Part shown: positions 1 through 31,682 of the stretch, in pieces
How the letters are laid out: each line of letters starts with the position of its first letter
Position numbering within the stretch: the first letter of the stretch is position 1
IMG/VR virus record: IMGVR_UViG_3300042309_000994
Span: 1-31,682 of that record
Origin: a virus
DNA length: 31,682 nucleotides
Strand: one strand, 5' to 3'
Notes under the pieces: model-generated
Databases searched by the model: none
What the model was told of the DNA's origin: nothing
Seen by the model: the letters and a program-made list of their open reading frames with translations, nothing else
Position numbers and translations under genes: made by a program

Positions 1-7
1 GTCAGGC

Positions 8-1324
8 TCACGCACCGACGAGGCCGATGACCGGACCGGCGACGGTGGACGAACCGAGGTTCGGGTGAGCGATCGCCACGCGGGCGACGGCCCGAATCAC
101 GGTCTGGTCGCTGAGGAAGTTCACCTGATCGCTGCTGGCGATCTCGATGGACTGCCGCACGCCGTAGTAGGAGCTGTTGGCCATGTTGCCGTACAGCGCC
201 ATCACCACGCCAGTCGAGTCCGCACCGCTCGGGAGCCGGTCGGTGAGGACCACCGGGCTGCCCAGGAACGTCAGACCCATGCCCTGCGACAGGCCAACCG
301 AACCGCCCTGATTCAGGTCGAGAGCCTGCATGCAGGTCGCGAAGAAGAACGGCGAGCAGAACCACTTGGCGCCCTGACGCGAGTGCTGCGGCACGGCCGC
401 CATCATCGCGAGCAGGTTGGCCTTGGTCACCTCGTCGGGGGTGTCACCGGCAGCGGTCACGAGCGACGCGGCGTAGGTAGCGCCCGAGGAGGCGAGCAGG
501 CCGCCCGTGTGGCTGGTCACAAGACCGGCCACGGCGGGAGCATTCGCCGGGTTACCGCTCCACGCAGCCGCCTCGACGGCGTTGGCGAGCGACAGGCCGA
601 GCTCCGTGGCGATGAAGTCGGCGATCGACACGATGGAGTCCTGGAGCAGTTCGCTCGCGACAACCACCGCGCCCGTCACCTTCTTCGCCGTCAGCGAGAC
701 CTGATTCATGGTCGGGTCGCTGGCAGTGATCGCCGTGTTCTCGTCGATCCAGTACGCGGTCGTTCCGCCGGACCTGCGAGGAAACTGGAGCACGTCGCTC
801 GGCATCGTCACGCTCGTGGCGTTCTGGGCGAAAGCCGAATACTGGTCAACGAGCCGGATGACCGTCGAGGAGAGCACGTCGGGCACCACAGACGAACCGC
901 TGTTCGCCGAGGTCGAACCCATCGCACGGGCCTCGACGCCGTGATCCTGGCACCACCGCTTGGCCTCGGCGTCGCCGCCCTTGGCCTTCAGCCACATGCC
1001 CGTCTTGTAGGCATCCTCGACGCTGTTGAACGCACGCAGGCGGCCCGAGAAGGGAACGGCCTCGATGCGGACCTTGGGCTCATCGGCACGGACCTCGGGG
1101 GCCGGGGTGCAGCGATCCACCACCGACCGCAGGTTCTTGGCCGACTCGACGACCGACTTCTCGAAGTCGATCTTCTTGGCGAGATCACCGGCCCGCTTGT
1201 TCAGCGTTTCCAGTTCGAGGTCGCGCTCGGCAATCTTGTCGTCGTCGCCTTCGATGGCGCGAACTGCGTCGATCCGGTTGGCGAGGGTAACCGCCTCGTC
1301 CTGAAGCTTCTTGAGGTTGTCCAC
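8..1324 (-). CDS. HK97-family major capsid protein
   Basis: This 438-residue protein is the likely main shell subunit of the phage head. Residues about 1-60 are a charged coiled coil, like the delta/scaffold domain that HK97-type capsid precursors lose to the prohead protease. The rest, from about residue 130 (a Gly/Ser-rich stretch and then SSVVPDVLSSTVIRLVDQYS), matches the family's N-arm and HK97 fold, with typical Phage_capsid signatures such as YWIDENTAITASDP and the run through KKVTGAVVVASELL. The start is a GTG preceded by AGGAG at good spacing. It lies downstream of portal, protease and a zinc-ribbon gene, the normal head-gene order. The family call is firm; the cleavage site between the delta domain and mature shell cannot be fixed by eye. 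Confidence 0.95.
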   Translation of the reverse strand: MDNLKKLQDEAVTLANRIDAVRAIEGDDDKIAERDLELETLNKRAGDLAKKIDFEKSVVESAKNLRSVVDRCTPAPEVRADEPKVRIEAVPFSGRLRAFNSVEDAYKTGMWLKAKGGDAEAKRWCQDHGVEARAMGSTSANSGSSVVPDVLSSTVIRLVDQYSAFAQNATSVTMPSDVLQFPRRSGGTTAYWIDENTAITASDPTMNQVSLTAKKVTGAVVVASELLQDSIVSIADFIATELGLSLANAVEAAAWSGNPANAPAVAGLVTSHTGGLLASSGATYAASLVTAAGDTPDEVTKANLLAMMAAVPQHSRQGAKWFCSPFFFATCMQALDLNQGGSVGLSQGMGLTFLGSPVVLTDRLPSGADSTGVVMALYGNMANSSYYGVRQSIEIASSDQVNFLSDQTVIRAVARVAIAHPNLGSSTVAGPVIGLVGA

Positions 1325-1372
1325 TGTGGTGAATCTCCTGGCGGCGGTATTGCCGTGGAGTCCACAGTGCCA

Positions 1373-1543
1373 CTAGCGGGCCGACCTCTTGCAGAAGCGC
1401 ACTTCAGAAACTGTTGTTTTGACAAACGCCACCGCCCGAGCCCCGCACCGGGGGCAGCGTAGATACCGCTGCCGCTCGTCACCGCAGGGGCGGCTGGAAC
1501 GGCAACGGAGTTTCTCGCCGCAGGTGCAGCGTGCTTCAGACAT
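1373..1543 (-). CDS. small zinc-ribbon protein between protease and capsid genes
   Basis: A 56-residue ORF beginning MSEARCTCGEKLRCRS. Cysteines at 6, 8, 13, 20, 30, 33 and 51 include a CxC and a CPRCG knuckle, so a zinc ribbon is likely. The protein is Arg-rich and could bind nucleic acid. Its ATG overlaps the end of the prohead protease gene by 8 bp, and it ends about 50 bp before the capsid start, so it sits inside the head operon. It recalls short Com- or Ogr-like zinc proteins of phages in size and cysteine content, but I cannot show orthology. Function unknown; a regulatory or assembly role is only a guess. Confidence 0.7.
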   Translation of the reverse strand: MSEARCTCGEKLRCRSSRPCGDERQRYLRCPRCGARAVAFVKTTVSEVRFCKRSAR

Positions 1544-2180
1544 TGCGGAGCCTCAGAGTCCACGCCGCAGCGGCGTCACGGACCAGGGAACGCTTCGCAA
1601 TCTCCGCAACCACCTCGGGGGCGGCAGGCGTTTCCTGCGTTGCCAGCCAGGCTTCATAGGAACGCAGGGCAACCGAAGCAGAGGTCTGCGGGTACGCTGG
1701 CACCAGCACCGGGCCCACATCGTAAAGGCCAGAGACCTCCCGAATTTGGCGAATTGCCTTACCGTCCTCGCCAGTGCGGAACGACTCTTGCTTTGGGTCC
1801 ACCGTGAAGGCGAACGAACTGCCCTGCACGTCGCGCCGCTGGATCAGTTCGAGCACGTCGGCCCGGCTCACGGGCGGCGTGACCACATACCGCAGCCCCT
1901 TCGTGTCGCTGGAGAGTTCAAGCGTGCCGCTCGACGTGCGGCCCAGGACGATGTTGCTGTCGTGGTTGAACAGGGCCACCACGTCGCCCTTGCCCCGCTG
2001 CCGGTTCAGAATCTTGTCGAACGCGCCCGGCAGGATCTCCTCGCGGAACCCGCCGAGGTCGAGGGAAAGCCGGTTGTAGACGGCGGCATAGCCGATGATC
2101 GCGGCCCGGCCATCGGCCCGGCTCTCGACGATCAACTCGTTCTCTTCCTCGAAGGCGAAGTCGCGGCGTTCAATTTCCAT
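1536..2180 (-). CDS. HK97-type prohead protease (peptidase U35/S78)
   Basis: This 214-residue serine protease probably matures the prohead by cutting the capsid delta domain and then itself. The start MEIERRDFAF is chosen because its ATG follows AGGAGG at ideal spacing; the reading frame continues upstream but only into the portal gene. Family hallmarks are visible: an N-terminal beta region with IIGYAAVYNRLS, LPGAF, the catalytic His73 in the ALFNHD motif, and the catalytic Ser in GSSFAF (Ser122, by analogy with the usual GxSF motif). The gene overlaps the portal stop by 11 bp and is followed by the zinc-ribbon gene and the capsid gene, as expected for HK97-like heads. The family is confident; catalytic residues are assigned by motif. 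Confidence 0.94.
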   Translation of the reverse strand: MEIERRDFAFEEENELIVESRADGRAAIIGYAAVYNRLSLDLGGFREEILPGAFDKILNRQRGKGDVVALFNHDSNIVLGRTSSGTLELSSDTKGLRYVVTPPVSRADVLELIQRRDVQGSSFAFTVDPKQESFRTGEDGKAIRQIREVSGLYDVGPVLVPAYPQTSASVALRSYEAWLATQETPAAPEVVAEIAKRSLVRDAAAAWTLRLRNV

Positions 2181-3459
2181 CGGTGGAATCCTCCTGTTCG
2201 GCTTCATCCTCGGCGTCGTCGGCCGGGCTGTCTTCTTCCTCGACGGGCGGCGCTGGCATCGGCTCCGGTGCCGGTGGCTCCTGGCCAACCTTGTCGAGCG
2301 TGGTCATGTTCAACTGCACGAAGTGGCGATCACCTTCCGGCCCGATGGGATTCAGGTTCTCCAGTTCCCGAATCTCGTTGATCGTCATCCACCCATTCTG
2401 TAAGGCCGAGACGTAGTAGGCCGACCGGCCAGCGTGATCGCCTCGCAGCATTCCCGAAACGCTGTGCTCTGCGAAATACGTCTCATCGTCAACGATGAGG
2501 TCGCGGCTGATGGCCGCCTCCCACCGCTTCAGGTGAGGCATCAAGCAATACTGAACGAATTCGAGACTCTGGGTCTCGATATTATTGAAACTGCTCCTGG
2601 TGAGATCCTGAATCATGTGGGGCGGCACGCGGAACGCTCGGCAGATCTCGATGACCTGGTACTGCCGCGTCTCCAAGAACTGGGCAGCCTCATTGCTGCC
2701 GCTGAGCTCTTTGGCGGAAACGCCCGCAGGGAGGACGGCCGTTCGGAAAGCCCTGTCGCTGCCCCTGTGCATTCGCTCCCAACTCTCACGTAGGCGCTCG
2801 GCAGCGTCTACGGGAATCGGGTTGCTGCTTTCCAAGATCACACCCGGACGGGCACCGTTGCCAAAGTAGGTGGACCCGTGGGCCTCCAACGCCTGGGCCA
2901 GCCCGATGGCGTTCTGAAAGATCTTGTAGGTGGGGATCGCCTTGATGCCGTCTTCCGTCGTGAACCGCAGGGCGAAAATCTGCTCTTGGCTGTAGATCGT
3001 CTCGCGCCCGTTCGGCTCGCGATACCGATACCGCAGCGTCCCGTCAGACAGCCGCTCGCACTCCATCCGCGACGAGTGCAGCGGCCACAGTTCCGAGACG
3101 GCACCTCGAGCACCAGGGCGGATCTCGGCGTAGCTCGCACCGTAATGCAGGTACATGCCCGTCATCCAATCCCTGAACTCCTGCGCCGTCTGCCAGGGGT
3201 TGGGCTGCTGATGAAGCAGGCGATACACCGGGTGGGCCGTGGCCTTCGCCTTCCCACCGTTTGCCATCCGTTCGTAAACGTGGAGCGGCAAAGCGGAGAC
3301 AGCATCCGAGATCACGCGGATACACGCCGTGTAGGCAGAGCAAGCCATGCTGTTGTCGGCGTTGACGCGGATGCCCGAAGGCGTGCGGCTCGACGAGACC
3401 TCGGGCCAGTCGATGCCACGCAGGTCGAACATCCTGAAGTCGGCGGCGTTTTCGCTCAT
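2170..3459 (-). CDS. phage portal protein (HK97 family)
   Basis: This 429-residue protein should form the dodecameric ring at the special vertex through which DNA enters and leaves the head. The sequence MACSAYTACIRVISDAVSAL, followed by a run through LHVYERM and HPVYRLLHQQPNPWQT, is typical of the HK97/Phage_portal family. Other matches are ASYAEIRP, YRYREPNGRE and the C-terminal stretch FRVPPHMIQDLTRSSFNNIE. The tail is acidic and proline-rich. The reading frame opens upstream, but the ATG at 3459 overlaps the large terminase stop as ATGA, which suggests translational coupling; no strong ribosome-binding site is seen. It sits between terminase and prohead protease, the canonical order. Confidence 0.94.
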   Translation of the reverse strand: MSENAADFRMFDLRGIDWPEVSSSRTPSGIRVNADNSMACSAYTACIRVISDAVSALPLHVYERMANGGKAKATAHPVYRLLHQQPNPWQTAQEFRDWMTGMYLHYGASYAEIRPGARGAVSELWPLHSSRMECERLSDGTLRYRYREPNGRETIYSQEQIFALRFTTEDGIKAIPTYKIFQNAIGLAQALEAHGSTYFGNGARPGVILESSNPIPVDAAERLRESWERMHRGSDRAFRTAVLPAGVSAKELSGSNEAAQFLETRQYQVIEICRAFRVPPHMIQDLTRSSFNNIETQSLEFVQYCLMPHLKRWEAAISRDLIVDDETYFAEHSVSGMLRGDHAGRSAYYVSALQNGWMTINEIRELENLNPIGPEGDRHFVQLNMTTLDKVGQEPPAPEPMPAPPVEEEDSPADDAEDEAEQEDSTDGN

Positions 3460-5018
3460 ATGCTCATGATGTCCCAGGATTGTTCGGGTGGCGGGGCCGT
3501 GGCCGTCGCGTGAATGCCGAGGGCCATCGTCAGCGCCACGATGCCGTCGATGCGTTCGTTGGATTTCGCCTTGCTGGGCTTGATGTTTCCGGCGTGGTCC
3601 TGCTGAATCGCCACGTTCGACGCCTGCCACGCCAAGACGGGATGCCCGCCGTGGTGCAACTTGCCGCCCACCACCAGCGCCTCAAGCTGCTTGGCGGGCG
3701 AACTCATCGAGCCGTAGCCCTGCCCAAAACCTAAGACATTCACGCCATCGCCTTGCAGTTGCGTCGCCAACTGGGTCGCGTTCCAGCGGTCAATCGCCAC
3801 CTGCCGGACGTTGTATTTCTTGGTCAGGGCCATGATGTCGGCCCGCACTTGGTCGAAGTCGGTGACGTTCCCGTGCGTCAGGTGCAGCTTCCCCTCCTTC
3901 GCCCACTGGTCATAGGGCACGCGATCCCGCTTCACGCGCTCCCGCATGTTGTCCTCGGGAATCCAGAAGTGCGGCTCCACCCAGAACGTGCCATCGTCCA
4001 ACTGGAACAGCAGGCAGAAGCAGGTGGTGTCGAACGTGCTGGCGAGATCGAGGCCCGCGAAACACTCCCGGCCGTCAAGCATGACCGGGCACGGCTTGTT
4101 GCCCTGTGCCCAGTGCTCCATTCGCAGCCAGCGAGTATCCTGCTCGGTCCACTGGTTCAGGTGCAGCCGCCGGAAGGTGTTCTCTTCGCTCGGCATATCC
4201 TGAGCACGCTTGCACCGCACCCGCAGGTCGTCGAGCTTCACGCTCACGCCGAGGTTCGGGTTCGCCTTCCGCCAGGTCTCTTCCTTGGTCCAATCGTCTT
4301 CGGGATCGGCGGCGTAGATCGCAGGCAGGAAGGTCTCGTCTTTGATCGCCCCGTCTCGCACGGCCAGGGCGTAACGCCAGATTTCCCAGCAGATGCTCTT
4401 GCGGTCGAACCCCGCCGTGGTGATCGCCACGCACAACGGCTGCCGCCGGGCTCCCGTGCTCGTGGTCATCACGTCCCACAGTTCCCGGTCGGGCTGCGCG
4501 TGCAGCTCGTCGAAGATAATCCCGTGAGCGTTCAAGCCGTGCTTCGTGAACGCCTCGGCCGAGAGTGCCTTGTACGTTGAGTGCGTGTCTTCCCGCACGA
4601 TGGAATTGCGAAACACCCGCAGGCGGCTCCGCAACTTGGGGGAGTTCTCCACGCACACCTTCGCCATCTCGAAGACGAGCCGGGCCTGGTCGCGATCAGC
4701 GGCACACGAGTAGATCTCGGCACCTGGCTCCCCGTCGAACATCAACTTCAGGGCGATCCCGGCACACAGGGTGCTCTTGCCGTTCTTGCGGGGGATCGCC
4801 AGCAGGCTCGTGCGGTACTGCCGCACCTCGCCTTGCATTGTTCCGAAGAGCGTGGAGATGTATTCCTTTTGCCAAGGTTCAAGCAGGAAGGGCTTGCCGC
4901 CCAACTCTCCCTTGGCGTGCGTCAGGTTCTCCTCGAAAAAATCAACGGCAATCGACGCCGCCTCTTTATCAAGCGAACATCTTCGCGTCGCGCTCGTCTT
5001 CTTGCGGGCCTTGGTCAA
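3456..5018 (-). CDS. terL: terminase large subunit (HK97/YmfN-like Terminase_1)
   Basis: This 520-residue ATP-driven DNA-packaging motor and nuclease carries Walker A PRKNGKST (residues about 76-83) and Walker B GIIFDELHA with Asp170-Glu171. It has a C-terminal RNase H-like nuclease domain starting at FAGLDLASTFD (Asp324), with later acidic strands at VAIDRWNAT and RIDGIVAL. Size and motif order fit the HK97-type Terminase_1 family. The only usable start I see in frame is a TTG at 5018, with GAGG upstream. It overlaps the small subunit gene by 50 bp, which is rather long, and the TTG may be a deliberate way of limiting expression. Portal follows with a 4-base overlap. Confidence 0.96.
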   Translation of the reverse strand: MTKARKKTSATRRCSLDKEAASIAVDFFEENLTHAKGELGGKPFLLEPWQKEYISTLFGTMQGEVRQYRTSLLAIPRKNGKSTLCAGIALKLMFDGEPGAEIYSCAADRDQARLVFEMAKVCVENSPKLRSRLRVFRNSIVREDTHSTYKALSAEAFTKHGLNAHGIIFDELHAQPDRELWDVMTTSTGARRQPLCVAITTAGFDRKSICWEIWRYALAVRDGAIKDETFLPAIYAADPEDDWTKEETWRKANPNLGVSVKLDDLRVRCKRAQDMPSEENTFRRLHLNQWTEQDTRWLRMEHWAQGNKPCPVMLDGRECFAGLDLASTFDTTCFCLLFQLDDGTFWVEPHFWIPEDNMRERVKRDRVPYDQWAKEGKLHLTHGNVTDFDQVRADIMALTKKYNVRQVAIDRWNATQLATQLQGDGVNVLGFGQGYGSMSSPAKQLEALVVGGKLHHGGHPVLAWQASNVAIQQDHAGNIKPSKAKSNERIDGIVALTMALGIHATATAPPPEQSWDIMSI

Positions 5019-5427
5019 CGGCAGACACCCTCGACAACGCCGAAGCCGTCAGCCCAAACTCGGCCGCAAACTTCAGCATTTGATTCCGTGCGTCACGCTT
5101 CCGATTCCACGCCGGATGATTCGATACCCTACCTTTGTCGTCCATCAACGTGGTGCCGTTCGCCTTGAGCTCGATGTCGGCCTGCACCATGTCCGCGAAC
5201 GAATCGCAATACGCCGCGAGTGTCTGCTGGTGGCGCGGGCTCATCACCTTTGACGCTTCAAGCATCGGCACGATCCGCTCCCACTCGGCGCGGGCAATGT
5301 CCGACAGCCAGGCGGGGGATGGCGGAACGCCCGGCGGCGCGTCGATGCCGGTCGCGTGCGGCCCTCTAATGCGGGAACCACGCAGGCTAAGGATCTGTTT
5401 AGGCGTCGGTTTACGGCCCTTACCCAT
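4969..5427 (-). CDS. terS: terminase small subunit, P27 family
   Basis: A 152-residue protein that should recognise the packaging site and load the large subunit. It starts MGKGRKPTPKQILSLRGS, a classic P27-family N-terminus, and carries PAWLSDIARAEWERIVPML, AAYCDSFADMVQADIEL and a C-terminal region NHPAWNRKRDARNQMLKFAA, all typical of this family. AGGTG lies five bases before the ATG. Two near-identical 10-bp repeats and a hairpin lie just upstream (5481-5519) and are candidate recognition sites. The neighbours, HNH nucleases upstream and large terminase downstream, match cos-type HK97-like phages, where an HNH protein assists terminase. Confidence 0.93.
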   Translation of the reverse strand: MGKGRKPTPKQILSLRGSRIRGPHATGIDAPPGVPPSPAWLSDIARAEWERIVPMLEASKVMSPRHQQTLAAYCDSFADMVQADIELKANGTTLMDDKGRVSNHPAWNRKRDARNQMLKFAAEFGLTASALSRVSAVDQGPQEDERDAKMFA

Positions 5428-5480
5428 TGGGGCACCTCACCAAAGTTCCAATTTCGGCCACGAGTGCGTTTGGCTCAGAC

Positions 5481-5519
5481 GGACGGTATTGCTCATTGAG
5501 GGTCGGTATTCGGCGACCC
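5481..5519. repeat. direct repeat pair and hairpin upstream of terS
   Basis: GGACGGTATT at 5481-5490 and GGTCGGTATT at 5501-5510 differ by one base and lie 20 bp apart. The second repeat overlaps a 6-bp inverted repeat, GGGTCG (5500-5505) and CGACCC (5514-5519), with an 8-base loop. This is the gap between the HNH gene stop and the terS start. It could be a small-terminase or repressor binding site, a cos-associated element, or a weak terminator after the HNH gene. The sequence alone does not decide. Confidence 0.45.
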
Positions 5520-5542
5520 GCCCTCGGGTGGGGGTGCCGATG

Positions 5543-6601
5543 CTACCTCAGCCTAAGCAGTCGTTGCCCTTGGATACGATCGCCCTTCTTTGCATTACAT
5601 GCAGCACACGCCGTTCGCACGTTATGCCAGTCGTGGTCGCCACCAGCAGCAACTGGATAAACATGGTCAACCGTTGCTGACAATGGGTTCATTGGATCGT
5701 AAACCTTTTCGCACTTTGCCTTGCACATATAGCAAATCCACTTATCCCTCTCGAACACCTTGATGGCCTTTACTTGCGGGTTCCAGTAGCCGCCGCCCTG
5801 TCTTACGCGCCTGCGTGTGTCCTTGCTTATTCGTCGCCATTCTCGCCGTGCTTTTTGCCTGCACTGTTTGCACGCCGGGGGTGGTCCAAACGCAGCGCAT
5901 TGGTGGACTATCGCCCCACACCTGCATTGCCTATCGCCACGCCACTCCTTGTTGCACGCATAGGAACAGAACCTAGACGCACCATCATTGCACGCGCCGC
6001 CGCACACCTCGCACCTGCGTTGCGAGGCCGCCAGAGCCATCATCTTTGGTAGCAGGTTCTGGCATTTGAATATCTGGCTCCATCCCTTGGCGATCTGCCT
6101 CAACGCCATTACTGACGGGGCTGAGGAGTACGGCCCCATCTTGTGCCACGTTGCCTTGAGCTGGTTCGTCCTGTCCCATTTGTGATCGCCTGCATTGCGT
6201 GCGTCGTAGAAGCACCTCTTGCTGCAATACAGGTTTGCGTCGTTGCCGCCATACTTCCGCCTGAACGATTGGCCGCATCGCTTGCAGGTGGGCTTTGGCA
6301 GGCGTCTACTGGCCTGTGTGCCCCTGCGGCGGCCGCTGCTGTACTCGGCTGAGTAAGCCTTTCTCCAAGCCTTTTGGCAGGCGTCAGCACACTCTGGCGA
6401 GCAGCACTTGGCCTTGCCGACATTAGCCCCGACATTTGTGAACTGCTTTCCACAGTTCTTGCAGGTGGCCTGCTCGGTCACCTCGACCCAGCGGCCAGCC
6501 TTCCTGGCCAGATGACGCTGCACCTTGTCGCAGTGCGGGCAGCGCTGGCAATCTCTTCCGGTCGCCGTCTTCCAATCCGAACCACACTTGCGGCATGCCA
6601 T
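5543..6601 (-). CDS. HNH endonuclease with multiple zinc knuckles
   Basis: A 352-residue protein made of several zinc-binding modules ending in an HNH nuclease. CxxC pairs occur from the first residues (CRKC, CQRCPHC, CKNCG, CCSPEC, CKRCG, YCSKRC, CEVCG, FCSYAC, CRCG, CKQC), suggesting four or five DNA-binding ribbons. The C-terminal domain reads WICYMCKAKC, then ATVDHVYPVAAGG and TACAACNAKKGDR, a complete HNH motif with its structural cysteines. GGAG lies before the ATG. It sits between a smaller HNH gene and terS and is visibly A+T-richer than the terminase genes, which suggests it is a mobile, homing-type insertion rather than the packaging HNH itself. Target and activity unknown. Confidence 0.88.
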   Translation of the reverse strand: MACRKCGSDWKTATGRDCQRCPHCDKVQRHLARKAGRWVEVTEQATCKNCGKQFTNVGANVGKAKCCSPECADACQKAWRKAYSAEYSSGRRRGTQASRRLPKPTCKRCGQSFRRKYGGNDANLYCSKRCFYDARNAGDHKWDRTNQLKATWHKMGPYSSAPSVMALRQIAKGWSQIFKCQNLLPKMMALAASQRRCEVCGGACNDGASRFCSYACNKEWRGDRQCRCGAIVHQCAAFGPPPACKQCRQKARREWRRISKDTRRRVRQGGGYWNPQVKAIKVFERDKWICYMCKAKCEKVYDPMNPLSATVDHVYPVAAGGDHDWHNVRTACAACNAKKGDRIQGQRLLRLR

Positions 6602-6646
6602 GCGAATAGTCTCCTTTGCTTGTGGAGACCGATGGTGGCATGTTTG

Positions 6647-6964
6647 TCAAACCATTCGTGTGGCCGTCTCTCGCCGTGTCTTCCTACTGTGACACGACAA
6701 GCATCTGGCCTCGCCATTGCCCACGTCGTACCGTTCGCCACCCTGACTGATAGGCACGACGTGATCGGCGTGCATGCTTCGACCGTGGGCCACGCGCCCG
6801 CAGTCCACGCATTGCCAGTTGCACTTGTTCAGCACGGCCTGACGCCAAGCCTTGTGGGCCTTCGAGCAGTAGCCTCGTGCCGCTGCGTTGGGCCTGGCTG
6901 AGTCGTCGCGCCTGGGCTGTGTCCTCAGCCTGGGCGGCCTGTGGCTTGGAATCCGTGCTGGCAT
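6647..6964 (-). CDS. single-domain HNH endonuclease (terminase-associated type)
   Basis: A 105-residue HNH nuclease. CVDC at residues 52-55, HADHVVPISQGG with the catalytic His pair at about 65-68, Asn83 and CLSCH at 88-92 form a compact HNH fold. The N-terminal 40 residues are basic and include GYCSKAHKAWR, as in phage HNH proteins encoded next to terminases. In HK97-like phages such proteins are known to be needed with terminase for cos cleavage, so this is the better candidate than its larger neighbour for that role. The ATG at 6964 has only a weak ribosome-binding site, so the exact start is uncertain. Confidence 0.85.
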   Translation of the reverse strand: MPARIPSHRPPRLRTQPRRDDSARPNAAARGYCSKAHKAWRQAVLNKCNWQCVDCGRVAHGRSMHADHVVPISQGGERYDVGNGEARCLSCHSRKTRRETATRMV

Positions 6965-7014
6965 GCGTCCAGCCTATGCCTAGCGTCCAGTTGGCTTGCA
7001 GCCGTCTCTCGCCG

Positions 7015-7260
7015 CTATAGCGCACTTGGCGGCTCTGGCATCGGCATCCACGCAACAGGCTCCTTCACAACGTCACCGCCTGAGCAGCAAAATTGCAGCC
7101 CCATATGGCCTTTCAGCCAGTAGGTTGCCGGTCGAACTCCAAGCGTCTTGAGCCTGTAGTACTTGTGGCGGGTGTTCGACCATTCGTATCGACGGTGGGC
7201 GACGATGACTCGCTCGCCGCGTTTCGGAAGACGCTTCTCAACGCTGATCCACTTTGCCAC
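7015..7260 (-). CDS. DUF551-like small protein (first of a tandem pair)
   Basis: An 81-residue protein beginning MAKWISVEKRLPKRGERVIV and ending with a VAWMPMPEPPSAL tail. The opening W-I-S-V-x-x-R-L-P and the closing W-M-P-M-P-E-P-P are the two signatures of DUF551, a small beta-rich family common in phages and without a known function. I prefer the GTG at 7260, preceded by GAAGGGA, over a TTG at 7278 that would overlap the upstream gene as TTGA. It lies beside a second DUF551 gene transcribed just before it. Confidence 0.7.
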   Translation of the reverse strand: MAKWISVEKRLPKRGERVIVAHRRYEWSNTRHKYYRLKTLGVRPATYWLKGHMGLQFCCSGGDVVKEPVAWMPMPEPPSAL

Positions 7261-7274
7261 GGCCGTCCCTTCGC

Positions 7275-7490
7275 TCAAGAGCGCAATTCGGCTGGCAATT
7301 CTGGAAGCGGCATCCAGTGAGTGACGAACGGCTCAATCTTAAACACCAAATCCCCGCCATCATCGACTGAATTGCCGTCACGCCTGCCGACCGTTACGGG
7401 CCAACGCTTGTCGGCTGGACGAAGCCACAGCACCAGTTGCCCATTGGGCGGCAGGCTTTCGTAAATCTCAATCCAGCGTTGCTCGCCCAT
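7275..7490 (-). CDS. DUF551-like small protein (second of a tandem pair)
   Basis: A 71-residue protein with the DUF551 pattern: RWIEIYESLPPNGQLVLWLR near the N-terminus and THWMPLPELP near the C-terminus. The ATG at 7490 has AGAGGGA at good spacing. The neighbouring gene downstream belongs to the same family but is clearly diverged, so this looks like an old tandem duplication or two independent acquisitions. Function unknown. Confidence 0.7.
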   Translation of the reverse strand: MGEQRWIEIYESLPPNGQLVLWLRPADKRWPVTVGRRDGNSVDDGGDLVFKIEPFVTHWMPLPELPAELRS

Positions 7491-7515
7491 TTGTCCCTCT
7501 CTGCGGCGTGTAGTG

Positions 7516-7734
7516 CTACTGCAACAGGCTCGTCAACTCGTAAGGAATCAACGCCCGTATTTCTTCCAGTTGGCGTCGGGCCTCGTCGCCAATCTCGGCG
7601 TACTTGATCCAGTTCCGGCAGCGGGCGTCTAGGGCTTCCAACGCTATCAGCGCCTCGCGCCCCGCCAAAGCGTACCGATGCTCGCGGGCGTCGTCCGTGT
7701 CGCTCAGGTCGAATCGTAGCGTGGCGTGTGCCAT
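7516..7734 (-). CDS. small conserved phage protein of unknown function
   Basis: A 72-residue protein beginning MAHATLRFDLSDTDDAREHR. The pattern of a short beta strand, then an acidic helix, then ALEALDARCRNWIKYAE and a final RRQLEEIRALIPYEL resembles a small family I recall from phages that reads ATLTF-LPEE-EF-A-G near its start. No function is known. The frame is open for 38 codons upstream, but the ATG at 7734 with AAAGG upstream fits the family start, and the upstream part falls in the repeat-rich gap. It is the first gene transcribed after that gap. Confidence 0.65.
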   Translation of the reverse strand: MAHATLRFDLSDTDDAREHRYALAGREALIALEALDARCRNWIKYAEIGDEARRQLEEIRALIPYELTSLLQ

Positions 7735-7918
7735 GTTTCGCCTTTCGCGAATTGCGAACGCCCAGATTGTACCCGAGATCGTTCGCGAAGCGTATCGTTT
7801 TCGATATGTTTCGGGCATCCTATTTCGGGAATATTGCCCGTCACGCAATTATCGCGAAATACAAAACCTATGCACTTGTTCGCAACTACCTAGCCTTCGC
7901 TCTTCTGGTGCTATAGCG

Positions 7919-7945
7919 CAACTGTCAAGGATCGCTTGACGGTTG
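7919..7945 (+). other. 11-bp hairpin
   Basis: CAACTGTCAAG, a 5-base loop, and CTTGACGGTTG. Read as plus-strand RNA, the stem is complete with one U-G wobble. On the minus strand the same position is an A-C mismatch. No T-run follows, so it is not a classic terminator. It may be an operator or part of the structured element next to it. Confidence 0.5.
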
Positions 7946-7973
7946 GACTCTCTCTAAGGTGAAGAGCGCACTA

Positions 7974-8050
7974 GGTCGCCCCGCGCTGCCTAAGAGCATG
8001 AAGCCCAGAGCCACGCGGGGCGTGGCCGTTCAGCAGACCGCAGGGCGACC
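7974..8050 (-). ncRNA. candidate structured RNA or DNA element
   Basis: On the minus strand, 12 bases from 8050 downward (GGTCGCCCTGCG) pair with the 12 bases ending at 7974 (CGCGGGGCGACC), with one wobble. After a two-base bulge, CTGC pairs with GCAG. Inside the closing stem is a second hairpin, GCCACGC-CCC-GCGTGGC (8010-8026). The result is a compact element of about 77 nt with a 16-bp closing stem. The plus strand can fold similarly. No anticodon arm or T-arm consensus is present, so it is not a tRNA. Whether it is transcribed is unknown; it could equally be a DNA-level recognition structure. Confidence 0.35.
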
Positions 8051-8069
8051 GTATGTTGTGGGAATACGG
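8049..8069. other. 6-bp hairpin next to the structured element
   Basis: CCGTAT (8049-8054) and ATACGG (8064-8069) form an inverted repeat with a 9-base loop. It abuts the outer stem of the preceding element and shares two bases with it. Confidence 0.4.
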
Positions 8070-8082
8070 CAACTCAGGGCGC

Positions 8083-8109
8083 GCCGGGCCACGGGATCGG
8101 CCCTTCGGC
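8083..8109 (-). terminator. GC-rich hairpin after the tail-fibre operon
   Basis: GCCGGGCC and GGCCC-ttc-GGC form a stem with a small bulge, 4 bp beyond the stop codon of the 8113-8469 gene on the minus strand. The position suits a transcription terminator or an mRNA-stabilising hairpin. There is no U-tract, so intrinsic termination is uncertain. Confidence 0.45.
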
Positions 8110-8112
8110 TCG

Positions 8113-8469
8113 TCAGCTCTTGAACATGACGAACCCGGTCGTGCCGGTGCTGTTCGTCGTGGCCGAGACGATCTTCAAGAACTCGGTGCCGAAAACCTCA
8201 TCGGGCAGGCTATAGGCCCGACCATCGGTGGTAGATGGTGCAAGAGTGAGATCGGCAGCGCTGCCGTCCACCTTGTAGAGTCGGCGGAAAGAGCCGGTAG
8301 GGGATGAACAGACCCACATCTGGAGCGTGGTGGCGGCAGTCGAGATCGTGCCGATGGAGACGATTGCACCAGCAACGTCACGCATATCAAGCGTCGTGGC
8401 CAGGCTGGTCGCGGTATGCAGGGTGATGTCAAAGTCGCGATATGTGCGACTGATGGTGGCGTTGGACAT
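8113..8469 (-). CDS. unknown, probably virion-associated beta-rich protein
   Basis: A 118-residue protein beginning MSNATISRTYRDFDITLH. It is rich in Thr, Ser and Val, with alternating short strands (AIVSIGTISTAATTLQMWVC and the FRRLYKVDGSA region) and no charged clusters, as expected for a beta-sandwich. I do not recognise a family. GGAG lies before the ATG. It is the last gene of a block with an SGNH hydrolase, a BppU-like protein and a LamG-like protein, so a role in the tail tip, or as a fibre or decoration protein, is a reasonable guess from context only. Confidence 0.6.
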   Translation of the reverse strand: MSNATISRTYRDFDITLHTATSLATTLDMRDVAGAIVSIGTISTAATTLQMWVCSSPTGSFRRLYKVDGSAADLTLAPSTTDGRAYSLPDEVFGTEFLKIVSATTNSTGTTGFVMFKS

Positions 8470-8544
8470 TGATTGTCTCCTGTGCCTCTAAGTTAAGTGC
8501 GGGCTGGCTTCCCCTTGCAGACTACGCAGCTACGTGCGGCCAGC

Positions 8545-9738
8545 CTAAGCCAGCCACTCGCGAACGGCGTTTTTCAGGACGGATGCCATGTACAAGTGCC
8601 CGGCAGTCGTCGGGTGGGTCACTCCAGCGTTATATCTGCCCGCTGTTCCGATGATGTCTAAATAAGAAAACCACCGGCTCTTAGAATCCGCCCAAGAATC
8701 AAACGCCGTCTTCAGGGCCGTGTTGATTTTCGTGATATCGGCCGACTGAAAACTGCCCGGCGTCGATGTCACTAGGATGGGGGTGGACGGATAAAGCCTA
8801 CGAAGCTCCGCCCATAGGGCGAGGGCTGCCGTTTGGATCTGGAGCGACGTATACGCTGAGTCGTTCGTGCTGCCCTGCACGACGATGAACGACAACGGAA
8901 GGCCCGTAAAATCGGCGGGCAGTCGCTCAATGTAATTCGCCCAACTGCCACCGTTTTTGTTGATATAGCCGGTGCCGCTCTTTGCGCTGATGTAGCCCCG
9001 CATGCCAAGCATCTTGGTGAGCGCGTTGGCATAGCCATCGGAATCAAGAGTTGCATCGGCACATTGGGCAACGGAGTCGCCAAGCAGACCGAAGCAGAGC
9101 CGCTTGCCGGGCTTCCAAAGAGTGTCACTAGCGGCGACGTATGCATATTGGCCGACCGACGCATTAATCCCTGCGTCGATGCGCACGAGTCGTGCGACGC
9201 CAGACGATGGAAACGTGATTGTGATAGTTGGACTGCCGCTAGTTGACGTTGGGGCGTCGGCCACGAATCTGTTGTTTACCGAAACTCTAGCTTGATGCCT
9301 GTTTCCGCCTGGGTAGCGAAACTGGACCTTGCGAGCGTCAGTCCAGAATTCGATGGAGTGCCCCGCGCTGGCCCACAAAGGCGTTGTGCCTGGCTCGCGG
9401 AACCCGCCGACGTAGGGTATGGCAGCGTTGTTGTTGTAGAGCTTGATTGGGCCGGTCAGAGGCAGGAAGTGCGTCTCGGCGGTGTCGACAACATAGGTCC
9501 TGGACAGCGCGGCGTCATTTGCTTCTGAGTTCGTGACGGTGACGGCTTCCGGCCAGTTCTGGTTCAGGTATGGGTCTGTTGCGTCGCACGCCCGAAGCTG
9601 CGCCTCGAGTTCAATCGCCGCCGTGTCTACGGACGTGCCAGCCGGGCCGATGCCGCCGGTCACGGAAACGCCGATTTGCGTGCCGGAAACGCTGGCGGTG
9701 ATTTGTGGCGCGTTGGTGACGCTTGCGCCAATTGACAT
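8545..9738 (-). CDS. SGNH/GDSL-type hydrolase, probable tail-associated esterase
   Basis: A 397-residue protein with two parts. Residues 1-210 are beta-rich, with a Gly/Ala/Ser-rich start like tail-fibre collars. Residues about 213-397 form an SGNH hydrolase: GLLGDS with nucleophile Ser222, a block II Gly in SGTGYINKNGG, GSTND with Asn292, and THPTTAGH with His375. The usual Asp three residues before the His is Gly here, so the catalytic set is incomplete or arranged differently. Such domains on phage tails often remove acyl groups from surface glycans. The ATG overlaps the upstream stop as TAATG and has GGAGGTG before it. Confidence 0.82.
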   Translation of the reverse strand: MSIGASVTNAPQITASVSGTQIGVSVTGGIGPAGTSVDTAAIELEAQLRACDATDPYLNQNWPEAVTVTNSEANDAALSRTYVVDTAETHFLPLTGPIKLYNNNAAIPYVGGFREPGTTPLWASAGHSIEFWTDARKVQFRYPGGNRHQARVSVNNRFVADAPTSTSGSPTITITFPSSGVARLVRIDAGINASVGQYAYVAASDTLWKPGKRLCFGLLGDSVAQCADATLDSDGYANALTKMLGMRGYISAKSGTGYINKNGGSWANYIERLPADFTGLPLSFIVVQGSTNDSAYTSLQIQTAALALWAELRRLYPSTPILVTSTPGSFQSADITKINTALKTAFDSWADSKSRWFSYLDIIGTAGRYNAGVTHPTTAGHLYMASVLKNAVREWLA

Positions 9739-10055
9739 TACAGCACCTCCACAAAACCGGCCAGCGCCGTTCTGGTTGTCGTGCTTTCGGTCCACTTCAG
9801 GGACCAGCCGTAGGTGCCGCGAGCCAAGGCGGCTGTCTGCGTGTCGGTCAGCGAGACGTTCACCTGCCCTGCCGTGGCCGAGACGAACGACACGGTGAGC
9901 GGCTGCACCTCGGCACCGCTGACGAGCGACGTGATGCCAGCCGTGACGGTGTACCCGGTCATTGTGATGGGGCTAAAGTCGATGAGTGCGCTAAAGTCGT
10001 CGGCCCGCTTGAACGACAGATTGAGAGTGCCCGGCGCTTGGTCGTAGGAAGACAT
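9738..10055 (-). CDS. small baseplate/fibre-like protein (BppU N-domain resemblance)
   Basis: A 105-residue protein beginning MSSYDQAPGTLNLSFKRADD. It reads as one immunoglobulin-like beta-sandwich: LNLSFKRADDFSALIDFS, TGYTVTAGI, PLTVSF and TAGQVNVSLTDTQTAALARG, followed by YGWSLKWTE. The pattern FKRxDDF, then a final strand of TALAGFVEVL, resembles the N-terminal domain of BppU-like baseplate proteins that receive programmed input such as polarised substrates in fibres. The resemblance is by eye. It is linked by TAATG to the SGNH gene, so the two products probably work together in the tail tip. Confidence 0.55.
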   Translation of the reverse strand: MSSYDQAPGTLNLSFKRADDFSALIDFSPITMTGYTVTAGITSLVSGAEVQPLTVSFVSATAGQVNVSLTDTQTAALARGTYGWSLKWTESTTTRTALAGFVEVL

Positions 10056-10058
10056 TTG

Positions 10059-10799
10059 CTACACACCCCACTTTTGCGACAGGTAACGCTCGATAATGGA
10101 CAACTCGGCAGCAGTCAGAGTTTTGTCGTACATCAAGATTTCTGCGACCACGCCAGCAAACCATCGCTGCTGTAACCCGTCTTGCCCGATCTGGAAAGTT
10201 GCGTTTGTCTCGTTTGAGCCAGCCGCAAATGTGCCAGCCTGCGTGCCTTGTGCGCCATTGACGCGAACAGTCAGCGTGGTTGCGCTAATTGTTGCTAACA
10301 CGACTTGGCGACTGGCCGCAACAGTGCCGCCAGCGCTGCTATTGAACAATGCATTGCGGTGGGTCAACGTCCAGCGATTTGGAGTCGCTCCGGTGTTGAT
10401 GTGGATGCCATTTGCCGATGAATTGCGAGCAAATAGCACCGGCTCAAACTGGCTTTTTGTATCGACCATCACTTCGTCTGGGATGACTGCAATGGCATAG
10501 GAAACGTAGCCAGCAATCAGGCTTGCGTTGTAATTTGTTGTTAGCTGGTTGTTTGTGCCATTGAAATACAACGCGCCTTTGCCGTTCATCCCAGAAGCTC
10601 GGTATTCTGGCCTGCTGCTGGCCGTTGCTTGCGTCGCGTTCCCGCCCGTCCCTGCCTTGCTGTTCCATTGCGAGACTGCGCCGCTCACGGTCGTGATCGT
10701 GGACGCGTCGGCACCGTCAAACCACAGCTGCAGGTTGCTAATAGATCGCGGGTCAAAACCGCTGGCACGAGGCCGCAACAATCTAGGGTTCATCGCCAT
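10059..10799 (-). CDS. LamG/concanavalin-like lectin domain protein
   Basis: A 246-residue protein beginning MAMNPRLLRPRASGFDPRSI. It contains LQLWFDGADASTITTVSG, a run through VSQWNSKAG, RPEYRASGMNGKGALYFNG, an internal TLTVRVNGAQ strand and a final LTAAELSIIERYLSQKWG. The combination of LWFDGADAST at the start and ERYLSQKWG at the end is characteristic of LamG-like jelly-roll domains that bind sugars. It probably acts as a receptor-binding module of the virion. The ATG overlaps the stop of the upstream holin-like gene as TGATG. Composition is somewhat A+T-richer than the flanking membrane-protein genes. Confidence 0.75.
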   Translation of the reverse strand: MAMNPRLLRPRASGFDPRSISNLQLWFDGADASTITTVSGAVSQWNSKAGTGGNATQATASSRPEYRASGMNGKGALYFNGTNNQLTTNYNASLIAGYVSYAIAVIPDEVMVDTKSQFEPVLFARNSSANGIHINTGATPNRWTLTHRNALFNSSAGGTVAASRQVVLATISATTLTVRVNGAQGTQAGTFAAGSNETNATFQIGQDGLQQRWFAGVVAEILMYDKTLTAAELSIIERYLSQKWGV

Positions 10800-11089
10800 C
10801 AGTTTGTGCCCTCGGTATTAGCAGGCCGTGCAAGCACCTGCTGGATCTCCTGCTGGCCCTTGGCGAGCTCTTGGAGCGTGTCGGCCTGCTTCGCCATCGT
10901 CTCTTTAGTGCTCTCCAAAAACTCGACGTGCGACTGCACCACCGGCTCCACAACGCTGTCGTGCAGGGCGATCGCCGCTTCACGCCCGAAATACAAGATC
11001 ACGGCGAGGATCACGCACGGCACGCCGAACCGATCCGCGATCCGCAGGAAGGTGTCGAGCACGCCCTGCTTGAGTTCTTCCGCTGTCAT
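10799..11089 (-). CDS. small membrane protein with C-terminal coiled coil (holin-like)
   Basis: A 96-residue protein starting MTAEELKQGVLDTFLRIADR. One membrane segment, GVPCVILAVILYFG (about 23-36), is followed by a heptad-rich helix from HVEFLESTKETMAKQADTLQ onward. The ATG has GGAGAT upstream and overlaps the previous stop as ATGA. A single membrane span plus coiled coil, next to another membrane protein, a lipoprotein-like gene and a peptidase, suggests a holin or spanin component. No family was recognised, so the role comes from context. Confidence 0.6.
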   Translation of the reverse strand: MTAEELKQGVLDTFLRIADRFGVPCVILAVILYFGREAAIALHDSVVEPVVQSHVEFLESTKETMAKQADTLQELAKGQQEIQQVLARPANTEGTN

Positions 11090-11427
11090 CGCCGCATCTC
11101 CGTCTGCCACCCTACCAATGCGATCCGATTGCTGGCAGATTTCATCCACCACGCCAGGATCGCTTTAACAATTTCTTGAATCAGCACACCCAGCACGAGC
11201 GAGAGGATGATGCCCATGCGGACGTTCTGCCGTTCGCTGCGTTCGATGCTCGCGGAAACCTGTTCCAGCATCACGCCGTAGGAGTCGGGCCGGGCCTGCG
11301 AGATCGCCACGGCGGGCCACTTGCGGACAACGCGCCGCACCAGGCGGGAGACGAGGGCTTTCCCGGCGAGGTGCTTCCTAGCCGACAGGCTGGCCCACAC
11401 AGCGGCGTCGAGGTCTTCGAGGCTCAT
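11086..11427 (-). CDS. small membrane protein, candidate holin
   Basis: A 113-residue protein beginning MSLEDLDAAVWASLSARKHL. The N-terminal 70 residues are basic and amphipathic; one membrane span, MGIILSLVLGVLIQEIVKAILAWW, lies at about 71-94, followed by a short basic tail. Start ATG has AGGTGG upstream. It overlaps its neighbours by four bases on both sides (ATGA), which indicates tight coupling with the lipoprotein-like gene before it and the coiled-coil membrane gene after it. Function by context only. Confidence 0.6.
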   Translation of the reverse strand: MSLEDLDAAVWASLSARKHLAGKALVSRLVRRVVRKWPAVAISQARPDSYGVMLEQVSASIERSERQNVRMGIILSLVLGVLIQEIVKAILAWWMKSASNRIALVGWQTEMRR

Positions 11428-11690
11428 TTGGCCACCTTCTTTCCGGTGCCTTTGCAGACGGGGCAGGTAAACACGGAGATTCCATCACCACTGCGAACCT
11501 TGCCCTTGCCGTCGCAGTTTTCGCACTTGTCCGACGCCGGGGCGGGGGCCATCTCCTGCTTCAACTTCTCGGCCATGCGGGCCGTCTCGCACGCGAGATC
11601 CGCCACGATGTCGGGGTGGTCAGGGGCCGGGGCTCCGCAGCCTCTGGCAAAGAGCAGGAACGTGCCGGTGACGAGGGCCGCAGTCTTCAT
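11424..11690 (-). CDS. lipoprotein-like protein with DnaJ-type CxxCxGxG motifs
   Basis: An 88-residue protein starting MKTAALVTGTFLLFARGCGA. The N-terminus looks like a signal peptide ending in a Cys at 18 (ARGC), a poor but possible lipobox. The C-terminal half has CENCDGKGK and CPVCKGTGK, two halves of the zinc-binding motif found in the cysteine-rich region of DnaJ. GGAGG precedes the ATG. It lies between a cysteine peptidase and a candidate holin, in the position where a small outer-envelope spanin might be expected, but a zinc knuckle is not typical of spanins. Function unknown. A much longer open frame here mostly runs antiphase through the peptidase gene and is not real. Confidence 0.6.
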   Translation of the reverse strand: MKTAALVTGTFLLFARGCGAPAPDHPDIVADLACETARMAEKLKQEMAPAPASDKCENCDGKGKVRSGDGISVFTCPVCKGTGKKVAK

Positions 11691-12598
11691 AGGACGCCTC
11701 CGGTCCAATCGGGCAGCGTGCGCGGCGGAAAGCCTGCGTAGCCGCTCAAGGCGAATGAGTCCTCGCCCGAGAGCATCGACGTGCAGGTGGCGGCCTCGAC
11801 CCACCCGGCCGACCGCTGGAACTGCGGCGGCAGGTTCGGGTCTACGCTGCCCGAGTAGCAATCCGCCCACGAGTTCACGCAGAGCAGGGCAGGCTTCGGG
11901 CTCCACCGCACGCCCGCGAACATCATGCAATGAGCCCACTGGCCCATCGGCGTGAGGTAGCCATCGCGGAGCGTCATGGAGAAGCCACGCATGGAGCACA
12001 CGGCCACCGGGTAGCCGTTCTGGATCGCCCGTGCGGCATCCTCGAACGTCTTCACCAAGGCCACGCTGCTCACCTTGTGCTTCGCTGCGAACGGCTCGAA
12101 CCGATCCGGCACGCCGTCGCGGCCCCATTCCTTTTCCCGCTGGCCCGAGTTGTCGGTGAACGCCACGCCGTCGTAGTTCACGCCGTAGTGCAGCGTCCCG
12201 TAGTTGGTCACCGCCTTCGCCGCCGCGCCGCCATAGGAACCGTCGCCCCCGAGGTTGCGGCCGCCGCGAATTTCCACGCGGGAAAAGGCGTAAATCGACG
12301 CTTCGAGCACACGCCCGCCGTAACTCTCTCGCTCGTTTCGCAGGAGGATGTCGCAGGCCGCGAGGATGTCGCACGACAATGCCCAGCCCCAGCCGACGCA
12401 CGAGCCGATCTTCTGTGCTCCACGCTTCCAATCGGGGGCCACCTTGAGCAGGTACTGCCCGAGGTTCACGTCCTTCCGCTCGTCAAGCACCAGATCGGGG
12501 CCAGCCTGCGCGAGCGTGGGCCGGGCGAGCGACGCCAGGAAATCGTCGGTGCCCTTCCGGTCGGGCTGGTATCCCATTAAGGGGATGAAGTCGGCCAC
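11687..12598 (-). CDS. papain-like (C1-type) cysteine peptidase
   Basis: A 303-residue protein with the signature order of C1-fold peptidases: a Cys in KIGSCVGWGWALSCDILA (about 63-80), a His in QWAHCMMFAGV and an Asn in LCVNSWADCYSG. No signal peptide or propeptide of the usual papain length is seen. The start is a GTG preceded by GGAGG at ideal spacing. It sits in a row of small membrane and secreted proteins. As no muramidase, amidase or peptidoglycan endopeptidase is recognisable in the window, this could be the lytic enzyme, acting on cell-wall peptides or envelope protein. Alternatively it could be a virion or anti-host protease. Confidence 0.75.
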   Translation of the reverse strand: MADFIPLMGYQPDRKGTDDFLASLARPTLAQAGPDLVLDERKDVNLGQYLLKVAPDWKRGAQKIGSCVGWGWALSCDILAACDILLRNERESYGGRVLEASIYAFSRVEIRGGRNLGGDGSYGGAAAKAVTNYGTLHYGVNYDGVAFTDNSGQREKEWGRDGVPDRFEPFAAKHKVSSVALVKTFEDAARAIQNGYPVAVCSMRGFSMTLRDGYLTPMGQWAHCMMFAGVRWSPKPALLCVNSWADCYSGSVDPNLPPQFQRSAGWVEAATCTSMLSGEDSFALSGYAGFPPRTLPDWTGGVL

Positions 12599-12601
12599 GG
12601 T

Positions 12602-13081
12602 CTAGCCTCCGTTGCCGTAGCCAGCCCACGCAATCGCCCGGCACGCCTCGCCGTAGGCCCGCCGCAAGTCGGCGTCCACCGGCTTCACGTCGAGGCCCAC
12701 CACGCCCGTCATCGCCTTCTCGACGGCCTCACGCAGGCCGGGGTACTGCCCAGCCTTCACGCCACCTAGCCGACGCCAGGCGATGTCGAGGCTCAGGACG
12801 GTGAAGCCACGCAGCGATCGCGTGTCGGTGAAGATCACCTCGGTGGTCACGGCGTCGCCCGCCACGACCACGGCGGCCTTCTCCCACACGCTCGCCCAGA
12901 TGGCCCGCTCGGCCGGGTTGGCCGCCTTCAACGCACGGGCAACGTCGGCCACCTTCGTCTTCATGTCATCACTCACGCCGTCGATCACGAACGCAGGCGC
13001 GGCCTGCTTTGGCTGTGGAATCCCCACGGCCGCAACGCAGCCGAGTACAAACGCAATGGCAAGCCGAGTGCCGGTTGTCAT
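12602..13081 (-). CDS. secreted protein of unknown function
   Basis: A 159-residue protein starting MTTGTRLAIAFVLGCVAAVG, a likely signal peptide. The mature part is helical and strand-mixed, with DDMKTKVADVARALKAANPA, a VVVAGDAVTTEVIFTD strand pair and LRRAYGEACRAIAWAGYG near the end. I do not recognise a family. Its ATG overlaps the previous stop as ATGA, and it ends only a few bases before the GTG of the cysteine peptidase, so the two are probably expressed together and may both act in the envelope. Product export is an inference from the N-terminus. Confidence 0.65.
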   Translation of the reverse strand: MTTGTRLAIAFVLGCVAAVGIPQPKQAAPAFVIDGVSDDMKTKVADVARALKAANPAERAIWASVWEKAAVVVAGDAVTTEVIFTDTRSLRGFTVLSLDIAWRRLGGVKAGQYPGLREAVEKAMTGVVGLDVKPVDADLRRAYGEACRAIAWAGYGNGG

Positions 13082-13359
13082 TTCTTCGCCTTCGAGGTGT
13101 TGCCGAGCATCACGTCGAGCAGCTGCTGGCACAGGGCCACGCCTTCGGTGCAGCCTGCCGCCCGTAGCCTCGTGGCCAGGTCAAGCACGACGTGCATGTC
13201 TTTGCCCGTCACGCTTGGGGCCGCTTCACCTGCGGCCTCCACCGCACGGTCTTGCCAGTGGGCTTGGGCTTTCCGAGCCAGGGCGGCAATCGCGGGGCCA
13301 GCGACGAGACCAACTGCCGCCAGAGCGGCACAGACACGAATGGCAGCATCAAGATTCAC
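13078..13359 (-). CDS. small membrane-anchored protein of unknown function
   Basis: A 93-residue protein starting from a GTG (MNLDAAIRVCAALAAVGLVA). One N-terminal hydrophobic segment covers about residues 8-27, followed by a soluble part with KAQAHWQDRAVEAAG and a helical end CQQLLDVMLG. The GTG is chosen because GGAGGGA lies at ideal distance and because it overlaps the previous stop as GTGA. The frame extends further upstream, but that part lies in the preceding gene. Function unknown; its neighbours are membrane or secreted proteins. Confidence 0.65.
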   Translation of the reverse strand: MNLDAAIRVCAALAAVGLVAGPAIAALARKAQAHWQDRAVEAAGEAAPSVTGKDMHVVLDLATRLRAAGCTEGVALCQQLLDVMLGNTSKAKK

Positions 13360-13655
13360 TTGGCTCCCTCCACTTGGAGAAGGCACCACCGCAGCAACGC
13401 CTCGCCCTCCTTGGTCTTCATCACGTCGCCAATGTGCCGCACGAGTTGGTCGTCGAGCGGGCTTGAGGTCTTGGCCGCGAGCCACTCGCAAGCGTCAGCC
13501 ACGACGAGCGCCCGGCGGTGCGGGTCCATCTCATTGACCAGCCGCTGGCCGTAGCCGATGAGCGGTGCCCAGGTTTGCAGCAGGCGAATCTGGTCCCAGA
13601 TCGACAGGCCCGCCCCGTACTTGGCGGCTTCCTCAGGGGTCATCTCGTAACTCAT
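13356..13655 (-). CDS. small protein of unknown function
   Basis: A 99-residue, mostly helical protein starting MSYEMTPEEAAKYGAGLSIW. It has IGYGQRLVNEMDPHRRALVV and a C-terminal region GEALLRWCLLQVEGAK. No membrane span or zinc motif is seen and no family is recognised. The ATG follows AGGAGGT at good spacing; an in-frame GTG nine bases earlier overlaps that binding site and is less likely. It is the first gene of the run leading to the membrane and peptidase genes. Confidence 0.65.
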   Translation of the reverse strand: MSYEMTPEEAAKYGAGLSIWDQIRLLQTWAPLIGYGQRLVNEMDPHRRALVVADACEWLAAKTSSPLDDQLVRHIGDVMKTKEGEALLRWCLLQVEGAK

Positions 13656-13667
13656 GGCGGGCACCTC

Positions 13668-13919
13668 CTACCCCGAGTCTGCCCCGCCACCCCCACCGTC
13701 TTGCAGTTCGTCCGCCAAGCCGTTCACCGTGTCATTGCAGAAGTCGTAGAACCAATCGAAGCAGTCCTTCACTTCCTGCCGGGCCTCCTTCACGTCCAGG
13801 CGGTACGGCCAGCGGAAATGGTCGCCATCCTTCACGGTGCCGTCGCCTTCGCAGAGGTAAACGCTGACGTACTTCTGCGAGAAATCCACGACGATCTTGC
13901 CCAGGATCGGGTCGCTCAT
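13668..13919 (-). CDS. small acidic protein of unknown function
   Basis: An 83-residue protein starting MSDPILGKIVVDFSQKYVSV. It has a beta-rich N-terminal half (KIVVDFSQKYVSVYLCEGDG), then an amphipathic helix with an aromatic CFDWFYDFCND stretch, and ends in a Gly-rich tail. The ATG overlaps the upstream HTH gene as ATGA. The frame is open far upstream, but that part is antiphase to real genes. No family recognised. Confidence 0.6.
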   Translation of the reverse strand: MSDPILGKIVVDFSQKYVSVYLCEGDGTVKDGDHFRWPYRLDVKEARQEVKDCFDWFYDFCNDTVNGLADELQDGGGGGADSG

Positions 13920-14263
13920 TCGCCGCCCTCCATGTGCCGCAGATCCTCGGGCGTCTCGATCTGCCGCAGCGTGAACTGCGTGGGCTTCGTCACGGCCCGC
14001 TCGTAGCGGGTGTGTTCGTCCCACCGGGCCTGAATCTCCTTGCAGGCTTGCTCGATCTCGCGGGGCGTGGGGTCGCGCTGGCGTTCGGGCTTGAAGCGCA
14101 GGCGACGGTCGTGCCGGGGTGCCAACTGCCAGACGAACTTCAGCCGCGTCACTTGATCGCGGGTAATATTGAAGTTTTCGCACAGTGCCCGGATCGGTAC
14201 GTGGGAATCCCACTGCACCCGAAACGAAACGATGTCAATCGTGGCCGTGTTGCCGCGTGCCAT
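13916..14263 (-). CDS. helix-turn-helix protein with DPTP-E-I tail
   Basis: A 115-residue protein starting MARGNTATIDIVSFRVQWDS. Residues about 15-55 look like a homeodomain-like HTH: VPIRALCENFNITRDQVTRL. A basic stretch RRLRFKPERQ leads into RDPTPREIEQACKEIQARWD. The same DPTP-x-E-I layout occurs in the gene at 17577-17813, so the two are likely related DNA-binding proteins. AGG lies before the ATG. The last 29 bp of the mobile-looking HNH gene overlap its start, so that insertion left this gene intact. Regulatory target unknown. Confidence 0.65.
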   Translation of the reverse strand: MARGNTATIDIVSFRVQWDSHVPIRALCENFNITRDQVTRLKFVWQLAPRHDRRLRFKPERQRDPTPREIEQACKEIQARWDEHTRYERAVTKPTQFTLRQIETPEDLRHMEGGE

Positions 14264-15185
14264 CCTTGCGCCTGCCGACTTGTCGCATAGAAATCATGCC
14301 GTCGGCGATCTTAGCGGCATAAGCAAACCCAAAGAGCACTTGCCCAGGCACCTTGCTACCCTTGGCGAGGTTGTCTTTTTTCCAAAGCGGCTGAAGGTTC
14401 GTGTAGTGGAACGCAGCAGCCTGCTGGTCTTTGTCGGAGAGGTCAAAAGCCGCCAATGGCACGATGTGATCTATATGCCATTCACCACGGTTCTCCCAAG
14501 ACATTCCTGGCGCGAACTTTGATTCGAGGTGCGCCATCAGCTCGCTGGTCGTGCAGCCGACAAGCTTTAGAGTCCGATTTGATTTGCGAGCGTTTTGCCT
14601 TGAAAGTGCGACGCCAACCCGGCTCCTGATCGTGACGGCTGTCGCAAAGTGAGCGTCGCGCTTGCGCCGCAACGTCGAATAACACGCGCCGTGTTTTTGC
14701 ACAAAGGCAGCCCTGTGTTTTCTTGATCTGCTGGCCGCTGACTCGCGGTACTTTTCAGGATCTTTTGAGACTCGCTTGCGAAAATATTCCTTTGCTGCCT
14801 GCTTGTTCTTGTCGCGGTATCTTTTCGATGACTCCTTTCTTTTTTCGGGGTGCCTTTCCCTGTATCGCCTGCTGTACAGGCGATCCATTTCCCTTTTCTT
14901 CTTCAGTTTCTTTGGGTCTGATGCGACCTTTGCTGCATATTTCTTTTGCGTTGCGCGGCCCTGCGGAGACTTGCTGCGACCCTTTATTTTCTCCTTGTTT
15001 GCTTCGTAGTACGCCTTGTCGCTTGCTTTCTTTGCTTCTTTATTTCGCTCGCGATACTCCTTGCATTGGGCAAGAATCCTGTCGCGGTTGGCTAGGTAGT
15101 ACCTCCTGCCATACGAAAGCACTTTTTCGCCTTCCGCTCCTGCGCATGGTTGCGTTTGCTTACGCGGCCGCATAGAGTCAGCCAT
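14235..15185 (-). CDS. HNH endonuclease with basic repeat N-terminus, probable mobile gene
   Basis: A 316-residue protein. Residues 20-165 are very basic and contain loose repeats of about 20 residues, such as YYLANRDRILAQCKEYRERN, AYYEANKEKIKGRSK, RRYRERHPEKRKESS and KRYRDKNKQAAKEYF, likely a DNA-binding arm. The C-terminal domain has GEWHIDHIVPLAAFD (His237, Asp239-His240), Asn263 in YTNLQPLW and Asn272 in KKDNLAKGSK, a good HNH motif. The DNA is clearly A+T-richer than its flanks, and the gene separates the glycosyltransferase from the HTH gene, both signs of later insertion. The ATG with AGGAG upstream is preferred; the longer frame upstream is antiphase. Confidence 0.88.
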   Translation of the reverse strand: MADSMRPRKQTQPCAGAEGEKVLSYGRRYYLANRDRILAQCKEYRERNKEAKKASDKAYYEANKEKIKGRSKSPQGRATQKKYAAKVASDPKKLKKKREMDRLYSRRYRERHPEKRKESSKRYRDKNKQAAKEYFRKRVSKDPEKYRESAASRSRKHRAAFVQKHGACYSTLRRKRDAHFATAVTIRSRVGVALSRQNARKSNRTLKLVGCTTSELMAHLESKFAPGMSWENRGEWHIDHIVPLAAFDLSDKDQQAAAFHYTNLQPLWKKDNLAKGSKVPGQVLFGFAYAAKIADGMISMRQVGRRKDGTRQHGHD

Positions 15186-15224
15186 AGCCTCGCTCCTATT
15201 CACGTTAGGGGTGCTGGTTAGAGA

Positions 15225-15250
15225 CGGCGGCGGGCTGCAACCCGTCGCCG
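15225..15250 (-). terminator. hairpin between glycosyltransferase and HNH genes
   Basis: CGGCGGCGGG (15225-15234), a 6-base loop and CCCGTCGCCG (15241-15250) form a 10-bp stem with one weak pair, 6 bp past the glycosyltransferase stop on the minus strand. It may end or attenuate the upstream operon before the HNH gene. No long U-run follows, so it is a weak intrinsic terminator at best. Confidence 0.45.
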
Positions 15251-15256
15251 TTTCGT

Positions 15257-16156
15257 CTATTCTACCCCCTCGCCGGGCGGGTCGCAAGCGTCCAGCCAGT
15301 GCATCACCATCCGCATAGCGGGGTCGAGATACAACTTCTGCCCCGTCCGCTCCGTGATGCTGCGATGATAGCCAACGTGCTCGCAATCCTTTTCGCCGTC
15401 GTAGTGCCCGCGCAGGTAGGCGAAGGCGTCGTAAACCGCCATGCCGCCGAACGCAGAGCAGACGGCGAACGGCGGCGAGCCAACGGCTGGCAAGTGCTGA
15501 TGCTTCCAGCCGCCGAGCCCGGCGGTGTAGTCGTCCCAGTAGGCGTTGAGCCGGTAGGCCCACGCGTCGTAATGCACCCAGCCCGCGACGAGCTTCGGCT
15601 GCTTGTCCTCGCCCATCGCCATCGTCGGGTGCTGGATCAGCGAGACGCTCGCCATGCCGTAGGCGTCGGGCGTGGCGTGCAGTGCCCCGATCCCGTGCAT
15701 CACGCCCGCGTGACTCCACCCGCCCCAAGCGTCCCAATCAATCACCACCACAAGATCGTAGGCGGCGCAGGTGTCGGCCACCCACCGCTGGCATGCCGTG
15801 CGGTACTCGGCCAAGGCGATCGTGCGGCGGCCCGCGAACTCGGCCCCGTAGTGCTCACGCCCCAGCCGCTGGCTTGTGAAGGTCGCTTGCCGTTGGGCGG
15901 CGCAGAAGTCGGCCAGCACTTGGTCGGTGTCGTCCGTGTTGTCGTTCGTTTCAATGTGCAGCCGCCACTCGCCGCAGGTCTCGACGAGCTGCTCGAACCG
16001 GCCGAGGTTCGCCTTGAGGTGGGCGGCGCAGTTGCGGGCCAGGCCGACAAACGCCACGCGCGAGTCGCGGAAGTGCGACTCGCCCTCCCGCACCACCCGC
16101 AGGTGGTCTGCGGCGAACGGCTCAAGCGGATAGACGAGGTGATCGGGGATTTTCAT
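15257..16156 (-). CDS. glycosyltransferase-like protein
   Basis: A 299-residue protein that reads as a GT-A-type fold: RVAFVGLARNCAAHLKANLG near the start, an acidic ETNDNTDDT loop at about 69-77, and LVVVIDWDAWGGWSHAG with a DxD-like DWD at 140-142, the usual metal/nucleotide-sugar site. Near the C-terminus, GGMAVYDAFAYLRG and CEHVGYHRSI match acceptor-side motifs of fungal-CAP59-like and bacterial capsule mannosyltransferase-type enzymes. The donor sugar and acceptor cannot be told. The ATG overlaps the methyltransferase stop as ATGA, so the two enzymes are co-expressed and might modify the virion or the host surface. Confidence 0.72.
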   Translation of the reverse strand: MKIPDHLVYPLEPFAADHLRVVREGESHFRDSRVAFVGLARNCAAHLKANLGRFEQLVETCGEWRLHIETNDNTDDTDQVLADFCAAQRQATFTSQRLGREHYGAEFAGRRTIALAEYRTACQRWVADTCAAYDLVVVIDWDAWGGWSHAGVMHGIGALHATPDAYGMASVSLIQHPTMAMGEDKQPKLVAGWVHYDAWAYRLNAYWDDYTAGLGGWKHQHLPAVGSPPFAVCSAFGGMAVYDAFAYLRGHYDGEKDCEHVGYHRSITERTGQKLYLDPAMRMVMHWLDACDPPGEGVE

Positions 16157-16680
16157 CGCTTCACCGCCACGGCCACGCCGTAGGGCTCGAGCACCTGCCG
16201 CCAGACGGCGATCTCCGGCCGCCGCTCCTCAACCCACTCGTCGAACGCCGTGAGCAGGTAGGGATGCGCGGGATGCGTGATGTCGTGAAACGCAACGCAC
16301 CCGCCGGGGCGGCAGAGCGGCCAGACGTTCCGCAGATCGGCCATGCCGCCCTCGTAGGAGTGGTCACCGTCCACGAGGATCAAGTCGAACTGCTGGGTCA
16401 GTGTCGGGATCGTCTCTTTTGAGTCGCCGTCGAGGTAGCGAACCTCGCCCGTGTAGAGCATGCCCGCCAGAAGCCGGTCGATGTGGTCGTGCGAGCCGCG
16501 CGAGGAGCCGCCCCACTCGCCGCCCCATGTGTCGGCACACACGATCGACTCAAGGGCCGGGGCGTTCTCCACGACCACCCGCAGCGAACCGCCGTCACGG
16601 GTGCCGATCTCCAAGTAGGACCGCACGGCGTTCTCTTCGCAGTGGCCCGACAAGAAATCGTAGAGGCTCTGGTTGCTCAT
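16153..16680 (-). CDS. class I SAM-dependent methyltransferase (Methyltransf_24-like)
   Basis: A 175-residue protein with the SAM-binding motif YLEIGTRDGGSLR at about 22-34 and the strand IVCADTWGG after motif II. The FDLILVDGDHSYEGGMADL stretch (98-116) is typical of the Methyltransf_24 family, which acts mostly on sugars or small molecules rather than DNA. A later CRPGGCVAFHDITH completes the fold. ATGA overlaps link it to RusA before it and to the glycosyltransferase after it. A glycan-modifying role together with the glycosyltransferase is the simplest idea; substrate unknown. Confidence 0.82.
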   Translation of the reverse strand: MSNQSLYDFLSGHCEENAVRSYLEIGTRDGGSLRVVVENAPALESIVCADTWGGEWGGSSRGSHDHIDRLLAGMLYTGEVRYLDGDSKETIPTLTQQFDLILVDGDHSYEGGMADLRNVWPLCRPGGCVAFHDITHPAHPYLLTAFDEWVEERRPEIAVWRQVLEPYGVAVAVKR

Positions 16681-17084
16681 GCGATCCGCACGGTGGTCCG
16701 TGCCTCCTGGCCGTAAGACTTCTCCACCACGAGCTTCGCCACCTGCGAGTCGTCCTCGAACGCCACGCCGTTCAAGGCGTCCAGGCACGCCTTCGCCGCG
16801 TTGTCCACGTCGCAGCGGGGCAGCAGCGGCGCACCCTTTCGCAGCCCCTTCTTGGTGAGGTGCGAGGCCGGGCGGGCGAAGACGAGATCGAGAATCACCG
16901 TGAGGGGTTCCGTTGTGGTGGGCGTTGCCCCGGCCTCCAGGGCTGCCGCTGCGATGGATGCCCGGTACGCATGCACCGGGTGTTTGCCCGGCACATACGC
17001 CCGAGCGAAACCGCCCCGCGTCGAGACTCGTGGCCTCGGCTGGGGGACGGGATCGCCCGGCACCTCGAACGTCAACGGCTTCAC
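16677..17084 (-). CDS. rusA: RusA-family Holliday junction resolvase
   Basis: A 135-residue protein starting from a GTG. PGDPVPQPRPRVSTRGG is the classic N-terminus of the family, and the active site is clear: DVDNAAK with Asp92, Asp94 and Lys98, spaced as Asp70, Asp72 and Lys76 of E. coli RusA, and FEDDSQV with Asp111-Asp112 in place of Asp91. It would cut four-way junctions as a dimer, clearing recombination intermediates before packaging. The GTG overlaps the previous tiny membrane gene as GTGA and has GAGG upstream; the long frame before it is not coding. It fits with RecT and the clamp in one early module. Confidence 0.92.
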   Translation of the reverse strand: MKPLTFEVPGDPVPQPRPRVSTRGGFARAYVPGKHPVHAYRASIAAAALEAGATPTTTEPLTVILDLVFARPASHLTKKGLRKGAPLLPRCDVDNAAKACLDALNGVAFEDDSQVAKLVVEKSYGQEARTTVRIA

Positions 17085-17230
17085 GCGGCCCTCGCTGCGA
17101 GGTACAGGCCGACGTTCGCGAACGCATACCCGAGGTAGGCCAGACCAAGCCCCGCCTTGCCATGCAGGGCCAGGTCGGCCGCCACCACGAGATAGATGCC
17201 GCCCGTCAGGGCGATGAGCCAGGGGGCCAT
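17081..17230 (-). CDS. 49-residue two-span membrane protein
   Basis: A tiny ORF starting MAPWLIALTGGIYLVVAADL, with a second hydrophobic part around LGLAYLGYAFANVGLYLAA. Two membrane spans with a very short loop are likely. AGGTG lies before the ATG, and its stop overlaps the RusA start as GTGA, both strong signs of a translated gene. It starts 3 bp after the stop of a small secreted protein. No family is recognised. Gene finders would easily miss it. Confidence 0.65.
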   Translation of the reverse strand: MAPWLIALTGGIYLVVAADLALHGKAGLGLAYLGYAFANVGLYLAARAA

Positions 17231-17233
17231 TGG

Positions 17234-17527
17234 TCACCTGTAGCGGATCACGGCGTACCAGCGGCGCGTGACCGGCGAGTAGGCCACGCCTTCCTCGACG
17301 ATCACTTTCTTGCCAAAGAAGCAGCAGTTGCGCCGGGCCTGCTCGGGCGTCGAGCCCATGCCGATGCCTTCGGTCTGGCTGCACTGGCTATGCACCAGCG
17401 TGCCGCGCCGGGCGATGACGGTGGCGTGCTCCTGGGCAGAGATCACGGCCGGGCCGCGCACCACGATGGTCTGCCCGTAGGCACACGAAGCGGCGAGGGC
17501 GAGAAAGACGACGAAGGCAAAACGCAT
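17234..17527 (-). CDS. small secreted cysteine-containing protein
   Basis: A 97-residue protein starting MRFAFVVFLALAASCAYGQT, a clear signal peptide. The mature part has TIVVRGPAVISAQEHATVIA, GTLVHSQC, a run ending in ARRNCCFFGKK and a final RWYAVIRYR. Two or three cysteines could pair outside the cytoplasm. I recall similar short proteins from planctomycete genomes and their phages, but cannot name a family. The ATG follows AGGAGC at good spacing. Between DNA-metabolism genes it is an odd neighbour and may be a surface-exclusion or moron-like factor, though this is speculative. Confidence 0.62.
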   Translation of the reverse strand: MRFAFVVFLALAASCAYGQTIVVRGPAVISAQEHATVIARRGTLVHSQCSQTEGIGMGSTPEQARRNCCFFGKKVIVEEGVAYSPVTRRWYAVIRYR

Positions 17528-17576
17528 GGCGTTGCTCCTGGGGTGAGTGAACCACGCCCGCAGGATGGCAACCGTG

Positions 17577-17813
17577 TCAAGCGTCAGGCTCGGCCCGCCG
17601 CTGGGCGAAGTGCCGCTCACGGCACTCCCGCGCCCGCTCTGCGATCTCGTCGGGCGTCGGGTCCACGATCCGCTTGCGGTACTTGCATACCCGATCCGGT
17701 ATACCGTGCTCGCGGCGCAGTTCGTGCAGCCGTTGCCGCCGGATGCCGAGGTGCGCTGCGATCACGTCCGCAGGCACCCCGGCACCCCACAGTTCGCGAA
17801 GCGTCTCTACCAT
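17577..17813 (-). CDS. small helix-turn-helix protein with DPTP-E-I tail
   Basis: A 78-residue protein starting MVETLRELWGAGVPADVIAA. The core VPADVIAAHLGIRRQRLHEL is a good HTH, and KRIVDPTPDEIAERARECRE forms the same tail seen in the gene at 13916-14263. The start overlaps the sliding clamp stop as TGATG, so translation is likely coupled to that of the clamp. The long open frame upstream is the clamp gene in another phase. It may regulate early or late genes; target unknown. Confidence 0.7.
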   Translation of the reverse strand: MVETLRELWGAGVPADVIAAHLGIRRQRLHELRREHGIPDRVCKYRKRIVDPTPDEIAERARECRERHFAQRRAEPDA

Positions 17814-18922
17814 CAGTCCTTCGCCAACGGCATGATGACCCCGGTGCAGTCGCCGCAGCGCAGCACCACCGCACTCTGAGCGTCCACCGCCTCGACCTCG
17901 ACGGGCTCGGCCTCGTCCACGCCACGCAGGAACTCGACCACGAAGCCGGGGTCGAGAGCCACGCTCGCCGCCTGCCCCGCTTCGAGCAGCCCGCACGTCA
18001 CGCTCGACTGCCCCGCCTCCGCACTCTGAGCCGTCAGGTGGATGCCGTTCTCCACGAAGGCGAACGTCACGCCCTTCGACTGCTCGCTCGTCACGATGGC
18101 CGCCTGCCGCGTCGCCGCCAGCAGCTCGGCCCCGTTCACGAGCGTGGCCTTCGCATCCCGCTCGGGGATCACGTCACGCCACCTGGGGAATCGCCCCTCG
18201 ACGAGCCGGGCCGTGACCACCGTGCCGTCGATGGTCGCCACCACCTCGCGGTCGGTGGCCTCCAACTGCACCGCCCCTTCGCTGTGCGAGGCGATGCTGC
18301 TGATGGTCAGGATCGCCCGCGCCGGGATCAGCGTCGTGGAGTCGTCCACGGCCTGGTCAACCTCAATGCCGTAGGACGAGAGCCGCCGCCCGTCCGTGCC
18401 CACCAGCGTCACCGTGCCATCCTTCACCTCGACGAGCACCGCCCCAAGGGCGAACCGGCTGCTCTCGTTGTCCGTGGCGTAGGCCACCGCCCGCACGGCC
18501 CGCACGAACTGGTCGGCCGGGATGCGGCAGATCGGCTTCACGGTGGGAGTTTCCCACTGCGGGAATTCCGCAGCGTCTTCCGTGGGCAGCGTCCAGGTGC
18601 CGCCACCCACCGCCACCGTGCAGGACGTGTCGCCCGGCGTCAGAGTCACCTCGTCGCCCGACGCGGCCCCGAGGATCGCCTGCAAGCGGGCGAACGGGAG
18701 CAGCAGCGGGGCGTCGGTGTACGGCACCTCGGCCGACACTTGAAGCTCAAGATCGCTCGCGGTGATCCCGCCGTTGGCCAGGAGCACGTTGAGCAGGATC
18801 GGCTTCGGGCTTCGGCTTGGAACGGCAGCCCGCACCGCAGCCAGGGCGGCACGGAGCGCTGCGATCGGTAGGGAGATGCCACTGGCGCGAGCCTTCCGTG
18901 GCTTCGTTGCTGTTGCGGTCAT
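17813..18922 (-). CDS. dnaN: DNA polymerase III beta sliding clamp (DnaN-like)
   Basis: A 369-residue protein of normal DnaN length. ISLPIAALRAALAAVRAAVP and PILLNVLL match the first domain, LVGTDGRRLSSY (TDGRRL at 176-181) the loop that lines the partner-binding cleft, EGRFPRWRDVIP (242-253) the third-domain entry, and the end is CTGVIMPLAKD, where MPL matches the E. coli MPMRL terminus. Cleft residues therefore look kept, so it should bind proteins with clamp-binding motifs. It would form a ring that tethers a polymerase or other factor to phage DNA. No polymerase or clamp loader is visible in the window, so host enzymes are the likely partners. AAGGA precedes the ATG. Confidence 0.93.
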   Translation of the reverse strand: MTATATKPRKARASGISLPIAALRAALAAVRAAVPSRSPKPILLNVLLANGGITASDLELQVSAEVPYTDAPLLLPFARLQAILGAASGDEVTLTPGDTSCTVAVGGGTWTLPTEDAAEFPQWETPTVKPICRIPADQFVRAVRAVAYATDNESSRFALGAVLVEVKDGTVTLVGTDGRRLSSYGIEVDQAVDDSTTLIPARAILTISSIASHSEGAVQLEATDREVVATIDGTVVTARLVEGRFPRWRDVIPERDAKATLVNGAELLAATRQAAIVTSEQSKGVTFAFVENGIHLTAQSAEAGQSSVTCGLLEAGQAASVALDPGFVVEFLRGVDEAEPVEVEAVDAQSAVVLRCGDCTGVIMPLAKD

Positions 18923-19028
18923 GGGAATCCTTTCGAGTTAAAGAGCAACCAACCAAAATGCCCAGGCAGAACGTGGCCGCGTTGGCCGCGATTCCTGCCG
19001 AGACAAGTGCGAGATCGGAGAGCGTCAT
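18747..19028 (-). CDS. small membrane protein overlapping the clamp gene
   Basis: A 93-residue frame starting MTLSDLALVSAGIAANAATF. One clear membrane span (about 7-28, ending LGILVGCSL) is followed by a basic, low-complexity tail. Its ATG overlaps the previous stop as ATGA and GGAGG lies upstream, so its start looks real. The odd point is the end: 176 bp run out of phase through the start of the sliding clamp. Either this is a genuine overlapping pair or a sequence error has moved the stop. The membrane part is credible, the tail less so. Confidence 0.5.
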   Translation of the reverse strand: MTLSDLALVSAGIAANAATFCLGILVGCSLTRKDSHDRNSNEATEGSRQWHLPTDRSAPCRPGCGAGCRSKPKPEADPAQRAPGQRRDHRERS

Positions 19029-19219
19029 GAGTGGGCGGCCTCCAGGGCTTCGAGCTTCTTGGCTACCCGCACCAAACGATTGCAAAGATCTTCGATGGTG
19101 TCGGCGCTCCACTCGTGAAACTTCCTGCTGTCGTCGTCGATGTCGTCCTTCCACGCTTGGATGCGGAGCATCTGCACCAGGACGACGGGCGCGGGGGGCA
19201 GGTAGGGGTTGTCAGGCAT
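19025..19219 (-). CDS. small helical protein of unknown function
   Basis: A 64-residue protein starting MPDNPYLPPAPVVLVQMLRI. The first 15 residues are Pro-rich and hydrophobic, and the rest is a charged helix with KFHEWSADTIEDLCNRLVRV and a final KKLEALEAAHS, suggesting a coiled coil. GGAGGTGG precedes the ATG. It overlaps the LexA-like gene by 8 bp and the membrane gene by ATGA. No family recognised. Confidence 0.6.
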   Translation of the reverse strand: MPDNPYLPPAPVVLVQMLRIQAWKDDIDDDSRKFHEWSADTIEDLCNRLVRVAKKLEALEAAHS

Positions 19220-19448
19220 CGACCACCTCCACGCTGCGGGCCTTGTTCGGGTTGCGACGCAGGTAGCCCTTCTTTTCGAGGGCGTTTAGGTGGCACTGCA
19301 CGCCGTTTGGCGAGGCGATGCCGTGGGCAGCTGCGATCTCTCGCACGGTCGGGGCCGCGAGACGCGAGTTCTCACGAATCCAGTCGAGAAGCTCGCGCTG
19401 GCGGGCGGTCAGGGGCGGTCGGGCTGTTGCGGCTGCTGTTTCGGTCAT
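19212..19448 (-). CDS. stand-alone LexA-type winged-helix DNA-binding protein
   Basis: A 78-residue protein. From residue 13, LTARQRELLDWIRENSRLAA, PTVREIAAAHGIASPNGVQC and a final HLNALEKKGYLRRN match the N-terminal DNA-binding domain of LexA very well. The C-terminal self-cleaving peptidase domain is absent, so it could not be inactivated in the usual RecA-dependent way. It may bind host SOS-type boxes or a phage operator. GAGG lies before the ATG. It sits in the early operon between a DUF1376 replication protein (ATGA overlap) and small genes leading to the clamp. Confidence 0.82.
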   Translation of the reverse strand: MTETAAATARPPLTARQRELLDWIRENSRLAAPTVREIAAAHGIASPNGVQCHLNALEKKGYLRRNPNKARSVEVVDA

Positions 19449-20341
19449 AGGTTTTCCTCGTCCTTGAGTTTCAATCCTTCGGAAATGGCCAACACTTCTT
19501 TTGGCGTGCGGTATGGGGCAGGGCGGTATTGCGAAAACTCGCGGGCCTTTCGCTCAAGCATTTGCCGCTTTGCCATGTCCTCTGGCGTTTTGCCAGCGGA
19601 GCGGTTCGTGCCACCCCTGTCCTGCGATCTGGTCAGCCAGGACACCACAAACCGCCGCCAGTTCGATTTCTTCGCGCGAGTCGGGTTCGACTTCAGCCAC
19701 TCCGAAGCGCGGACCAGTTCGATGTCGAGAACGCAGGCAGGGTATGCCTCGGCCCAAGTCTTGCGGTCGGCGTCGGTTATCCCCTGCCAGCCATCAGACT
19801 CAGACCACTTCACCGCGTTGTGGTGCTGCGAGCGAGTCCGACGCTTCGGCGGATCGCTCGTAGCAACAACCGGCGCAGCCGGTTGAATGATTTCTTCGCT
19901 AGAAGAAATCCCTGAATCTGAAGGTGACGGTGAAGGTGAAGGTGGATGGTTATCGATTGATGAACGATTGATGAACGTTTGCTCAACGTTTGTTGAACGA
20001 TTGCTTGATCCTGCTCGGGCTGCCGCCGCAGCCTTGCCTGCCTCGGATCGCTTCCGGCGCAACTCCACGGCCCTATCGCGGTGCTGTTCCAGCCTGGCGT
20101 TTCGCCGCTGTCCATCCGCCTCCACAGGGAACTTGTCCTGAAGCATGGCCCAAACGTCGCCAACGCCTGGTGAAAGCCGATCCAATGCGTCGAGGTCGGC
20201 AGGCAACCCATCCCTGTCCCACTGAAGCATCAACAAGGTCAGATAGTGGCCGCGCTCGCAGGCCGTCCAACCGATCGTCGAAGTCAGGAAGTCGCGGACG
20301 TACAGGGGCATGTACACGTCCACCTTGTCTTCAGCGGCCAC
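19445..20341 (-). CDS. DUF1376 replication-initiation-like protein
   Basis: A 298-residue protein. Its N-terminal YMPLYVRDFLTSTIGWTACE, followed by RGHYLTLLMLQWDRDGLPAD, is the DUF1376 domain found in phage replication proteins, a winged-helix-like unit thought to bind the origin. A Ser/Pro-rich linker (PPSPSPSPSDSG) follows and then a C-terminal part with WQGITDADRKTWAEAYPACV and KKSNWRRFVVSWLTRSQ. I choose the GTG at 20341, since AGGAGG lies six bases before it; an ATG at 20356 has a poor site. The GTG overlaps the upstream gene by 11 bp. Iteron-like repeats could lie within the linker-coding region but none is obvious. Confidence 0.8.
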   Translation of the reverse strand: MAAEDKVDVYMPLYVRDFLTSTIGWTACERGHYLTLLMLQWDRDGLPADLDALDRLSPGVGDVWAMLQDKFPVEADGQRRNARLEQHRDRAVELRRKRSEAGKAAAAARAGSSNRSTNVEQTFINRSSIDNHPPSPSPSPSDSGISSSEEIIQPAAPVVATSDPPKRRTRSQHHNAVKWSESDGWQGITDADRKTWAEAYPACVLDIELVRASEWLKSNPTRAKKSNWRRFVVSWLTRSQDRGGTNRSAGKTPEDMAKRQMLERKAREFSQYRPAPYRTPKEVLAISEGLKLKDEENL

Positions 20342-20555
20342 TGGTTGCCTCCTCATGCGTCTCAACGGCTTCCTGCCACGCGAGCTTCCGGCGGGCCTCG
20401 GCAACGAACTGCGGCGTCATTCGGCCGATCTCGCGCGAGACGGCGTAGTAAACGTCTGCGTGATGGCCCGGCACGGAGCCGCTTGCCGCCTTGTGCTCGA
20501 AGTGCGCCCGTATTTCTTGCAGCAGCAACTGCGTGAACGTGTTCTTGATTGCCAT
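20331..20555 (-). CDS. small protein of unknown function
   Basis: A 74-residue protein starting MAIKNTFTQLLLQEIRAHFE. It has SVPGHHADVYYAVSREIGRM and ends with a charged helix, AEARRKLAWQEAVETHEE. GGAGG lies at good distance before this ATG; a start four codons earlier would sit over that site. No family is recognised. Its last bases contain the ribosome-binding site of the DUF1376 gene, so the two are coupled. Confidence 0.6.
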   Translation of the reverse strand: MAIKNTFTQLLLQEIRAHFEHKAASGSVPGHHADVYYAVSREIGRMTPQFVAEARRKLAWQEAVETHEEATSGR

Positions 20556-20626
20556 GTTGGCCTCCATTCCATTCCGCCCCGCCGCGTCGAAGCGGCTTCG
20601 TGCCTATCACGAGGGCGGCGTCGATC

Positions 20627-21454
20627 TCAGATTCCGGGACATTCGGGGATCGGAAACCTCGAATCGACACGGCAATACAACTTGCTGAGGCTGCGTCCCT
20701 CCAAAAAGGCACGGAGCGCAGTGCAAGTGCGCAGGAACAGCTCCTGCCTTGCCTCGCTGCCGCCAGACGTGAGGCTGCTGGTCAAGAGGAACTCACGCAG
20801 CTTGATCGCCGCGCTTTCCTCAGAGTTGGCCCCGACGCCCGTGTGAAGCAGGTGCTTGAATCGCTCGAGCTCAACGTGGCTCTGCGTAAACCACGCGGAC
20901 GCAATGGCGGCAGACACCGCAGCGTTTGAAAGCCCCCTGCAAACCTTTGGTGCAAGCGAGAAACTCATTGCGTCAGCGACGTGTTCGCAAAACACAGCAA
21001 ACTTGCCTGTGTCGAACGCCTGGTTGCCCCAGACAGTTTCCCGTCGCACGGCGTGGTATTCCTGCCACAGCGCCCTGCATATGGCCACCTGAGACTGCGA
21101 CAGATTCATGCCCATGAAGTTCAGCACGTTGGTGATTGATCGCGGACGCCCGCTGTCGATCGCATGGATGAGCCCGCGAGACAATCCCCAGGTAACCATC
21201 ATCTCGACGGCAATCTCGCCGCTGGCAATCGCTGCGAGGCGGTGCTGCCCGTCCGCAACCGTTCCGTCTTCGTAGAAGGCGATCCCTTGGTGAGTAATCT
21301 TCCATTTCCCCTCTTCGATCTGCTGTCGCATCAGCTCGACGCGGCACCTGTTGATCGGCCTGTTGTTCTCGTTTTTCAACAGCCACTCGCGAGCCATTTC
21401 TGGGGTCACCGTCACGCGGCGCGTCGAAAATCCATCGCATACTGCCGTAGCCAT
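20627..21454 (-). CDS. ParB-like-fold protein of unknown role
   Basis: A 275-residue protein. The N-terminal third has NRPINRCRVELMRQQIEEGK, the run through WKITHQGIAF, and GTVADGQHRLAAIASGE, where the DGQHRL motif is the catalytic/nucleotide-binding signature of the ParB/sulfiredoxin fold. The C-terminal two-thirds is helical, with AVSAAIASAWFTQSHVELER and similar stretches. Similar proteins are common in phage early regions and usually have no proven function. AAAGGAG precedes the ATG. A 71-bp gap with a small hairpin separates it from the next gene. Confidence 0.75.
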   Translation of the reverse strand: MATAVCDGFSTRRVTVTPEMAREWLLKNENNRPINRCRVELMRQQIEEGKWKITHQGIAFYEDGTVADGQHRLAAIASGEIAVEMMVTWGLSRGLIHAIDSGRPRSITNVLNFMGMNLSQSQVAICRALWQEYHAVRRETVWGNQAFDTGKFAVFCEHVADAMSFSLAPKVCRGLSNAAVSAAIASAWFTQSHVELERFKHLLHTGVGANSEESAAIKLREFLLTSSLTSGGSEARQELFLRTCTALRAFLEGRSLSKLYCRVDSRFPIPECPGI

Positions 21455-21504
21455 ATCTCGTCTCCTTTGCTTTCGCGTTCCCTTTCACCAACCTCGGCCG
21501 CACG

Positions 21505-21867
21505 TCAACGCGACGCCGCCTGTATCGTTTCCAGCCCCTTATCCGTCACCCGGCAAATCCGCTGCATCTCGCCCGCCTGGCTGCGGCGCTGCTCGCCCGT
21601 GTCTGCGATGTAGCCGTGCTCAAGGAGCTCGCCGCACCGCTTCCAGTAGCAGCAGCCCTTGCGTTCGCTCAGGCCCGAGAGATCGCCCGCCTGCTCGTTC
21701 GTGAGCGGGCCGTGCTCGACGTACTGGCGAAGCAGATCCCAACGCTGGGAGCCAGCCCGCACGCGCAACTCCTTCGAGACGGCGCAGCGTATGGGCAGTT
21801 CCACCTTGCGATCTGCCGCCGCGAAGAGCGGCATGTCTGCCAGCGTTTCTGAGTAGTAGTCGCTCAT
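21505..21867 (-). CDS. winged-helix DNA-binding protein
   Basis: A 120-residue protein starting MSDYYSETLADMPLFAAADR. From about residue 40, RWDLLRQYVEHGPLTNEQAG, the recognition region ERKGCCYWKRCGELLEHGYI and a wing ending ICRVTDKGLETI form a MarR-like winged helix. The start at 21867 has AAAGG at a usable distance; the ATG two codons earlier is too close to that site. The DNA target is unknown; position in the early operon suggests transcription control. Confidence 0.65.
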   Translation of the reverse strand: MSDYYSETLADMPLFAAADRKVELPIRCAVSKELRVRAGSQRWDLLRQYVEHGPLTNEQAGDLSGLSERKGCCYWKRCGELLEHGYIADTGEQRRSQAGEMQRICRVTDKGLETIQAASR

Positions 21868-21916
21868 GGGCATCCTTTCCGTGTATTGGCCGCGTGACGT
21901 GCGGCATCCGGTCGAG

Positions 21917-22069
21917 TCACTGGCCGGGAGTTTTTTTGTTTGGGCCAGCCTCGGCTGCGGTGGATTTACGCGTCTCCCGCTTCGCCACCGCTGCCCTCTT
22001 GCGGGCTTCCCCCTGCGGCTGGGGCTGTTTCTTCTGCTTCATCTGCGTCCACGAGTCGTGCCACGCCAT
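21917..22069 (-). CDS. doubtful 50-residue basic ORF
   Basis: An ORF starting MAWHDSWTQMKQKKQPQPQG and then rich in Lys, Arg and Ala. AAAGGA lies before the ATG, and such tiny basic proteins occur in phages. However, two-thirds of it overlaps the end of the 21966-22385 gene in another phase, and the composition is what antiphase reading of GC-rich DNA would give. Recorded as a weak candidate. Confidence 0.3.
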   Translation of the reverse strand: MAWHDSWTQMKQKKQPQPQGEARKRAAVAKRETRKSTAAEAGPNKKTPGQ

Positions 22070-22385
22070 CGCTCGATCCTTTCTGTGATGCAAACTCAAG
22101 GGTGTTTCTGGCTGAGAGCAACGCCGACATCAGCCGATTCGTCCAGCGGTCATCCCACGGCGCGTCATCGAAGGCGTCGATCAGCAGCACGAGCCGGGCG
22201 TGGATCCACTTGGCGTGAGCCACGATCTGCTCGTCGGTGAGCATCGGCAGCGACGGCTTCTGCCGACGCTTGCCGCCGCCCTTGGCAGGGCGAGATCGGT
22301 GCGGGCCGATCCCACCCTGCCGGGCCTCGAACTCGTTCCACTCGCCAGTGCTCGGCGGGTGGCCTTCGTTGATGCGTCGAGTCAT
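21966..22385 (-). CDS. small protein of unknown function
   Basis: A 139-residue protein starting MTRRINEGHPPSTGEWNEFE. A basic loop GPHRSRPAKGGGKRRQK is followed by a helical core with MLTDEQIVAHAKWIHARLVL and DDRWTNRLMSALLSARNTLE, and a Glu/Gly-rich tail. The ATG overlaps the RecT stop as ATGA, so it is expressed with RecT. A partner role in recombination is possible but unsupported by any recognised domain; it lacks nuclease motifs. Confidence 0.62.
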   Translation of the reverse strand: MTRRINEGHPPSTGEWNEFEARQGGIGPHRSRPAKGGGKRRQKPSLPMLTDEQIVAHAKWIHARLVLLIDAFDDAPWDDRWTNRLMSALLSARNTLEFASQKGSSDGVARLVDADEAEETAPAAGGSPQEGSGGEAGDA

Positions 22386-23050
22386 CGCGCGTGTGCCTCC
22401 GCGTCGATCTCCTCCGCGTCGAAGTGCTCCACGCCGTTGTCTTCGGCATCGACGTGCGTGATGCGGGCCACCTGCTGGCGGGCCTGCTGCACGTTCACGG
22501 CCACGTTCACGCTCGGCCGCATCCGGTCGGCCTCGTCTGGATCGACGATGCCGCTGAAGCCGAAGGCGTAGCGGATCGCTTGAATGGCGGCCTTGTGCCG
22601 CAGCATGCGGGCTGGCCACTTCTTCCACGGGTCCGTCCCCTGGCGGCACTCGGCCAGATACTCCGTGACCTCCACGGGATGGCTGCGATCCTTGCGATGC
22701 ACCTGGGCGGTGATCGCCACCAGCTGCCCGTCGTCACTCAGGCGATCCACGAACGTGATGCCGTCGTAGGCCGCGTGGCTGTTGGCCATCGTCATCCACC
22801 CGTCGATGCCGACGATGGGCTGAATGCCGCCGCCACGTGTCGGGAAGGCGTAGATCTCCTTCGTGACGGGGTTCAGCCCGTACTCGTTGGCCACGAGCAG
22901 GAAGGCAGCGAACTGCTCCTTCGTCGCCTTGTCGCAGCCGCACGTCGCCCGCACCGTTGCCTCGAAAGCAGCGGGCTCCATGCCGAACTTCGTAGCCATC
23001 GAAAGCAGGATGCTCTTGCGGTCCTGCGTGTTTGCAATCTGCGTCGTCAT
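22382..23050 (-). CDS. recT: RecT/Bet single-strand annealing recombinase
   Basis: A 222-residue protein. FAAFLLVANEYGLNPVTKEI, then YAFPTRGGGIQPIVGIDGWM and the region KWPARMLRHKAAIQAIRYAF, are the hallmark segments of the Bet/RecT family (lambda Redbeta-like). The C-terminus is short and acidic. It would anneal complementary strands at forks or ends. No exonuclease of the lambda Exo or RecE type is visible nearby, so its partner is unknown. AAAGGGA precedes the ATG. The promoter at 23409-23436 and the gene at 23154-23378 lie just upstream, so it is probably early. Confidence 0.92.
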   Translation of the reverse strand: MTTQIANTQDRKSILLSMATKFGMEPAAFEATVRATCGCDKATKEQFAAFLLVANEYGLNPVTKEIYAFPTRGGGIQPIVGIDGWMTMANSHAAYDGITFVDRLSDDGQLVAITAQVHRKDRSHPVEVTEYLAECRQGTDPWKKWPARMLRHKAAIQAIRYAFGFSGIVDPDEADRMRPSVNVAVNVQQARQQVARITHVDAEDNGVEHFDAEEIDAEAHAR

Positions 23051-23129
23051 TTGTGACGGTCCCTTTCTTTCCTTGGTGAAATCCCGCGTCCGCGTCCTGC
23101 CTCAGCGGGGCGATCCCTTCCGTGGCTTA

Positions 23130-23144
23130 CCCGGCTCCGCCGGG
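23130..23144. other. short GC-rich hairpin
   Basis: CCCGG, a CTCCG loop and CCGGG form a 5-bp stem in the 103-bp gap between the 23154-23378 gene and RecT. It may modulate read-through into RecT, but it is short and no U-tract follows. The rest of the gap shows only a polypurine ribosome-binding region. Confidence 0.3.
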
Positions 23145-23153
23145 CTCCGTGTT

Positions 23154-23378
23154 TCAGTGCGTGATGTCGTGAACGCTGACGGCCAGCCATGCGCCGCCCA
23201 CGTCCACCGTGAGCCGGTTGCCCTCGACCCACTCGACGCGGCCCTGCCACCGGCGGCCTGCGGTGCAGCCGCTCACGAAGTCGCCCTCGGCGGGCAGGCT
23301 CACGGGGCTCGGCGTGTGGTCAGCCATCCCCGCCACGGCGGCGAGGTACTCGTTCTGATGGGGGTCGGTACTGTACAT
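23154..23378 (-). CDS. small protein of unknown function
   Basis: A 74-residue protein starting MYSTDPHQNEYLAAVAGMAD. The second half is a run of strands, with VSLPAEGDFVSGCTAGRRWQ and the segment VEWVEGNRLTVDVGGAWLA, suggesting a small beta barrel. AAAGGAG lies before the ATG, with somewhat long spacing. It is the first gene behind the strong promoter at 23409-23436. No family recognised. Confidence 0.65.
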   Translation of the reverse strand: MYSTDPHQNEYLAAVAGMADHTPSPVSLPAEGDFVSGCTAGRRWQGRVEWVEGNRLTVDVGGAWLAVSVHDITH

Positions 23379-23408
23379 GTGTTTACTGGCTCCTTTGAGG
23401 GTGGCGAA

Positions 23409-23436
23409 AATGTATTGATGCGTGAACTTCTGTCAA
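23409..23436 (-). promoter_or_regulatory. sigma70-like early promoter
   Basis: On the minus strand TTGACA (23436-23431) and TACATT (23414-23409) are separated by 16 bp, a near-consensus bacterial promoter. Transcription would start near 23402 and give a leader of about 24 nt before the ATG at 23378. It should drive the 23154-23378 gene, RecT and probably the rest of the early operon. Confidence 0.7.
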
Positions 23437-23445
23437 GCGGCATAG

Positions 23446-23460
23446 CGTCGGCGTTAGAAC
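23446..23460 (+). promoter_or_regulatory. shared 15-bp motif, copy 1 (candidate operator)
   Basis: CGTCGGCGTTAGAAC lies 9 bp upstream of the -35 box of the 23409-23436 promoter. It is identical to the motif at 24006-24020 except for one base. Two copies within 600 bp, each tied to a promoter in the control region, suggest a repressor or activator site. Confidence 0.5.
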
Positions 23461-23464
23461 AAAA

Positions 23465-23608
23465 TCAAAAAAAACTGGTGGCTGCGGTCAGGATCATGTC
23501 GATTGCGTCGTGGACGAAGCGGGCGAGCGCGGTGTCGTGGCCGAGGTCTTGGCCTAGGCGAACCAGCACGAGCGACTCCAGCGCCCGATCCCAGTTGATG
23601 CGTTTCAT
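23465..23608 (-). CDS. 47-residue protein of unknown function
   Basis: A tiny ORF starting MKRINWDRALESLVLVRLGQ and continuing as one amphipathic helix with ARFVHDAIDMILTAAT. AAGGAGG lies at ideal distance from the ATG, one of the best ribosome-binding sites here, so the gene is likely real despite its size. It ends in a TTT-TTT-TGA run next to the shared motif. Function unknown. Confidence 0.65.
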   Translation of the reverse strand: MKRINWDRALESLVLVRLGQDLGHDTALARFVHDAIDMILTAATSFF

Positions 23609-23629
23609 GTTTGCCCTCCTTGGCGATTA

Positions 23630-23947
23630 TCAGCCGTTGATGCCGTGGCGGCACAGTTGCTGCTCTGGGAAGGCGACAGGCAGGCCAAGCGACTCGCAGG
23701 CCCGCGACCGAAGTTCGCCAGCCAGCTTCGTGAGCCTGTCGGCCAATTCTCCGCACGCCGTTGCTTCCTCGCGAAAAACGTCTTCGTGCGACACGGTTGC
23801 GATGCCGCTCCATGCCGCATCCTTGTTGCCCCATCGGACGCGGTACATAACTCCGCACGAGTCGCCGTAGGAGCTGGTGATCGTCCCTTTCTCCACGTCA
23901 TTGCCACGAATGATCCAGACCCGGTTGCCTTTGTTGATCGCGTTCAT
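23630..23947 (-). CDS. small protein with SH3-like start, function unknown
   Basis: A 105-residue protein starting MNAINKGNRVWIIRGNDVEK. The first 50 residues look like a small beta barrel: KGNRVWIIRGNDVEKGTITS and VMYRVRWGNKDAAW. A helical part follows, EEATACGELADRLTKLAGEL, with a cysteine-containing tail. GGGAGA lies before the ATG. It is the first gene behind the 23999-24026 promoter. No family is recognised. Confidence 0.62.
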   Translation of the reverse strand: MNAINKGNRVWIIRGNDVEKGTITSSYGDSCGVMYRVRWGNKDAAWSGIATVSHEDVFREEATACGELADRLTKLAGELRSRACESLGLPVAFPEQQLCRHGING

Positions 23948-23998
23948 CGTTTCGTCTCCCAGTTGTCGGCCGCGAGTCTCAATCGCTCGCATGGCCCT

Positions 23999-24026
23999 AT
24001 TGTAACGTCGTCGTTAGAACTAGCAA
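23999..24026 (-). promoter_or_regulatory. sigma70-like promoter with motif in its spacer
   Basis: On the minus strand TTGCTA (24026-24021) and TACAAT (24004-23999) are separated by 16 bp. The start point would be near 23992, giving a leader of about 45 nt to the ATG at 23947. The spacer is the shared 15-bp motif itself, so binding there would directly block RNA polymerase. Confidence 0.62.
24006..24020 (+). promoter_or_regulatory. shared 15-bp motif, copy 2 (candidate operator)
   Basis: CGTCGTCGTTAGAAC fills almost the whole spacer of the promoter just described and matches copy 1 at 14 of 15 positions. A weaker relative, CACGGCGTTAG read on the minus strand, overlaps the regulator promoter at 24322-24349. 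Confidence 0.5.
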
Positions 24027-24073
24027 GGGGTGAGAAATTATTTTTTTCGACCCGGTTTTTCCCGTGAAAATCG

Positions 24074-24313
24074 CTAGTTTCGGGAAAACTTGCCAGGACG
24101 GCCGCCGGTTCCCCGGTCCCGCTTGGCGAATCGGAGCACCTCGGCCTCGTCAAAAACGAGGGCGGTAGGGGCGGCGTGCCACGAGTCCAGGCCGCCTTTG
24201 TCGCCCCCGAGCAGGGCCAGCTGGCGCACCCTCCCCATCGAGACGTTGAGGATCTTCGCCGCCTCGGCTGTGGAAATCAGCTTTTTCCCGGTCGGGAGTG
24301 CCACGGTAATCAT
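24074..24313 (-). CDS. small HTH regulator or excisionase
   Basis: A 79-residue protein starting MITVALPTGKKLISTAEAAK. ISTAEAAKILNVSMGRVRQL is a MerR/excisionase-type helix-turn-helix; the remainder includes LVFDEAEVLRFAKRDRG and a basic C-terminus. It is transcribed away from the integrase across a 173-bp control region, the usual place for an excisionase or lysogeny regulator. Its promoter -10 box is only 8 bp from the ATG, so the transcript may start within a few bases of the start codon. Excisionase versus repressor cannot be decided from sequence. Confidence 0.72.
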   Translation of the reverse strand: MITVALPTGKKLISTAEAAKILNVSMGRVRQLALLGGDKGGLDSWHAAPTALVFDEAEVLRFAKRDRGTGGRPGKFSRN

Positions 24314-24321
24314 GCCCTTCA

Positions 24322-24349
24322 ATACTAACGCCGTGGCAAGCGGTGTCAA
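24322..24349 (-). promoter_or_regulatory. strong promoter with possible leaderless start
   Basis: On the minus strand TTGACA (24349-24344) and TAGTAT (24327-24322) lie 16 bp apart. The expected transcription start near 24315 falls 1-3 bases before the ATG at 24313, so the mRNA would be leaderless or nearly so, and the GAAGGG just upstream of the ATG would not be fully transcribed. Confidence 0.65.
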
Positions 24350-24382
24350 AGGGGCGCGATCCGGTTGCCAGCATCGCCTTTC

Positions 24383-24401
24383 CCGCCCGATAATCGGGCG
24401 G
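24383..24401. promoter_or_regulatory. 19-bp palindrome, candidate operator
   Basis: CCGCCCGAT-A-ATCGGGCGG is a perfect inverted repeat with 9-bp arms around one base. It lies between the divergent regulator and integrase genes. Its centre also holds GATAAT, which with TTGCCA at 24365-24370 (18-bp spacing) could form a weak promoter towards the integrase. The odd-length symmetry suits a dimeric repressor. Confidence 0.55.
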
Positions 24402-24443
24402 TGAACAAGGCATCCAGCGGAGGGCACTCCCGCTGAAGTTTTG

Positions 24444-24449
24444 TATACT
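24444..24449 (+). promoter_or_regulatory. possible -10 box of the integrase promoter
   Basis: TATACT lies 37 bp before the integrase ATG. No matching -35 box is seen, so the promoter would be weak or activator-dependent. Confidence 0.3.
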
Positions 24450-24486
24450 AGTGACCGAAGGACCACGGAAAGCGAAAGGAAAGGCC

Positions 24487-25374
24487 ATGAAACTGCGAGA
24501 GTTCCTGCACGAAAGATATGCGATTCTCCACAATTTGAAAGCCCGCAGCGTCGAGCTCTACACGTTCTCGATCGACCGCTTCGGCGACTTCCTCGAACGC
24601 GAGCCGGAACTGTCTGACTTAGAGGATCTGACGGTATCCAAGTTCCTGCGGTGGCGGGCGGTCACGCCACACAAGGGCAAGATCGCACGCCCGGCATCCG
24701 TGGCAAAGGACAAGTGCCAACTGCTCGGCCTGTGGAACGCAGCCGCACGCAAGCGGCTGGTGGAGCACTTCCCCGATCTGGCCCGCAATATCGTCCGCGT
24801 TCCCCACCGACCGCCCCAGGCGTACACGGTGGAAGAGATCAGCCGCATGGTGCGGGTGGCCAAAACCCGGCAGGGGATGGTCGGCCCGGTCCCGGCCGCG
24901 TGGGTTTGGCCGACGCTCTTGATGTCGTGCTACTTCACCGGGGAGCGCATCGGCAGCCACCTCGAAGTGCGCTGGCAGCAGATCGACTCCACCCGCCGCA
25001 CGGTCACGTTTCTCTCGGAACACCGCAAGGGGCTCGGGCGCACGATTACGCGGGCGATCACGCCGCAACTGGTTCAGATGCTCGACGCGGCCCGTCGCGG
25101 CCCTGACGAGCTTGTATGGCCTTGGCTGGAACACCGCGAAATCGGCTCGCTGTGGCCACGGATTCGGGACATATGCCTAGCGGCAGGCGTAACGCCGAAG
25201 GGCTTCCACGCCATCCGCAAGGCGGCCGGTTCCTATGTCAAAGCTGCTGGCGGCGATGCCACGGAGTTCCTGACGCACGCGGACGGGCGAACGACCAAAG
25301 ACCACTACCTCGACCCGAAGATCGTGGGCGAGGCGTCGGCCTTGGATTTCCTGCCGCCGCTCGACATTAACTGA
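24487..25374 (+). CDS. int: tyrosine-family integrase
   Basis: A 295-residue site-specific recombinase, the only confident plus-strand gene. The N-terminal 105 residues form the core-binding domain (ARSVELYTFSIDRFGDFLER). The catalytic set is visible: Arg154 in TGERIGSHLE, Lys181 in EHRKGLG, His241-x-x-Arg244 in GFHAIRKAAG, His264 in FLTHADGRTT and the nucleophile Tyr274 in KDHYLDP. It makes the phage temperate. The ATG at 24487 with GGAAAGG upstream is preferred to an earlier frame start. It runs towards the tail module and ends at a long hairpin terminator. No tRNA fragment or evident attP core was seen beside it. Confidence 0.94.
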   Translation: MKLREFLHERYAILHNLKARSVELYTFSIDRFGDFLEREPELSDLEDLTVSKFLRWRAVTPHKGKIARPASVAKDKCQLLGLWNAAARKRLVEHFPDLARNIVRVPHRPPQAYTVEEISRMVRVAKTRQGMVGPVPAAWVWPTLLMSCYFTGERIGSHLEVRWQQIDSTRRTVTFLSEHRKGLGRTITRAITPQLVQMLDAARRGPDELVWPWLEHREIGSLWPRIRDICLAAGVTPKGFHAIRKAAGSYVKAAGGDATEFLTHADGRTTKDHYLDPKIVGEASALDFLPPLDIN

Positions 25375-25375
25375 A

Positions 25376-25438
25376 CCGGGCTGACGGGGAGGCGGCAGGG
25401 AAAGGAAGGAAAACCTGCCGCCTCGACCCGTCGCCCGG
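25376..25438. terminator. long bidirectional hairpin terminator
   Basis: The inner stem is GAGGCGGCAGG and CCTGCCGCCTC (25389-25424), 11 perfect pairs around a 14-base purine-rich loop. It is extended by GACGGG with CCCGTC and CCGGGC with GCCCGG, interrupted by a small internal loop and a one-base bulge. It fills the space between the stop codons of the convergent integrase and 25440-25637 genes, so it should end transcripts from both sides. There is no U-run. Confidence 0.7.
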
Positions 25439-25439
25439 C

Positions 25440-25637
25440 TCACTGTTCCGCTGGCCGTGCGATGTTCTCGCGCGCCGCGATCATCGCCAGCAGCCGCTCG
25501 CGTTCTTCGAGCAGGCGGCCGATCATCCTGGCCGCCGTGCCGTTCGTGGCCGTCCACGAATTGCTCGGCCCGTGGCGGCCCACCCAGAGCCACGCCTCTC
25601 GGGCCTCGTCTTCGCTGTACGGCACGCGGGGATTCAC
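25440..25637 (-). CDS. small protein of unknown function
   Basis: A 65-residue protein from a GTG (MNPRVPYSEDEAREAWLWVG). The first half has WVGRHGPSNSWTATNGTAAR, and the second is a helix ARMIGRLLEERERLLAMIAA suggesting a coiled coil. GGGAGA precedes the GTG, which overlaps the upstream stop as GTGA. It is the last gene of this operon before the terminator. No family recognised. Confidence 0.65.
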   Translation of the reverse strand: MNPRVPYSEDEAREAWLWVGRHGPSNSWTATNGTAARMIGRLLEERERLLAMIAARENIARPAEQ

Positions 25638-25984
25638 TCGACGCTCTCCCGGTACAGCACCAGGGCAATGATCGAATACGCCGCAAGGTCGAGCAGCGTG
25701 TCTTCCACGCCGTCGAATTCCACCTCGCCCCGGCGAAAGAACGACCGCAGCCTGTGCATCTTGTCGCTCATTCGCAGCACGCACCCAGCGTAGGCGGGCA
25801 CGTTGATCACGTCGGCCGAATTGCGAATGTTGCTCAGAGCATCATCGTCCTGCCCGTAGTCTTTTGTCTTCCTCAAGTGGAGCGTGCGGATCTCGTCGAG
25901 GATGTCGAGGAACTCGCGCGAGCCGGGCCGCAGTCCCTCACGCATCACGCCATCACCATTGAGTCGGTCGGCCACGGTAATCAT
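25634..25984 (-). CDS. DUF1599/Nmad1-like protein
   Basis: A 116-residue helical protein starting MITVADRLNGDGVMREGLRP. LRKTKDYGQDDDALSNIRNS, then AGCVLRMSDKMHRLRSFFRR and a final VEDTLLDLAAYSIIALVLY, match the DUF1599 pattern, also named nucleotide modification associated domain 1. KxxDYG and the closing DTLLDLAxYxI are the key signatures, and the family resembles MazG-like helical folds. It may handle nucleotides or modified bases. The ATG overlaps the phosphoesterase stop as ATGA. Confidence 0.62.
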   Translation of the reverse strand: MITVADRLNGDGVMREGLRPGSREFLDILDEIRTLHLRKTKDYGQDDDALSNIRNSADVINVPAYAGCVLRMSDKMHRLRSFFRRGEVEFDGVEDTLLDLAAYSIIALVLYRESVE

Positions 25985-27156
25985 CCCTTTCTGGTCCCTT
26001 CGCTGACGTGCATCGATCGCAGCCCGCCATCGGGGCTGTAGAGGAATGTTTCGCATGCCTGTCTAGCCCCGAGAAATCCGTTGGCTGAGTGCCAATCGTC
26101 AGGCGGGCAGATCGTCGGGGCCGTTCGCACGATCACGCCGTCGAGCGTGTCGAGCGGCTTGTTGTGCTCGGCCGCCTGGTGGTGCAAGTGGCCCGTGTGC
26201 CACTCGCGATAGGTGCTGCGGCTCCACGCCTCGCGTTGCTCAAGGGCCATGATCTGCGGGAGTTTCCGCTTCGCCTTGTGCCCGTGCGTGAACCCGAGCA
26301 GGTTGCGCCCGTGCGTGAGGTATTGCCGCGAGAGGAAGTCGGGCTTGATCGTCACGGCCTTTGATCCACGGAACCGCTCCACGAGAATCCGCTGAAAGGC
26401 CCACGTCAGCACTTCGTCGTGGTTCCCGTTCACGATCACCACGTCGGTGGGGGCCGAGGCCGCCGACCGCTCGACGATGCCGAGCAGCGAGTCGCAACCC
26501 ACCTGAATCATCTTCTGCAATCGGCCGTCACGCTCTAGCGGCGTGCCGCCGGTTGTGGTGCCGCTCGGCGTGTCGTAGTGGAAGAGGTCGCCCAGGAAAG
26601 CGATCGTGCGGCGCGTGGGCTTGTGGGCATCTCCCACCGCCACCAGTTCGGCCCCGGCTTTGCCCACGAGCTGCTCGGCCAGGTCGAGGTCGTAGTCGCT
26701 GCCGCCCGTGGTCTTGCTCCACGAGTAAGCCCCGAAGTGCGTGTCGCTGATGACGAGCACCTGCCATAGGCCGTCTGCCTTGGGTGCCTTGACAGTTTTG
26801 GTCAAGGGCTTGCGGAGCGTCTTCTTCGCGGCGTCGATCATCGCCTCGACCACTTCGATGGTCGTCGGCCCGCCCTTCGGCTTGAGCCGCACGAAGACGC
26901 GGTGCAGTTCAATGCTCCCGCCTTCGCCGTCGCCTGTCTCCCACTTTGTTGCCTCAGATGCAGCCACTTCAAAACGCTGCATATCGGCTTCGATATGGGC
27001 GAGCAAATCCTCGACGGTCTTGATCCGTCTGCTCGTGGAGCGGGCTTCGAGCGAATCGCCGTCCTGCCGCTGCGTCACCTGCTCGGCATCGGCGGCAGGC
27101 TTCGCGGGCGGGAGCTTCGATGCCACGGAAGCCGCTAGCGTTTTCCGTTTAGCCAC
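25981..27156 (-). CDS. calcineurin-like metallophosphoesterase
   Basis: A 391-residue protein. Residues 1-125 are a helical and charged N-terminal region with KTVEDLLAHIEADMQRFEVA. The catalytic domain shows all metal-binding motifs in order: ISDTHFG (137-140), FLGDLFHYD (190), NGNHDE (244-247), THGHK (291) and TGHLHH (322-326). Such enzymes cut phosphodiester or phosphomonoester bonds with two metals; a DNA-end or nucleotide substrate is likely in a phage but not shown. The start is a GTG with AGGAG upstream, 22 bp inside the previous gene. Linked to the Nmad1-like gene by ATGA, so the two may share a pathway. Confidence 0.9.
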   Translation of the reverse strand: MAKRKTLAASVASKLPPAKPAADAEQVTQRQDGDSLEARSTSRRIKTVEDLLAHIEADMQRFEVAASEATKWETGDGEGGSIELHRVFVRLKPKGGPTTIEVVEAMIDAAKKTLRKPLTKTVKAPKADGLWQVLVISDTHFGAYSWSKTTGGSDYDLDLAEQLVGKAGAELVAVGDAHKPTRRTIAFLGDLFHYDTPSGTTTGGTPLERDGRLQKMIQVGCDSLLGIVERSAASAPTDVVIVNGNHDEVLTWAFQRILVERFRGSKAVTIKPDFLSRQYLTHGRNLLGFTHGHKAKRKLPQIMALEQREAWSRSTYREWHTGHLHHQAAEHNKPLDTLDGVIVRTAPTICPPDDWHSANGFLGARQACETFLYSPDGGLRSMHVSEGTRKG

Positions 27157-27389
27157 TGGATCACTCCTTGCAAGCCGCTTGTTTTCCAGCCGCGCTCGCG
27201 TGCGGCTTCGATGATCGCACGAGCGAAGGCTGTCTTCTGGTGGGTCGCGTGATCGAACGAAGCCCGCACCGCTTCCAGTTCCGCCTGGGCCTCAGCGGGT
27301 AGCCGTTGAAACCACGTCTCGAATCCGGGGCTGCGGTTCTTCGCCCGAGCCAGCACGTCATCAAGCAGGCTTGTCTTTGCCTTTGCCAC
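27135..27389 (-). CDS. small protein of unknown function
   Basis: An 84-residue protein from a GTG (MAKAKTSLLDDVLARAKNRS). It is helical with ETWFQRLPAEAQAELEAVRA and a C-terminal ARERGWKTSGLQGVIQWLNG that resembles a small HTH or phage-like DNA-binding segment. AGGAAAG lies before the GTG. The N-terminal pattern LLDDVLARAK and the FxTWxxRLP stretch hint at a conserved phage protein, but no family is named. It overlaps the phosphoesterase start by 22 bp. Confidence 0.58.
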   Translation of the reverse strand: MAKAKTSLLDDVLARAKNRSPGFETWFQRLPAEAQAELEAVRASFDHATHQKTAFARAIIEAARERGWKTSGLQGVIQWLNGKR

Positions 27390-27543
27390 GGGGCTTTCCT
27401 TTCGTGGGCTTGGGCTTCGCCGCACGACGCAGGACCATGTTGCCGTCATCGTCCATCGTGAATGGCGGCTGGTCTTCGTCATCCAGCGGGTCCGCGTCAA
27501 ACTGCGGCTTCGCTGCCTTCGGCTGTGGTGGCTTGCGTGGCAC
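27361..27543 (-). CDS. small low-complexity protein of unknown function
   Basis: A 60-residue protein from a GTG (MPRKPPQPKAAKPQFDADPL). It has a Pro/Lys-rich start, an acidic centre DDEDQPPFTMDDDGNMVLRR and a Lys/Gly-rich end. AAGGAGG at ideal spacing before the GTG supports translation. Its end overlaps the following gene by 29 bp and its start the preceding one by 47 bp. Probably disordered; function unknown. Confidence 0.52.
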   Translation of the reverse strand: MPRKPPQPKAAKPQFDADPLDDEDQPPFTMDDDGNMVLRRAAKPKPTKGKPRGKGKDKPA

Positions 27544-27934
27544 GGGCCGCCTCCTTCCGGGCGTTGCTAATCGCCCGTCTGACCAGCACCCTACCGGCCA
27601 TGTCAACGAACGGCAGGCCGCGCTTCGTCGCTTCCTCGCGGAGCCAGCCCACGATCTCGTCCAAGTGGGCTTCGCACCACTCGACGCCCTCTTGATCCAT
27701 CTTCGCGGCGCGGGCGTTGCAGGAGCAGTTGGGCGTGGCCGTGATGCCGACGAGCGACAAGAGTTTCTTCAACTCGGTGCCGGGGCCGCGTGTCGGGGCG
27801 GGCTGCGGCTTTCGGGCAGGGCTGACGGCCGCCAGCCTTGGGCCGCATTTGCAGCCTATGTGTAATTGGCTTACCAATATAACCTGTTGGCATTTGGCGC
27901 AGGTCACACTGGCCTCGCGTCTTGTATCAAACAT
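27497..27934 (-). CDS. zinc-binding small conserved phage protein
   Basis: A 145-residue protein starting MFDTRREASVTCAKCQQVIL. CAKC and CKCG near the N-terminus suggest a zinc knuckle. A linker leads to a conserved-looking C-terminal domain: LKKLLSLVGITATPNCSCNA, DQEGVEWCEAHLDEIVGWLR and a final EEATKRGLPF. This NCSCNARAxxM, WC, WLREEAxxR pattern occurs, as I recall, in several phages without a known function. It overlaps the upstream Cys-rich gene by 8 bp. DNA here becomes A+T-richer than in the previous genes. Confidence 0.6.
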   Translation of the reverse strand: MFDTRREASVTCAKCQQVILVSQLHIGCKCGPRLAAVSPARKPQPAPTRGPGTELKKLLSLVGITATPNCSCNARAAKMDQEGVEWCEAHLDEIVGWLREEATKRGLPFVDMAGRVLVRRAISNARKEAARATQATTAEGSEAAV

Positions 27935-28754
27935 GGTTAAACGAGAGTGACCAAGTGAGCGTAAGCCCGAAATTAGGCGACGGCCATCCGCTGTTTTCCT
28001 CCGTCGCAGTCCATGACCCATTCGACAGCCTGCAAACACCACCAACGGTTTGGCCCTGGACGGGGTTTTCGGCACTCGTAGCTGCTGTATAGCCACCAGA
28101 GTCTTGGCCTAAAGTGCACAGGTATTGGGTGTTATGTCCAACATACGTGTGCCAGCCACTCCCAGTGCAAACGAGCCACACGGCAAAAAAGTACCCATTG
28201 GCGTTCGCGGCCTCTATGTTCCAAGTTGGATCAGCAAACTGAAGCCTACGCACCAAGTTTCCAGAGAATGATTGCGTCGTGCCGCTACAGCTCGCGCCCT
28301 CAGAAAACGTGGCAGTCACAGAGGCGAAAACAGAAACGCCCGCAAGGCACGAGCATGGAGCCGGTGGCGCGCACGTCGTCGCCCCGCAAGTCGTCCCGCA
28401 CCCCTTGAACACGCCTCCGAGCTGCTGGCACACAACGTCGGCCTTAATCGAACACGACGTACCCTGGCAGCACGCGCCGTTGCAGCAAGTGTCCGGCTGG
28501 CAGGTGGCGTGATTGCACTTCGGCACGCCGCCATCATTTATGCACCGTCTTTTTTTCGTGTCGTTCGTGCAAACGTAAATCTGCGAACCTTCCGGCACGG
28601 CGCAACACGGGCAGCAGCAGCAGTCCCTAGCGCCTACGTCGCCATCCCTAATGAGGCCAAACGACGGTTCATCCGGCGCGCCAGGCACGAAGGGTGGAGT
28701 CTCCCTAGGTGCAAACAGGAATTTTTTTGTGACAGAGTTGTAAAAAAACGCCAT
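27927..28754 (-). CDS. cysteine-rich tail-region protein
   Basis: A 275-residue protein starting MAFFYNSVTKKFLFAPRETP. Residues 45-136 hold 21 of its 25 cysteines, including CCCCPCC and a block through CCNGACCQGTSCSIKADVVC, then LGGVFKGCGTTC. That CC-x-C-x-GG-x-G-x-C layout resembles a repeat seen in many planctomycete proteins. The C-terminal half is a Thr/Ser/Trp-rich beta region (WNIEAANANGYFFAVWLVCT, LTLTWSLSF). Its ATG overlaps the upstream stop as TGATG. It is likely a minor virion or tail-tip protein stabilised by disulfides or metals; function unproven. Confidence 0.6.
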   Translation of the reverse strand: MAFFYNSVTKKFLFAPRETPPFVPGAPDEPSFGLIRDGDVGARDCCCCPCCAVPEGSQIYVCTNDTKKRRCINDGGVPKCNHATCQPDTCCNGACCQGTSCSIKADVVCQQLGGVFKGCGTTCGATTCAPPAPCSCLAGVSVFASVTATFSEGASCSGTTQSFSGNLVRRLQFADPTWNIEAANANGYFFAVWLVCTGSGWHTYVGHNTQYLCTLGQDSGGYTAATSAENPVQGQTVGGVCRLSNGSWTATEENSGWPSPNFGLTLTWSLSFNHV

Positions 28755-29602
28755 CAACTCACCGAGCAGTTTGCGACGGGAATCACAACGTCAACGTATC
28801 CGGTTCCAACGTCAATCGGGACAGTGTTGCCCTGCAATCCGAATGCTGGTGCCCAAATCTTGCACGTCTTGCACTTAAGGATCGGGCCGCTGCCATTGTC
28901 CTCAAACCGGATGCTCGTGATGACAGTCATGGGCTTTACCTCGACCCATTTCATGCACGGGTCGCCGCTTTCACGGGAAAGCAGCAGCCGAAAAACTTCC
29001 GTGTTTTCTGTGACCGCTTCTGAAGCGCTTGCGATAGACTCCTTGTCCTTGCCGGTTCCGCAGGATTGTTCTTCGTTAGCCAACTGCCACGCGCCGCCGG
29101 TTTTTGCCACGATGCAGTTGCGCGATCCAGCGGCGTTAGGGATGGCGTACAGCGAGTTGTTGACGCTGGCCGTGCTGCCGTCCGCAAACTGAACCGCCTT
29201 CGTTGCCCCCTTGCTCCACGCACCGGTGAAGCTGCCCTTGCGGATGTCCTCCGCGCCGTCCTCCATATTGACGAAGTACCACGCGGTGCCTTCCTTTGCG
29301 ATGGCACACGTTTGCGGCTGAGCCGTGTTGAACGGGGCCACGTCGTAGAGTTGGTTGAAGGCCGCCACCGTGTTGGGTGTCGTCGTCTGGTTCTGAAAAG
29401 TGAGCACTTGCGAGGTGCCGGTGCCCCACGCGGCAGTGAAGGTCGCCATGCGAAACGGCTTCACCTGAGACTGCGACTGCACCGCCTCAAACGACAAGGC
29501 CCGCCCGCGCGTCGGCGTCAGTTCTGCCGCGCGCACCACGTTCGCGATTCGCTCGGCAGACTCCCGTGTGAACTGTACGGCGTCGCGGTCGCTCGGCGTC
29601 AT
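28754..29602 (-). CDS. probable tail-tip protein with an internal duplication
   Basis: A 282-residue protein starting MTPSDRDAVQFTRESAERIA. Two similar segments follow each other: FTAAWGTGTSQVLTFQNQ to CAIAKEGTAWYFVN (about 55-112) and FTGAWSKGATKAVQFADG to CIVAKTGGAWQLAN (about 125-176). The C-terminal third has PILKCKTCKIWAPAF and a final strand region VDVVIPVANCS. ATGA overlap links it to the upstream gene. Its place after the tape measure suggests a virion protein. No family recognised beyond the duplication. Confidence 0.6.
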   Translation of the reverse strand: MTPSDRDAVQFTRESAERIANVVRAAELTPTRGRALSFEAVQSQSQVKPFRMATFTAAWGTGTSQVLTFQNQTTTPNTVAAFNQLYDVAPFNTAQPQTCAIAKEGTAWYFVNMEDGAEDIRKGSFTGAWSKGATKAVQFADGSTASVNNSLYAIPNAAGSRNCIVAKTGGAWQLANEEQSCGTGKDKESIASASEAVTENTEVFRLLLSRESGDPCMKWVEVKPMTVITSIRFEDNGSGPILKCKTCKIWAPAFGLQGNTVPIDVGTGYVDVVIPVANCSVS

Positions 29603-30510
29603 GTTGGCGGCGTCCCGAAGACCGTCTGGAAATTTGTCTCGGGATTCACGCGACGATTCAATACCGTCGCGTTCCCGGTCATATTCAGGCCACCGCTGCC
29701 GTTGAGACCCACGGGATTCGGCGACGGCACCCACTCGCTGTTCTGAAAATCAAACACCATCGCACGACGTTTCTGCCCGCCATCGATGAAGTTGTAGCCC
29801 ACGTCTGGCAGCAGAAGGTTGTGGCCGCTCTGGCGGTAGGCCAGCGTCGCCGTCGCCTTCCAATACTTCACGACCGCGCCGCCAAACTCATCGTACTCGT
29901 AGGTGGTGTCGATGCCCGCCACGCGGATCGTGTGGGCGTCGCAGCCGAAGTAGGTGGCGTCGTTCACGCTGTTATTTGCCGCATACCATCCCGATGGGAA
30001 CGCGGCGAAGTTCTTCGTGACCTTCATCAGCACCACGCTCTCGGTGGTCATCAAGCCGGGATAGAAGTCGAAGGCCGAGTTGGTCAGCGGGTAGGTCGTG
30101 CCGTTGCCGCTGCCGTCGAAATAACGCAGGGCCGGGAACTCGCCGCTACTGCCCTCAAAACTCCACACGGCCGGGCGCGATGTGGGCGCAAGAAGTTCCT
30201 CGTCGCGCACGATGCCGTACTCAAGCACCACCTCGACGTGGTACGGCGAACCCTCGAATCCTTCGTTGATCCAAACCTTCCGCAGCTTCCACGCCGCAAG
30301 CCGTGGGTGCGGCTCACCGAAAATCGCAGAGGACGCGATCACCTCCGTGGTGGTGTTGAACACGGCGGCCAGGATTTCCAGTTCCGTCGCCGGGTCGTTT
30401 TGCAGCGTGCCGTCGGCGAGAACGCAGACAAGCCGACGCTTGACGATGGCGGGCCTGCCCACCTCTCGCTCAAGCGTCTGCGCCAGTTCTTTGGTCGAAA
30501 CAACGCTCAT
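29599..30510 (-). CDS. probable tail or baseplate protein
   Basis: A 303-residue protein starting MSVVSTKELAQTLEREVGRP. It has many beta-strand stretches (KRRLVCVLADGTLQND, SPYHVEVVLEYGIVRDEELL, FPALRYFDGSGNGTTYPLTN) and an aromatic Gly-rich centre with VVLMKVTKNFAAFPSGWYAA. Between the tape-measure gene (3-bp gap) and two further tail-region genes it is very probably a distal-tail or baseplate component, but the exact family is not recognised. GGGGTGA precedes the ATG. Confidence 0.65.
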   Translation of the reverse strand: MSVVSTKELAQTLEREVGRPAIVKRRLVCVLADGTLQNDPATELEILAAVFNTTTEVIASSAIFGEPHPRLAAWKLRKVWINEGFEGSPYHVEVVLEYGIVRDEELLAPTSRPAVWSFEGSSGEFPALRYFDGSGNGTTYPLTNSAFDFYPGLMTTESVVLMKVTKNFAAFPSGWYAANNSVNDATYFGCDAHTIRVAGIDTTYEYDEFGGAVVKYWKATATLAYRQSGHNLLLPDVGYNFIDGGQKRRAMVFDFQNSEWVPSPNPVGLNGSGGLNMTGNATVLNRRVNPETNFQTVFGTPPT

Positions 30511-30513
30511 GCG

Positions 30514-31682
30514 TCACCCCATTCTCGCCGCGCCGACAATTGCCACGGGCTGGTTGAAGTAGTTGGCCGAGGCACCCGTGATGCCCGTAGCGATGGCGTT
30601 AAGCAGCCGCGTCTGCAACCGGGCCTCAATCAGCGCCGGGTCTTGGGCTTGAGCCGCCACGTCCTGCACCAAGGCCTGCCCTTCGGCGGTGCGAATGTCG
30701 GCGACGTTTACGCTGGCGTTCGTCGGCCGCGTCAGCGCCTCCATCCGGCGGGCCTGCTCCTCCGCGACGCGGGCACTCTGGGCCAGGGCGGCGTTCGCCC
30801 CGGCGTAGGCGTTTTGGAAGCCTTGCAGGAAGGCGTCGTTCTGGCGGGCGACGAGCGATTGGAACTGCTGGGCGGCGCTGCTGCCCTGCTGCAACTGCTG
30901 GGCTTGCTGGCGGTTGGCCTGAACGCGGCCGTCCACGATGCCCTGTTCGAGGCGGCGGGCTTGCTCTAGCTGCTTGACCCGCTCCACCCCGGCGCGAGCG
31001 TCCTTCAGTCGCCCCTTGTCGCGGGCCTCCTCAATCGCCTTCTGCTCGGTCTGAATCTTCGCCTCAAGGGCTTGGATATTGACCGCCGCCTGTTTCTTCC
31101 GTTCCTCAAGTTGCTTGACGGCTTCCAGTTCTGCCCGCTGCCGCTCGTCGATCTTCGACGCGAGGAAGTCTTCGACCCGCTGGGCGGCGGCGAGTCGCTG
31201 ATTAAACAACTCCTGCTGCTGGTTCACCTCGCGCTGGTACGTCTCGGCGGTCAGAATGCCCGCGCTGGCCTGCTGCTGGGCTCGGGCGACGCCTTGCTCA
31301 AGAGCCTGCGCCGCGAGTGCCCCGACGTTGCCGAACTGCGTGGCCTTTTCAATAAGGCCGTCGATGGTCTTGTCTGTGGCTTCAAACGCCCTGGCGAACC
31401 CGTCGCCGAAGCCCTGCTCAAGAGCCTGCTCTTGCTCTTCGAGCTTGGCCTGGATCTGGTCGAGTTGGGCCAGCCGGGCCGTCGCGGCGTCGGCGGCCAT
31501 GACGGCACCGCGCTCGCGGGCATCGGCGATCTCTTCGACGAGTTGCTTCTGCTGCCGCAGGACAAACTCCAGATCGGTCTCGACCTGCTTCGTCTCCCGC
31601 TGCGCGGCCACCAGTTGGGCAAGTCGCTGCTCGTCGGCGGCGGCGATGTTCCGCTGCAACTGCTCGATCTTGGTGAACGCAT
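30514..31682 (-). CDS. tail tape measure-like protein, C-terminal part (cut by window edge)
   Basis: The frame is open to the right edge, so the N-terminus is missing; 389 residues are seen. It is dominated by long Gln/Ala/Glu/Arg coiled coils, for instance AAQRETKQVETDLEFVLRQQ, KQLEERKKQAAVNIQALEAK and AGVERVKQLEQARRLEQGIV, broken by short loops such as GFGDGFARAF. It ends with a compact part YFNQPVAIVGAARMG. Length, helicity and position before other tail genes fit the ruler protein that sets tail length. Apparent internal starts are TTG or frame-shadow starts and should not be used. Confidence 0.78.
   Translation of the reverse strand, partial: AFTKIEQLQRNIAAADEQRLAQLVAAQRETKQVETDLEFVLRQQKQLVEEIADARERGAVMAADAATARLAQLDQIQAKLEEQEQALEQGFGDGFARAFEATDKTIDGLIEKATQFGNVGALAAQALEQGVARAQQQASAGILTAETYQREVNQQQELFNQRLAAAQRVEDFLASKIDERQRAELEAVKQLEERKKQAAVNIQALEAKIQTEQKAIEEARDKGRLKDARAGVERVKQLEQARRLEQGIVDGRVQANRQQAQQLQQGSSAAQQFQSLVARQNDAFLQGFQNAYAGANAALAQSARVAEEQARRMEALTRPTNASVNVADIRTAEGQALVQDVAAQAQDPALIEARLQTRLLNAIATGITGASANYFNQPVAIVGAARMG

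Follow-up and report, generated by a model that had tools for sequence, protein, structure and literature searches.

A phage-encoded DnaN-type sliding clamp of probable planctomycete descent with a host-form partner-binding pocket

Phages differ in how far they supply the sliding clamp of their own replication forks. Bacteriophage T4 encodes its clamp, the PCNA-type trimer gp45, together with its own polymerase and clamp loader, whereas lambda uses the host polymerase and has no clamp of its own. A comparable case to the one described here is provided by the Thermus phages Lalka8, Lalka27a, and Lalka27b, in which RecT, a beta clamp, and an O-like initiator are encoded in one module; no polymerase was recognisable in these phages, and host enzymes are probably used (PMC11437467). 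Lalka8 and Lalka27a also carry an integrase and a LexA-like regulator (PMC11437467). The clamp of mycobacteriophage Corndog was noted earlier (PMC4351075). In addition, full-length DnaN proteins of the family PHROG_947 are encoded in the early regions of temperate or small phages, namely Rhizobium phage 16-3, Aurantimonas phage AmM-1, Agrobacterium phage Rivra, Microcystis phage Mae-JY04, and Arthrobacter phage Persistence, and several of these clamps cluster with DnaNs from relatives of the host bacteria. A search of the 50,697 phage records of INPHARED with the E. coli clamp returned 194 matching records, 133 of them with at least 80% coverage; some of the DnaN-matching records are bacterial contigs or seem to carry bacterial DNA. 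Extra clamps are also common on mobile elements, as a near-full-length DnaN match was present in 503 records of a plasmid collection, some of which are chromids or chromosome-sized.

Here, we describe a clamp gene on a linear IMG/VR virus contig of 31,682 bases (hereafter the window, which comprises the whole record). An initial sequence-only reading regarded a host-type clamp in a phage without a polymerase as unusual. This view was not supported, given the existence of PHROG_947, the frequency of 133 in 50,697 phage records, and the Lalka precedent (PMC11437467). Since Lalka clamps without a polymerase are documented, the window clamp belongs to an already known type. The new elements are the apparent single capture of the gene by a large clade of planctomycete phages, the unchanged host-form pocket, the exchangeable initiator/helicase slot, and the iterons. 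The module resembles that of the Lalka phages in the combination of RecT, clamp, and O-like initiator and in the presence of an integrase and a LexA-like gene; unlike the window, the Lalka phages carry a clamp of another lineage (22% identical), encode their own DnaB-like helicase and primase, and infect Thermus. The PHROG_947 clamps listed above likewise differ from the window clamp in being apparently independent captures, with identities of 21–24% where measured. The features of the window are collected in Table 1.

Table 1. Features of the 31,682-base window that bear on the clamp gene and its context.
Feature	Position	Strand	Evidence or remark
Major capsid, protease, portal, TerL, TerS	8..5427	-	Phage-identity genes
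RusA-type Holliday junction resolvase	16683..17060	-	756 bp downstream of clamp; PF05866, E=1.5e-28
Putative HTH protein, 78 aa	17577..17814	-	Overlaps clamp stop by TGATG
DnaN-type beta sliding clamp	17813..18922	-	369 aa, three domains; Pfam, PHROG, AlphaFold2, Foldseek
MPLA, clamp residues 364-367	17822..17833	-	E. coli pocket positions 362-365 (subsite II)
TDGRRL, clamp residues 176-181	18380..18397	-	E. coli pocket positions 172-177 (subsite I); residue list from PMC11139829
W110, phage replacement of dimer-interface Phe (E. coli F106)	18593..18595	-	W in 26/26 phages
Protein, 64 aa, no assigned function	19025..19219	-	Directly upstream of clamp; conserved in 62/95 relatives
LexA-type winged helix protein, 78 aa, without peptidase domain	19212..19448	-	PF01726, E=1.9e-21
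DUF1376 / O-like replication initiator	19445..20356	-	PF07120; phrog_3992 primosomal protein; slot analysis
Tandem 11-bp iterons inside DUF1376 gene	19947..20003	.	Candidate replication origin
RecT/Bet-type single-strand annealing protein	22382..23050	-	PF03837, E=2.4e-27; phrog_252
Tyrosine integrase	24451..25374	+	phrog_1, E=1.3e-17
SbcD/Mre11-like metallophosphoesterase exonuclease	25981..27156	-	phrog_704, E=9e-67; Metallophos_2

The coordinates originally proposed for the clamp, 17813–18922, were correct, with the frame lying on the minus strand, and the description of the product as a full-length three-domain DnaN clamp was borne out by Pfam, PHROG_947, and the predicted fold. All three DNA_pol3_beta domains were detected in order and above the curated cut-offs. 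The N-terminal Pfam model found its best match in the second repeat of the protein, and the assignment of domain I therefore rests on PHROG_947 and the fold. The profile of PHROG_947 (“DNA polymerase processivity factor”) matched clamp residues 21–366 with E=2e-54, covering positions 10–363 of 368. An AlphaFold2 monomer model, built with 16 aligned sequences, had a pLDDT of 89.4 and a pTM of 0.85, and its whole chain was superimposed on E. coli beta by Foldseek with a TM score of 0.88 over 370 columns (rmsd 2.3–2.8). Structure prediction, which had been suggested as a check, thus returned a complete three-domain clamp fold. The start of the protein (MTATATK) and an upstream AAAGGA were conserved. 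PHROG_3007, labelled “RusA-like Holliday junction resolvase,” also matched the window clamp (compare locus L232, 3070–3651), and one of its apparent members, Bcep781 gp15, is noted to be a fragment of Pol III beta. The resolvase label appears mistaken, and the family seems to consist of short phage clamp fragments of ~190 aa.

The head and packaging genes, RecT/Bet, and the integrase on the contig place the clamp gene in a temperate tailed phage. The concern that it might lie on a host contig was answered by the presence of TerS, TerL, portal, protease, major capsid, and integrase genes on the same record; an integrase was also found in 48 of the 56 relatives with room for it. Two scans of the IMG/VR viral collection yielded 35 and then 353 confirmed clamp relatives (loci), and the top 80 were retained. 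The nearest cellular genes were planctomycete dnaN genes adjoining gyrB; the DnaNs of the Planctomycetia (Planctomycetaceae/Pirellulales) are the closest cellular relatives, with identities of 39–45%. In the first tree, 27 phage clamps formed a single clade (SH-aLRT 100) beside planctomycete DnaN, in agreement with the planctomycete link that had been proposed at the outset. In a tree with wider sampling, the phage clade was placed inside Planctomycetia, next to the Planctomycetaceae/Pirellulales group (98), on a long stem branch that set it apart from the gyrB-linked housekeeping genes. An origin outside Planctomycetota was rejected (AU p=0.011). A topology with Planctomycetia as one clade without the phages was not rejected (AU p=0.17); nesting inside the class is therefore favoured but not compelled. 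Judged from these phylogenies, the phage clade goes back to one ancient capture of a Planctomycetota dnaN, and the source was most likely a member of Planctomycetia. The dN/dS values of 0.09–0.27 across the clade indicated purifying selection, which rules out a chance open reading frame.

Other phage clamps occupied different positions in the tree: those of 16-3 and AmM-1 clustered with Sinorhizobium and that of Persistence with Nocardia, several of these branches being long. This suggests that phage clamps have been captured repeatedly from host lineages. Judged from phylogeny, the hosts of the phage clade described here are probably planctomycete bacteria. No provirus with a clamp of the phage type was found among the matches listed from 392 planctomycete genomes. 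A 56%-identical contig (L045) in a Phycisphaerales MAG does not prove the host, since the contig is phage-like and a distinct chromosomal dnaN lies in the same bin. In one planctomycete MAG (G044), two dnaN-gyrB loci (L046 and L050) were located on different contigs, which could reflect strain mixing or a real duplication.

The peptide-binding pocket of E. coli beta comprises 18 residues in two subsites (PMC11139829). The TDGRRL and C-terminal MPL motifs pointed out in the sequence-only reading are present at residues 176–181 and, as MPLA, 364–367 of the window clamp; they differ from the E. coli TDGHRL and MPM by the same departures that are seen in planctomycete DnaNs. We compared the pocket in 26 phage clamps, non-redundant at 90%, with the pocket of the closest chromosomal DnaNs from planctomycetes. 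The consensus residues were equal at 18 of 18 pocket positions, compared with 147 of 323 positions elsewhere (Fisher p=1.3e-6), so the supposed retention of the partner cleft was confirmed by this comparison. Within the phage set, mean entropy was 0.30 bits in the pocket and 1.30 bits elsewhere. Because some of the scans used to collect relatives relied on patterns inside the cleft, the conservation test was repeated on the relatives of the first scan with the C-terminal pocket residues omitted; it gave p=0.0005, an earlier 14-residue pocket set being used. On the host side, QKNLF, QQNLF, QKSLF, or QRSLF was found in the Pol III alpha of several planctomycete genomes at the place that corresponds to the clamp motif of E. 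coli Pol III alpha. Pocket conservation, the match to the planctomycete consensus, and these alpha motifs together argue that the phage pocket is kept in a host-compatible form, as far as residue comparison can tell.

Comparison of the gene neighbourhoods demonstrated that the clamp is part of a replication module with one exchangeable position. In the 83 relatives whose contigs reached far enough upstream, the slot preceding the clamp was occupied by a DUF1376/O-like initiator gene in 75 contigs and by a DnaB helicase of ~580–620 aa in seven (L148, L142, L126, L134, L140, L162, and L029), never by both; the single contig with neither had an extra open reading frame between its DUF1376 gene and the clamp. 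On the tree of the clamps, a minimum of six switches between the DUF1376 and DnaB states was counted, which means that the clamp stayed while the initiator was exchanged. The mutually exclusive exchange lends indirect support to an initiator that would bind the iterons and recruit DnaB. Downstream, RusA was located within 3.6 kb of the clamp in 31 of 31 records by a six-frame family search, in two of them across the contig ends. RecT was found in 23 of the 31 records with the Pfam profile, and a pairwise search gave 15 of 72; the clamp thus tracks the initiation slot and RusA more tightly than RecT. RecT, DUF1376, and RusA, which had been assigned to one early operon with the clamp, are all present on the same strand, and a single transcript is plausible. 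The TGATG junction between the clamp and the following gene is likewise real, whereas the HTH identity of that gene depends on weak matches (phrog_323, E=9e-4; HTH_17, E=0.47). Its homologs adjoin the clamp in 75 of 95 relatives. The LexA-type winged helix gene does so in 74 of 95, and its product could be a regulator or a part of the initiation complex. A Methyltransf_24 domain protein (16153–16700) is encoded downstream of RusA; its gene overlaps RusA in another frame, and its start is uncertain.

The statement that neither a polymerase nor a clamp loader was in view was extended to the relatives. Pol III alpha was not found in 44 of their records, and neither Pol A nor a delta-prime-type loader subunit was found in 31, including G017 and G019. 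A complete phage replisome of the T4 type, with polymerase and loader, was accordingly not seen in the relatives searched for Pol III alpha, Pol A, and delta-prime; these records have no CheckV completeness value, none is rated at least 90% complete, and a polymerase of a divergent family, such as Pol B, is possible. In G017 and G019, the records of loci L029 and L032, the gene order reaches the contig end with the clamp and resumes at the contig start with RusA, which suggests that both genomes are circularly permuted and nearly complete, at 47 and 49 kb.

The DUF1376 gene itself may contain the origin of replication. Tandem arrays were present in 30 of 52 distinct DUF1376 relatives, 21 of them with an 11-bp unit, compared with 5 of 183 control open reading frames. 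As 11 is not a multiple of three, a repetitive peptide does not account for the 11-bp arrays. The lambda O gene contains the iterons of the lambda origin, and the window resembles lambda in having an initiator gene with internal iterons beside replication genes. The two differ in that DUF1376 is another type of initiator and in that the helicase of a window-type phage would be that of the host or a phage DnaB. By this analysis, the iteron array is a candidate origin of the phage.

We consider it probable (about 0.7) that the gene encodes a working beta clamp of a temperate planctomycete phage and that the host loader and Pol III act on the clamp supplied by the phage. Theta replication would start at the iterons within the DUF1376 gene: the initiator encoded there would melt this origin in the manner of lambda O and engage the DnaB of the host, or in some relatives that of the phage itself. 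The delta subunit of the host loader would open the phage clamp via the same pocket and load it on phage primers, and host Pol III alpha would then dock by its QxxLF motif and copy the phage DNA. A copy of the clamp gene on the phage would provide clamps on demand for bulk replication and make phage synthesis independent of the control that the host exerts on DnaN. RecT, the SbcD-like nuclease, and RusA would serve recombination-dependent late replication and the resolution of branches. Since the polymerase-binding pocket of the host is retained, the virus most likely runs the host polymerase on its own DNA; among the roles named in the sequence-only reading, recruitment of host Pol III became the leading one, with the 18/18 host-form pocket and the QxxLF motifs of host Pol III alpha behind it. 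Gene content, conservation, and ancestry come directly from the computations; clamp loading, partner binding, and a benefit to the phage are inferred, and on this reading the protein would be a dimeric ring that can be loaded on DNA and stimulates Pol III. Several points speak against this reading. The DNA-channel residues R24, K198, R240, and R279 of E. coli are kept as basic residues in the phages, but R80 is lost and R205 variable, while both of these channel/loading residues are retained by the hosts; charged residues of the dimer seam have been lost relative to the hosts; and the contig is a 31.7-kb linear fragment, which leaves room for a polymerase of a divergent family.

The dimer seam admits a further reading, which refines the working-clamp interpretation rather than opposing it. 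With the host pocket unchanged and the seam rebuilt, the phage protein would form only homodimers, giving a private but host-compatible ring that escapes host control or clamp-directed defence and lets phage replication go on when blockage, regulation, or a defence affects the host clamp. The residue at the position of E. coli F106 is tryptophan in 26 of 26 non-redundant phages and phenylalanine in 100% of the nearest planctomycetes; charged residues on strand 103–109 fall from 2.6 per sequence in the near hosts to 0.8 in the phages, the partner strand is altered as well (E305T and L306C), and the long stem branch is consistent with a clamp that diverged once it had been captured. The reworked seam, with its fixed F106W, is thus a suggestive hint of a private homodimer. 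Against this, changes were no more frequent at dimer-interface positions than at the other conserved ones (Fisher p=0.2–0.6), no phage-encoded inhibitor of the host clamp came to light, and the structure was predicted as a monomer only. The hydrophobic core of the interface is kept, I78, F106, I272, and L273 of E. coli being I, W, I, and V in the phage clamp, and the K74/E298 pair is kept as R/E, with R103 variable. As the interface changes are not enriched, we regard the private ring as a tentative and rather doubtful proposal.

It is somewhat less likely still that the clamp mainly serves as a recombination platform, tethering RecT, the SbcD-like nuclease, or RusA at breaks and forks while bulk synthesis proceeds on the host clamp. 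The constant company of RusA (31/31 records), the frequent presence of RecT (23/31), and the SbcD-like nuclease gene would fit such a role, but RecT accompanies the clamp less steadily than the initiator/helicase slot does, and a pocket kept in host form is expected for host partners. Moreover, a scan without the RusA frame found no QxxLF-type motif in RecT, the nuclease, DUF1376, or the proteins of no assigned function adjoining the clamp. The search of the phage proteins for clamp-binding motifs that had been recommended gave no more than a handful of loose matches of the QxxL[FL] type, namely QLALL (24074–24466), QRELL in the LexA-like helix, QQELF (30514–31680), QQVIL (27497–28096), and QRLLRL in an HNH protein. 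The loading platform for phage recombinases put forward in the sequence-only reading therefore received no specific support, given that the clamp follows the initiation slot and RusA more than RecT, and neither did competition with the host clamp. An intact host-type pocket could in principle compete for host partners, and the protein might then be a decoy or poison that titrates them and shuts off host replication; yet a decoy would need neither the whole three-domain fold nor a place beside a slot whose initiator was exchanged at least six times, and the clamp is kept by temperate phages, all of which makes this role highly improbable. Descent from a host dnaN is what a functionless captured passenger or a mis-binned host gene would also show, but with head and packaging genes on the same contig, a large viral clade carrying the clamp, dN/dS of 0.09–0.27, and gyrB linkage of the host dnaN copies, this explanation is scarcely credible.

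If the gene encodes a working clamp, as we prefer, it would offer a clear natural case in which to ask why a phage would supply a clamp to a host polymerase. Polymerase-less phages could in principle borrow the whole fork; this large environmental clade keeps its own clamp with a host-form pocket. The combination of an iteron-bearing initiator or a helicase with the clamp and RusA forms a module compact enough for rebuilding in vitro, and the finding extends knowledge of replication to planctomycete phages, on which a literature search turned up little.
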